This document shows, in pieces, positions 1-64,000 of a DNA stretch of 64,000 nt; position 1 is the stretch's first letter, and each line of letters opens with the position of its first letter. The translations under genes and the position numbers were made by a program. The stretch comes from Undaria pinnatifida (Eukaryota; Sar; Phaeophyceae; Laminariales; Alariaceae): the NCBI GenBank assembly GCA_012845835.1, contig JABAKD010000010.1:11298973-11362972 (forward strand), written 5' to 3'. The notes below the pieces were generated by a model. It was not told where the DNA came from. It did not search any database and saw nothing but the letters and a program-made list of their open reading frames with translations.

Positions 1-97
1 GTTGTTATCAAGCCTCGTTTTCGGTGTTGACGTGGAGCCTGTCACCGCGTTCGAGCGCGCATCGCGCTCGCGTGCGTTCCTTGTTTCTGTTATGCAG

Positions 98-205
98 GGC
101 ATGACGCGGTTGAAAAACAGCAAAAAGCTCGACCCCGTGCGCTTGGGGATCAAGTGCAAGGACGATTACCACTTTTTTGTTATTATCAAACCTCGTTTTC
201 GGTGT
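98..205 (+). pseudogene. Decayed copy 1 of the UBE2Q catalytic exon
   Basis: After TATGCAG the sequence reads GMTRLKNSKKLDPVRLG then KCKDDY, clearly related to DMKRLKKDKSLDHVRLV and KFKDDY of the intact exon at 545. It then loses about four codons, keeps a PRF-like trace and hits TGA at 206-208 before the catalytic Cys segment. It belongs to a tandem duplication with a unit of about 180 bases beginning near base 1. As an exon it would truncate the enzyme. Confidence 0.7.
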
Positions 206-270
206 TGACGTGGAGCTTGTCACCGCGTTCGAGCGCGCATCGCGCTCGTGTGCGCTCCTTTTGTTATGCA

Positions 271-372
271 GGGCATGACGCGGTTGAAAAAAAGCGAGAA
301 GCTCGACCCCGTGCGCTTGGGGGATCAAGTGCAACGAAGACTGCCACTTCAGCCCCCGCTCCCTCCGTGCAC
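271..372 (+). pseudogene. Decayed copy 2 of the UBE2Q catalytic exon
   Basis: After TTATGCAG it reads GMTRLKKSEKLDPVRLG. An extra G in the run near 320 then shifts the frame relative to the intact exon. The nucleotide match continues through TTCAGCCCCCG (compare TTCAGTCCCCC in the intact exon) and fades near 372, before the Cys codon. It is the second unit of the ~180 base tandem duplication. Confidence 0.68.
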
Positions 373-544
373 ATTTACTGCGGTTTAACCACTTTTTTTT
401 GTCATTAAACATACCCCGCTTTTGTTGTCATTAAACAAGCTACTTTTATCGTTATTGGACAAATTTTCCTGTATTTACTTGAAGCCTTATCACGACGTGC
501 GAACGCGCATTGCGCTCGTGTGCGCTCCTTTTTTGTATATACAG

Positions 545-718
545 GACATGAAGCGGTTGAAGAAAGATAAGAGCCTCGACCACGTGCGCTTGGTGATGAA
601 GTTCAAGGACGACTACCCGTTCAGTCCCCCTTTCGTGCGCATCGTGTACCCGCGCTTCAAGCGGTCGACCGGCTACATCATCGATGGCGCCTTCTGCATG
701 GAACTCCTCACGAATCAG
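545..718 (+). CDS. UBE2Q-like exon carrying the active-site cysteine
   Basis: Bordered by an acceptor (TATATACAG before 545) and a donor (CAG|GTGCCT after 718). It is 58 codons, phase 0 at both ends, and reads DMKRLKKDKSLDHVRL through to CMELLTNQ. Two broken copies of the same exon precede it at 98-205 and 271-372. Confidence 0.87.
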
Positions 719-3700
719 GTGCCTAAAAAAATGCCCGCCGTTTTGGTTTGGTTTGGTTTGGTTTGGTTTTGCTTCGCTTCGTTCCGCTTCGTTTCGTTTC
801 GTTTCATGTTGGTGTGTTAGTACTTCTTCGGTCCGACCTTTTTCAAGCTCCCTTAACGAAAACGCCTCTTGAAGCGTGAGAGGTGTCCGGTAGGTCTGGC
901 AGGAGGAAGTCGGGAACGAGCGGGCGCAGGCCGCCACCGATGTAAGGTCCTTGTTCGGAAAAAGAGAGTGGTACTGTTTAAGGCAGCAGCGACGCAGCTC
1001 CAGCAGTGTGTGTGCCTTGCAAAGCCCGTGTGAGGGAAGGGAGTGCTGCTGTTTACAACAACAGCGACGGAGCTCTATGTAGCCGTGTGCTTGCTTTGCG
1101 AAGCCCATGTTGGGCAAGAGAATCCCGCTGTTTGCAGCAACAGCGATGCACCTCTAACAGTTTCATCCCGAGCAGCAGCAAACAACCGATGGCGCCGTAT
1201 CGCGGAATTCTAAAACGCAAAATCTTAACACAGTGGCATACCCACTTGTAAGACCACCTCGGGACAGGCCCTTTCAGTGGTCTTATTATCTCTATGTTTG
1301 GTCTTAATTGACTCCTTTGGGACCCGGTGGTGATGCAGACCAAAAAGATGACGAGCGTGGTATAACCAAGCGTCCAGGAAAAGCTTTATTGGAGACAACT
1401 CCGAGTATCGTCATGCCCACGCTTCGCCTCACAGCTGGCTTCCTGCGCTGCAGTTCGAACGAATGCGCTACACTATCAGCGCTTGGATTGCCTCATGTGG
1501 CCGATGCCGTAATCGGCAGTTTTTTTCAATAGGTTTCGTTTACTACTGCAAGAATGAACCGATACTAGTTCCAAGTAATTTGTTCTACAGGCCAATTAAG
1601 CCCGTTGTTACCTGGTCTTATCCACCTTGTAAGTCTTCAACCGGACTGTCCTAAAATTGGGTATGCCACCGTATTCATGTTTGCTAAGCAAGAGGGTAAC
1701 CACTGGCGCAAGCGGCCCTGAGCCGCTTAACCCCTTTAGAGCCCCAAAACCCCTTCCTATACTAATTCCAAATAATTTCCCCCCCAAAAACGGGTTTCCA
1801 GTTATATAGGCGTTGAACGCATGGCGCCCTAAAATTGACCTAAAATTGCGCTGAAAGTGCTCTCCTTATACTGCAGCCTTGGCACGGCTTCCGCGTGCAC
1901 GCTCTGGCTGGGCACCGCCCTTCCTCCAGGCGACCAGGTCGGCGTATGCATATGCGCGCGCCTTCAAGCTTGCTCATGCACGACTGTGAGACATACATGT
2001 ATATTACTGTGGTGGAGGACAGGGTACGTAGATACCGCCAATCTCCGACCACACATGGCAACCATGACGGCGCGTTAGCCATGTCTGTGGAATCTGCCAG
2101 CATTAATGAGTGTTCTTAATTGTTTGACGTTCGGCAGTATCAACCCCGAATGCAACGGGGAACCCCAGGGTCCTCTACGAGAACGGCCCAAGCTCCCTCA
2201 TATCAGTCTATGAAATACTCCCTCGCGTAAGGCGAGAGAGGTTTGTGACGGCGTCTCCTTGCCCCATGCACGGAAGAATCGGGTCTCGGCCTCGGCCAAC
2301 GCCCGTCCAAGACCAAGACAAGGCCGACTTCATCGGAGGAGGCGATCTTCATAATGATCTCATTGTCGACGATGACATCATTATGAGAGGTCACCTCCTT
2401 CGATTAAACCGTCTTTGTCTTGTTTGTTGGACGGGTGTTGACCGAGACTCACTTGTTCTTTAGTACATGTAGCAAGAAGGTGCCTTCATACAAGCCTCTC
2501 TCGCGTTAATCGAGGGGAGATTTTATGGATTGACATGAGGGAGCTTGCGCCGTTCTCGTAGAGGACCCTGGGTTCCCGGTTGCGTTCGAAGATGATATTG
2601 TCGAACGTCAACCATTGAGAAATATTCATTATTGATGGCAGATCTCATATAGATCCGGCGTTGGTGAACGCGTCTTCATAGTTTGGCATGTGTGATCGGA
2701 GATTGACGGACTCTACGTGTATCCCTGTCCTCCACATGCCGCCGCATTCTCCGGCGTGATTATTTTGGTCAAACTTTTGGGCGTACCCTGCACGGGCCTT
2801 CTTTTTTTTTTTTTGGCCATCGACTGACCGCCTTGCTCTCCTTTGCTCGGCCCTTCGTTTCCTGTGCCGTGCCGCCGTCTTAATTTTCTGGCCGCAGGGG
2901 TGGACACCAACAAACGATATCGAAAGCGTGGTTGTACAAATTCGCGCGCAGATGGTGGTGGGGAAAGCGCGGATCGACTTCGACGCGAACTCCGTAACGC
3001 AGGTTGAGCTAGCTCACTGTTGAAACAATTACAGCAGTAGGCCGCATGTGTGTGTGCTCATTTTCGTCCATTGCCGTAGTCGCGTGCCGCGGGGGGGGGG
3101 AGGGGTACTCAGTTTAGGCATGGCCGTAGTCGTATGACCATAGCCCCTCGCACCCCCCAACTATGCCGGGACGGAGCACGTCGGGTTTTCACCAACCAGG
3201 CAGGCGACATTGCTTGCACCAAGCCAAGCGCGAAGCGCCGTGAGGTGTCCAGCGAGTCGCATGAAAGGTGAACCTGCATCCTTCCAAGAACCGCTCGTAA
3301 GGGGAGGGGGTTTTAACAGAAGAGGCGTTCTGTGGTAGGAGTTAACGCGTGTTGTGACAGCGGTGGCACTTTTCGGCTGAACCTTTTTCTGAACGACTGG
3401 GTGTCATACAGTAGGGGTGCCACAGCACGGCGGTGGCGTGCCACAGCAGCATGACCGCCTTGTTCGAACCAGCCGTCTTCTGTTTTCTAAAAATTTTCTT
3501 CTAAACACGTCAGCTGCGAGTTGGATAAGTTTAGGGCCGATACTCGTCTCGGAAAAAGCTGCGTGATACACCGGCCGCTCGCTTGTCCTACGGATGCTGT
3601 GAGGGTGAACATCAACAGCATTTTTTTATTCGTTCCCGGTTATATGAGTGCAATTCCCCTGGTCGCGCCAAGCGATTTTTGACCACCTCATGAGTCATAT

Positions 3701-5621
3701 GTCGGGATACCGCCTTACTCAGACCGCCTTGTTGGAGGACCCATGCTTGTACTGTAAATGTAAAACCCAAGCCGTCGGATTTTTTTCGCGTTTTTTTGCT
3801 TCATTTTTGTTTCGCGAATATGTTTTCGTTGTATACCTATTATGATAGGGCATAAGATCGTTCCTATGATAGGGCATGAGATCGTTCGCCGGGTCCCGAA
3901 CGCTTCTTTCTTTTTTTTTTACCAAATCAGATTTTGGGTGAGAGGCGTAAGTGTATTTTCATCAAGCCGCCACCCTCGGAAGGGAAAAAAAAAAAAAAGA
4001 GCCGGTCCACCTCTCTGCCGTAGCGTGTGTCGGTAACACTTTCTTGCCTAAATATTCGTGACACAAAGGGGCGGCTCCTTAACGCTGTCACTGCTGGAAA
4101 CCTTTTCGGGTACAAATTTTCTTGAAGTTAATATAGGGTGGGATTTTGGGGCTCTAAAGGGGTTAGCGGCTCCGTAACGCCGTCACTACTGGAAACCTTT
4201 TTGGGCACAATTTACTTGAAGTTAATATAGGCAGGGATTTCGGGGCTCTGAAGGGGTTAGGGGTTTTAACCCCTTCACTACTGAAGAACTTTTTGGGGAC
4301 AATTTTACTTGAACTTAATATAGGGAGGGATTTTGGGACTCTAAAGGGGTTAGGGGCTATTATAACCCCTTTAGAGCCCCAAGAACCCTCCCTATACTTA
4401 TTCCAAGTAATTTCACCCCCCCAAAAAAATGGGTTTCCAGTTGCAAAGGCGTTAAGTGGGGAACTGCCCAACATTGTTGAATTGCCGCATGTATTTTTAA
4501 TGCATTAATATACTGTGGTTTTGTTCTCGAAGACGGTGAGATTATTCGTCGGGGTTTGCGCCCATCACAATTTTCTTAACTCCTAGTAGAGCTCCCAAAA
4601 CCCCTCCCTACACTAATTCCCGGGACTTTTTCCCCCCGAAACGGGTCTCCAGTTGTGAAAGGCGTTAAGGTCGGTGTTTGGTGTAAGAGCTATTCGAGTG
4701 AGGAGGGTCATAAGTTCTAGGTGCATACCGGTATCCCCCCCTCTACCGTAGCTTGCGTCTGAAGGCGATATCTGAGAGGGTATAATAAGAGAGACACGAG
4801 AGATGGAAGGCTTTTTGCGGACGGCAAAGGTTATGTGTATGTCGCGCTTGGGGCGCCCTAACGTATGAATGGCCGCATCTAAATGCTCTTCATTCTTGTT
4901 TTCTTTTTTTGTGGGTGTGTTTAGTTTGTTTGTTTTTGTGGTCGCGGCTTAAAAGCGGTAGGCGTTGCGCGGCGTTTTTTTTTTTTGTTACATTTTTTGC
5001 CTCGTGCTGCCATTTTTCCGCCGAAAAAGGCCGATACCCGCTTTTTTTTCTTGTCGTTTATTCTGTCTGCTTTCCACTTACCTGTCCCCGTTCCCCTTGT
5101 ATGGCCCCTTTACCCTCCTCTGTCCCTTTTCCACTTGTATGCCCCCTTTGGCCTTATCTGTTTGCTTTCCCCTTATCTGTCTGCTTTCGCCTTAACCTCT
5201 TTAGAGCCCCAAAGTCCCTTTTTATACTAATTCCAAGTGATTTTTACCCAAAAACGGGTTTCCAGTTGTAAAGGCGTTAACTGTCCGCTTTCCCCCTGTG
5301 TGTCCCCTTTCACCTCACCTGTCCCATTTCACCTTATCTGTCTGTTTTCCCCTCATGCGTCCCCTTTCCCCGTGTCTGCCCCCTTTTCCCTTTATCTATT
5401 GTTCCTTTTCCCCTTGTCTGCCCCCTTTTCCCGTTATCTATTGGTCCATTTCCCCTTATCCGACCCTTGTTCCCTTTGTCTGCCCCCTTTCCCATTGTTG
5501 GTATCGCCCTATCCCACTGCCCTTTTTTTTTCTCTCGTCTCAGCCTTACTCGGAAGACCGCGCGAAGGCTGCCTTCAAAAGCGCGGCGAAGATTCACAAG
5601 TGGGCTATCTCGGATCCGTAG
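545..5621 (+). CDS. UBE2Q-like ubiquitin-conjugating enzyme E2, 3' part (three exons; 5' end outside window)
   Basis: E2 enzymes carry ubiquitin as a thioester on an active-site Cys and pass it, usually with an E3, to target lysines. The exons join as 545-718, 2898-3002 and 5544-5621, all in phase 0, giving 118 C-terminal residues and a TAG stop. The first exon shows the UBE2Q signature DDYPFSPPFVRIVYPRF and then GAFCMELLTNQ, whose Cys is the family's catalytic residue. The second exon gives GWTPTNDIESVVVQIR and GKARIDF, matching the conserved family segment after the Cys. The last gives EDRAKAAFKSAAKIHKWA, matching the closing helix of the family. No HPN tripeptide is visible before the Cys, as I recall for UBE2Q proteins. 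The N-terminal region must lie left of base 1. Confidence in the family is high because three separate exons match in order. Confidence 0.87.
1726..1815 (+). repeat. ~95 base dispersed repeat (CCCTTTAGAGCCCC family)
   Basis: Reads TTAACCCCTTTAGAGCCCC, then CCTATACTAATTCCAA, then an oligo-C/A block, ACGGGTTTCCAGTTAT and AGGCGTT. The same order of blocks recurs at about 4075-4450, 4570-4675, 5192-5281, 30898-30990, 50502-50596 and 59574-59730. Confidence 0.7.
2009..2735. repeat. Long near-symmetric foldback (inverted repeat) element
   Basis: The two halves are imperfect reverse complements over almost their whole length, about 360 bases per arm, centred near 2371 (ATTGTCGACGAT). Matching pairs include GGTGGAGGACAGGG at 2011 with CCCTGTCCTCCAC at 2722, GGGTCCTCTACGAGAACGG at 2169 with CCGTTCTCGTAGAGGACCC at 2551, and CGAGAGAGG near 2231 with CCTCTCTCG near 2493. 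It lies in the intron between the catalytic E2 exon and the next one and ends about 160 bases before that exon. It has no transposase or long ORF. A foldback transposon or a long-hairpin RNA source are both possible. Confidence 0.75.
2898..3002 (+). CDS. UBE2Q-like exon following the catalytic cysteine
   Basis: Acceptor GGCCGCAG before 2898 and donor CAG|GTTGAG after 3002. It is 35 codons, phase 0 at both ends, reading GWTPTNDIESVVVQIRA then GKARIDFDANSVTQ. The Gly-Trp start directly follows the LLTNQ end of the previous exon, as in UBE2Q proteins. Confidence 0.85.
3117..3306 (+). repeat. SINE-like repeat, GGCATGGCCGTAGTC family
   Basis: About 190 bases: GCATGGCCGTAGTC, ACCATAG, TGCCGGGACGGAGCA, GTCGGGTTTTCACC, CAGGCAGGC, AAGCGCGAAGCGCCG, GCGAGTCGCATGAA in fixed order. 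Related copies lie at 6728, 14178 (reverse), 15231, 19088, 37078 (reverse) and 50048 (reverse). Several follow a G run, as this copy does at 3089-3104. Confidence 0.7.
4075..4455. repeat. Cluster of CCCTTTAGAGCCCC-family repeats, with a hairpin
   Basis: Three reverse-orientation copies start near 4078, 4172 and 4275. The last is followed head-to-head by a plus copy at 4359-4453. The final pair forms a hairpin with arms of about 90 bases centred near 4357 (GGGGCTATTATAACCCC). It lies in the last intron of the E2 gene. Confidence 0.65.
5070..5540 (+). repeat. Pyrimidine-rich degenerate tandem tract
   Basis: Repeated blocks of the type CCCCTTGTCTGCCCCCTTTTCCC recur about every 34 bases. The long ORFs through this tract are simple translations of the repeat. 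The tract leads directly into the acceptor of the last E2 exon and supplies its polypyrimidine stretch. Confidence 0.55.
5192..5281 (+). repeat. CCCTTTAGAGCCCC-family repeat copy
   Basis: Contains CTCTTTAGAGCCCCAAAG, TATACTAATTCCAAGTGAT and ACGGGTTTCCAGTTGTAAA in the family order, upstream of the last E2 exon. Confidence 0.65.
5544..5621 (+). CDS. UBE2Q-like terminal exon with stop codon
   Basis: The acceptor is a long pyrimidine tract ending TCTCAG before 5544. The exon has 26 codons including TAG and reads PYSEDRAKAAFKSAAKI then HKWAISDP. It matches the C-terminal helix of the E2 family in position and character. The tail is shorter than in animal UBE2Q proteins. Confidence 0.8.
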   Translation, partial: PYSEDRAKAAFKSAAKIHKWAISDP

Positions 5622-6727
5622 CAGAATGGCCGTCGCTTTCGTACATACGATATATAATATATATATATTCGACCTGACAGTCGATCGTGGTAGACTGGAC
5701 TGTCGGCCTGGTACGACCCAACGCACTCGATCGTAGCAGGCGGGCGTTTTTTTTTGTATGAACGACCCGATGCAAATCGGTCGGTAGTAGAATGTCGGCC
5801 TGGCACGACCTAAATGTCGACCCTAATAGTGGAATGGCGCTTTGGTATATACGACCTGGCGCAATCGGTTTGTAGCAGGGACGGCGCTTTGGTGTATACG
5901 GCCTGACGCCATCGACCGATCGATCGCTTTTTTTTTTAGTTCCTGCCCGTTTTTACCGAACCGTGTGAAAGCGTGAGCACGTACGATAGCCCCCCCGCGC
6001 CCCGCCCCCCCCCTGCTTCCCCCCCCCCGCCCCCCGCGCGCACGCACGCCTTCCCCAGCCCGGGCGGCCACGCTATTGGTGGGGGTTTTGCTTTCCTTGT
6101 CTGCGGTCTTATCGTGCAAACACGCAACATTACGCACACCTCGGGGGTGGGGAATTCCTGGGCTCGGTTTTAATCCCCCCACACGGAGGGCACACAGAAC
6201 GAAAACGGCATGCTTTGGAAATAATTCGCCGGCATGTTTTCGTAGGCGCGCCGCTTTGCGTTTTTTTTCACTATTATCCCCGTTTGTCGAGTACATGCAA
6301 CCTGGGTTTTTTTTCGCACCCAAGGGGAGGGTGTGTTATATTTTGCGTGTTATTCGTACGAGTAAGCGGGCGCCCTGCGAAGGGGGGGGGAGATGTTGAA
6401 TTGCCGTATAAATGGCGGCATGTAGGGGGTTGTTTTTTGCTCGTGATTTGGTTTTTGAAAACAATGCGTCACAAAAGAACCCGCCGCACGTATGGCATAC
6501 GTAGCATTGCTGTTCGTAGTGGTTTCTTGTTTGGCGCTCGGCGTTTGACCGGCTGGTGTCGTATTATATGTAGGCCCCGTTTTTTGGTGCGTCGGTGGCG
6601 TTTTTTTTTGTTGGTGCCGTATAGAAAGAGCGATCAATCTTGTGAGCCTCAATGCCGGTTTTGCGTGGGGGGAGGGGGTGTAGAGGAGGGGGAGGGGGAG
6701 GTTGGGAGGGGGGGGGTTAATCGTTGT

Positions 6728-6806
6728 CATGCATGGCCGTAGTCTTTCAGACCATAGACCCGCACACCCCCGCAATGCCGGGACGGAGCATGCCGGGTTT
6801 CACCGT
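6728..6806 (+). repeat. Truncated SINE-like repeat, GGCATGGCCGTAGTC family
   Basis: Carries the first ~80 bases of the family (GCATGGCCGTAGTC to CGGGTTTCACC) and then runs into a G tract, so the 3' half is missing. Confidence 0.6.
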
Positions 6807-7962
6807 GGGGGGAGGGGGGGGGGGGGGGGGGGGTTCTTTGTGCGGGGGGGGGGGAGGGAGCGGTGTCCACTTTGCCGCTATAAAATGACGTACATATGAC
6901 AACCCTGCGTGGAATGCAAGAGAAAAATCAAAGGCACCGGCATTTTAAAAGCTTCGCTGGAAAGAGACAGAAACGGGGGAGCTGGGCCTGGGTTAGATTT
7001 GACTTGTCGTTGTGGTAAAGGGAGGCAAAAATACGCGCACGGAAACACACCATCCGTCGCGAGGGAAAATGCGTGTTGAAAAAACGTAAAATCGTCGTGG
7101 GGAAATTGCGTGTTGAACATATTTTAGCACGTGTTGGGGCGCATGCTGCATGTTTTTTTGTTTGTACGGAGAGTTCTAGGGCTTCGGCGGTGACGCCGCA
7201 GGCTGTCCTCTCATGTGTCAAGTCGTGCCCCTGCGTATATAGAAAAACCACCGCGATATGGCTCGACCCTTCACGCATCCTGCGCTTTGTTTTCACGTGG
7301 TGTGTAGTGTGTGATATTGGCGTCGTGTGAGACGTCCACCGCTGAAGCACGTTTTTTTTGGGGGGGGCGTCGGTTTCCCTGTTTTCTTTCCCTGTCCCCA
7401 AGGAATGAGAGGGCGTGCTTGGTAGGGCGTGGACTCCGTGTTTTTTTACCTCTCCCCAAAGAGAAATGAGTGCTCGGTGGCCGCTCTAGGACGTGGACTC
7501 CGTTTTTTTTCCCTTTCTCCAAAGGAAAAATAGTCGTAGCGACCCCTCTGCCGTCGCGTTTGCGTGCGCTAACTCCATTGAGCAGGGGGGCGTTTGTCGT
7601 GCTACCCTTCTTTGTAGGTGTCTTATGATGATGTTACCCCGAGGGGAAAAAATCGCAGCGGAGTAGTTCAATTGCGCGCGCGCGTGCGTGTGGCTGGCTG
7701 GGTGGCTGGCTGGCTGGCTGGCTGGCTGCCACGAGCGTTCTTATTCGTGCAGCCAGCCTCTGTGGGTTAGCTCGCGGCAAGCCTTCCCTACTGCGATTTG
7801 TGCCGCGCCCCTACCCCCCCCCGCCGCCCCCCAAGTGTTGTTGTTCTTATTAATGTTTTTTTCAGGTTAACCACTTAGAAACCGCGCGTACGTTCTTGGC
7901 GTTTTTTTGCCACAAATGCTTTGTTATGTCGTAGTGGGGAATTTCATTTTTTTCAATGTCTC

Positions 7963-8165
7963 TCAAAGGGTGAACTCATCAACGTACAATTGGGGGGGGG
8001 GCGCTCCCAGTAGTGCTGGTTGAGTAGTGTCACCACCGAATATAGTGCCGGTTTTATCGCTTGGCGCGACTGGAACGACTGGAACTCTATAGTAACCCTG
8101 ATTCCGGTAGTGCCGGGGTACCCTGGACAGTGCCGGTGTATTGGGCTGGTACATGCCGGTGTTAT
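7963..8165 (-). repeat. Dispersed element sharing sequence with the 20.1 kb tandem array flank
   Basis: On the minus strand it contains CGCGCCAAGCGATAAAACC and GGCACTAT. The plus strand at 20080-20110 has GTCAAGCGATTTTACCGGCACTAT-like sequence. Scattered GTGCCGG units occur here but are not expanded into a regular array. Confidence 0.5.
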
Positions 8166-9239
8166 TGCGAGCCTTTTCCTACTGTTGTAGTCGAGTTATG
8201 GGCGTTGGAGGTGGGCGCGTTTTTGGGACATTTTCGCTTGGGGGGGCAGACGTAGGTTGTGTACGGCGTCGATCGCGGGAAGGGGCGGCGGCACGGCAAC
8301 TTAAAATAGGGGAGAGGGGGGAGGAGGAAGAAGGCGGGGGAGGGAGGAAGGGAGGGAGTGCTGTGCATGTGTTGGTCGTTTTTTTTCCCTGTATTGGTGT
8401 ATTTTACTTGTGGGGAGCATCTTGTTTTGAAAGTTTATCTGGAGGATGGATGGATGGATAGATGTGCGGATGGCTTGCCTGCCCCTGGTCCTTGCTGCGC
8501 GGGCGGACCGCATGTGTCGAGAGCACCTGGTCGTCGTGTATTGCATTAACACACGTGAGTGTTGAGATTGTTGTGCAATGTGTTTTTATTACTCGGACAG
8601 AAAATACCGCCGACCTGCGTTTATGCGCGGGCTCCATATCGTGTGCGTGCAGGCCCTGCCGTCACGCCTCTTCACGGGTGTGTGGAGTTGCGGGTGGCGC
8701 GCGAGAGCTATTGCTCTGCGCATGCTTCGCGCAGCGTACGATGTTATACCCCTCCGTCTCATCTTCATATTTGGCAATCGCCTTAGCTCCGACCGTAGGT
8801 GCTCCACGGCGAAGGCATGGCCGTAGTATCACTCTGTTTCTCTCATTGTTGTCGATCTGGGTTAATCTATTGTACCGAGCCGGACGTCCAATGGTGCTGA
8901 CCCCGGGCTCCTGCTGAGTGCAGGGAAGTTGTATTGTGCTCGCTGCGACGCAAAGACACGATACGTCCGCCGCGACGCGACCACGCGCTGAGCGACGCGT
9001 GTGTGCGTGCGTGATCAGGGGGATTCATGTCGCAGACCTCGCTGGGCTCACGCTCGTTTTTTTTTGCTTTATGGGGGGTCAGATTGTACGCGTTGTTTTC
9101 ACTTGGAGACACACCACCTCGCAAGTCGGATGCACGGCCGGCCATCCAACTCCAAAATATATGCAGGTTTTACGTATGGTGCAAGCAGTGTCCCTTAAAC
9201 TAACTGCTGCCAAACATCAGACGCGTGCTGCATTTTTTC

Positions 9240-9370
9240 CCCGAATAGACAAGAAGAGGATACTGCTGATGCCGCAACTATCACCACCACCACCGCTTCC
9301 ATCAGCACCAGCACCACCGGCGAACGAGGAAGAGCAAGCGCGACATCCCGCTTGTGCGGACTGTGATTAG
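9240..9370 (-). repeat. Diverged duplicate of the 3' end of the coiled-coil gene
   Basis: On the plus strand, AGACAAGAAGAGG, a CACCAC run, CGAACGAGGAAGAGCAAGC and CCCGCTTGTGCGGACTGTG parallel AGACAAGAGGGCA, a longer CAC run, TTAACGAGGAGTAGGC and CCCGCTTGTGCGGACTGTGG at 9630-9725. The unit is about 110 bases, offset about 360. Confidence 0.6.
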
Positions 9371-9684
9371 AGTCAGGCCTCTTACAACGTGAGCTAGATC
9401 GCCAGGGTACCGTATATTTTTAGTTCTCGTTTTATGTTTTGGCGGAACCTAGATGGTGGTCGAGTTACAGTCGATAATGTAGTGCGGAGTGGTGATCCTT
9501 AACGTCGCGCAAGGGGCACTGTCACCCAGCGTGCATATGGTAAGGCGGTTAACCCTAAATATGGCCCTAACCTAAACCCTATCAAACTTGCATCAACCGC
9601 GATCGGGAAGCCGGCGCCCTTCTCGTGCAGACAAGAGGGCACCGCCGCTGCCGAGGCCGCCACCACCACCACCACCACCACCCG

Positions 9685-9826
9685 TTAACGAGGAGTAGGC
9701 GCGACAGCCCGCTTGTGCGGACTGTGGTCGTCGCCTGGCCCTCGCCGCGTGGGCGGCGGCGGCCCCCGATCCGTGACGAGCCCCTTGGCGATTTCTTCGC
9801 GTCGACGCGTGATGATCTCGCGCCTG
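9685..9826 (-). CDS. Coiled-coil gene, tentative terminal exon
   Basis: Acceptor GAGAGGCAG; the first base completes the codon left by the donor at 11858. It reads RREIITRRREEIAKGLV then a Pro/Arg/Lys tail, and TAA at 9687-9685. The phase fits and the basic helix suits the protein, but the acceptor lacks a good pyrimidine tract. The alternative is a stop at 11854. Confidence 0.42.
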
Positions 9827-12800
9827 CTGCCTCTCGATGGACCTGGTAGCATCATAACGAACGGGTGAGCGGTTGCCGCGGAGAGGAGCAGACACGTTTG
9901 GAAGGGGAAGGAAGCAGAACAGCCTGACAAGCCTTTTCGACACTGCTGCAATGGTTGTGTGGTCGATGTGTACGAGGATGACTAACTGTGTAGCGTCACA
10001 TCCCACGGTAGGGGCTGCACGTTTTCGGGCCGAATCTTTCTGACCGGCTGGGCTCAACCTCGAGCTCAGAGTGTTGGACTTTCGGTTAGTGTGATAGATA
10101 AATATTATTGGGAATCGGGAACCGATAACAATAATATGTTGTTTGTTGTTCATAGAGAGAATTCGGCGTTATGGTTCATGTTCTCTGGCGGAGTACGAAG
10201 TACGTAGCTCGCACTTTGAATGCAGCTGCTGCTCGCAATGTTTGATTGATCGCGCTTGGGGGAATACCAAGTGGATACCGCACGGGACGGTGCTGGCAGA
10301 CTGGTAGAACACGCGAACAGACAGGGCTGTTGTTTACCGCTGGACAGCGGTCGCTCGCTGGACCAGATAATTCGTGATTTCTGAACTCTTGGTCAGTGTT
10401 ATGCTAACTTTACGAGTATCATAGGTAGATGTCGTACGAACATTGGTCGGGTTGCCTGAACGAATGTCTTCGAAGTCATGTCTCGGGTGAGGTATTTGAG
10501 CTCCTCGTGTCTGAAGCTCAGAAGCTTCTGCGCTGCACCCTTAGCGTGGGATTACTCTGTAGGAAAACCCTAACTCCAGCCTTACTTAGCCCCAACCCTC
10601 CCCAACCCCAACCCAATCCACCAACGTTTAGGGCTAGCTACCTTCGTCTCGTGCACTAGTGTGCGCCAACCATAAGTGCCGAGTAAATGGTGTAGTCTAC
10701 TATGATTAGAAGGGCGGGGGAGCATCCGTCCATCCACTCATCCATCCATGCATCCATCCTTCGTTTTATTATAGATATGTTGTTACGTCTATCCATAGCT
10801 TCATCGCATTTTGGCTGGTCGCTTCCTTCGCCGCCTGTGCCGCGGTACCACACAAACAATGCCCTGAGGCTTCACGAGAGTGCGTCGCTAGCGCTGGGGA
10901 CTGGAGATGGCCTTGGCTTCGGTAGGGGAGCCACCGCTGTTTTTCGTTTTGTTTTGTTTTTCAAGTGGTTCGGGTCCACTCGCGCGAGTGACCTCCCCCT
11001 GTTCCTATGCCTTCGTGACTGGTCTAACTTTTCTACATGAATACGCAGTGGAAAGGGTCGCTACGATGCTCGAAGGAAATCGCGCAAGGCCGTTTTGTCG
11101 GTGAGGTTGTACAGAGCCACTGGTACGAGTGTGATAGCCCCAAACCGGTAGCTAAGGAGGGGATCTTAGGATGTCCTACCGCGACCTTGGTCTGCTTGTG
11201 ACACGTTTCGATTGGAAACCAACACTGGAGGCGGCAATCGCGAAATAGATCGCTGAGCACCCAACCCAAACTTAAACAGAGAGTGAGTGATTTTGTGCCA
11301 ACAGAGAATGAGCTATTTGGGCCAACAGAGAACAAGTGATCTGGGTCTATCTCTCGGCGTGCTTCACTCTGGCACAAGGAAACTCCTACAGGGGTGGGCA
11401 GTGACTCGATCGAGGTTTCTGGCCTCGTGCAGCGGCAGCAGCAGCAGCAGCGGCAGCAGCGGCAGCAGCGGCAGCCGCCACGAACAGAACTCACTTGAAA
11501 TTATAACAGTTTTTTTTTTTGTTACTGTTTTTCAAAGAGGTAAGGCACCGGTCCCTAGGCTGAAAGAACCAAGGCATTCGCGTTCTCGACATGAGCACAT
11601 GGTACAGTGGCGTGGTGTCGCGGGGTCGTCTGGCGTGGGTAAAAACACGAGTAACGTCATTAGAACGGCACCCGCTATTTTTTAGGGAAAAATTACTTGA
11701 AACTAGTGTGGGAGACAACTTTTCTGCAGTAAAAGAAGTTACACTCTCCTCTCTCGGAAGCCAACACAAACAGGCGTACATGCGCAGGGCTTACGCACCG
11801 CACCGACCGGCTAAAAGCAAAACAAAAACCCGGCACCATATATGTACTAAAACTCACCAATCACATTCCTCCAGAAACTGAATGTTCCGCCTAATCTTTG
11901 CGGTCAGCTCCGGCGCCATGCCCCCGCCTCCCCTTGGCGCCGTATCTCTCGACGACAGGTGCCTCTCCAGTCTCGAAACCGCATCGGTCTTGTGGGACGC
12001 GCTGACATCTTCTCCCCGTTTGCCCTCGGCGTTGGCCCAGCCCCCGATTGCCGCCGCCGTTGCCGTACGCTGCGGCGTCTCCGCTCCCTTAGACTGTTCG
12101 CTCTGCTCCAATTGCCCTTGCGCCGACATCTGCGCTTGCACGATGGACCTGCGGGACATTTTTATACACAATAAAATCATTATAAATACCTGTCACCTGT
12201 GAGTTCGGATAACTTGGGGTCTGTGCGCGGTCTAAGGTGCTTATGTAGCGTCGGGATGGGCTAGTGTTATGGTTGGTGATGGTGCTGTTAACAGCGATGG
12301 GATTTTATGCGCGCGGAACTTCGATAGTTGGCAGGGACTATGTGGGGGTTGATCAGGGTCCGGACTTCCATATCCCGGTGGAGAGTGCTAAAAAGATTCT
12401 CTCTACGTTGAGGGGGAAGAGAACGTGGTAGATGAGGAGCCTACCACCGTTCCCGGCGCGCTCTTGTCGCCTTCGTAACCCTGAGCTACTGTAGCCGGTT
12501 TGAATTAATTATTGTTATATATGCATCCCTGCTGCTTGTTCGTCCGTGTTTGTGGTGCCGAGGGTGCAAGCAGGGCCTGCTCCCGTTGCCATTTCTTTGC
12601 TTCTGACCTCCGACAAAAGATAAATGTGTATATTGAGTTCTTCGTGGTCGATCACCTCACACACATTTCCCAGAGAAAGTAGAAGACGGCCACGCTATCG
12701 TACATTGACCCATTAGAAATTATCCCCTCTGCCTAATTATTTCTCAACGTCCGTGCGTGGCACAGAGAGGGGCGAGAAGCCAACACCTTTTCCACGGCGG

Positions 12801-15800
12801 CTCCTTCCTGTCACCTTATCCCTGCTCTATCCCCCTGAAATATCCCTTCCAGTAGTAGTAGCACATTGGTAGGTACGGGAATTTAGGGGAATTGTTCGGG
12901 AAGGGCAGAGTGAGCGAGGAGGTGACCGCGGCCGCGGCAAAGGAGACGGCAGCAGCGGCCCTTCTTCTCGCGGAAGCCGGAGGGAAACGCGGCGCGTGTC
13001 GGGAGCAAAAACACCGACGAGATGACAACGCGTTTTGCCGCTTACGGCCGCGACCGGCACGCGTTTTCGTTTGCCGGGCTCCCAGGACCAAATACCGTAA
13101 CAGGGGGTGCCCTCCACTACTTTTCTCGACCGACCGTGCGCTATTTTTTTTTTCTTTTTTCGGACGCTTGCTACGATAGAAGAGGTATACCTTTTTTGGG
13201 GCGAAAATTGTTTCTGAATGACGGGGGCTCCCCTTGACCCAAAATCGTCGAGAAAACAAAAATAATAATACAAAGGACATTTTTTTCTTTTTTGCGTGAC
13301 ATCTCGTTGAGTACCTAGGGCCATGGAATATGTTCATCCGGTATCATAGCAGTTTTATTTCTCTCCAAAATCAGTTTTTGGGGTTTTAGAAGGACATGCC
13401 TTAATCTCCCAAAGCTAGGGGTAGTACTAACAAAAAAAAGCGGTGCACCTCTTATCGTAGCACGCGTTCTCCACTCGCAAGAGGTTTTTGCCCTCAGCCA
13501 TAGTATGAGCAAGCCGTGGTCACGGATGTCTTCCCTTCTCCCCCCCCCCCCCCCCCCCCCCCCGTACATGCCTTCGTTTTTATCGCGCACAGGGTTCAGC
13601 ATTCCTACTTTTCAGCTTTTTCAAAAGCTCGTCGCGAAGTTTGGTAAATTACGCTCTCGCATTTAATTTTTTACGCAAAAAAAATAAAAAATACGAGCAC
13701 GAGTATCCACTCGGTGAGGCTTGCATGCGAGAAAGACGCTCACAAGCGAAGGTCCAAAGGTGGCCCTCCTGCCGTTGCCTCAGAGTAGAAGCCACGTAGC
13801 GGGAGATTGTGACGTGAACAAGGGAGGAGGTAATGAAAGAAGACGGATGGATGTGACACGGATAAGTTTCTGTACCTTAAAAAAACGGCCGAGAAAAACG
13901 ATCGCTACCCTAAAGAAGTAGATGGTGGCCATATATAGATAGACGGCCAAACAAGAAGGAGACACTATGCTAAGCAAACAGGTTTTAATGTGCGTATATG
14001 AAAGGAACGTGCTGAGCGCCCCTGGTGTTGGACTTATCTCTAGTAGGAGCAGGAACGGTGCTCCGTCTCGAAAGGGACGTGAAGCCAATGATAAATGGGC
14101 GAAATGACTTAAGGCAAGCAACGAATGCGTACGCACAAGGTGCAGAAGTCCGACTTCGCAGGCGGTTCTCAGCACGAACGCAGCTCAACCTTCACGCGAC
14201 TCGCCGAAACACTCCAAGGCGCTTCGCGCTTGGTGCACGCGATGTCTGCCTGGTCGGTGAAAACCCGACGTGCTCCGTCCTGACATTGTAGGGATGCGAG
14301 GGTCTATACGGCCTATTGTGATAGGGCGTAGTTTGGGTAAGCTATTGGTTAACCTTTCGCAAGTGGTCAAACGGACTAATAACTCACCAATACCTTAATA
14401 AGTGGCGTCGTCGGCAGGACCATGGGTTTTTTGGGTGGTGGGTTCAAATCCCACATCCACCATAATAAAACTCTTTCAGACTTTCCCCATGATTGAACTT
14501 GAAAAATACTCTCCCCGGTATACCCAGGAGATGAAACCGCTTGGATATTGACAGGCCCCGCCCGTATATCCGGCCGATCTGCTTTCCCGCCGTTTCAGGG
14601 GGGGAGTGTTACAAGGCTTAGTTTGGGTAAGCTATTGGTTAAGCTTTCGCAAGTGGTCAAACGGACTAATACTCCACTAATTCCTTAAAAAATGGCGTCG
14701 TCGACATTCCAGACTTTCGCCACGTCGAACTTGAAAAATACTCTCCCCGGTATACCCAGGAAATGAAACGGCTTGGATATTCACAGGTCCGCCGGTATGT
14801 CAGGCCGACCTGCTATTCCGCCGCCACTAATACCTTAACACTACGGTCATACGACTACGGCCATAGCACGAAAGGAGCGCACCTTCCCCCGCCCCCCATC
14901 GTGCCCTTGGCCTGCCAGTGTCTTCGGAGGTCTCACCTACGTACCGCTGGTGACGCCGACATTTGCTTCTCGAGCCACGAGTTCCGAGCCTTCAGCTCCT
15001 TGATGCACAGCTCAAACTCGTCCCGCTCCCTCACCAGCGCGATGAGGGAATCTTTATGTTCTTCCTGTCAGCAAGGCACGGTTTAGATTTTGTTTTTGTG
15101 AGAAAAAATAACTTAGACCACATGAGGGAAAAAGGGACGTGTGTGTGTCATTGTCTGGATAGAGTGAACTCGACGTTGTCGTTCGAGGCCTTGTCGAACG
15201 GGCAGAGGGTGTGGGACGCGGTGTCCTCCTGCCATGCATGGTCATCCTCTTAAGGTCATAGACCCCCGCAACTTCTATAATGCCGGCACGGAGCACGTTG
15301 GGGTTTCACCAATGAGACAGGCGTTACGAGCACCGCGAGCACGAAGCGCCGCGGGGTGTTCGGCGAGTCGCATGAAGGGTGAGTGGCTGCATCCCACGAA
15401 AGAGCCGCTTGTGAGGCGGACTTCGACACCTTAGACGTACTTTCCTGTGCCTGTAGCGACAGCTGGTTGGGGGGGGGGGGGAAGCTTCAGGTTACAGTGG
15501 GTATCTTAATTTAAGAGCATCCCGTGAGAAGCAGAAACAGGCGTCCTTTACTACATGTTGTTCCTATCTGTCGCGGGAGATGTATGGCTTTAAGTATGGC
15601 GGGACATACATGTCGATTTGACCGCTCTTAGGTCCCGAATGCTCTTGTTTTGCATGCTCTTAAATCGGGTCCCCCACATTTCATGTGTTGGATCTCGTCC
15701 TTATTCATCGACATGCACATGGGAGATAGTCAGACCACACACAAAAGAGGTAAAACAAAGCTTGAAACCGAAGGCATTATTTTTCTGTATTTTTTTTTTC

Positions 15801-18800
15801 CCCCCCTGCTCCAATGAAAAATACCAAGTCAACCTCTAAAAACGTTGATCGGTGGCATGTGGCTGCCGCGGAACTTTTCGATGACTGTTCTCACCTTTTC
15901 CCGCAAGAGTTTGAGCTCGCCCATGGTGGCCTCCATGTCCTCCCTATCAAGCCCCGCTTTCTGCTGAACTTCCACAACTGCGGGGCTGAAACGCGCAAGC
16001 TGCGCCATCTCCGTTTCGTACGAGTCGACCTTTGGAGCCTCGGGCCTGTTTTGATTATTTTTTCGCTGTTATTGGGACTTTTTCGTCAAGTATTTCAGGT
16101 CTGATTAGGGCAACATATTTCCGTATCTTCTGAATGAAGTCGTTGGATTTTGGATTTTTTTTTTTTTTCATGCATAAGCCGGTGCGGTGTGATTGAAACG
16201 AGCGCTTACACGTTTGCCAGATGGCAAAATGCAGTAAAATGCTACCGACCGCGTGCTACGATAGATCGACTCACGAGGCACTTTTTTTTGTTTTGGCCGA
16301 GAAAAAACTATTTTAATTTTGTGAAATGACCGAGCTCCTCAGCCCAAGCTCGTCGCACCACGAGCTGTCATTACAGTTTTTGCAAAAACAAGAACCTCCA
16401 TTGTTTTTATACTATAGACCATGGGGTTGGCCGTCTCATCGCGTTGAACTCTCGTTTTGGTCAAGATAAGGTTTTTGGGTGGGGGGGGTATAGAGGTCCT
16501 CGAGCAGCCACCCTTGGAAGGCAAGTGGTTCACCCCCCTTGCCACCGGTGGCATGTGTCTAAAATACATGTCAATAGTATGGAATCACCCTGCTACGTAT
16601 ACTATAGGGTTTTCACTTTTTCGGGGGAGGCCAAACGTTTTTGACTGGGTGAGCCCTCCGCTCAAGCGTGTCGATATCGGTCAAGGACACATGCTAGGAT
16701 AGAGGTATACCTTTTTTTTGGCTATTTTGTTTTCTGAACGACTTAAGACACTCCTTAACCCATAATCGTCGGGAAAATAAATAAATAATAATAGGCTACT
16801 TAGTTTTTTGCTGCGTGGTTCTTCTTCTCGTTGTATGCCTAGGCCATGGGAGAGTTTTCATCCGATACCATAGTAGTTTTTTTTCCTTTTTTTTTTCTCC
16901 AAAAAAATCAGATTTTTGGGAGAGGTCTTAAGCTCCCCAAATTGAGGGTGGTCGGTACAATAAGATCAAGGGGGCTGTTTACAGACACAGGTCACCCTTT
17001 GCTGGTTTCTCTGTCACATCCAGGTTCCACGTTGGTCACTCCCTTGTACCAGATAAGCTCTCTCTTGTGTTAGTTCCACACACGCCGCGGACGAACTGAA
17101 TAGCGGGAAATTCCGCGAGGCAAAAGCAAAGCATCATCCTCTTGTTTTCCTATACGCACATGCCCTCAAAGGCATATGAAACCCTTTTATATCCAGCCGT
17201 ATCCCATATCTTACGCCTTGTTAGGCTCCCAGGAGAATACCACAACAGTAGAACTGGAGAAAGAGTGGGGCACCTCTGCCACCACCACCTTAGAAGGCGT
17301 TTTAAGATGGTATTTTACGAGTATATTTTTTGTTTCAGGACTACTACTGCTGCTGTGGCGCTTACACACGTTGAGCGGGTTGCGCGTGGCGCGAGACGCG
17401 CAAGCGAGCGAAATATCTCTACAAAAGTCATGTTTTCGGGTGAGATATTGAGCTAGCTCCTCGTGTTAGGAAGGAGCTCCCTCAGAAACTTCTTAAAATC
17501 TTCTGCACCCCTAGCGCGGGATGGCTCCCATGCCGGAGCGGGTCGGTGATTACACCCTGCAACAATATTGAAAGGGGGGAAACGGAACGTTGCCGTGGCA
17601 AAGCGCTCGAGCTGCACCGGATGTCCGTTTCGTGCTCGAGTCGATCTTAGGAGTTTCCGTGCCTGTATGATACTTACGACACGAGTCATCCCACGGTAGG
17701 GGTTGCAGTTGTATGATTGCGCTAAAACGCCCCTGGCCGATTGAGCTCCTCATGTGAGGAACGGCCGGCCATTGAAGTCATTTCACGAGTACATTTTATT
17801 TTTGGACTAAGGCAGCATAGAAGCTTGGTCGGGTTGTGCGACCGAATGAATGCCTTCGAAGTCATTCTTCGGGTGAGATATATATATTTTTTTTTGAGTT
17901 CATAATGTGAGGACCTCAGGGACTAATCGAAGATGCTGCACCCGTACCGTGGGACGGCTCTTAACGTATGATATGAGTTTGGGTCGTCGTACTTTTTTTT
18001 TTTTACGGATTTTGAGTGATCGCGGTCTTCATTTTTGTGCCTGTTCGCCATGTTTTGTGACTAACATTCACGGTGCAAACGGTGGGATGGTTGGCATGCT
18101 GACAGTAACAACAGCAACGATTACTTGACACGCCATAATAGGCTGATTGTATGATCTATGTGAGCAAGAAGATGTTAGTTTCATTGACCGCGTTAGAGGG
18201 TGATGCATGATACATATGTGTACATGAAGATTCAAAACTAATTAACCATACCAAGAGGGTTCATGGCTCTTAGACCCGTTTTCTCTTCGTTCGGCATATT
18301 ATATCTGAAAATCAATCGGAGATAAGATTGTCTTCGGTTTTCAAATATTTCATTATCGGTTCTGTTTATTAAAATAGAACGAAACCAAAGCCGAAGACGA
18401 ATACGAAGCCGGAGCCGAATTCGAGGTCGACAACGAAGACGTTCCGACTCTTCGTTTTCGGCGGTGGCGTGGGAGCTTCGGTAATTGGTCCGCCGGTCAC
18501 TATGATCACCATCGTTGTGGTCTCAGCGCTATACGGGCCACCATCCACGTACTTTACGTTCTTGGTTTCTGTTCTCGCCTTGCCTGTTGAGTAATGATAA
18601 AACGATGCGAATAAAAATCGCTGTCAACGACTCGTCGCCCGACACACCTGACGCTTCGCGTTGTAAAAAATCATCGTATAGAAATCCTTTGTCGTATGCT
18701 AGACCAGAAGGGAGCATCGAAACGTCGCCAAACCTCGTCGCGGAGCTGGCTGCACGATGTTGCTGTAAAGGAAATTTTTACGATGTGCATGCGGGCGCTG

Positions 18801-21800
18801 CAAGAAGAGTAGTTACCACTCTGCAAGAGTAGTTACCACGCTCTAAACGAAAACATTAGGACCGCGTTTTCGTTTTTTAACATGACTGCACCAAACGGTC
18901 GATGTTGGTTTCTCGAAAGCGTGTGTGCGATGGGCAGCGCCTGCTGCAGGCTACCGATTTGAACGTAAACCTTTGGACATTTTTTCATTAATACTATGAC
19001 TACCAAAAGGGCTCTACATCTCTGTTCCGATTGCTATTTTTAGTCTGCAACACGCACAGGGGGGGGGGGGGGGGGGGTGTACTAGATAGTCATGCATGGC
19101 CGTAGTCTTAAGACCATAGACCCTCGCATTCCTACGATGCCGGGACGGAGCATGTCGGGTTTTCACCGACCAGGCAGGCATTACTTCCTTCCACCAAGCG
19201 CGAAGTGCCGTGAGGTGTTCGGCGAGTCGCATGAACGGTGAGCTGCATCCTACAAATAACCGCGTGTGAGGCGGACCTGCATATGGGTGACAGCTTCAAT
19301 GAGTTAATAAAATTTCCGGTATGCCTCCTTTCAGAGGAGGGGAGTCTCACTTGCGGGTTAAGCTCTGTAGGGCTGCCTTGAGAGATTTCACCTCCGCTTC
19401 TAGTTGAGCCACACGCACCCCTTTCGACTCCGCCGCCTCTCGATATCGGAGCGCCTGGCTTGCGTTGATACACAGTTTCGGCACGCGCAAAGAAATACAG
19501 GATGCACTGTTTTGCCGAGACAAGGCTAATAAGAGCAACGGGCGTAGCCATGCAGTTCGCGCGAAGCAACGAAGGGTTCATTTGTTTTTTCGTCGAACAA
19601 AGCCGGGAGCAACGGGCGAAGCGACATACCACACGCAGGAGCAAAATGAACACAGGGTGTGATGCACTGACTTGCCGTCGAACAAGAGTTGAGAGAAAAA
19701 ACTGGCGAGCCCTTTCGAAAACCTGTCCGAGGGCATGATGCTGCTCGATCGTGTACACGCCAACGCTCATGCAAGACGCTTTTTCGGTCTCAAGACGTTT
19801 GCAGATTGTCCAGGCATTGTTTGCATCCAGGTGTTGGCGGTCATCCTGACGTTGTTTGCAAAGCCTACGTTTCGTGTTGCGAGGCCAACCGACGCTACAC
19901 ATAATAAAGCCACCAGAAAACACGCTGAGACCTGGTCAAGTGACCGACATCGACATCAATTTTTCAGTGGTGGAAACCCTGATAGTGCCAGCATGTGCCA
20001 GCCAACAATAACGGCAGCATACGGGACACCGGCACTATTAGCTATAGTATCGATGCGGTAGTGTAGCGCAGCAGGTTCCGATCGTGTCAAGCGATTTTAC
20101 CGGCACTATACCAGCAGTAGGCACTTGTTCAACCCGCATTAGACCGGCAGTAGGCACTGTTCAACCTGCACTGTACCGGCAGTAGGCACTGTTCAACCCG
20201 CACTATACAGGCAGTAGGCACTTGTTCAACCCGCATTATAGCGTCAGCAGGCACTGTTCAACCGGCACTATACCGGCAGTAGGCGCTGTTCAACCCGCAC
20301 TATACCGGCAGTAGGCACTGTTCACCACGCATTACACCGGCAGTAGGCACTGTTTAACCGGTACTATACCGAGAGTAGGCACTGTTCAACCGGCACTATA
20401 TCAGTAATAGGCACCGCTGAACCCGCATTATACCTGCAACAGGAACTGTTCAACTGGCACTACCGGGAGACCCCCATTGCTATCGTATCCACGTGGTTGT
20501 GTTGACGCAGAGACAGCCATGCATTGTTGCCGATCAAAAATACTGCTGTAACATTTCGCCGACGCTTCAACTCTTGTATAGTTTGGGATCAACGAGGACT
20601 CTCTGCTGCAATCAGCCGGAGACTCTCACCCAGGGCTACTAATCCCGCGTTGATTCGATGGTAGTCAACGCGGCACCTCGTCGCAGAGAGCAGTTACCCC
20701 GGTGAAATAAATACTACAAAATATAACTGATGTCGTTGTCGGCGTGTCTCGCGCACAGTGATGGGCGGGCGGGATGGTCTGTTTTCCCTAACCGCTTCCT
20801 ACTCTCTCTATCTAGCTGCTGCACGGGAGCCGACGATGCAAGTGGGATCGTCATGCTCTTTCTGTACAGCTATAAGGCTTTTCTCCCACCCGGGGACGTC
20901 CTTCTTCCGTTCCCGGGGTTTTGCTCCGAGATTACGTTTCCAACAGATCAAGGCTACGTGCGATAAAATTCGATTAAAACCGACGAGCGTTTCAGGAACG
21001 CCGGTCCTCTGCGCGATACCAATTGAAGGCACGCATCAGGGAGGGAAGAAGGGCCGACCCCCTGTGACCATGCCTTGTCCAGTAAGCGGGAAAGTAAAAG
21101 CGAGATTGGAAAAATAAAAATAAAAACGTAGCGGGGGATCCCTCACTCCTTGGGGCCACGATAGCGCGAGTGGCTACCTCATGCGAGTGGCTATCTATGA
21201 AAACATTCGTTTCGGCTGGGCTATGAATATGCTTCGAAGCACGCAAAGAAAACACGTTGGGATCCCCGTTTCGAGCAAGGTAACCAAGCCGCGCTCACAA
21301 GTGTCCGAATATCGGAAAGAGGAAATTTAAATGCGGATACCCCCCCCTGCCGGCTTTAGTAACCCTATTAGAACCACACCCTTGCCTTTGGGAACGAAGC
21401 ACATGGGGTTAGTCCGGGTTAAGGAAACGTTTTCAGTTCTATCGGGCTCAAGCCCATCTGCTGCTGCTGCACCTGTTGCTTCGCCGAAGCCTCGGCCCGT
21501 TGCAATCGGTCGACCGTTCCGCCGATGACCGCTTTTCTGGTCGACGCCCTCCCCGTTATCTCCGCCTCCGCCGCCGTCAGCTGACGTCGCAAAGCAAGGA
21601 CCTGGTGGAGCAGGGAAACGTTTTTACCTTTACTGCACATCGCCGAGTAATGGGAATGCCGAGCGAAGCTTCTTCAACGGTAGAAATGAAGCTATGTACC
21701 CGGAGGGAGAACGAGCGACACCTGTAGCCACGGTTTGTCCAGAAGATGGGAAATAAAAAAAGTCGTTCTGCGGCAGCCCCTCCCACTTTTATTTGAATCG

Positions 21801-24800
21801 CTGGTTTTGAAACCAGCTCCCGGCCGTATCTCCTGAAATGCTGTGCCTCTTGCCACCCCGACGTCATCGTTCGATAGATATCATAGTACTTTGCGAACAA
21901 GAAAATGGATTACAATACATTTTTTCATAGCATCCTTCCTCGTATCGAGCAGCCATGAAACGTTGTTGAAAGAAAATCGCCGTTTTTTTCGAAGGGGGGG
22001 GGGCTATCGTAGAGTCAGTCAAAAGTGACGACTGAAAATGGGCGAAACAAATAGATAGGCAGTACAACTTCGGGTCGCGCGCTCGTACGGCTAAACGCAA
22101 GAAGCTTCGGGCAATCGCACCTCCGGGACGGAGAGCACGGTCACGGATACATGCGCCACGGAATGCGCGCGGTCGAGGTTCGCTTCCGACGCGGGAGGCA
22201 AAAGTTAAGCAGAGCGTAGTGCCCGCGTCACCGTTGTGGGGATGACGGGGGGACGAAGGGTTCCACTTTCGACTTCCTCGTTGCGAAAAGGCATTGTTGA
22301 AGATTTCGACTTGACGGCCGTGAAACATGCGCAGTTGCGGTCGTGTTCGAACGCCGACAGGCGGCCGAATCCATGCAATGGCAATCCGCGGAGGGATGAT
22401 CAGGGTTACCGGTTTCCCTAACGCTCTAGAAGGCGGGCAGGAAGGCGAACTGGCGTTGATGCCACCACAGACTACCACCGACCCCCACTATTAGCATGCA
22501 GTGGGCATGGAGGGTAATCGGTACCACAATACACTCCTTCCGGGTGGGAGAGGCGGCGAGCCATAGCATGGACGACACATCTAGGACGACACATCTGGGG
22601 ACGTTCTCATGGAACACGTGGGGCGAAAATCCGCGACCGTCACACCCAGATACGTAGGCGTAGCAGGGTCTGCAAAACGAGGCGGGGGTCAGTGGTGTTC
22701 TCGTGAAACGGCGTCCATAGACGCAGAGGTCTGGCCGCTGTCCGAATAGTTTGCAAGTTCGTGGGCAGCACCCCCGCGGGACAATCGAATCCAGACCCAC
22801 AAGTGACCAGGATGTGAGTTGGTGTGAAGATGCGGCCTCGAAAGGCCTGAATTTATCCGCATTTAAGATTATAAGGTTGGCGTTTTTATGTTCGGGATAG
22901 TCAGGAAATAGATCGGAGGCACGTGCCTCCGATCTCAGAAGTCATCCGGGGCTCTGGTGGAATCGCAAAAAAGCTGCGTCGCCACGAAGGCCAAGAAAGC
23001 GAGCACTCTCCGAGGACCTGCTCAATTTGGCAGACCTCCAGGGGACACTCTGTGTCCCCGCCCAATACTTCTACATTGGGGTGAAATATGGACGGAGAGC
23101 AACTCGTCGAAAGGACCAAGGCTAGAGAATTGTAGTACCGTATCATACCGTATCATACCCTCTTACTGCACTACCGGTCTGTCTGAGCCACTCGCGCGAA
23201 CGGCTCTCCCCATTGCAACAAACCTTTGAGGCGATTAGGTTGTTGCGGCGTAGCTAAGCTTTCCCCGGCGGTGTCATGGCGCAAGCACGAAAGCGTTAGA
23301 TCGCAACTCGCGCGAATGAGCCCGGCCCGCTGAAGAAAGAGCCCCCGAAAGTGACACCGTTAACCGCGGCATCGAGAGAAGGGGGGAGGAAGAACCAACA
23401 AAGCGTGGGTGTGATTTCATGCCGCGGCAGCGAGGCGTCATTGATCCTAAACTACACGCTGACCAAACCGACGTCGAAATGTTACAACAGTGATCTCGGA
23501 GCCAAAAGACGGGGACGAAAGAAGTGGGTCCCCGGGGTCGGAGACACCCCTCCTGTTGCGCAGACGAAGAGAGGTGGAAAAAACCCATCTTGATCGACCC
23601 TTACAACACCACAAAAAAACAAGATGAGAAGATGTTAGGGAAAAACAGACCATCCCGCCCACCCGTCGGGTTCGCGAAGGTCGCGGACAGCGACATCAAA
23701 TTTTTAGCAGTATTTGTTTTACAGGCGAATCAACGCAGGGGTAGTGGCCCTGGGTGAGAGTTTCCGGCTGATCGTAAGCAGAGAGGTCATATGAAATCAC
23801 ACAATATAATACGGATTAAAACCGAGGACGGAATGTTGCAACAGAAACTTCGGGTTTGCTGGATTCGTGCCGATGGTATAAAATCTTGTCGCAGCAGTGT
23901 TCATCCGTGACCGCCGCTTGTCCAGAAGGTCGCTGAGGGTAAACACCTCTTACGAGCTGAGTAAAAAGCGAAACATATACTGAAGTATAGTATATATATG
24001 TGCCTAAAGGGGACCCGAACCCGGCAAAGCGACGGCATACCCCCGACATACGCAAAGCGTTTTTTTTTTCAAATGTGTAAAGACCGGGGTAACAAGAACA
24101 TTACACCGGTACATAGTCCTCCATATTGTCCTTGCTTGTCGTTGTCACGCCCTTCGATGTCCTGGCTATGTGGGCTGGCAGATTTGTTTGGTTCTCTCGA
24201 GAAAATTGGGCACCCTTTATGCCCCAGCGAACATCGCTTGTTCTGCAGGGAGGGGGGGGAGCGGGGTTGTTATGGGGAGGGGGGGGGGGAGGGGATGCAC
24301 GGGTTGGCGCAACGCACCTTTCCATTCTGCAGCCTGATCCTTCGACGCAGGTCCTTGTTTTCCGTGTGCCACTTCTGGAACGTTTGCAGCTGCCGCCGAA
24401 ACTCCTTTCCCTCTAAGGCCGCCAAGTTTTTTTCTCGTCGAGCGTTCTTTCGGCACCTTGCGGCGGCAGAAAAAAACAAAACAAAACAGAAAAACAAAAA
24501 AATAATATCCAGAAGGGTGTACGGCTGAAAAAATTCCCCCTGTTCAGCCTTTCGCTCCGATGACGGTATTATACGCACTAGAAAATAGAAAACGTCGCCC
24601 TCGGCCCCGCTGGAAGAAGTTTGGCGTGCAAATGACGCGAAAAGCAACAGCCAGGAACGTCCGCTCTCGGGGGCGGCATGGCATGGTAGCCCCGAGTTTA
24701 TTGGCTGATTTCGTTCCCCGCGTGAGCAACAACCTCGCTTCTTGTCACCTACGGATGTCGATCGCTGTTTTTTTTTCTCATCTTCCTATCTATGCTTCAA

Positions 24801-27800
24801 AGCATATCCTATTTTGTTTATCAGTTTGAGCCGCACTTCTTGCACCAAAAATTTCTGATTTTTTCGTCAACGGGGACGACGCTTAATTCCTGAAGTATGC
24901 TTATTTGTATAGCGGGCCTGGACTGTATGTGCCTACAGTGTACGCACTGTATGCTCGTACTGTGTAGTGCTTCATGCGCCTAGTTTGCATGTGCTGTATT
25001 CGCTTACCTAGTATGCATGGTATGCGCTGTGTGTGTCTATCTTGTATGCATTGGGTTTGCTGAATGGCCCCATATTGTATGCGCTGTGTGTGCATATCCT
25101 GTATTGCATTGTATGTGCTGTATTTTGTTTGTGCTGTATTTCCCTATATTGCATGCGCTGTATGTGCATGTTGCATTGTATGTGCTGTATTTTGTTTGTG
25201 CTGTATTTCCCTATATTGCATGCGCTGTATGTGCATATCTTGTATTGCATTGTACGTGCTGTCTGTCCCCGTTTTGTATGCGCTGTATGAACCTCAAGAG
25301 CATGAGATGTATGTGTCTGGAGTGCAGCGTATCACTGAATAAACCTACCTTATATGTGCTGTATGTGCCTACATTGTATGTGTTGTAGGTTGCTGTAAAG
25401 TATGCGCTGTATTTGCCTACCGTATACAGTATACGCTGTGTGTGCCTATGTTGTATGCGCTGTATGTGTCTACTGCCTATTTCCTTTGCGTCTAACGTGT
25501 ATGCACTGTATGTGCGTGCGTCGTGCGCACTGTATGTGCCTACACGTTATTCGCTGTATATGCCTACAGTGTACCTGGTATGCGCTTTTCGTGCCTGCAC
25601 CGCATGCGCTGTATGTCGCTAGATAGTATGAGCTGTATGCGCTTGCATGTGCTTATATCGTAACCTCTGTTTTTTGCTGCGTTGTACACGCTGTGTGTGC
25701 CTGCATTGTATGCGCTGTATATGCCTACAGCGTGTGCGCTTAATGTGCCTTCAGCGTGCAAATGTTAAATATTGCACGTGCTGTGTGTACCTAATTTATG
25801 TGCGCTGTATGTGCACACAGTGTATGCGCTGTATGTGCCAACATTGTATGCGTTGTATGTACCATTATTGTATGCGATGTATGCACCTACTTGTGGTGCA
25901 GTGGTTTATCGAGCCAGTGGTCTACCTGTTGCAGCTTCCAGACGAAATGAAAAACAGGGGGGAAATACTCACTTGTCCAACTCCTCTGCCATGCTCTCGG
26001 CAGCTTTCGGGTACTCCATGAAACGATCCAGCTCGGCCTGCGCGTGTCATGCCAGGTTTAGGATGCCGTTATTGCCTAATCTGTTCCTGGAACAGTGGTC
26101 TGGTCCACCCTCGAAGAGGGGTGGCGAAACGGTGCGAGTTCTTTTTTTAACTTTTTATACCGCTGCAAAAAAAAAGGCTTTACCACTCTACTTCCGTGCA
26201 GTTTGGCCCCCAGAACGTGAGCAATAGCCAAATGGGTGATTAAGCGGTCTTGCCATAACGACCCACCCACGTGTACGAAGGAATATGCATGTTTCTACGA
26301 AAGTAACGCGAGGGTGGCACTGGGGCTGGATCCGGTGGCAAACAACTCCCCCCACATGTGCCACCAAGTCCATACATGAGATCCTTCAAGGACTGGAACG
26401 GCGTTGGCTGACACTTCTCAGGAGAAAGAAGGAAGAACGTAGGGAAAGGGGGCCGAAGACATCAACGTGGGTCGCCTACCCGTTCGTTCTTGCGTTTTGG
26501 TGGTCTTCTCAGAGGCGTCTACAATAAAAATTGTTTGTCTGTCTTGCTCAACTGAACTCCTCCATAGGTTTTGGAGCCTGTCCTGTGACCACAGACTAGC
26601 GTACGTTTGGTGATGCGTTTACGCGAAAGCAATAACACAACAAAGGTTTTGCCTGCCTTGCTTACCCAAGAAAATGTCAAGGATACTTCTGCCGTACCAT
26701 TAACGAACTCGTAACCAGCATTAGCCTGTGCCACTATCAGATTAAAAGTAAATATACGCACCTGGAACTCCTTCTCCTTGTCCGCAGCCGCCTGACAGAG
26801 CTCCTTGTTCCGTGCGACCGCGGCCTCGAGCTCAGAACATACTTCGCTCTTAGCCGAAGAAACGATCTGGTACTTCCGCCGACTGCCGGCCCACAAAAAA
26901 AGGGTAATCAGGGGGGGGGAGAGGGAGCAAAATTTGTCCGATGCGCCTCGAATTATTTTCAGGTGATGTTCGGTCTACGTACCGTTAGCACGTGCTGCGG
27001 TGCAGGAAATCAAATTCGTTTGTGGAAAGGTTTCGTCAAGACAGTGCAGAGCAAAACGTACACCTTGAAGAGTGGAGTGATGCTGAATGTACGTGTGGGC
27101 AACAAAAATGCCCCAGTGCTTCCTGCCGGCTGCGCGGGCGTTCTCTTGGACTTCCCCCTAAGAGACTCAACCATATGACAGCTTACAAACGTGGAAGCGT
27201 ACGCGCAACCATACCGTTCGCGCCAACGACACAGCGTTTGTGGATCCCCCCGCTACGGGGGTGCTATCGTGCCCTCCCCTCCCGGGAACAATATCGCATC
27301 CTCCCCTCCCGGGGATGCTATCGTATCCTCCCCGCTCCTGGAAATAGACCTTTTACCCACGCCTGCTTGCGTTCGCTGGGACAATAATAGTTGCTTCTAC
27401 CACCGGTGAGGCGTGCTACGATATGACTACTGCTGTACCCTTTTTTGGCAAGAAATACTCCCCACCGGCGGGGCTCCTCCCTATGATAAACTGGCCAATG
27501 TCGTTCGCATACGCATGCCGCGGTAGAGGTACACCTTTTTCTTGTTTGCAGAAGGCTCCGTCCGCACTTGAAGAGCTCTCCGTGATACCTCTCCTTGAAA
27601 AAAAAAAACTGAATCATGCGGGAAAACAAAAAAGTTGAAAGTTGCCACCCCCGGCGAACAACCAATCCAATCAATCCCGCGTGCACAATTACGCAAAAAA
27701 AAAAAAACTGCTAAACAAAAAAAGTAGTGAGGTTCCGACGGTTTTGGGTAAATAAGGAGCTTCCCCCACCGGCATTCCGAAAAAGTGCGACTTCTATCGT

Positions 27801-30800
27801 TCGTATACGACGCCTTTCGCGTCTTTGCCGCACCAGCTTGGTTGCCTCCGAAGGCGTAAAACTTCCTAAGCGAGGCGCCTTGGAAAAAAAAAATCGGTGT
27901 GAGTCGTTCGACGGTAGCCGCCCCCCGACCACCACCACCACCACCAGCATATTTTCTCTAACGAAATCGCCGTTTTTTTTTGGAAACCAGCTCTCGGCCG
28001 TAATATCTCCATAATTGCGGTGTGTCCCTTTGCCGCCGAGCCATCCCACGGCAGGCTTGCAGTATCAGTCCCTGAGGTCCTCACATACATGAGGAACTCA
28101 ATATCTCACCCGAAAAAATGACTTCGAAGGCATTCGGTCGCACAAACAACCCGACCAAGCTTCTATGCCTTAAGTCCTAAAAAGCATAGACTATGTACTC
28201 GTGAAATTGCTCTACTAACCGGTAGTGTGCTCCTTACATGAGGAGCTCACTTGGCCAGGTATACCTTTTTTTGGCGCAATAACTGCAACCCCTGTCATGG
28301 GACGACTCCGGCCCCAATGTGATCGTTCGATCCAGTCCGTTGCAAACCACGTTAATTGCACGTGTGAAGATAAAGATAAGTTTTTTTTTCGTAGCATCCT
28401 TCCTCGTGTCGAGCAGCCACGAAACGTTCGTTAAAGCGTATTCTCTGGTTTTTTTTGTTTGCTTGTTTTCCCAGGGGGGGGGGGGGGGGGGGGGGGGGGG
28501 GTATCGTATAATCAATCATAGGCACACATCTACCTTAATAGGGTAGGAGCTTCACAAAACAAAGTGCCCCGTTACCTTTCTTCGGCAGCCGCCTCTGCTT
28601 CGGTCACCAGCCGCGCGTTCACGATCTCCATCTCCTGGATTTTCTCTTCCAGCCGGCCTACGTGGGCCGATAGATCGGCACGCTCCGCCTCGTGCACTTT
28701 GCCCGCCACGGCCGCCTCGTGGCCGGCGCGTTCCGCCAGCGCCCCCAGCGCGGCGCGATCAACTTCCCACTTGGACAGCTGCAGGAAGATGTTCTTCTTT
28801 ATTTGGGCGGCGAACTCCGCGGGAGATTCGTGCACCTTTTGTGGTGGACCGGGCGGGAGGAAAGAGGTAGGTGGGATGTTTTATATAACAACCCTACACG
28901 AAGTTTGACATCCGAGTGCCAAATTAGGCCACCGCTGACGCATTTGTTGTGGCGATGTTTGTAAACCAACACCAAGGGTGAAGAAGGGTGTCATGATTAT
29001 TTGTGTGGGCTCGTGCTACGATCGCGGAGGTGGCACGTTTTGGGCTTAAACTAGTTTCTGCATGGCGGGGGTCCGACAGTGGCCAAGGTAGGGGGGAGGC
29101 GTCACTTCTTGGTGCCTTTCTTTTTTTTTTTGCATTGGCGCGAGGTTACTCTTCTCGCGAGAATGACCCCCCCCCCCAACCCCCTGTTCGTTTTGCTGTT
29201 TTAATTTTGTGATCTACCAATTCACGGTGGAAAGGTAAGCTACGCTGCGCTAAACAAAAATCGCCTATTACTAGGTAGGTAAGCCATTGTGTCGGCGAGG
29301 TGCAGAGTCACTCGCGCGAGTGGCTCAAAACCGGTACGTAATGAAAATCGCGGGGTACCCCCCCCCCCCCCCCCCCCCCTATAGCATAGCCTAGCTTAGG
29401 TCATCCTTATCCCCAAATCGTCGGAACTTAAACTCTTTTTCGCAAACATGTTTCGTTGCATATCTGCTGTGTACTCGTTGGCCATCGGATTGCTCATCGG
29501 GTGTGCACTTTCAGTTTGTTTGTTTCCCCCCCCCCCCCCCCCCCTAAAAAAAAATTTTGCCTCTCAGAAAGAGAAAAATCTCCTCAATCAAGCCGCCAGC
29601 CACCCTCAGAAGGAGAAGAAAAAAAAAACGAACAAAAGGGTTAGAGTGCACCCCCTGCCGTGGCGTGTGAGTCTCTGAAGGAACTTCCGTGCTCGTTCCG
29701 CACCACTGGCGACCCATGCTACGACAGCGGATGAGGTAGCTCGTAGAACTTTTATTTTGCTAATATTTTTTCTTGTTTTTGTTAAAACAAAAAAAAATGA
29801 ATGACGGAGCGCTCCTTTATTAACCCGAAATCGTCTTCTTTTTTTTTTTCGTTTTTTTTTCGTTTTTTTTTATTGGCGCGTATCTTTGTTGTACTCGTAC
29901 GCACTTGCGCCTTGGGATTGTTCGTCATGAGAGCCCTCCCCCCCCTCCCCCCCTCCCCACCTATATATATATATATTTGGAACTCCTTCAAGTGAGCACC
30001 TGGCTGTGGCTGGCGTTGGCGTTGGGGGTACGATATTCACAAGACCGACCAGGTACTTGACATTCTTCTGCTCCACGCTGTGCCCCAGAGACTCCACAGA
30101 AAGGAAAACACCTTTACGAACGCACACGTACGAGTTGACGCACCACAACTCAAGCGGTATTTTCCACGCCAAGAAAACTACATGCCTCCCGCGCATGGGT
30201 GTCATGTCGTACGAGGGCTTACCTCAAGCAGAATTCTCCCTTTGTTGGGCGATACGGTGACCCCGTCCACGCGCCCGAGGCGGCTGGCCATCGCCACGCA
30301 CACCTCGTTTAGAACGATCTCCGCCTTGCTGACGGCCATGGACTTAGCCCGAACCTCGGCTTTATAGGACACCAGCGCTGATTTGTGGGCGTTACCATCG
30401 GCTGCAACCAGTATGCCCGTATGTATGTGATGCATGCGCAAGGGGAAGAACGGAAACAAGACGGCAAGTAAGTTAAGCATGCACTGGCGGACATAGCTGG
30501 GGCTTCAGAGGGTGAAAAAAAAAGCGAACAAAACTGAAGATTGTAGCATCCTTGGTCACACGAAGCAAGCCGGGTTGCTGGAATAATACGTAGGTGGCGA
30601 CGATTTTTTACTGTTTCCGCCGATGACTCTAACACTACTAGCAGACCTCTAATAAGACATGCGCATAACTTTGCACGGCCGTGTGCTGGGTGCATGCTCG
30701 CACCATGACGAGGACGCGTTTTATGCTTTTGTTTTATCGCTGTACATGGGTCCCACAAAAGGGTTAAATCTCTTCAGGAAACTACTGCTGCCGCTGCTGC

Positions 30801-33800
30801 TGCCGTATTATACAGTAGAGTAGAGTACAGGAGACGCTTGCTACGTACCGTATTGGTAGAATTTTTTTCGCCTTTTTTTTCTGAATGACGGGGGCCCTTA
30901 ACGCCTTTACTGCTGGAAACCCGTTTTGGGGACAAAATTACTTGGAATTAGTATAGAGAGGGGTTTTGGGGCTCTAAAGGGGCTAACCCATTTCCAAGTC
31001 CTACTTTTTTTCCTAGTCTAACTCCAAGCGTTTTTGTCCCCCCCATGTATGTCCCGAGTGCGGTGCTAAAACGGTTAATCCAAAAGTGTCAGAACGTGCA
31101 TTATTTTTGTTTCGCGCACTCACTGCTGTATTTTGCTTTTTGTATACCTAGGCCACCATCCATCATGGGTGGGGTGTGTCCATCCTCGGCTTGCACTTTT
31201 CAGTTTACTCAAAAAAAAAAAAAATGCCTGTAGTGGGCGTGAAGCTCCTCAATCAAGAAGTCACCCTCAGGAGGCAAAAAAAAAGGGCGCACCTCTACTG
31301 CTGTATGTATGTAGTAGTGCCCGCCAGGATACCCAACTATTACGGGGGACCATAGTAAATAGGACCTACGGTACACACAAAAACCAATATATTTCCCTAT
31401 TTTGACCAACAATATTTGGTCCTATTTACTATGGTCCCCCGTAATGGAAACAGGAAACAACGCTGACAAACCCGGACAGGGTTTTGCTACGGAGTGTACA
31501 CGGTTTCATAGTTCGGGAGAGGCTGCGTTCGACACTAACTTCACTATACAGCGGCTCCCGGATTCATGGTATTATTGCTGTAAATACCAGCCCGCCTTTC
31601 TTAATACAGCAGTAAGTACCCTGTTTCTTACTGTCAGGCGTTGCTGTACTGCTGTAATGTCAACACGATATATATGACAAGTAGTAAGTGTGTGCCCCTT
31701 GTCTTGCATGAGCGCGCCGTACAACAAGCTGTATTGACAGGGTACGAGCATAATGCAGCGCGCCTGTCGCAAAAGTCCGTGCGTTGAACATCGAGCACTT
31801 TCCGTCAATATCTTACTGGAGTTACCCCTTAGACTAATCGCTGAGGTATAAAATGGATGCAGTCAGCGCTGACGGCACAGCTCAGCGATTATTGTGTATC
31901 TGAAATATAAGCACAATGTTAAGATATGGTCTCAAAAGGCACGTAATTATCTGAATTGAGATAATTTGGATGGGTTTCATATGATAAGGTTGCCGTTTTG
32001 TATCCGGGATAGTCAGGACGTAGATCGGAGGCACGTGCCTCCGATCTCAGAAACCATCCGGGGCTCTGGTGGAAACGAATAAAAAGATACGTCTCTACGA
32101 AGGCTAAAAAAGTGAGTACTCTCCGAGGACCTGCTCAATTGGCAGACTTGCAGGGAACACTCTGTGTCCCCGCCGAATACTCTTACAATATGGCGTCGTC
32201 GGCAGGGCACGAACCTGCGCGTGAAATCACAATGGGCTTCCTGGCTACATAGCCAGACCTTTAGAGGTGTGGGAGTGAGTTTTGAGGAGCAGCATCTTCG
32301 CTCATGATCTAGTTCGTAGAGCCGCAGTTTCCCCGAATCTTCCATATTTCTGCATATATATGCGGCTCATCAGGGTGGGCTAGTGTTAAGGTACGGCCTC
32401 GAAAGGCCTGTAATTATCTGAATTGAGACAATTTGGATGGGTTTCGTATGATAAGGTTGGCACTTTATGTCCGGGATAGTCAGGACATAGATCGGAGGCA
32501 CGTGCCTCCGATCTCAGAAGCCATCCGAGGCTCTGGTGGAAACTAATAAAAAGCTACGTCTCTGCTAAGGCTAAAAAAGTGAGAACTCTCCGAGGACCTG
32601 CTCAATTGGCAGACCAGCAGGGGACACTCTGTGTCCCCGCCCAGTACTCTTGCAACAATGCGGGGCCCACCCGGCGGAACAGCTGTCGTTCGTCTCTAGT
32701 CTAATGTATTATAAAAATAAAAATACACTCCAGCTGTGAGATCGAAGATTTTGTCGAAACTCATCTTTGCAAGCTGTGTGTGATACCCCGATCGCGCGTA
32801 TTGCGGGTTGTGTGTCCTCATTAAGGATATAGGTCGGCGACTCCCCTTGCAACTACAGTGTAGCTATCAGGGTCAACAGGGTAATGTTGGTCAGTCTGTG
32901 CGCGGAAACTATAAAACCCGTTTTTGAGGGGGGCAAAATCTGACAGCTGTGGAAGGAAATGCATCAGTTTATCAAGTGAATACTACTACTGTAAGTCGAA
33001 TACCTGGTGAGGGGAGGGCGGAGTTTTTAAGGACGTGGCGGGCTGGGTTTGGTCAAGACGGAGCGGGCGGGGGGGGGGGGGGGGGGGGGAGCGGGGCGGC
33101 TCAATCTGTGCGTGGAAACTATAAATCCTTTAAGGGGATAAATCTGACGGTTTTGGAAAGAATGCGCCAGCTTATCATGGGGGGGGGGACGGGACGGGCG
33201 GGGCGGCTCAATAAGTGCGTGGAAACTATAAATCCTTTAAGGGGATAAATGTGACGGTTTTGGAAAGAATGCACCAGCTTATCATGTATATCCTGTTAGT
33301 CGTACAACCAGTGAGGAGAGGGCGGAGTGTTCGAGGGGGTGGGGGTGGGGGTGGGGGAGAAGGGGGGGGGGGGGGGGGGCGAAAGGGTTTTTTAAACAAC
33401 ATCTTTAGGTCGCATACAAGTAGGGGTTGCTATACGCGTGGTGCTAGGTCTAGGCGATGGTGTGGGTGGTGGGGAAGGAGGGGGCGTTGGGGGGGGGGGG
33501 GGGGGGGGGGGGAATTGCATTAGCGGCTTGGATGCGTCTCTAATATATCTAAGCCGACTGCAGAACTCAATGGCCATGGTGTATCTCTACTATTAGTAAA
33601 GCACTATCTGAGGTCCATTATGGTGTGCCTCTAATATACCCAAAGATACCCTGCCTCGGCCGCCCGGGCTCGTTGGTATATTTGCTGACGCTGTAATCGG
33701 TAGTCGACACTTTTTTTCCGGACGTGTTTTCCCTCTGTAAAAAAAGCACAGCAGTACTTCAAGACGCCTTTCTATCATAAGAAATACGAAGGAATGCTGG

Positions 33801-34736
33801 CTCAGGTTGGATTGCCTTGTTAAGAAAGAGAGTGCGTTCTGCAGCCACAAAGGTTCCCCGAGTTTCTCAATTCCCCCGTAAATATAACCCTGGGCCTTTC
33901 TTGTTACTCTGTTTCTTACCTGGTATTACGTACCAGGTACCAGGTAAGTAGTCTAGAGACTAGGTGTCTTGTGCTGTAAAAGGTCCCAAAGAGATTGGAA
34001 AAAAATAATTATACGCCTGCCACTTGGTGAAAGAAAAAGAGCGCGGAGGTCGGTTAACGACACAGACAGACCGTTCGTTGAAAAAGGCAGACCCACTTCT
34101 CGGTGCAGGCCGTATCGCCAGTGTTTGTCTTTTTTCGTCTTTTTTTTTCTTTAGTCTAGTCTACACAACACCAAACCTTCTAAATGCGCGCAGCGTTGCT
34201 CCAGATGCCGGCAGCGCGATTGAAGCTCTTGATTTCTAGTCTCCATCATCTGCAATTTCAGCTGATCTTCCCTAGCATTGCTCGACGACACGTTGTCACC
34301 GCCATCCGCACCCAAGTCCACAGCAGCAGCGCCCGTAGCAGCAGATCCCTTGCCCTGCTCGTTGGGATCGTCCGCGCTCATGTTTTTTCCGGCCTCGCCG
34401 TTAGCCGTCCCCCGCAGAGCTGGAGTAGACGAGGAACGGGCGTTGTGGACATCTTCCCGCATCCTCGACCCCATGCGGCTGATTCTGCCAATCTTTCTGT
34501 TGTTGCTGTTGTTGCTGTTGATGCTGCGAGGTTTAGACGTGTCGGCACCAGCACCGACGGGGATGGGGTTCGCGTTGGAGATGCTCCTGGATATCTTGGA
34601 AGGAGCTGATTGTGGACGGCCCTTACCTAACTTTCGGCGGGGAATCTTCGCTTCTCTGATAACCGTGGATCCCGCGGGAGGGGGAGCAGACTTGTCGGCT
34701 TTCTCCACCACCTGCACACCATCATTGCCATCCATC
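9685..34736 (-). CDS. Large coiled-coil protein gene, 12 exons, function unknown
   Basis: Exons in transcription order: 34736-34177, 30401-30223, 28835-28576, 26882-26762, 26037-25973, 24456-24318, 21601-21473, 19454-19351, 16045-15895, 15064-14937, 12148-11858 and, tentatively, 9826-9685. Every junction agrees in phase and the joined frame has no stop, giving about 755 residues from ATG at 34735. Residues ~1-150 are a Ser/Asn/Gly-rich, basic, probably disordered head. A coiled coil runs from about 160 to 640. After that comes a charged low-complexity tail. Heptad-like stretches include AHVGRLEEKIQEMEIVN, VAQLEAEVKSLKAALQS and RERDEFELCIKELKA. No enzymatic motif is seen. Such proteins are often centrosomal, ciliary or scaffold components, but that is only a guess. 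The true 5' end may lie further upstream, and translation could stop at 11854. Confidence 0.75.
10432..10560 (+). repeat. Dispersed repeat, CTTCGAAGTCAT family
   Basis: Blocks GGTCGGGTTG, CGAATGTCTTCGAAGTCAT, TCGGGTGAG, GAGCTCCTCGTGT, TCTGC...GCACCC, AGCGTGGGAT recur in order near 17405, 17815, 28025 (reverse), 42285, 48705, 51740 (end only) and 57690. Confidence 0.65.
11433..11475 (+). repeat. CAG/CGG trinucleotide microsatellite
   Basis: About 14 imperfect CAG, CGGCAG units in an intron of the minus-strand coiled-coil gene. Confidence 0.8.
11858..12148 (-). CDS. Coiled-coil gene exon (Gln/Ala/Gly-rich)
   Basis: Acceptor AAATGTCCCGCAG. It reads SIVQAQMSAQGQLEQSEQ, a low-complexity middle, then TAKIRRNIQFLEECDW. 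A TGA follows in frame at 11856-11854. A strong donor (TG|GTGAGT) overlaps it at 11857, so the exon may splice onward instead of terminating. Confidence 0.75.
14178..14312 (-). repeat. SINE-like repeat, GGCATGGCCGTAGTC family, reverse copy
   Basis: On the plus strand it reads GCGACTCGCCGAA, GCGCTTCGCGCTTGG, GCCTGGTCGGTGAAAACCC, TGCTCCGTCC, GCGAGGGTCTATA, the reverse order of the family blocks. Confidence 0.65.
14325..14840 (+). repeat. tRNA-related SINE-like elements, two tandem copies
   Basis: Each unit has TTTGGGTAAGCTATTGGTTAA, CGCAAGTGGTCAAACGGAC, GGCGTCGTCG, TGAACTTGAAAAATACTCTC, CCCGGTATACCCAGGA and GGCTTGGATATT. The first copy also carries GTGGTGGGTTCAAATCCCAC followed by ATCCACCA, which resembles a tRNA T arm plus 3' acceptor strand and includes a pol III B-box-like core. 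The second copy lacks this piece. A reverse copy is at 41850-42265. Confidence 0.62.
14937..15064 (-). CDS. Coiled-coil gene exon
   Basis: Acceptor CCTTGCTGACAG. Two donors are close together: GCG|GTACGT at 14945 and CGTAG|GTGAGA at 14937. Only the second fits the phase of the next exon. It reads EEHKDSLIALVRERDEF then KELKARNSWLEKQMSAS. Confidence 0.75.
15231..15430 (+). repeat. SINE-like repeat, GGCATGGCCGTAGTC family
   Basis: Full-length copy with CATAGACCCCCGCAA, TGCCGGCACGGAGCACGT, ACAGGCGTTACGAGCACC, GGCGAGTCGCATGAA and a GAGCCGCTTGTGAGGCGGAC end. Confidence 0.65.
15895..16045 (-). CDS. Coiled-coil gene exon
   Basis: Acceptor AATCAAAACAG, donor AAAAG|GTGAGA. It enters in phase 2 and leaves in phase 0. 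It reads PEAPKVDSYETEMAQLAR and ends MEATMGELKLLREK. Confidence 0.77.
17405..17970 (+). repeat. Two CTTCGAAGTCAT-family repeats in tandem
   Basis: One unit runs around 17405-17535 and another around 17815-17970. The latter contains GGTCGGGTTGTGCG, ATGCCTTCGAAGTCATTCT and GATGCTGCACCCGTACCGTGG. Between them is a diverged reverse segment (ATCCCACGGTAGGGGTTGCA). Confidence 0.5.
19088..19275 (+). repeat. SINE-like repeat, GGCATGGCCGTAGTC family
   Basis: Near full-length copy: GCATGGCCGTAGTC, TAAGACCATAGACCCTCGC, GGGACGGAGCATGTCGGG, CCAGGCAGGCATTA, AAGCGCGAAGTGCCG. It sits right after a G run at 19059-19077. Confidence 0.68.
19351..19454 (-). CDS. Coiled-coil gene exon
   Basis: Acceptor CGCAAGCCAG, donor CGCAA|GTGAGA, phases 0 and 2. 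It reads ALRYREAAESKGVRV then AQLEAEVKSLKAALQSLTR, a clear heptad pattern. Confidence 0.78.
20085..20475 (+). repeat. Minisatellite array, ~32 base unit, about 12 copies
   Basis: Units of the type CAACCCGCACTATACCGG plus CAGTAGGCACTGTT repeat with 5-20% divergence. Variants (GTACTGTACC, CACCACGCATTAC) are spread throughout. It lies in the intron between the coiled-coil exons at 21.5 and 19.4 kb. No spacer diversity of CRISPR type is present: whole units vary by point changes. Confidence 0.85.
21473..21601 (-). CDS. Coiled-coil gene exon
   Basis: Acceptor CCTGCTCCACCAG, donor CAG|GTGCAG, phase 0 at both ends. It reads VLALRRQLTAAEAEITGR and ends RLQRAEASAKQQ. A Gln-rich stretch follows the donor in frame, so a slightly longer exon is possible. 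Confidence 0.72.
21761..22020 (+). mobile_element. MITE-like element, ~270 bases with imperfect terminal inverted repeats
   Basis: The left end AGTCGTTCTGCGGCAGCCCC is an imperfect inverse of the right end GGGGCTATCGTAGAGTCAGT. Conserved interior: GAAACCAGCTCCCGGCCGTA, ACTTTGCGAACAAG, CATCCTTCCTCGT, CAGCCATGAAACGTT, AAAATCGCCGTTTTTTT. Related copies are at 27901-28515, 51363-51648, 53131-53412 (reverse) and 55268-55538. It has no coding capacity. Confidence 0.72.
22829..23075 (+). repeat. Palindrome-bearing dispersed repeat, ~250 bases, copy 1
   Basis: Contains a perfect 24 base palindrome (half-site GATCGGAGGCAC) at 22911-22934, then GGGGCTCTGGTGGAA, CTCTCCGAGGACCTGCTC and the small hairpin GGGACACTCTGTGTCCC. 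Copies 2 and 3 are at 31935-32190 and 32388-32655. Confidence 0.72.
24318..24456 (-). CDS. Coiled-coil gene exon
   Basis: Acceptor CTGCCGCCGCAAG, donor AAAG|GTGCGT. It enters in phase 2 and leaves in phase 0. It reads CRKNARREKNLAALEGKEF then RRQLQTFQKWHTENKDLR. Confidence 0.77.
24905..25890 (+). repeat. Large minisatellite, ~22-24 base unit (TGTATGCGCTGTATGTGCC)
   Basis: About 40 diverged units of the type GTATGCGCTGTATGTGCCTAC, with a longer internal duplication near 25110-25260. It fills most of the intron between coiled-coil exons at 25.97 and 24.46 kb. Cys/Met/Tyr-rich ORFs here are translations of the repeat and are not listed as genes. Confidence 0.85.
25973..26037 (-). CDS. Coiled-coil gene short exon
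   Basis: Acceptor GACACGCGCAG, donor ACAA|GTGAGT (strong), phases 0 and 2. It reads AELDRFMEYPKAAESMAEEL. It is too short to stand out alone but fits the frame of both neighbours. Confidence 0.72.
26762..26882 (-). CDS. Coiled-coil gene exon
   Basis: Acceptor GTGGGCCGGCAG, donor CAG|GTGCGT. It enters in phase 2 and leaves in phase 0. It reads RRKYQIVSSAKSEVC then ELEAAVARNKELCQAA and ends KEKEFQ. Confidence 0.78.
27901..28515 (+). mobile_element. MITE-like element interrupted by other repeats
   Basis: The left part (27901-28045, from GAGTCGTTCGACGGTAGCC) and the right part (about 28318-28515, GATCGTTCGAT through AGCATCCTTCCTCGTGTCG to the G run and GTATCGTATAATCAATC) belong to the same family as 21761. 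They are separated by about 270 bases containing a reverse CTTCGAAGTCAT-family copy, a nested insertion. Confidence 0.6.
28576..28835 (-). CDS. Coiled-coil gene exon
   Basis: Acceptor CCACCACAAAAG, donor GAAAG|GTAACG, phases 0 and 2. It begins VHESPAEFAAQIKKNIF. A long Ala/Glu/Arg-rich helix follows, including AHVGRLEEKIQEMEIVN. Strong codon regularity on this strand supports coding. Confidence 0.82.
30223..30401 (-). CDS. Coiled-coil gene exon
   Basis: Acceptor CTGGTTGCAG, donor GAG|GTAAGC. It enters in phase 1 and leaves in phase 0. It reads ADGNAHKSALVSYKAEV and on to VSPNKGRILLE, with GRVDGVTVSPNKGRIL as the least helical part of the chain. Confidence 0.75.
30898..30990 (-). repeat. CCCTTTAGAGCCCC-family repeat, reverse copy
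   Basis: Reads TTAACGCC, CTGGAAACCCGTTTTGGGG, TTACTTGGAATTAGTATAG and GGGGCTCTAAAGGGG, the reverse of the 1726 copy, with TGAATGACGGGGGCCC just upstream. Confidence 0.65.
31339..31445. mobile_element. 107 base MITE-like element with long terminal inverted repeats, copy 1
   Basis: ATTACGGGGGACCATAGTAA at the left is matched exactly by its reverse complement at the right. The pairing continues (AATAGGACC / GGTCCTATT) to about 28 bases. A second, more diverged copy is at 60272-60379. Confidence 0.8.
31935..32655 (+). repeat. Palindrome-bearing dispersed repeat, copies 2 and 3 in tandem
   Basis: Two direct copies about 470 bases apart. Each has the perfect GATCGGAGGCAC palindrome (from 32021 and 32490), the CCGGGATAGTCAGGAC lead and the GACACTCTGTGTCCC hairpin near the end. 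A segment with GGCGTCGTCGGCAGGGC between them shares a core with the tRNA-related SINE family. Confidence 0.72.
32705..33345 (+). repeat. Composite repeat with CAGCTGTGAGATCGAAG lead and tandem sub-units
   Basis: The lead (CTGTGAGATCGAAGATTTTG to GGATATAGGTCGGCGA) is followed by AGTCTGTGCGCGGAAACTA and CTGACAGCTGTGGAAGGAA. Two further sub-units follow, of GTGCGTGGAAACTATAAATC and AAAGAATGCGCCAGCTTATC, separated by G runs. The same order occurs at 37803-38345. Partial copies are at 57470-57625 (reverse) and 59365-59475. Confidence 0.68.
34177..34736 (-). CDS. Coiled-coil gene, first assigned exon (disordered head)
   Basis: ATG at 34735 opens MDGNDGVQVVEKADKSA, followed by a Ser/Asn/Arg-rich stretch and a helical end (QELQSRCRHLEQRCAHLE). 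The donor is GAAG|GTTTGG, phase 1. A good acceptor (TGCCTGTTGTCAG) lies directly before the ATG, so this may be an internal exon rather than the first. Confidence 0.72.
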
Positions 34737-35944
34737 CTGACAACAGGCAGAGGCAGTAGTCTAGTGTTGCAGTGTCTTGTCAGGTGTCTTGTTGGGTCCT
34801 CCTCGGTGACCGCGAGGAGAGGCTACATGAGCTGTCGATTTGCGTTGTCGCCTCTCATCAGCGCGTGGGTGATAACAACCAACCGGGTGACAAAAGAAAG
34901 GAGAACATGCGGCGGAATGCGGCGGAATTTGCCGGCCGTATGTTTTTTTTTGCTTTAAATCTTAAAACCAAGCAGCGGCGGTTACATTTTTAAACGTGAA
35001 ATAATGAAATCATCGTATAGACTAGTCTATTATAGTCTAGACTATAGTCTATGTAGCTCACTCGCTACTCGCTTGTACGAGTAGACTACGAAGTGATGGT
35101 TAGTGTATTGCGTGTTGCGTCTCAACCAACTTCGAAGCCATATTTCGTAGATTTCTCGGTTGATTTATTGGTTGCCTGCACCTTTGGGCTGTCCGCATGG
35201 CGTCTTCCCGACATTGGCGTGACCCCACAAGAGCCTTCGAAATCTCTCGCTTACCATGTGACGTCTGTTAATAATATGGCTGCGGAGAGTGATGATGCAG
35301 TAGTCTATTCATGTAGTTGCGATATCCTTACTCATGTACTTAGTTCGTCTAGACGAAATTAAATCACGACTAACCGGGGGCATTTTCGGAGGCCTTGCAT
35401 GATTTGGCATGTTCGAGCTGCATCCTTCCTCTCCATAGCACGTCAGCTAGCCAGCTCCCTCCACAGTCTAGAGCAACGTGCAACGACATCGGAGCGTTGC
35501 TGCAAGCAGCCTCTTTCATTGTGTATCAAGTATACACAGGAACGAGCGTCAACGCTATCTACCTAGGTGGATACGAGTATAGACTACACAAGTATTAATA
35601 GTGGTCGTGGTACGAACAGCACACAACAAGCACACCCAGCTCTGGAGCTACTATTAATAATAGCATGTTTTGATGGTCGTTGATCATCTACTGCAGGTGC
35701 TGCGCAGCTCAGCACAAACAGCCCAGCACAAAAGAGCACAACACGCATCACCAGTTCATACATGCCGGTTAGAGCGCGACAACGCAAGCAGACAAAGCAG
35801 GCAGCTGCCGAGCCCGATCATGTCGTCGAGCATCTTCTACAGCTTGCTGTGTTTTCAAAGCGAACGATTGCTTCGAAATCTGCCCGGCCGAAAAAGCATA
35901 CGAATAACCACAAGCATCATCAGCAGCTTCGCAGCTAGCTAGTA

Positions 35945-36245
35945 GTGATGCGCGTACATCATTGGGTAGACCACGGACGGGGTAAACCATGGGGTAGACC
36001 ATGGGCTAGCCCGTGGGTTAGCTCACGGCTTACACCATATATATGGTGGGCTACTCCGTGGGGTTACTCCACGCGGTACCCCGTGGGATGAACCATGGGG
36101 TAGGCCATGGCGTAAACCAACGAATCGCTGTACATCATGTCACTACTCATTCATTGGTGCTGCCAGCGGTATCACCATGGGGATGCGTCATATATATGCA
36201 TGTGGCATCTCGTAGGCCCATGGGGTATCCCATTGGGACCCTTCG
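35945..36245 (+). repeat. Cluster of short CCATGGGGTA-type palindromic repeats
   Basis: Units such as GGGTAGACCACGG, GGGGTAAACCATGG, GGGGTAGACCATGGG, GGTACCCCGTGGGATGAACC and GGGTAGGCCATGG follow each other every 15-20 bases, many centred on CCATGG or CCGTGG. No coding role is seen. Confidence 0.65.
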
Positions 36246-37077
36246 TTAACCCATCATAAAATGCACCATGGACCTACAGAAAGCGTCAAGGGAAAAGCCA
36301 TGACGCAGTGTAGCCTGCGCGGGGTGCTCATGGGGTACCCTCTGGTACCTCTGTTTCTAGCTGAATTAAGATACTTCTCTAGGCGTCTACCCTTTCGTGC
36401 GGATGATGCTATTCATGCGTGAAGGCGACGTCCGGGTTATTTTCCTAAAGCTTGGAGCTTTTGGCATTCCCAGGTCGTAAGTCGCACTAAGTAATGAATC
36501 TCTGCCCGCTCCACTATCTGTTCTGTTTGAGTTAGCGTAGCGAGTGGATGCTGCCCGCGGAGCGAAGCGCCTTGTAATGCATCCACACTGGACTGAAAAA
36601 CGGTGCACGTGGGCCGTAGATAAAGAGGCTACGAACAAGACCGACGGTATCTATAAACGAACGAGAGTAGTAGGTATCTATTCAATTTTTTCGCGGCGAC
36701 CTTGGGTGTGTTCGGAGACTGTTCTACGACTTATGATCTCTTCTTACCGTAGGACGTACTCTATCACTCGCATGACGACCTTTTAAATTTAACCGCACAG
36801 GAGGACGGGAGGTTTTCGTCGGCGGTTTCGATTTATTAACGGTTTGGACCCGTGACCGAATGTACGCATCCTACTCGTACATCCATTATTTGCAGTTATT
36901 AGTATAGTTACGTACAGTATACCTGGTACCAGGGAGTAAACTTTGTAGATGCATGATGCTTTCAAGCCGCCCCCTCCCTCTCTGTCGACTCCCTTCCCCC
37001 CTTCTCCAACCTCGAGGTGTATTGTCCTAAGGAGTACCGCCATGCATGACACGATTGCGCCCCCCCCTCCCCCCCCC

Positions 37078-37180
37078 TAATCGGTGAAAGCCCGACGGGC
37101 TCCGTCACGGCCCTGTGTAGGGACGCGAGGGTCTATGGTCCTAAGGACTGCGGTCATGCCTGATATGAATATCATTGCAC
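37078..37180 (-). repeat. Partial SINE-like repeat, GGCATGGCCGTAGTC family
   Basis: TCGGTGAAAGCCCGACGGGCT, TAGGGACGCGAGGGTCTATGG and AAGGACTGCGGTCATGCCTG are the reverse of the family start. It follows a C run, as expected for a reverse copy of a G-headed element. Confidence 0.58.
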
Positions 37181-37802
37181 GAGAGGGTTTCTGGTCATGC
37201 GACTTCGGCCATGCATAAAACGAGTAGCCCCCCCTCTCCATTCCCACCTCACCACTGCAACTCCCTCTCTCTGCTCTTTAGCCTTCTCAAGGGTTCCAAA
37301 CCCCACACCCATTATTGCCGAGCACAAGGCAACTTAGGGTGTGCTGTATACTGCTCGCGGCGGTCTCGATCTCATTTTTTCCCTCCGCCAGTGAACCACC
37401 TGCCTCCTTGATTGTTGCCAAACCGCGGTATGCCCGAGGTTATAAGCCTCGCGTGCACATTTCAACACGCCGCATCCGCCCGGTCGTCAAGGTGGCATCG
37501 ACACCTCACTATTATTTTGTGTGCAGGACTTCAGAAATCTGGTAGTGACTAGTCTCCTGCAGATCTTCGTCTTGGGTGTTCTTCGGGATTGGAAATTGGC
37601 ACATCAGCCATCTTCAAGGAGGAGGCACTTTGACAACAAGGCGTGCTATGGTACGGATAGCACCTAATTTTGTGAGTTCCTTACTTGATAAACTTCTCTA
37701 TCCTCCAGCTCTTTACTCTACCTGATGATGCAACAATCGAGTTTGAAATAAATTGCAAGCGAAGCTTAAGCCGGGCACACAACCCCGTATGGGCCAGGTA
37801 TA

Positions 37803-38345
37803 TTATAAAAATAAAAATGCACTCCAGCTGTGAGATCGAAGATTTCGTCGAAACTCATCTGTGCAAGCTTTGTAGGATACTCCGATCGCGCGTATTACTG
37901 GGTGTGTGTTTATATTGAGGATATAGGTCGGCGATTCCCCTTGGAACTACAGTGTAGCTTGCACCAGGGTCAACAGGGTGATGTTAGTCAGTCTGTGCGC
38001 GGAAACTAAAAAATAAACCCGTTTTTGAGGGGAACAAAATCTGACAGCTGTGGAAGGAAATGCATCAGTTTATCAAGTGTATCCTGTAAGCCGTATAACC
38101 GGTGAGAGGAGGGCGGAGATTTTAAGGGCATGGGGACCTGGGTTTGAACAAGAGGGAGCGCGGGGGGAGGGGGGGGGAGGGGGGGGGAAGGGGAAACGGG
38201 CGGAGCAACTTAATCTGTGCGCGCGGAAACTATAAATCTTTTAAGGGAACAAATCTGACGGTTGTGGAAGGAATCATGCATCAGTTTATCATGCATATCC
38301 CGTAAGTCGTACAACCAGTGAGGAGAAGGCGGAGTGTTCGAAGTG
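37803..38345 (+). repeat. Composite CAGCTGTGAGATCGAAG repeat, second copy
   Basis: Same succession of blocks as 32705-33345, about 85-90% alike by eye in the lead, again with one downstream GCGGAAACTATAAATC sub-unit near 38222 and G-rich spacers. Confidence 0.65.
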
Positions 38346-38831
38346 GGGGGGGGGGGCGAATTGGAGCTACAGCATGGATGGCTAGAAATATATAATGAGG
38401 TGATATCAACTGCGTGGTAGTGTTTATTGCTCTAGCAGATTTCGTTTTTAGGTGGGGCGTTTGAACAAGAGGGAGCGGGGGAAAAAAAACAAGGAGGGGG
38501 AGGGGGGGGGGGGCGGAAATGAATTGGAGCTACGGCATGGATGGCTAGAAAGATAATTAGGTGATATCAGTTGCCCGGTACATAACGAAAACTTGTTACT
38601 ACGTAGAATTGTTGTAAAAAACACATCGGACGCATAAGATATTTGGTAGCTCCTCGGTCCGAGAGCTCCTCCTGTAACAAATGTTTGGGATCAAAACGCG
38701 CAACACCCTTACCATACCACGGCTCCCCGGGACGTCGTGCTCATTTGATCAAAAGTGTCCCCGTTTCTGTTCCACGAATGAGCGCTGTCGTGCTGCTTTT
38801 TCATGTCCTCCAACTTCGTTAAGGGTCTCAC

Positions 38832-38914
38832 AGGACAATCGCGACGTTCTTCTTCTGGTTGACGCGGTCAATGCTATCGTCTATCGTCACCCCGGCGACG
38901 TCAGACCCGAGCTT
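38832..38914 (-). CDS. Probable exon of an unrecognised minus-strand gene
   Basis: Acceptor GCGTTGTAG, donor GTCCT|GTGAGA. It reads KLGSDVAGVTIDDSIDRV then NQKKNVAIV in an otherwise stop-bounded frame. It leaves in phase 2, which is exactly what the exon at 34736 would accept, so it could be an upstream exon of the coiled-coil gene. I do not recognise the sequence. Confidence 0.45.
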
Positions 38915-38969
38915 CTACAACGCCCGCTTCACCCCCTTCGGAACAAAACCGCGAACGCATCCTCTCCTT

Positions 38970-38996
38970 GACCCTAGCCCTAACCCTAACCCTTGG
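38970..38996 (+). repeat. Short interstitial telomere-like CCCTAA tract
   Basis: GACCCTAGCCCTAACCCTAACCC-type sequence, about four CCCTAA-like units. Weaker tracts occur near 9553-9580 and 10563-10640. Confidence 0.5.
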
Positions 38997-39286
38997 TCAT
39001 TCTTTTCCACGGCCACGCTTGTTTCGCCCTTTCCTGGTCGTATCATGCGAAACGCCAGCGTTATCCCCCGAGAAAAACTATTGCTCGTGGCTCTGCCGCG
39101 ACGCCATTCACACCCAAGCTGTCGCGCACCGGGCAACGGCGATGGTGATAGTAGTGGCTGACATGCGCTGTGGTGAAAGGGTGTGGCTAGAAGACACAGC
39201 CTCAACAATATACAGTCTGGTAGGCTCCTCTCCCTTCTCCTTGCGCTTGGGTCCCACTCTAGCCACTCCAACAGCCCTTTCTCAAC

Positions 39287-39580
39287 GCGCTCAAAGGAAC
39301 CGCCCAGCTCCAGGAACTCGCGGTTCCACAGAACGAGGGTCGGCGGCTTGAGGATTAGGCGCCAGCTCTCCACCACATTTTCCACAATTCCCAAGAGCGG
39401 GAAGTCTTGACGGACAGCCGCCGCCTTATCCATCACGGCCGAGATTTTTGCTTCTGCGGCTATCGTCAGCGGCGCCTGGGTCTGGGCCAAAAGTTCGGCC
39501 TCCGTGAAATGTTGAACCTGCAGCTTGTCGAGCTCGATTTCTCCCCTGAGCACCGGCGACATCGCGTGCGCCTTGCTCAT
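39287..39580 (-). CDS. Probable exon of an unrecognised minus-strand gene
   Basis: Open frame from ATG at 39580 or from an acceptor at 39576 (TTTGATGAG). It reads MSKAHAMSPVLRGEIELD, then FTEAELLAQTQAPLTIAA, VENVVESWRLILKPPTL and WNREFLELGGSFER. Amino-acid make-up is that of a folded protein and the frame stays open to about 38915, so the 3' border is uncertain (a phase 0 donor CGC|GTTGAG at 39287, or beyond). A further candidate piece at about 39713-39794 reads MGKTPDEVDRLDACIS. Function unknown. Confidence 0.5.
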
Positions 39581-41194
39581 CAAACGTGACAGTTATTTCT
39601 CAGGCACGGGCGACGGTGCCGCCGCGTTCGGTCTTTCCATGTTCAGATTGCGCGCTTCCACCCACCGGGGGAACGTCCGCAGCGCTAGGGGAGGAGGCAG
39701 CGTCTTTTCGGTGACAGCAGACCGCGAAAATGTTGGGAGATGCACGCATCGAGGCGGTCTACCTCGTCGGGAGTCTTGCCCATGCACGTTTCTAGCTCAG
39801 GTGCACCTGGGTGGCGAGGTGCCTGCGACGCTAACAAAATTCGGGAAATTCTTCATAACCTTGCTCTTTTGATCCCGTTGAGCGAGGCGAGTCTCTCGCG
39901 GAGAGTATCTCAGACATTGCGATCTTCTGAGCGTGTCGTTTTGAAATCCTTGCTGGCGCTTCCGTCTATAAGCCCTCGTCTGGCAGGCGTTGAGCTGTCC
40001 GAAGCTGTTGAGCGATTTCCCTGTACGTGGGGTGTTAGGGTGTGGGTAAGGTTAGATGCGCGCGCCGCGTCATGTTTCAGTACCTTCCACACAACACGAA
40101 AACAGCAACATACAGCAATTTGGGCAAGCGATGCGGTGAATATAGTCTATACAACATGTTACCGTTTTTAGAATACTTTCCTATACCACTCAAGTATGTG
40201 GGAAAGTGTTTTTACAGGAAATTCGGTGGCAAATCAGTGGTACACTGTTGTATCGATCTACGCGGAAACATAAGGCCTGATCGCTGGGTTGGGCTCTTCC
40301 TAAGATGAACAAAACTGTTCTTCTATTTTCGTCCAAAGTGGTATATCTCTCTTCACAAGTTCGGATGGGGAGACGAACCGAGGTCGGTTGTGTGGAGAAA
40401 CCGCGCCCTTGGGAGTGAAATGACGAAAAATGCTATCACTCTGATCCTCCCGAGGTGGCCTGACAAGAGGGCAGTGAGGCAGCAGCACCATGTACAGGGG
40501 ACAGAGGGTAGGGGGCGCAGCCCGGTAACCCCGTGTGTAACTATAGTCTATGTGAGCCATGATATCTTACGATGGTGCTCACAGCCAACAAGTGTTCGTA
40601 CAGCCATAAATATGGAAACTCTTGCGCTCGGACATACATGGAGGTCAACACCGACGGCAGAATTACGTACACAGCCAGCGCAAAGCCATGCAACCATTCC
40701 AACAGACACAAGCAAAGGAAAATAGGCGCTTGTGAAGCAGTAGCAGCAGAGTTACGCGGGTGCTACGACTACAGTATGCTCGTACGACAACCATGAGGTA
40801 CCGGAACATAGACCCAGTCTCGATGTTGTGTTTTTCCTATGTTTGTGCATAATAACCCAGTCCCTTTCTTAGGTGGCGCTCCTTTTTTCTCGAGTGTAGA
40901 ACAACGGTTATTTTGACCCCGACTACACGCACTCTATTCCTAAGGAGCATGATCGCGCATACATACGTTGGATCTCAGAACCCTTCCGCGTGCACTCTTA
41001 CTGGTATAAATGAGTGCTTATGAGGAAGAGATAACGATTCCGCTTTTCCCTCTGCCTCTCTCCCTCCCTCTGTGTCTCGCCATCCTGCTTGCGACCCTTC
41101 CCTTTCACCGGGGAACTCGCCATAATATCGAGAGGAGAGACCCTCGTCTTCCATTTTCTCCTGGTCTCCCCACCATCCTCGTCCTCACAGCAGT

Positions 41195-41345
41195 CACCGT
41201 CACTGCTGCTGCTGCTACTGCTGCTGTTGCTGCTACTGCTGCTGCAGCTACTGCTACTGCTGCTGCCGTCACCACTACTACTACTACTGCTACTGCTGCT
41301 GCTACGGCCTACTGCTACTACTACTGCTGCTACTACTGACTACTA
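41195..41345 (+). repeat. CTG/CTA trinucleotide microsatellite
   Basis: About 45 imperfect CTG, CTA and ACTGCTG units. Ala/Thr and Leu runs in the overlapping frames are its translation. Confidence 0.85.
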
Positions 41346-41849
41346 CTAGGGTACATACTACTGCTCTCCTACTCGGCACTGCTGCCCGTGTCACCCGCCC
41401 CCTCCTTTCCAACGTCTCCCGTCGTTTCTTCGTTGATGCCCTCGTTGTTCGTTTCCGGAAGATCCGAGTCGCTACGGGTAGGGGAGCACCTCGCATTCCG
41501 GCGCTGCTCACTCTTAACTCACCTAAAAAAATAAATGACTTGGGTGAAAAAAAAAGCTGGATAAATTTAACCGGATGAAGGATACCAACCATGGCCTCAA
41601 GCATGAACGAAACATGGTTGAAAACACGAACGGGATTAATCGGTTTTCGGTAGTGATCGCCCTCATTGAGGAGCCCCCGTCAGTCAGGAAACAGGGAGTC
41701 ACCCCGTGGTAGGTAGGGGTTTGCACTTTTTGAGCCAAAAAAAGGTATACCTTACCGGGTGAGCTCGTCAAGTGTAGAACTACTATCAGCTACGAAGCAT
41801 GATAATTTTACGAGTGTATTAGTTTTAGGACTATGTTAAGGAATTAGTG

Positions 41850-42265
41850 GGGTAATAGTCCGTTGGACCACTGCAAAAGGTTAACCAATAGCTTATCCAG
41901 ACTAAGCCTTGCAACCACTTTCAAAAGGTTAACCAATAGCTTACCCACAGAGTAAGCCTTGTAACACTCTTCCCCCCTGAAACGGCGGGATAGCAGTTCG
42001 GCCGGGTATACGGGGTGGACCTGTCAATATCCGAGCGGTTTCATTTCCTGGGGATACCGGGGAGAGTATTCTTCAAGTTCGACATGGAGAAAGTCTAAAA
42101 AAGTTTATTCAAGGTGGATGGTGGGATTCGAACCCACGACCCAAAAAAAACACGGTTTGTCGACGACGCCATTTTTGTCAAGGAATGAGTGGGGGTATTA
42201 ACTAGTCCGTTGCACCGCTTGCAAAATGTTAACCAATAGCTTACCCAAACTGAGCCCTCTTACAA
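41850..42265 (-). repeat. tRNA-related SINE-like element, reverse copy
   Basis: On the plus strand it carries GGTTAACCAATAGCTTA three times, CCGGGTATACGGGG, AGCGGTTTCATTTCCTGG, GAGAGTATTCTTCAAGTTC, then GGTGGGATTCGAACCCACGA and CGACGACGCCATTTTT, the mirror image of the 14.3 kb elements. The T-arm-like stem GTGGG/CCCAC is intact. Confidence 0.62.
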
Positions 42266-44372
42266 CAACTAGCAGCGCATAGAAATGTTGGTCGGGTTGC
42301 GCAGACAAACGTCATGTATAGGGGTGAGATACTATTAATATCCTCGTGTTAGGATCTTAGAAACTTCTAGTGCACCTCTAGCGTGGGATGACTCCATGCT
42401 GGCCCAAAGAGTGCTACCCCTATCAGTATCGAAAGCTCACTTCCCTTCCGCAGAAGCCCCCAAGCCCCGCGGCTGGCGGCATCGCCGGCTGCAGTGCTCT
42501 TGTAGAAGAGAGGGATATTCACACTGACCGAAGAGCCGGTACTGTGGTTTGCGGACTCTGTAGTCGCAGTCCTCCCGGCGCGTCCATGCCTGTGCCCATC
42601 CCGCGAATGGAAACCGCCGCCCATCCCCCCTATTCGCACGTGGCGCGTAATGTGCCGCTTTGCGAGTCACGCATCGAGGGCTGCGGGGGCTGAGCATACA
42701 GAAACAAAATCTTGGTGGGCATCCCAACCACCCCTTTTTTGGATTTTACAAGGCGAAAAATGTGTCGACAAAAGTGACGTGATTAGACTATAGAATCGGT
42801 CACACCAAGCAGCCCCGGGCTGCTGCGTGGGGTAGGCGGTGTACCCGAGCTACAACGCAAGGACATCCCCGACACGCATGCCGGATGGTACTAGTCGCAC
42901 TTCCACTAGACCGCTTATAAGACTGCACCTGACGTAGTGTCTACACAGCTGGGTTCCAACAGGAGCAACAAACAGGGGAAACGCCTCTTTATCGTTGTCA
43001 ATATTTACAACGTCGTCGATGATGGCAACTCGCCCGACGCCTGACATCCCCACCACCTTACATAGCCACCGTAGCGCTACCCGTTATTTAGCTTACATAG
43101 TAACTGCAAACGCGACACACTAAATCAGTCTTTGCAGGTATCTGTAGCCACGTGACTGAATAGGATAGTGGGTAATAAAGACCAGCACATCCCTGTTTCT
43201 TCATCTCCGCCCTCGTCGCTCGAGCTCCTTCGTCTGCTGGAGAAAAGGACATCGCCCTATTATTCCTGAGGTCCTCGCAGTCCTCAGCGTCTACGAACGT
43301 GTTGCTTCTGTTATCATGCTTCGCGCCAACTTGGTATTAATAGCGAGAGGAAGTCTTAGATAAAAGATAGATGGTCGTCGGTATCATTCGCCGTCAATGC
43401 GATCCCTGTCTTCTCGAACAAGCGTTTGTGGTCCAACAACAGCTGGTCCGTACCCACTTGTTGTGCGATAGCCTCACCAACCCGATGCATTACTAGCAAG
43501 ACGCCCGCGCGGTTGGATGCGAGCAGTTAGTTTCTGTTTCAGCCTCATGAGTCATCATTGTTCCACGTTGCTGTTGCTCTAGACTCGTAGACCTCTAGTC
43601 TAGTCTAGTCTAGTCAAATCATATATCGAGATTTTTTCCCACTCCCACTACAAGTACTAGTAGTCTATCCATCTCCAGGTCCATGCTTGGAAACCGCTGG
43701 CTCTCATGTTTTCACTCAGGGATAACCCGTGAGTGAGGTGGAGGACACGATGCCGCGCGTCCGTGCGTGTGGTGATTGGTTCTGCGTGCTGCGCGCTGCA
43801 CTTGTGCTTTGGAGGCTTGGTGTGCGGGATGCCAATCTTTTTGTATAAAAAATGTTTCAAATACGTCAGATGTGAGTTCAACTGGTCAAGTGGTCAATTT
43901 TAAAATTATAATAAATGGCTTCGAAAGATATTTTTTACCTTCACAGAGCACACGGTACAAGGGTAGATTCCCTTTCACACACGGTAACCAGATACCGCAT
44001 GCATTATTTTACTTAATCCAATCAAAATGCACTAATATTACTTTATGTGCTCTAATTGGCTAATTAGATGAGTCGGCGGGATAATTTCTCATCTCCTCAA
44101 GCCCCTCGGGCCTCGAACCTCGGCCTCGACCCTAGACCCTATGCTCCTCTCCGTGCCAGTGAGTGTCAGAGTCATACCTGGCGGTGGTAGGTCACAGTCC
44201 GCCTACCCTCAGGGCTGTGCTGTGAGTTGGTAACCTGATCTGATCTGGTGCATAAGCTGGTGAGCTCTATCAAGTGTCAACTTCTGCGCACTTCCCTCTT
44301 GAGATTCACACGGTGTGGTACGCATTGCCAATATAGGATTAAATATAAATACCGTTTGGTATTTAAATTAAT

Positions 44373-44382
44373 ATATAAATAG
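44373..44382 (+). promoter_or_regulatory. TATA-box-like element upstream of the Nth gene
   Basis: ATATAAATAG about 40-48 bases before the proposed start codon at 44421. The spacing would place transcription start very near the ATG with a short leader. It supports 44421 as a first exon but is only a motif match in an AT-rich stretch. Confidence 0.38.
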
Positions 44383-44420
44383 TTCCTATATTTAAGTCTA
44401 CAGTGGTGAGTTACAGTAGA

Positions 44421-44616
44421 ATGAGCCGCCAAGGCCGTGTGAAGATAGAGCTCGAGGCAGGCGACGATGCCTCGCTTGATGTCGACAAGCACGAGTCATC
44501 GATTCGAGTTGGAGGCATGCCGATGGTGACCTCGGCTATGAAAGTTTCAGCTGCTACCAGCGCCACCGTCGCTCTGTGTGCTTCTTCACCAAGACGGAGC
44601 AAGCGGAAGCTAGAAG
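44421..44616 (+). CDS. nth: Nth gene, proposed first exon
   Basis: ATG follows a TATA-like box by about 45 bases. It reads MSRQGRVKIELEAGDDAS and ends SSPRRSKRKLE, a likely nuclear-localisation cluster. Donor GAAG|GTGTGT leaves phase 1, matching the CA that follows the acceptor at 45437. The alternative is that translation begins at ATG 45440 and this exon is not coding. Confidence 0.55.
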
Positions 44617-47600
44617 GTGTGTCGTCCCTGCGGAGCCGGAATTGATATTTCATTTCTGCTCGTTGTTGCACTACTCTGCTACTACGTACCAGGTACAGGG
44701 TACTACTGCTGTATCATGGTATGCGGTACATGAGCAGTACGTAGCGGTAGGTCGATTCTACTGCTGCCACAGTTGTGCTCTGACAGAGTCTGCGTGTGAG
44801 GTAGCAAGAACGGTTGACAGCGCCCAGAGTGATCCTGAGCATGTGATTGCTCGTTGCATTCAGCAGTACCTGGTAGTATAAATAGACGTCCGTACGATTC
44901 TGCTCATACGCGGCACGAATATCATGTATAATCACAGCGAAGCGAGATGGCAAGAACGTTTGAAAGCGCGCAGACTGGCCCTGGACTCGTACTGCGCTGC
45001 AGTGTGTTTGTGCACTGCACTCAGCGAACCGTGCTTCGTTACAACGCGCTAACGGTCTAGTCTAACGATGTCCTCATCACACCGCGAGTGCTACATTCGT
45101 GGGCTCCTTGTGGCGATGAGAAAAGGTGGTGACGACTGCTGTTCTCAACACAAACCCTCGTTCCTCAGTGCGGCGAAGCTTATCAGCTGGTTTTTCGTGC
45201 AGGAGTGTTATTCATAAACCTAATACAACTGCAGCGCTCGTCAAAGCTATCTCAGTTGCTGCACGCAACGTCGAGGTTCCTCGTCCCCCCCCCGCAGCAT
45301 CTTCTGCTACCGGCAACACTCCTGGACATTTATGGCTTACGGCACTCTCTATCATGCATGCACCAAACACCGAACAACCACACAATGGCATTGCTTGCTT
45401 CTTTACCCCTCCCTCCCCCGCATTTTTTCTTGTGCAGCAATGGCTACCGCCGCATCTGCCACGGCCAGTACCGCCTCCGAGGCGATGGCGCCTATGAGCG
45501 CTCTCCAGTGCGCAAAACAGCCCAAGCTGGAAGGATATAAGATGTCGCGCGGTGTAGCAAACCCCAAGCCTTCTACCGTCGCCCGGCACCGAAAGACGGG
45601 CGGCGTCGCGGTCAAACAAGAAGCGACGGCGGCTGTCGTTCAAAAAGAAGCGACAGGGGCGGTGGTAAAAAAAGAAGCGGCGGCAGTAAGGCAAGGAACG
45701 ACGAGGGCGGTGGTTAAACAAGAAGCGAAAGCGGCGCAGGTAGACGGGCCGGTATGTTCTCGGGGAAGTCAAGATAACGCCTCAAAGGGAAACGTCGTGA
45801 AACGCGAGAGGAGGCGTGTGGGCGATGCCCGGGTCCAAGGGCCGAGCAGCCCGAAGACGATTAAACGGGAGAAGGTGGTCGTCAAAAAGAGCCCGAGAAA
45901 GGCGGACAGCAAGGTCAAGGTCAAGGCCGAACAAAAGGGCAGGGGTGGGGAAAATGCTGGTCGGAAGAAAATTTCGCCGCGTTTGGCAGAGAAGGCGGCG
46001 CTGATCATCAGCGTAATGGACGCCCTGTACCCCGACCCACCCATTCCGATCAACCACGTGGTGAGGGTGTCGAGGGGCGAGCGTCACGACGAGAGAGAGA
46101 GAGAGTCGTCTAATTGTCCCGCGAAAATAAATACGCGTACGGGATTTATTTTTGTATGCGCTCATATTATATGCGTGGCAGTTGTTTTCCTCTTTCAAAA
46201 GCTCGTCATGTCGTCAATTTGTTGGTGGACCTCCTTTATCGCTCGTGTTTTTCGTTTGTCGTGTGTTCGTCAGGGGCCATTTATTCATGCCCTACGGGTG
46301 GCGAGCTCTAGTTACAGCAGCATGAACAATGAAACTTGTGCTTTAGGACATTTCGGCTTCACGACTGGGTTCCAAGACAGGGCCAAAACCCTAGAGGAAA
46401 CCCTTGGAATCCCCGCGTGTCCTGAAAGACAAAAAAATCGTTGGGCGAGCTCGTCGTCGTGCGTTTTCTTATTTTCCCTTCCTTTCTTGCTTTTCGTTTT
46501 TCACTGTACCGAACGCAGGACAGCTTCACGCTGTTGTGCGGCGTACTCCTTTCTGCTCAAACCACGGACGGACAGGTGCGTGCGGCCTGTTCTTCATGGT
46601 GGCGTGCAACGTGGGGCTTTGGTTTTGCGGCGGGCTGTTTCGGTTTTGGTTTAGTCTCGCTCTGTTTTGTTTCGTTTTGTTTTGATTATTAATAGCAAAG
46701 CGTTTTCGTGGCGACGTGCAACATGGGGCTTTGCTTCGCGACGGGTTGTTTCGTTTTGGCTTAGTCTCGCTCTGTTTTTTTTTTTTTATTGTTTGTAAAG
46801 TGGCACGTAAAAAATGCTGCTTGCTCTCGACCGTTTGCGTAGGGGGGCGCCAGTCATCGGCTGCCGGCGCAGTTGATACATGTTGTGTCGGGACTATCCT
46901 AAGCACGAAATTGGTTGCCAAGGCTATCGGTCTTTCTCTCCGACGTGCGAGGACCATCGACGGCTGCTACGGTAGCTGCTGCCATCTCTCTGGCAATCAC
47001 ACCCCCAAGAACAAGTCGGCGCAGTAGTCAACCAATCGACCGAACAATGCCCTTAATCCATCGCAACGAACAACGGTCGGTCGACTCCCTTACTGCCGCC
47101 ACCGCGCCGACCCACCCCGAGACGCCCCGCCACGCCCCGTCTCGGCACTGCCGTCTGTTGCCACCACAGGTGAACGAGGTGACCAAGGAGCTTTTCAGGG
47201 TGGCACCAGACCCGCTGTCTTTGTCCAAGATGGATCAAGAAAACGTGCAGCGAATCATCAGGCATGCACAGACGATAAATAGAGCCACGTCATGTTCCGT
47301 CCACCCGCGCCGGTTGACGTCGATTTCGCGGTTGTCATAGCATAGCCGCCGGCTCGCAAAAACCACTCAATGGCTTCTTCTTTTTCATAGTTCTGCCACT
47401 GCTCATACGGCCTGCACGCGCGCACGTATGCAAGCATTTTCCCGTCGCGTCTAGGACGCTGCCCATACACGAGCGACCCCTAAAACGGGTAGACGTATGT
47501 TCGGAAGATGGGAAGCAAGTCGCGTCTCCCATTTTGACGGATTGCGAGAAAGCTCCGGCGGCGGCCCCTGTCGTCGGCGAAGTATGGCCGGTGTGCTCTG

Positions 47601-50600
47601 GTTCCCTCTTGTCGCTGGGTAAAATGTCGGTGTAGTTGTGTTTCCGATGTATTGTTCAAGCGTTAACTTTACGGTTTGTTGCCTTTGGTTCCGCCCTAAT
47701 CGATGATCGACGGTGTCGCTCGCTCGTCGGTTTCAGGTCCGTCGGCCTCGCCCCCACAAAGGCCAAACATTTGATCGCTCTGTCGCAGCAGCTGCTGGAG
47801 CGCTTCGATGGTCAGGTTCCGGACACGTTTGAGGGTCTACAAAGTCTGCCTGGCGTCGGTGAGCTGATATGAATACCCGCAGCCCTGATATAAATACCCG
47901 CAGCCCCGCTTCCGCCCCCCCCCCCCCTCTTCTCCCTTTCACGCGAAGTGCATCAGCGAGCGATTCGCTGCGTGTGCAGGTAAAAAAGCTTGTGGCTCGA
48001 AACACGCAGGTATTTGGACTCTTCCCCTCTCCCCCTCCCCTCTTATTCTCTGCTATTTCTGAAGTACTTGCACGGGTAGTGCATCAGCGAGCGATGCGGT
48101 ATGATACATGTGTGCCGGTTAGAAAGCTCGTGGCTCGAAACAAACAAACAAACACGGATTGTTTTTTTTTTCAAGTGGCCGAAGTATCACGCAGCTTGCA
48201 AATTTGAGTATCGATCACTCAATCAACTGGTCGAGCTCACAGCTGACGTATTTTAAATGGCTCAATAATATATATATATATATTGTAAATCTGTCCACGC
48301 CGTAACACAAACGAGCTGAGTTTATCATTTAGAAACGGTTCACATTATCGTGGTCTTTTCTACGTCGTCAAAACGCAGAAGCTGGTATGCTCTCGCTGAC
48401 AAAGTCGACTCCAGGGGTGAACACGCCGGCCTCCCCGCGAATCCCGAACGCCTTTTTTTTTGTATGTAGTCATAAGATGAGCACCTTTTGTTCTCAGTTA
48501 GCTCGTCAGGCGGCGCAGGCTAAACGGCACCCCGCCTTGAAAAACGCCCTCGAACCAGTGGAAGGGCTAGAGTGTTTGCTGTAGCGCCATCCCACAATCG
48601 GGGGTTGCACTTTTGGAGCCAAAAAAAGGTACACCTTCTGACCGGTTTAGCTCCTGTAAGTTTGGAACTATCCATTAGTATGATACCTTTTTACGAGTTT
48701 ATTTGTTTTAGGACTACTACGAGCGCGCAGAAATGTCGGTCAGGGTTGCGCGAACGAATGTCTTGGAAGGCATGTTTCGGGTGATGTTGATATTGACCCC
48801 CTCGCGTCAGCAGGAGCCCAGGAATTTTCTGACGCACTCCTATCGCGAGATGGCTCTGTATTGGCAAGTCGTGTTGCTTTTTTTTTTTTTTCTCTGGGTG
48901 TGTAAACCTGTTTCCTTTCTGGATGCTCGGTCGATCAGCGGGAAAGGGTGGATGGATGGATGGATGGTTATGGTTTTGGATGGACGTCAGATGGAGTGTC
49001 TTAAGCTACCTCTAAGGAGCATTGGAACGGCTGGAATGGACATTTTTTTTTGCCTCAGTTAAGACACACCCACCCTGGGTCTGTCTTTCGTCTGCGCCTT
49101 GTATTTTTGTTTTTTTTTTGTGTTCGCCTGCTGGGGATGTGCCGCTGCTGTGTGTAGGGCGGAAGACAGCGGCCGTGGTGATGGTGCAGGCTTTCGGGGT
49201 CCCCGCTTTTCCGGTGGACACGCACATCCACAGGCTCGCACTCCGGTGGGGGCTCACGAAGAACGATAAGAACACCAACAAGTGAGAGAACGGAGGATGG
49301 TGGTGGTGGTGATGATGGTGATGATGGTGGTGGTGGCGGTGCTAATCTTGGTATTGGTGGTATTGGTGAGTGGCGGTGATGATGGCGGTGGTGATGGGCG
49401 AAGGGGAGTAGTGGTGGATGGTGAATGGTGGCAGTGGTTGTGGTGGTGGTTGTGGTGGTGGTGGTGGTGGTGGTGGTGACTTTCCTTAGGAGTTGCAAGA
49501 GGCGCGCTTTTTATCGACGTCAATTGTTTCCTTTCCTTGTGGATTTTTGGTTTGAATAAGGCTCCTCTCACCACTGCTGTCATGTGCGCTGCCTTCATCA
49601 GTGTTGTTGTTGTTTGCTGGTGGTGGTGGTGGTGGTGGTGGTTGTGTTGCCGATTACCACTACCCAGGGTAAAGACAGAGCAAAAAGAGCTGTCGATCCC
49701 TGGGTGGCTATCTCACCTTCTTGGTTGAACCGTATAGGGATCAGCCAAAGAAGGCCGGCAAGTTCATAGTGTTGACTAAACCGGAGGGGCGAGGTTGACA
49801 CAAAGTCTGCGTTCTGCAGATGGACGAAAACTGGTACACAAACGAAAGTGTATGGAGCTTAAGCTTTTTTTACCCGGATCCCCAGGAGGATAAAAAAAAA
49901 AAAAAAAAAAAAACACGGGACTTTCCAGAGGAAACCCAACGACGAACAACCACGAAAGAGGAATTTACGCCAAGTAGCCGGTGGGACGAGTAAGAATGAT
50001 AGCTTTTGGGACGGGCGGTTCCACGCCACCCCCTTGCGATTCTAGGCAGGATGCAGCTCACCCTCCATGCAACTCGCCGAACACCTCGCGGCGCTTCGCG
50101 CTTGGTACAAGCAATGCCTTCCTGGTCGGTGCAAACCAGGCATGCTCCATTATGACATTACAGAGATGCGAGGATCTAGGTCATGCATGATAGGAGTACA
50201 CCCCCCTCCCCCCCCTCCCTTGCCGACCCCCACCCTCTCCGCCCGCCGCCCTCCGGCCGCGTTTTGTCCCGTCGACAGAGTGGAAGATGACCTTAAGTCG
50301 GCTTTTCCCAGAGATTCGTGGGCAAAGCTGCACCTGCAGTTCATTTACTTCGGTCGGGAGCACTGCCAGGCGAGAATTTTCTGCGCCTCGACCTTTGTCT
50401 TGTGCACCTGCTGGCTGTACTGTTCCGCCTAGTCTTTTTTCGACGCATGCCTTCCGCGGTAGGGGCGCACTGGCCCTTTTTTTTGCCTTCTGAGGCTCCT
50501 CACGTAACCCCTTTTGGGACCCAAAACCATTCGCTATACTATTTTCAAGTAGTTTTGTCCCCAAAAAATGGGTTTCCATCTGGAAAGGCGTTAGGGAACT

Positions 50601-53600
50601 CTATGCCTCACCCAAAAAACTGATTCAAACAAAAAAATTAAAGAACAAAAAAGTGAGCACTCCCCTATCGGCGAAAATTGCCATGGCCTTAGGTTAAAAA
50701 ACGAAAAAAAATGACATTTTCGATGATTGTGGGGGATTCAAGAGGCCGGCCCCTGGCGTGCTTCAGAAAAGAAGAGAAAAAAACAGGCCAATGAGTGTTT
50801 TCACCTTTATCGTATGTAGCACGCTTTTTATTTTTTTCTTGTACTTTATTTTATCGTTACCGTGGTCTCAGTTGTTTCTGTTGTTGCCACACCTTTCGCA
50901 AGCTAAGGTAGGAATTTACCTATACTTATTCTGATGCTCCTCTTCTGCTTTGTTTTTTTGTTTTTTTGTTCTTTTCCTTTTTTTTTCAATCATCGCTTTT
51001 ACTCTCCGGCTCAAAACTCGTGTTTTTTGTTTACTTACACCCTTCGGCGACCTCCTGGACAAAAGCCGTGGCCACGGGTCCCACAGGCTCCTTCCCTTCT
51101 CCCCCCCCCTGGGGCACTTGCCTTGGTTTTTATCGCGCATAGGGTTCATCAGCATTCTCCACTTTCCAGCTTTTATTATTTTATGCTCGTCGACTTTTCG
51201 TCGAGTCGTTGCCAGCTCTACGGTCTCGCGCTTACCGCTCGTCGTGTTTTTTGAAACGCAAGAAACAAGTCCCTGCAACAGGTACATACGAGCACGAGTA
51301 TGTACTCGGTGACACTTGGACCCGCGCGACCTTGGCGTTAGCAGAGACGAGATTCACCTGCTGACTCGTTCTACGGTACCCCCCCCCCCTTCCCCCCCCC
51401 GCCCCAACTTTTCTTTGACGAAATCGCCGGTTTTGACACCAGCCTCCGGCCGTATCTCCTAAGCATACGGTGACTCCTACCACCCCGACGTCATCGTGTG
51501 ATAGTCCTTTGCAAGCTAAAAAATATATGTCAAGAGATTTTTTTTCGTAGCGTCCTTCCTCGTGTCTAGCAGCCATGAAACGTTCGTTGAAGAAAACCGC
51601 CGTTTTTTTTTTGGGGGGGGCGGGGGGGTGTTATCGTAGAATCAGTCTGATGGTGGATGATGGATGATGGATGATGGATGATGGATGATGGATGATGGAT
51701 GATGGATGATGGATGATGGATGATGATGATGATTTCAAGCCCCTCAAGTTAGGAGCTCGGAAACTTCTTAGAATCTGCTGCATCCCCTAGCCCCTGGGGT
51801 GACTCTAGGACGGTCTGGTCGGTTAGTATGACAACCCCGTAAGGTACATCTGCATTCTTGTACATAGCATTGTTCTCCAGTTGTCACGGGGCGCTCTTAA
51901 TTTTTTCTCGGTCAAAAAAGGGCTGCAGCTGTTGGTACCCCGGTTTAAGAGCACCCCCCGTGCAACAAGCCGAAACAATGCGCTCTTGACTACGAAGCGC
52001 TCTTACCCGCAGTGGGAAATATGTAGCCTTTAGCGTGGCGGGACAAGCCGAGTTGGCCGCTCTTAACTCCCGAATGCTGTCAACTCGGGTGCTCTTAAAG
52101 CGGGGTAGCCACTGTAGCCCTAGATCGCAGCAAGCGCCCTCCTCCCCCCTTCTGTGCCCCTTGTCGCGTGGACTCTGACGATGGATGTCGTGCGCGATCC
52201 GTTCGGGAGACGCGTGTTGTTGCCATGATAGATGTACAGGGTCAGATGTAAAATCGCCACCCGAAAAACGGTGAAAAGTTGCTTGCGGCGGCCATCGCAC
52301 ACGTGCACGAAATGCATCAAACCAAGGCTACAGCAGTATGAGGGTCACTTTTGAGGGCCTCTTACTGCAATGGGACACGCCCGCTGCGGTAAAAAAGGTG
52401 TACCGTTTTTTTTCCTTGCCTTCTGAGGGTGACTGCGTGGGGAGTGCTCTGTCCCACACCCCCCAAAAAAACGGTGTTTGGTGAAAAAATGAATGTGGTG
52501 TACTCGATGAACAAGCCCATGGCGCCTAGCTCTACTACTGTAGGTATACACCGAAGCACATTGCCGGACAAACAAAATGGCATTTTTTTCCGACGAATTT
52601 GTGGTTAAGAATCGCCGTCATCCAGACACCGTTTTAGCCAAAAAGAGGTATACCTTATTCCTCTATCGAAGCACGCGTCATGGCTAGGTGTCACTGCGGG
52701 GCGAGTGCACCCCCCCCCCCCCGCTCCCGGGTTCCATGGCGGTCTTAAGATTCCGTCCCATTTTGTTTGGCGATGGTGAAACCGCTACGGAATGGTTGAC
52801 TCTGCGCCAAAACTTCCTTTGCGCGGTTCCGTGCCGTTTTTGTTTCAGCGATGATGAAACCGCTACGGAATGATGTTTGACTCTGCGCCAAAACTTCCTT
52901 TGCGCGGTTCCGTGCCATTTTTTTTTAGGGATGGTGAAAGTGCTATGGAGTGATGGTTAACTCTGCGCAAAAACTTCCCTTGAGATCCTAAGAGTCCATG
53001 CCGCTCTGTTTTGTCGATGTGAAACTGCCGTGGAATGGGTTAACTCTTGCGCCAAAACAATCACCAACCTGAAACGTGTCTGCAGTGGGGCGTCTTGCAT
53101 TGTTGTGGTTTTTTAAAACCATGGAACTAACGACTGATTCTACGATAACCCCCCCCAAAGACCAGCGTTTTTTTTCCCTTAACGAACGTTTCATGGCTGC
53201 TCGACACAAGGAATTATGCTACAATGAAAAACACATGTCATGTTCCTGTATTTCCTCGGTTGCAAAGGACTATCGAACGATGGCATCAAGGTGGCAAGAG
53301 ATGCCTTATTTTCAGGAGATACATACGGCGGGGAGCTGGTTTCAAAACCGGCGGTTTTCGGTAAAAGGAAAGTTGGGGGGGGGGGGGGGGCGGGGCTACC
53401 GCAGAACGACTCTAACCCCATAAACCTTAACCTTAACCCATACGAAGTGCCGGTCGAAATGACCCCTGGTGACATCGCTGGGGTGCAATGGCTGGAAATG
53501 TCTCTAGACCAAAGCTACGGTAGAGGAGTGCGTCCCTTTTTTTAGGGATCTTTTTTTTCTTTTGCGGTGGCGTAGGGTCACTCGCTCGGGCGAGTGGCCC

Positions 53601-56600
53601 ACCCCCCCCCTCCCTTTTCCTTTCGTGCTGTGGTTGGGATGTTTCGATGTGAAACCCTTGATGGGATATGGTTAGCTGCGTTGCGCCAAAAGTAACCACC
53701 TGACGTGTTTTTCGTCCGCGAGGTACAGAGTCACTCGTTTCGTGCGAGCGTGATGGTATATGATAGTACATGATAGCTCAAATCTATTCGTGAAAAAAGA
53801 GGGTAACCCCCTCGCTCCCCAACAATGTGTATCGCTGAGAACCAATGGTACGACAGGGGAAGTTCCTTTTCGGGGGCCTTTTTTTTGCAGTGGATAAGGG
53901 TCACTCGCGCGAGTGGCCGATCCCCCCCCCCCCCCCCCCCCTGTTCCTTTCTGTTTTTTTTTCTTCTTTCTTTTCTTTTTTTCTTAATTTCACGACAAGA
54001 AACCCCAATGGAGGGTGGTGGTTGTCTACGCTTGCGCCAAGGAAAATTGCCTCGAGTGGTTTCGTCAGTGCGGTGCTGAGAGTCACTCGTGCGACGGGTG
54101 ACAAGCGGGGAGTGGAAAATGGGATATTTGATTGCTACAAGACCGCAGCGTTTGGTCGCCCTCGTCTTTGGGGACTAACAAACGACTTGAAATTTGTGTG
54201 GGATCGTTTTTTTGCGGTCGGAAACCGATGGAGAAGACTGGCTGTGTCTGGTGCTATCTTTCGTTCATTCGTTCGTGATTTGCCTGGTTGCCTGCTTGTC
54301 TTGCTGCTGGAATGGAGAAAAGCTGTCGGTTCCAGGTCGCCTGCTTGCTCTCGCGACGAGGACCTCTCACGGGCATCCATCCATTCATCGCTTTTAGGGC
54401 GCGTTTGTTTGGGGGGTGGACGATAGCCCCATTCCCCGTCGCAAAGTGTTAAGATCGCGCACTCAACCTCCTGACCGCACCCAAGGCTCGCCACGCCGCT
54501 CCTAATCCCCCCCCCCCTCCCTCCTTCCTCCCCTCCGTCTGTTTGCACATGACTATTTCTGCTGATCGCATCCACGAACGGCATGATCGCCCCCCCCCCT
54601 CCCTTTGATACACATGAGTATTTTGCTGATCGCATCCAAGAACGGTGTGATCGCCCCACCCCCCCTTCCCCCCTTTTGATATACATGAAAGTTTTTGCTG
54701 ATCACATCCACGAACGGCATGATCGCCCCCCCCCCCCCCGCCCCCCCCGCCCCCCCCCTCCCCCAAGACATCTGCACCTAACACGTGCGCACCCACGGGC
54801 TCATCCTTTTTGTTTTGTTGTTGTCTCGGGAGTGCAGGCTCGAAGCCACGACCCCAAGACGTGCCCGGTGTGCAGCTGGATTACGAAGGTGGGTCAAGGG
54901 TCCAGGAGAGGATTGCGGACGGGAAAGAGAACGTTTCCCCCCCCCCCCCCATGTTTTGCTCACGGCGGTTGGATTGTTCCACCCATTCTCGTGTGCTGAC
55001 ATGACAGTCTTGGTGACGTGCTGGTAGCCTGCCGGGGAGGTGGGGGGGAAGGTGGGGGGGGGCGTAGGCACTGAGGAGTCGCGGCGTCTGCCCCGCGAAA
55101 GAATTCCCACAAGGTTGCTTCCCGTGCGAAAATGCGTTTCACTTCTCGTGTGCCGTCGACGCCATTTGTGAATCGTACGTTTTTTTTTTTTATTGTCTAT
55201 TTTATTTTTGTGCTCATCCGATCTACAAATCTTCGCACTATTCACTTTTCTTTCTCCGTCCCCTATAGAGTCGCTCTGCGGTAGCCCCGCCCCCCAACTC
55301 TTCTTCAGAATTGCCGGTTTTGATCCCAGCTCTCGGCCGTATCTCCTGAAATGCGGTGCCCCTTGCCGCCCCGACGCCATCGTTCGACATATATCATAGT
55401 CCTTTGCAAGCACGACAATGTTCGAGGATGCTTTTATCATGGCACCCTTCCTTGTGTCTAGCAGCCATGATTGATGATGAAACGTTCGTTCAAGAAAATC
55501 GCCGTTTTTTTTTGGGGGGGGGTATCGTAGAATCAGTCTATAGACACAGCTCAGATCCCAGGTCACTAAAGCGGGCTCTTCTTCCCCCTCCCTCCCTCCC
55601 CACTACGGTACGTGGCTATATATGTTTTTTTCTCGTTGCGAGAAAGGCTTCCGCCCTGTTCTTCCCCTCGTCGACTCGCCTCGAATTGCGCCCTACCCAC
55701 CCGCTGCAGGGCGCTCTCAGCAGTTGGTTCCTTGACCCGCGCTACGGGAGAGGTGCACTGGCTCTTTTTTTTCCTTCTTTCACCCAAAAAATGTTTTGTT
55801 TTGTTTTTTGGTAAAACTGGGAGTGCAAATCGATCGGCTGGACTCATGGCCTATGGATGTAAAAAACAAGCATTAGTATTTTGCTCTGCTATACAAGACC
55901 GGCATTTCTGATGATTTGGGGTTGATGGAGGGAATGAGGGGAGTCCAGTCAATGCAGATTTTTTTTTTTTTTTCTTGCCGCCAAAAAGTGCTATACTACC
56001 TCCATCGTGGCACGCGTCCTTATTCTAACAAGAACATATTATCAATACGTAGTCAGCTGTGAGTTCGATTTCCTTAGGGCCGATACTCATCTTTTGCAAG
56101 CTGCGTGATACACCGGCCGCTCGTTTGTCCTACGGGGTGCTTATGGCGTTGTTCGGTTCACTATTGAATACTATGTTTTGGCATGCGACACGCGTCTCCT
56201 TTTGTCTCTTGTCAGACTGGTTCTGGCGCCCCGAAGGTGCTATCGGATCTGAGCTGCCTCCGAGACTACTTGGCCAGCCCGACACCTCCCAAAAAATCGA
56301 GCAAGAACGCAATCGTGTACAGCGAGAGGTTGCTCGAGATGGAACAGGTACGTACGTTTTATTTTTTAAGCGCGTTTTTCTTCGAGACGCGTGAGTGCAT
56401 TTCATTTGCCGGCGTTTCGTTTATCGAGATGTACGAGGGCCCTTGGGAGGGGAGGAGATGCAGTGTTCGCGTGGCGGAAGGACGGCATGTCCGCTACTTA
56501 GGTTACGTTACCGTTGTGCAGTGATCATGCAGTGTTTTGTTTCGTCGTTTGGACGCAGCCCTAATTGATTCGTTTCCACTTTTTTTTTTGTCAGTGCGAA

Positions 56601-56717
56601 GCTACCGTGTGCGCCGCGCAGACGACACGGCAACTGCTGCTGTCCACTTTTTGTGGTAAATCAACTGGCACAAGGATCACAAATACTAAAAAGATGGCAA
56701 CATCAAGTACGATGTAA
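44421..56717 (+). CDS. nth: Endonuclease III (Nth-type) DNA glycosylase/AP lyase, ten exons
   Basis: Base-excision repair enzyme that removes oxidised pyrimidines and nicks the abasic site. Exons: 44421-44616, 45438-46060, 46519-46575, 47170-47261, 47737-47858, 49158-49281, 50279-50369, 54838-54888, 56216-56347, 56595-56717. All phases agree, giving about 536 residues. The core runs from about residue 260 to 450: PRLAEKAALIISVMDALYP, FTLLCGVLLSAQTTDGQ, the helix-hairpin-helix LPGVGRKTA with the catalytic Lys, PVDTHIHRLALRWGL with the catalytic Asp, and LHLQFIYFGREHC leading into the iron-sulfur loop. The wording HDPKTCPVCSW is of the plant/bacterial-like type. The N-terminal ~250 residues are Lys/Ala-rich with repeated Val-Lys-x-Glu sites and probably carry nuclear localisation. 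Two introns use GC donors. The C-terminal ~85 residues are unrecognised. Confidence 0.88.
45438..46060 (+). CDS. nth: Nth gene exon 2: Lys-rich tail and start of glycosylase fold
   Basis: Acceptor TTCTTGTGCAG, donor CACGTG|GTGAGG. It reads MATAASATASTASEAMAP, then repeats such as VKQEATAAVVQKEATGA, VVKKEAAAV and VVKQEAKA, then VKRE, IKRE, VKAE. It closes with the first helix of the core, AEKAALIISVMDALYPD. An in-frame ATG at 45440 is an alternative start. Confidence 0.83.
46519..46575 (+). CDS. nth: Nth gene exon 3
   Basis: Acceptor CCGAACGCAG, donor CAG|GTGCGT. Its 19 codons read FTLLCGVLLSAQTTDGQ, matching the conserved LLSAQ-T-D helix of Nth proteins. Phase 0 both ends. Confidence 0.9.
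47170..47261 (+). CDS. nth: Nth gene exon 4
   Basis: Acceptor GCCACCACAG. It reads VNEVTKELFRVAPDPLSLS and ENVQRIIR. The only phase-consistent donor is ATCAG|GCATGC, a GC donor: AG joins G of the next exon to make the Arg of IIRSVGLAP, which is the family sequence. Confidence 0.87.
47737..47858 (+). CDS. nth: Nth gene exon 5
   Basis: Acceptor CGGTTTCAG, donor GTCG|GTGAGC. It reads SVGLAPTKAKHLIALSQQ and TFEGLQSLPGVG, the first half of the helix-hairpin-helix. Confidence 0.9.
49158..49281 (+). CDS. nth: Nth gene exon 6 with both catalytic residues
   Basis: Acceptor TGTGTGTAG, donor ACAA|GTGAGA. It reads RKTAAVVMVQAFGVPAF, whose Lys is the Schiff-base residue, then PVDTHIHRLALRWGL, whose Asp is the second catalytic residue. 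Confidence 0.92.
49290..49482 (+). repeat. GGT/GAT microsatellite tract
   Basis: Runs of GGTGGT and GATGGT in the Nth intron after the catalytic exon, with a second GGT run at 49616-49644. Confidence 0.85.
50048..50197 (-). repeat. SINE-like repeat, GGCATGGCCGTAGTC family, reverse copy
   Basis: GGCAGGATGCAGCTCACCC, TGCAACTCGCCGAACACC, GCGCTTCGCGCTTGGTA, TTCCTGGTCGGTG and TGCTCCATTATGACATT are the family blocks in reverse, ending beside a C-rich run. It lies about 80 bases before an Nth exon. Confidence 0.65.
50279..50369 (+). CDS. nth: Nth gene exon 7
   Basis: Acceptor CCCGTCGACAG. It reads VEDDLKSAFPRDSWAKLH then LQFIYFGREHCQ, ending at the first iron-sulfur Cys. The only plausible donor is CCAG|GCGAGA, a GC donor. 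Reading through gives an unrelated tail. Confidence 0.87.
50502..50596 (+). repeat. CCCTTTAGAGCCCC-family repeat, diverged copy
   Basis: AACCCCTTTTGGGACCCAAA, TATACTATTTTCAAGTAG, TTTGTCCCC, TGGGTTTCCATCTGGAAAGG and CGTTA keep the family order. Confidence 0.55.
51363..51648 (+). mobile_element. MITE-like element copy
   Basis: GACTCGTTCTACGGTACCCC at the left, TTTGACACCAGCCTCCGGCC and GCGTCCTTCCTCGTGTC inside, and TTATCGTAGAATCAGTC at the right match the element at 21761. Confidence 0.68.
51649..51735 (+). repeat. GATGGATGAT tandem repeat
   Basis: About eight 10 base units of TGGATGATGGA type directly next to the right end of the MITE-like element. Confidence 0.88.
52745..53070 (+). repeat. 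~82 base tandem repeat, four units
   Basis: Each unit has TGGTGAAACCGCTACGGAAT, GACTCTGCGCCAAAACTTCC and GCGCGGTTCCGTGCC. The last two are diverged. A related fifth unit is at 53647-53705. Confidence 0.75.
53131..53412 (-). mobile_element. MITE-like element, reverse copy
   Basis: CGACTGATTCTACGATAACC, GAACGTTTCATGGCTGCTCG, GGTTTCAAAACCGGCGGTTTT and CTACCGCAGAACGACTC are the family blocks in reverse order. Confidence 0.68.
54548..54742 (+). repeat. ~67 base tandem repeat, three units
   Basis: Units read TGCTGATCGCATCCACGAAC, GGCATGATCGCCCCC, a C run and TTTGATACACATGA. The block ends in a 50 base C-rich tract 60 bases before an Nth exon. Confidence 0.8.
54838..54888 (+). CDS. nth: Nth gene exon 8, iron-sulfur loop
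   Basis: Acceptor GGGAGTGCAG, donor ACGAAG|GTGGGT, phase 0. It reads ARSHDPKTCPVCSWITK, with the second and third Cys of the loop. It lies 4.5 kb from the previous exon but completes the expected C-x-AR-x-HD...CPxC pattern. Confidence 0.83.
55268..55538 (+). mobile_element. MITE-like element copy
   Basis: GAGTCGCTCTGCGGTAGCCCC at the left, GCCGGTTTTGATCCCAGCTC and CACCCTTCCTTGTGTCTAGC inside, and GGTATCGTAGAATCAGTC at the right. It is one of the best preserved copies. Confidence 0.72.
56216..56347 (+). CDS. nth: Nth gene exon 9, C-terminal extension
   Basis: Acceptor GTCTCTTGTCAG, donor CAG|GTACGT, phase 0. It reads TGSGAPKVLSDLSCLRDY, then TPPKKSSKNAIVYSERL and LEMEQ. The sequence is not part of the standard Nth core. 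Strong borders and phase support it. Confidence 0.72.
56595..56717 (+). CDS. nth: Nth gene, probable terminal exon
   Basis: Acceptor TTTTTGTCAG, phase 0. It reads CEATVCAAQTTRQLLLSTF, then a Thr/Lys-rich tail to TAA. A possible donor (TGTG|GTAAAT) inside it leaves open a further exon. Confidence 0.58.
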   Translation, partial: CEATVCAAQTTRQLLLSTFCGKSTGTRITNTKKMATSSTM

Positions 56718-57469
56718 ACATTTTTATACGCCAGGGTGTTGCGCTAGACACACACACAGATGTGCCAGGTATTATACTTGAGCGTTAGCGTGTGAGCCGC
56801 CACGTACGCCCGGCGCACCCGCAGGCGCGGAGTTGCGGTGGACACAGGATATCAGTCACTGATAGTTGTAACCGTTGCAGGACCCAGGTGTGAAAAAAAG
56901 AGGTGTAATAAAACAACCCGATATGTGGAGGCAAAACATACGAGCTTACCAGTCGTCTAGATATGGGGAGCGGCGCAGCGGTACGAGTGCTGTGCAATAT
57001 CATGTGGCGCACGTGTCGGAAGTGTTTCCTTGCATGGCAATTTGGCCACATCCTCCTTCTCAGAACGCATGCTCTGCACGGCAGAGGTAACTTCTTTTTT
57101 TTCTTCTGGATATCCTTATTTACTGTTTTGAGGAGCGCTCTACCTCTCTCACCCAAAACCCAAAACGTCGAGAGAAAAATGAAAATAATATGCTTGTACT
57201 GTAAGCAAAAACCTTTTTTTTTTTTTTGCTCGAGTTTTTTTTTTTTTTTTTTTTTTTTGCGGAATTAAGGTTGGTTGGGCCGTGGCTTGTGACTTTCAAC
57301 GGTTTCAATGCTATTGTCATATCATATGTTTTCCTACCCCATCTCCTGCCCAACCCAAGCTGGTACATCGCAAACGACGAGTCGTCTTTTCACGATACGA
57401 TTTGCATTGTTTTTTTTGGGGGGGGGTCAACAACATTTTTCACCGGTTTTTGAGCTCTCTCTACAAGTG

Positions 57470-57625
57470 TGCGACCATCGGTTGGCACAATAATTCGCCG
57501 ACCTATATCCTTCATGAGGACACACAACTCGTAATACGCGCGATCGGAGTATCACACACAGCTTGCAAAGAAGAGCTTCGACGAAATCTTCGATCTCACA
57601 GCTGGAGTGTATTTTCATTTTTTAT
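57470..57625 (-). repeat. Partial composite CAGCTGTGAGATCGAAG repeat, reverse
   Basis: Plus strand TCGCCGACCTATATCC, ATACGCGCGATCGGAGTATC and CGAAATCTTCGATCTCACAG are the reverse of the lead of the 32705 element. Confidence 0.62.
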
Positions 57626-57883
57626 GATAATTTTACCGGTATACTTCGAAGTATGTGTTTCAGGATTACGAGAGATTTTCTCTTGTTTTTTCGAACCCGG
57701 TTGCGAGAAGGGATGTCTTCGAAGTCATCGCTTCGGGTGAGCTTTGGAGCAGCTCCTCTTCTTGGTAGGACTTGAGGTCAAAAAAACTTGTGCTGTCACG
57801 CCTATAGCGTGGGATGATGATGATGACTCATACACCATTAAAACATTGTAATATGACAGTTTCGTTAGAAATCAAGGTGTTAC

Positions 57884-58037
57884 CTTGTTTTGCGGCTCGC
57901 GCGCGTCTTGCCGCGCCTTCTTACCCTGCTGTGCTTTGTGTTTTTCTGTTCTGCCGCGGGCTTCGCTGTGGACCCCGTTTGTACGTCCCCTTCCGCGTGG
58001 ATTGCCTCCTCCTCCTCCTCCTCCTCCTCCCCCTCCG
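57884..58037 (-). CDS. Possible exon, Glu-run followed by basic region
   Basis: Acceptor CATCCTGAACTGTGCAG is very good. The donor is ACAAG|GTAACA, or AGCAGG|GTAAGA inside. It reads a run of eight Glu, then AIHAEGDVQTGSTAKPAA and a Lys/Arg-rich end. The plus strand in the same place gives Ser or Leu runs with a hydrophobic start, so strand is not certain. It could belong with the acidic exon at the right edge. Confidence 0.35.
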
Positions 58038-58837
58038 CTGCACAGTTCAGGATGAAGAGTGAGGAGGGCTGATGCTTTTCCATGGGGGTGGACGACCGAA
58101 GATTGCCCCCCCCCCCTGCACGCTTTTGCTTTGTTGTAAGAGGGCTGGTGACATGCGAAGTATGCAGGGGCTGTTGACGCAGATGTCGGCGCAAGAACGC
58201 CGTTTTGTGTTTGTTGTCGCTACCGAGCGCGTACAAGTACAAACTGGGAGCTGTTGAAAAAAAGTCGACCCACGAACATCATTTTTTTTCTTTTTTCTTT
58301 TTTACGGTGTGGCGTTGCGGTGGTGAGCCTTGAAAGATATCAGCACTGCCACCGGTGCTGTGAGAGGGGAGATTGGCCGACGCTTCCCGCACGTACTCTT
58401 GTGTTGATGACACTATCATACGTGTTTTGTAAATTTCCCTTTGGTGATGCTTGAGTATAGGACAGGTTTGTTTTTTCGCTCTGCTGATGTTGCTGCCGTA
58501 CAGCAGTGCGTAAAATTATTAACGAGCTAGGTCTCAGGAGCGCACATGATTTGCCGACATCTGTATACCCCGTGGAGGGCGCATATTTTACGAAGGTCTA
58601 CATCAGACATGTACCCGTGGGGCAAAAAAACAGGCGATGAATTGTGCGTGCAGTTCTAGCGTCTTCGGGAAGGTAAGGCAGGAGGAGCGTTCCGCGGTGC
58701 ACTCCACAGCTATTAATAATAGCTGCACTCCTTGAGATTTTGTTTACAAGTTACATGTATATTTTGTTTCGTTTCGATCTTTTTTGTCGGTTCACCTGTA
58801 CCCCCCATGTATTATTGACTGGAAGACGTGCTATGAT

Positions 58838-59290
58838 AGGAGGCGCAGTACCTTTTTTCTGGTGAAAATGAGGCGATAGGGAGGCGTGCTATGATAAGGG
58901 GGTACAGTACCTTTTTTTGGTAAATGCGGTTCGATGGGGAGTCTTGCTACGATAGGGGGTACAGTACATTTTATTGGTGAAAACGGTTCGATGAGGAGGC
59001 TTGCAATGATATAGGGGGTACAGTACCTTTTTTTGGCGAAAACGGTTCGATAGGGAGGCTTGCTATGATAGGGGGTACAGTGCCTTTTTGTGGTGAAAAC
59101 GGTTCGGTAGGGAGGCGTGCTATAATAGGGCGTACAGCACCTTTTATTGGTGAAAATGGTTCGATGGGGAGGCTTGCAATGATATAGGGGGTACAGTACC
59201 TGGTTTTGGCGAAAACGGTTCGATAGGGAGGCTTGCTATGATAGGGGGTACATTACCTTTTTCTTGGCGAAAACGGTTTGCCTGATGGGG
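58838..59290 (+). repeat. ~62 base tandem repeat, seven to eight units
   Basis: Units of GGGAGGCTTGCTATGATAGG, GGGTACAGTACCTTTTTTTGG and GAAAACGGTTCGAT, well conserved. The unit resembles the scattered GCTACGATAGAGGTATACC motif seen near 13175, 16690 and 52645. Confidence 0.82.
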
Positions 59291-59573
59291 CTCCTCAGCC
59301 AAGGACAATACCCCCCCAAGATTTGTTGGTGCACCTTTTTTTCTTTTTTAGAAATAAAAAATGCGCTACTCATACAGCTGTGAGTAATCGAAGATTTTAA
59401 TTTTTAAAACTCACGTTTGCAAAGCTGTGTGCGATACTCCCGGACGATCGATCGCGCGTTATTCCATGCTTTTTGCGTTTTTTTACGGTACTAATCGATA
59501 TTCTAGTGTACCTACGTGTGGGCCGTGCAATTGTTCATCATGTGTCGAACTTTTCGGGTCACAGGTATCGAGC

Positions 59574-59730
59574 TCCTTAACCCATTTCCGACTCATAATT
59601 TTTTTTCCCACTCTAACTCCAAGTGTTTTGTCCCCCATGTCCGCCTTTACAACTGGAAACCCTTTGGGGGGGGAAAAAAATACTTGGAAGTTTGTACAGG
59701 GAGGGATTTTGGGGCTCTAAAGGAGCCGTT
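59574..59730. repeat. CCCTTTAGAGCCCC-family fragments
   Basis: CTTTACAACTGGAAACCC, ATACTTGGAAGTTTGTACAG and GGGGCTCTAAAGG form a reverse copy next to a diverged head. Confidence 0.55.
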
Positions 59731-60271
59731 ACCGCAAAAGTTGTGCGTCCCTTACCGGACGTAGCTCATGCGGATAGAACGCGCTCGTTCCCGCCGCCCT
59801 TTTTTGTTCCTACTGCCATGAGACAATTTTTTTCTTTTGGGGTCTGTCTGTCAGTTGGTAAACAAGCTTTACCGTCCATCTTCGTTCACCATAAGAGGAA
59901 AGGGTTGTACGAGCGTAATATACATACGAAGTAGTTTTTGGGGGGGGGGGCGTCGCCTAGTGAATTAGCTTTTTTGAGGGGGCGTTGCGTAGTAAGCATT
60001 TTTTTTTTTTGAAGGAGTGTCACGTGTGGTGAGTACCCGTAGTTTGGTGGGAATGCCACGACAGTACTACGAAGTATTTTTTTTTCGCGTCGTACGAAGT
60101 TGTGGCGTAATGAGCGAGCGCAAAAATGCTACTATCATCAGTACTTGTAGAGTAGTGGTAAAAATGTTTTTTTTTTGTAGCTTACAAAGTTGAAGGGTAG
60201 ATTATAGGTAAAGAGCACCAGCGGGATCGAGTAATTATACGAGTGGTTACCCGGTAGCTTGGGGACGAGCT

Positions 60272-60379
60272 ATTTACGGGGGACCCTAGTAAACAGGACC
60301 TACGGTGTACACAAAAACCTATATATTCATGTATTTTTACTAACAATATTTGGTCCTGTTTACTATCGTCCTCTGTAAT
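60272..60379. mobile_element. 108 base MITE-like element, copy 2
   Basis: ATTTACGGGGGACCCTAGTA at the left pairs with ACTATCGTCCTCTGTAAT at the right. The interior CACAAAAACC and ACTAACAATATTTGGTCCT match copy 1 at 31339. Confidence 0.75.
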
Positions 60380-60886
60380 ACTTGCGACTAGTGCGGGATT
60401 TTTAGCAGCAGTACGAGTTAGGTTCAATATCGTACGATAGTAAAACCTCTGCGCTTCAGGAGTTAAGCCAGACTGCACACGATTGCTTTAGACTTTCTTT
60501 CTCTTGTGGTTGTCGACCAGCGAATTTGTCGACGATCTACTGTAAAGTTTTGTACCACTACCACCGAGAAGTACATGATATTAAAGTATGGTAGACATAG
60601 TAAAAACGGCAGGGTGATCGAGCATAAATATGTAAAAGGACCATTTCACTGACTCCAGGAATGGGGCAAAATACCTACGGATTCGTGATACTAACACAGT
60701 GGCGCTGACTGCCATATTAATAGTAGTATGTGCCGGAACGACACCGCACGGAGTTGGACAACTCGCTCGCCGCATGAGAATACCGCTCGCATTGCAGGTC
60801 GCCCAACGCTTTCAGCCTAGATGGTTGGTTGGAGTCAACCTTGACGGTTGGGGAGACCGCGGTTCCAAACACCTCGGACCGATCAT

Positions 60887-61058
60887 GATATAGATCATAT
60901 AGACCATATAGATCATATAGATCGTATAGATCATATAGATCGTATAGATCATATAGATCATATAGATCGTATAGATCGTATAGATAATGTAGATCGTACA
61001 GATCAGCTAGATCAACTACTGTAGATCCTATAGATCCTATAGATCATATAGATCTTAT
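60887..61058 (+). repeat. ATAGATCAT/ATAGATCGT tandem repeat
   Basis: About sixteen 10-11 base units alternating ATAGATCATAT and ATAGATCGTAT, decaying toward the right end. Confidence 0.88.
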
Positions 61059-62626
61059 GGACAGATCATCTGCAGACAGTAGATCCTGCGTCTGTGGTTA
61101 TCAAATGTTGTGCAGGATCTGTATACCAGGAGCACACATCCAACCCTGGAAACCTGTGTTAGATCATGCGGATCGTACGGCCCACCGCCCGGTATCATGA
61201 GCTAGACCAGATACAGTATCTTCCCTGAAAAATACCTAGATAATAATCAAGTGAGGATGGATAGGTGATCTGTCCGCCGACGCGTGAAATGTTTTGGTCT
61301 CTGCAGCTCGTGCCTGGGCCCGAGAAGGGAAAATATAGCGACGGCGGGTACCCGACGCGTGCTACGATAGAGGCGAACCGCTCTTTTTCCGACACTCGTC
61401 GCTTTTAGGGGCTTAAGACACGTCTTTCTTAACCCAGACACTAATTTCGCGAAAACTAAAACTGCTGACCGGGGCATGCAATAACCCATTGCTTTCGTAG
61501 GTATAAAACGGAAATTCTGTTGAAAAAAACAACAAAATTCGGACGATTTTGGGTTACAAAATGAAAATTCTGTTTGAAAAAAAACACCAACAACAAAATT
61601 CGGACGATTTTGGGTTATAAAACGGAAATCCTGTTGAAAAAAAAAAAAAAAAATCGGACGACTTTGGGGTTTTAGAAGGGGAGCCCTCCCCCCCCGTTAT
61701 CAGAAAAAAATATTTTGGACGCAGAGTAGTGTCTCTATCGTAGCATTCGTCACCCGGGTTTCGAGAGCACGCCATGACACGCCGCAGCAGGCTACAGGCG
61801 CACATACATGGTAGCTCCTAACCGGACCGCATGTCGGGACACACCTGGTAGCTCTTTCGGTTTTGGGGGGGGGCGTACGTAGGACATTTCCCAGTCAGTT
61901 TTTTTAGTGCGTTTTTTTTTGCTCACATTTTCATTCCGTCCCCCACCTCCCCTGCACGCCGAAGAGACGCTTCGGAGCTCCCGACCACCATCGATTGAAG
62001 TAAATAGTCTTCCACCTTTCGATTAAAGCTCCCCCGAATTCAGTCGTCAGTCCCGTGTGTTGAACCAGCGATGGGAAGTTTATGGACGGAAAAAACAACA
62101 CGAAATATGTGTGTGTGCTTTTTTCCAAATCACTTTTTTCTCCAGCTCAGCTCCAACTCATACAAGAAGAGCTTTTTGCCCTCAGCTACAGTATGAGCAA
62201 GCCGTGGTCACAGGTGTCCCCCCCCCCCCACCCCCTGTACTTGTCTTCATTTTTATCGCGCATAGGGTTTAGCATTCCCACTTTTCAGCTTTTATGCTCA
62301 TCGATTTTTTAATCGATTTTTGCTCGCTACTCCATACGCTCAATAGGCGTTCCCGTTACTCAAGTAGATAAGCGATTCTTCCCATTTGTCTTGCAGAGGA
62401 CAACTTGTGGGGAGATGCGGTCGAACCCAAATTGTGATTGGAGGCGAAACGCACAAGGCCGCGGCAAGGGCTACCGACAGAAAAGACAGCATCCGCGTCC
62501 TCCGCGTCGCTATTTTGGGGGGGGCAATCATCCTTACTCCTGCCCGCGTCTTGGTTTAGTTTATCATTAGAAGCTTTTTTTTCAGCCGCAAGCATTTACT
62601 GCTGCAGCGCTAACTTACTGTTGCAG

Positions 62627-62908
62627 AGCCAACGGAACGACGATGAAAACGCCCGCCCCTCTAGTACAGGCGACGTTGTTTCAGGCTACGATGGTGCTAC
62701 CTACGAGCGAGCGCCTCTCTGCCCCGCCCTTTCGGCAAAAAGCGAAACGACGCCGCCCTCGCCCACCACTCCCATCCCGCCAAAGCATTCCCCGCCAAAA
62801 TCCCTTCAGACAAACGAAGCGCGTGGCAACTCTAAATCCGTTGGGCAGGGATTAAAATCCCACAACGACTCACGCCCTCTTCCTTCATCAGTTGAAGCCT
62901 GGAAATAG
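62627..62908 (+). CDS. Possible terminal exon of an unrecognised plus-strand gene
   Basis: Acceptor CTAACTTACTGTTGCAG is excellent. It reads SQRNDDENARPSSTGDVV, then a Ser/Pro/Thr-rich stretch, and ends PSSVEAWK before TAG. The composition is typical of a disordered protein tail. The same frame stays open leftward to about 62438, so an unspliced version is possible. Another acceptor (TTTGTCTTGCAG) at 62396 opens a frame reading GQLVGRCGRTQIVIGGE. No homolog recognised. Confidence 0.4.
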   Translation, partial: SQRNDDENARPSSTGDVVSGYDGATYERAPLCPALSAKSETTPPSPTTPIPPKHSPPKSLQTNEARGNSKSVGQGLKSHNDSRPLPSSVEAWK

Positions 62909-63496
62909 CCGCTTTTTTCAAGCTTGGTATTGCGGCTTGCGCTGTTGTGCGTGCCGTGCGCGTGTCGGCTATAGCCAGCACAGCAATGACGTAGACCTAC
63001 ACAACCGTTTCAATAACAGACCTCGAAACGAAGAGCGCAGCGGCCATGCCTCGTGATGCCCACATCAACAATCGCGGGCATACGAGTCGCCGACACGTTG
63101 TTACTTCTAAGCAAGCGGCGCTAACGGCTGACGCGCGCGGCACGTGTTCCGGGTTCATCGAGAACTCGCGCAAAGCCTTGTCTCCCTTCTCTTTGGTGAA
63201 CCAACGTTGACTAACTTTATGCCCAAGTGAGCAGGAAGCTGGCGATGAATTGCGAAACACCAGTGCTGTAGAGATGACTTAAAACGCAGCTACGCAAGGG
63301 GGGGGGGCAGCAGAGCGGCGTGACTGAGCGATCATACCTTAAAAACAAAAATCCACAGCAAACGCCTCTAAAACCAATAAAAACACGACCCTTAACCGGT
63401 ATTCCAATTGAACACGAACACATATATTTCGCGTCGCCTGCTGGCCTGCCTACACCCCGCCCCCTCCTCCATTCCTCTCGCAAACGCCAATCCAGA
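62909..63496. other. No gene seen
   Basis: Contains a minus-strand open stretch (63260-62997, with KVSQRWFTKEKGDKALRE) that I cannot place, and a short G run at 63300. Nothing else stands out. Confidence 0.35.
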
Positions 63497-64000
63497 TCAG
63501 CCCCCGCCTCCTTGCCGCTCCTCCCCCCCCTCCCCCGCGTTCTCCCCCTCGTGCTCTGCACCCCTAAACTCGTTCAACTTCTGCCGAGTGGCGGCAGCGG
63601 CCGCGGCGGCGTCATCTCCAGCAGCCGCAGCATCGTTTCCCTCCGCCGGGGCAGCCGACTCATCCACATCCCCAGCCGCCTCTCCATCTTCTCGCGCAAC
63701 ATCCCCATCGACTTCCCCCGCCCTCGCTTCCGCAGAGCCCCCCGCCCCCTCGCCATCACCTTCCTCGACGCCTCCCGAGAAACCCTCACCCTGAGCGGTG
63801 CTCCCGCTCCCATCCACCGCCACCTCCAACGCCGCTTCTACGGCATCGCCATCATCACCCGTCGTCGACGGGTCAGCAAACGCTGAACCAACCGCGCCCT
63901 GCATGTCGCCCTCTCGCCCTCGGGCCCCCTCAGACTCCATGTTCGGTAGCGCGGAGTAGGTCGTGGCGCCCACGGCAACAGCAGCACCGGAAGCATCGGC
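63497..64000 (-). CDS. Acidic Ala/Gly/Asp/Glu-rich exon, partial, running off the window
   Basis: The frame is open on the minus strand from the right edge to TGA at 63499. It reads GATTYSALPNMESEGARG, then a long Gly/Glu/Asp/Ala low-complexity region, then ATRQKLNEFRGAEHEGE. The opposite strand gives an Arg/Pro/Ser-rich frame, as expected for an antisense shadow. Likely a disordered acidic segment of a larger protein. A splice donor near AACGA|GTTTAG could end it earlier. Function unknown. Confidence 0.48.
   Translation of the reverse strand, partial: ADASGAAVAVGATTYSALPNMESEGARGREGDMQGAVGSAFADPSTTGDDGDAVEAALEVAVDGSGSTAQGEGFSGGVEEGDGEGAGGSAEARAGEVDGDVAREDGEAAGDVDESAAPAEGNDAAAAGDDAAAAAAATRQKLNEFRGAEHEGENAGEGGEERQGGGG

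Follow-up and report, generated by a model that had tools for sequence, protein, structure and literature searches.

Does the long hairpin in an intron of an E2 gene of Undaria pinnatifida derive from a mobile element, from a rearrangement born in place, or from a locus that supplies small RNAs? It lies near the start of the stretch of DNA analysed here (64,000 nucleotides of contig JABAKD010000010.1, hereafter the window), and the original prediction had described it as a foldback at 2009..2735 with arms of about 360 bases. Long palindromes are usually unstable, and the structure of this one, its surroundings and the predicted behaviour of its transcript are considered in turn below.

Structure of the palindrome

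Alignment confirmed the foldback as an imperfect DNA palindrome of 724 bases, with refined limits at 2012-2735. The left arm (2012..2367, + strand) has 356 bases and a GC content of 54.8%, the right arm (2368..2735, - strand) 368 bases and 47.3%. The centre, which had been placed near 2371, was refined to a dyad between 2367 and 2368, where 0 bases separate the arms; immediately around it (2349..2386) two 19-base arms abut with 89% complementarity and a spacer of 0. The expectation of almost no loop was borne out as well, the minimum-energy fold of the + strand leaving a loop of 4 bases. Both ends of the palindrome are sharp: the 13 terminal bases on the left (2012..2024, + strand) are the exact inverse of those on the right (2723..2735, - strand), pairing at 13/13 positions, and the local alignment stops there. 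A search of the window with the left terminal 13-mer revealed no third exact match and two places with 2 mismatches.

In a global alignment the arms are identical in 281/352 columns (79.8%), above the 60% that the original prediction had set as its lower limit. The 71 mismatches comprise 44 transitions and 27 transversions, and 10 internal gaps take up 20 positions in all. Searched against the window by blastn, the region 2000-2750 matched itself in inverted orientation over 744 columns (75% identity with gaps counted, E 4.8e-134). The claim that the mismatches are spread evenly agrees with three permutation tests, all within chance: the longest matching run between the arms is 30 (p 0.07), the variance of mismatches in 40-column windows gave p 0.24 and the lowest mismatch count of any 45-column window p 0.10. 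The best conserved stretch of the arm (2159..2201, + strand; about 43 columns with 1 substitution and 1 gap) is accordingly not significant (permutation p 0.07 to 0.10). A search within the arms revealed no family of direct repeats. The runner-up among the full palindromes of the window (blastn to E 1) measures 106 bases (4305-4410) and consists of two inverted copies of a repeat of about 90 bases.

An assembly or chimeric-read artefact was rejected by inference, given that the flanks are unmirrored and that exons of one gene stand on both sides; the differences between the arms, 71 substitutions (44 of them transitions) as against 10 gaps, also speak against it. A coding origin of the arms was likewise rejected. 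The mismatches have no consistent codon-position excess (period 3, p 0.09), and at E 0.1 no Pfam match was obtained in the 5 scanned of the 17 stop-to-stop open reading frames of at least 40 residues that overlap the foldback, which disfavours such an origin further.

The host intron and its neighbourhood

The palindrome sits in a GT-AG intron (719..2898, + strand) of a UBE2Q-like E2 gene. By eye, the upstream exon ends at 718 (CAG/GTGCCT) and the downstream exon starts at 2899 (CCGCAG/GGGTGG), so that the foldback begins 1293 bases into an intron of 2180 bases and ends 163 bases short of its end. Joining the two flanking exons to a third near 5540 gave a protein of 119 residues, which matched human UBE2Q1 (2qgx) over residues 2-113 with E 1.1e-26; because of this match of the joined exons we consider the intron reading good. 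Taken alone, the first exon reached 16.6 bits against Pfam UQ_con, under the cut-off of 27, and neither of the other two exons had a Pfam match when taken singly.

Further upstream, the 3' end of an E2 intron together with the start of its exon occurs in three tandem copies (1-174, 179-349 and 465-617). By blastn the copies at 1-174 and 179-349 share 90% identity with each other and 77-79% with the third, which is the exon used in our E2 reading. Judged by eye, these two upstream copies resemble exon duplicates that have decayed, and each has an AG acceptor of its own.

The window is rich in other repeats, with 156 repeat pairs by blastn (E 1e-4). The family of about 90 bases (AACCCCTTTAGAGCCCC...) was seen by blastn in ten copies in both orientations (1726-1814, 4077-4165, 4172-4259, 4266-4352, 4363-4456, 4575-4669, 5191-5280, 30896-30986, 50505-50597 and 59642-59726). 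An element of 106 bases in two copies that are 86% alike (31340-31445 and 60274-60379) looks like a small MITE, and its copy at 31340-31445 has perfect inverted ends of 28 bases. Another repeat of about 270 bases has four copies (51363-51647, 53132-53414, 55266-55539 and 21761-22020); the first two lie in opposite orientation with about 1.5 kb separating them, and a larger element may have them as its long ends. Among genes, pieces resembling endonuclease III were noted in several exons, at 46005-46575 (by eye only) and at 49199-49273, the latter weakly matching Pfam HhH-GPD (18.5 bits vs a cut-off of 26.2). Pfam searches on 10 long open reading frames of the window returned only matches below the cut-off.

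Origin of the foldback

The best explanation, whose truth we judge to be evenly balanced, is that the foldback is an old, non-autonomous element of transposon type that was inserted in the E2 intron, decayed to about 80% arm identity and is now most likely inert. A transposon-type foldback fits because the ends are sharp, the symmetry is complete and no coding content was recognised in the 5 of 17 open reading frames scanned, and the many other repeats of the window (156 pairs, including the MITE-like element of 106 bases) were counted for such an origin. According to this model the element would consist of two long terminal inverted repeats that meet head to head without any interior, and its mobility would have depended on a transposase supplied in trans, which recognised its ends (GTGGAGGACAGGG...). 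After insertion into the intron and decay of the arms, it would today be inert and spliced away with the intron; within the pre-mRNA, about 300 base pairs would hold it in an imperfect duplex.

The divergence of the arms (K2P about 0.24) is in keeping with age, since it exceeds that of all 9 other repeat pairs of the window that were chosen for measurement (K2P 0.066 to 0.192); blastn also lists less similar pairs outside this choice, with identities down to 63%. Such high divergence would indicate either an old element or arms that were unlike from the start.

The lack of a target-site duplication and of a second copy in the window disfavours a transposon origin. At the exact ends no target-site duplication of 2 to 12 bases was found: the flanks agree at 0/2, 2/3 and 4/9 positions when 2, 3 and 9 bases are compared. 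Within 6 bases of the palindrome ends there is no direct repeat of at least 3 bases, duplications of 2 bases having been looked for strictly at the ends themselves. Such a negative outcome is ordinary: among 2000 random pairs of points with equal spacing, 352 were likewise free of a direct repeat, and the rest showed repeats of 3 to 10 bases by chance. Since chance repeats are so common at random pairs, only a long target-site duplication is detectable with confidence, and a short one could have been erased by age. By blastn, neither a second copy of the foldback nor a third copy of an arm was detected within the 64 kb window. Plasmid and phage records contained no match to the foldback, and viral contigs none to three exact patterns. 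Collections of bacteria, archaea, viruses and plasmids, where one would scarcely look for an element of a eukaryotic nucleus, gave a single exact match, of 21 bases in a Firmicutes MAG contig (L001). This match was dismissed as chance, the 21-mer itself having been the search pattern, and the rest of this contig of 5806 bases contained nothing better than E 1.9. An unusual foldback transposon, as the original prediction suggested, is possible and would agree with the sharp ends, identical at 13/13 bases, though neither a target-site duplication nor a second copy in the window turned up.

The same two absences, together with the zero spacer, favour a local inverted duplication, by replication slippage or fold-back repair, which arose within the intron, was never mobile and diverged later. 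The tandem exon-start copies at 1-174, 179-349 and 465-617 also indicate that the locus has been rearranged locally. What such an origin would not lead one to expect, for halves that were born identical, is the difference in composition between the arms (54.8 vs 47.3% GC): in 32/44 transitions it is the left arm that carries G or C (p 0.004; this comparison was picked once the data had been seen). We regard a local duplication as possible, if rather less than probable.

Two arms that had diverged beforehand would account for this GC asymmetry, and the K2P of 0.24 is equally compatible with them. Two members of one repeat family, diverged before they met, might have been brought head to head, as is seen on a smaller scale in the window at 4305-4410, where the repeat of about 90 bases forms an inverted pair. 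For the foldback, however, the exact abutment at the dyad and the matched outer ends would both require coincidence, and a third copy of the arm is absent from the window; such a juxtaposition appears unlikely to us.

Predicted transcript fold and small RNAs

If the foldback is transcribed with its host intron, as had been suggested, a long imperfect dsRNA would result. Folding supports this as a prediction: RNA of the + strand of 2000-2745 is predicted to form a single hairpin of -466.5 kcal/mol, whereas 20 dinucleotide shuffles of the same region gave a mean of -240.5 kcal/mol (sd 8.0; z = -28) and 0/20 folded as well. For 2009-2738 the predicted fold of the + strand has 309 base pairs, including 29 G-U pairs, at -465.8 kcal/mol, and that of the - strand 294 pairs at -435.0 kcal/mol. 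In the 5' arm of the predicted fold, 293/344 windows of 21 bases have at most 4 unpaired bases. The predicted transcript fold is a hairpin of the kind that is required of a miRNA or hairpin-siRNA locus.

The foldback might also function as a hairpin-RNA locus, in which small RNAs cut from the intron transcript regulate other genes. The strong predicted fold would agree with this, as would the advantage of the sense strand over the antisense strand by 30 kcal/mol and, by analogy, the miRNA loci of Ectocarpus, which are described as foldbacks situated mostly inside protein-coding genes (PMC4513859, in part). The strand difference, however, deviates by about 1.6 sd from what 12 neutral simulations gave on average (mean 3.5, sd 20.7) and falls inside their range (-38.2 to 29.0); these simulations, only 12 in number and gap-free, fold better than the real sequence (better-strand mean -519 vs -464). 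Transitions that keep a wobble pair on the sense strand number 27/44 (p 0.17), and no mismatch periodicity of 20-24 bases was found beyond chance (p 0.47 to 0.85). Selection on the RNA was rejected on these grounds, with strand asymmetry, wobble bias and periodicity all within chance, as is the spacing of the mismatches described above.

A search of the whole window against Rfam gave no match at gathering level. When relaxed (up to E 1), it gave five sub-threshold matches to miRNA families over the centre of the palindrome, the best being to mir-3118 (E 0.0017). This match can be counted for a hairpin-RNA locus, but it amounts to 28.9 bits vs a cut-off of 89, and matches of this sort are what any good hairpin would be expected to give. 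In view of the selection tests and the null result in Rfam, the long intronic dsRNA stays a fold prediction and is not taken as small-RNA evidence. The suggestion that small RNAs are made from the foldback was not sustained, with no Rfam match at gathering level, no mismatch period and strand maintenance within chance; we consider a regulatory hairpin locus very unlikely. That the foldback belongs to an interior-less palindromic family, dispersed through introns of this genome without target-site duplications, whose phased small RNAs, cut from host pre-mRNA, silence the transposase source of the family, seems far-fetched. On the favoured reading, that of a decayed transposon-type foldback, it acts at most as a passive passenger of the E2 gene, and none of the results points to an independent function.

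Comparison with known systems

Taken alone, the foldback carries little weight, as another inverted repeat in an intron. A family of zero-spacer palindromes of more than 700 bases, if one existed, would be useful, and it could show how arm divergence allows palindromes to persist. We do not file the foldback under any named family, since a target-site duplication, which is a defining feature, was not found.

Among small elements, the human MITE Made1 is present in many copies. In the portion of PMC1784062 drawn on here, this mariner-derived, non-coding element, the source of hsa-mir-548, is described as a near-perfect palindrome of 80 bases, in which 6 bases separate two 37-base repeats; its read-through transcripts form a hairpin. 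The Undaria foldback is also a palindrome throughout, with no coding content seen in the 5 scanned of 17 open reading frames; it differs in its length of 724 bases, in its zero spacer, in its arms, which are 80% alike, and in being single in the window. The original prediction had contrasted it, as a hairpin throughout, with most MITEs, which have short terminal repeats and an unpaired middle. That contrast is fair as a rule, but a full-length hairpin has its precedent in the palindromic Made1 (PMC1784062, in part). Palindromic MITEs are already known, and Made1 shows that they can feed the microRNA pathway (PMC1784062, in part).

Elements with long terminal inverted repeats offer a second comparison. 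According to the relevant part of PMC4168063, Galileo of the P superfamily has such repeats and target-site duplications of 7 or 8 bases. For Tm1 (Mutator/Foldback), the corresponding part of PMC3169594 reports long terminal inverted repeats, target-site duplications of 8-10 bases in 45/53 complete elements, and some elements without them; the repeat pairs of one element have a mean identity of 93.15% and are composite, with internal repeats. The foldback shares long terminal inverted repeats with both. In contrast to Galileo with its duplications of 7 or 8 bases, it has none, and it departs from Tm1 in repeat identity (80% vs 93.15%), in the internal repeats, none of which were found here, and in lacking the target-site duplications usual there.

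The closest analogy in position comes from Ectocarpus, for which PMC4513859, PMC12477816 and PMC12867755, each in part, serve as analogy only. There, 75% of miRNA loci are placed within protein-coding genes, principally in introns, and their foldbacks average 170 nt (PMC4513859, in part). The Undaria foldback is likewise intronic; it is about 4 times longer than this average and is known from its sequence and a predicted fold. Intronic foldbacks have been proposed for Ectocarpus as candidate raw material for new small-RNA genes (PMC4513859, in part).
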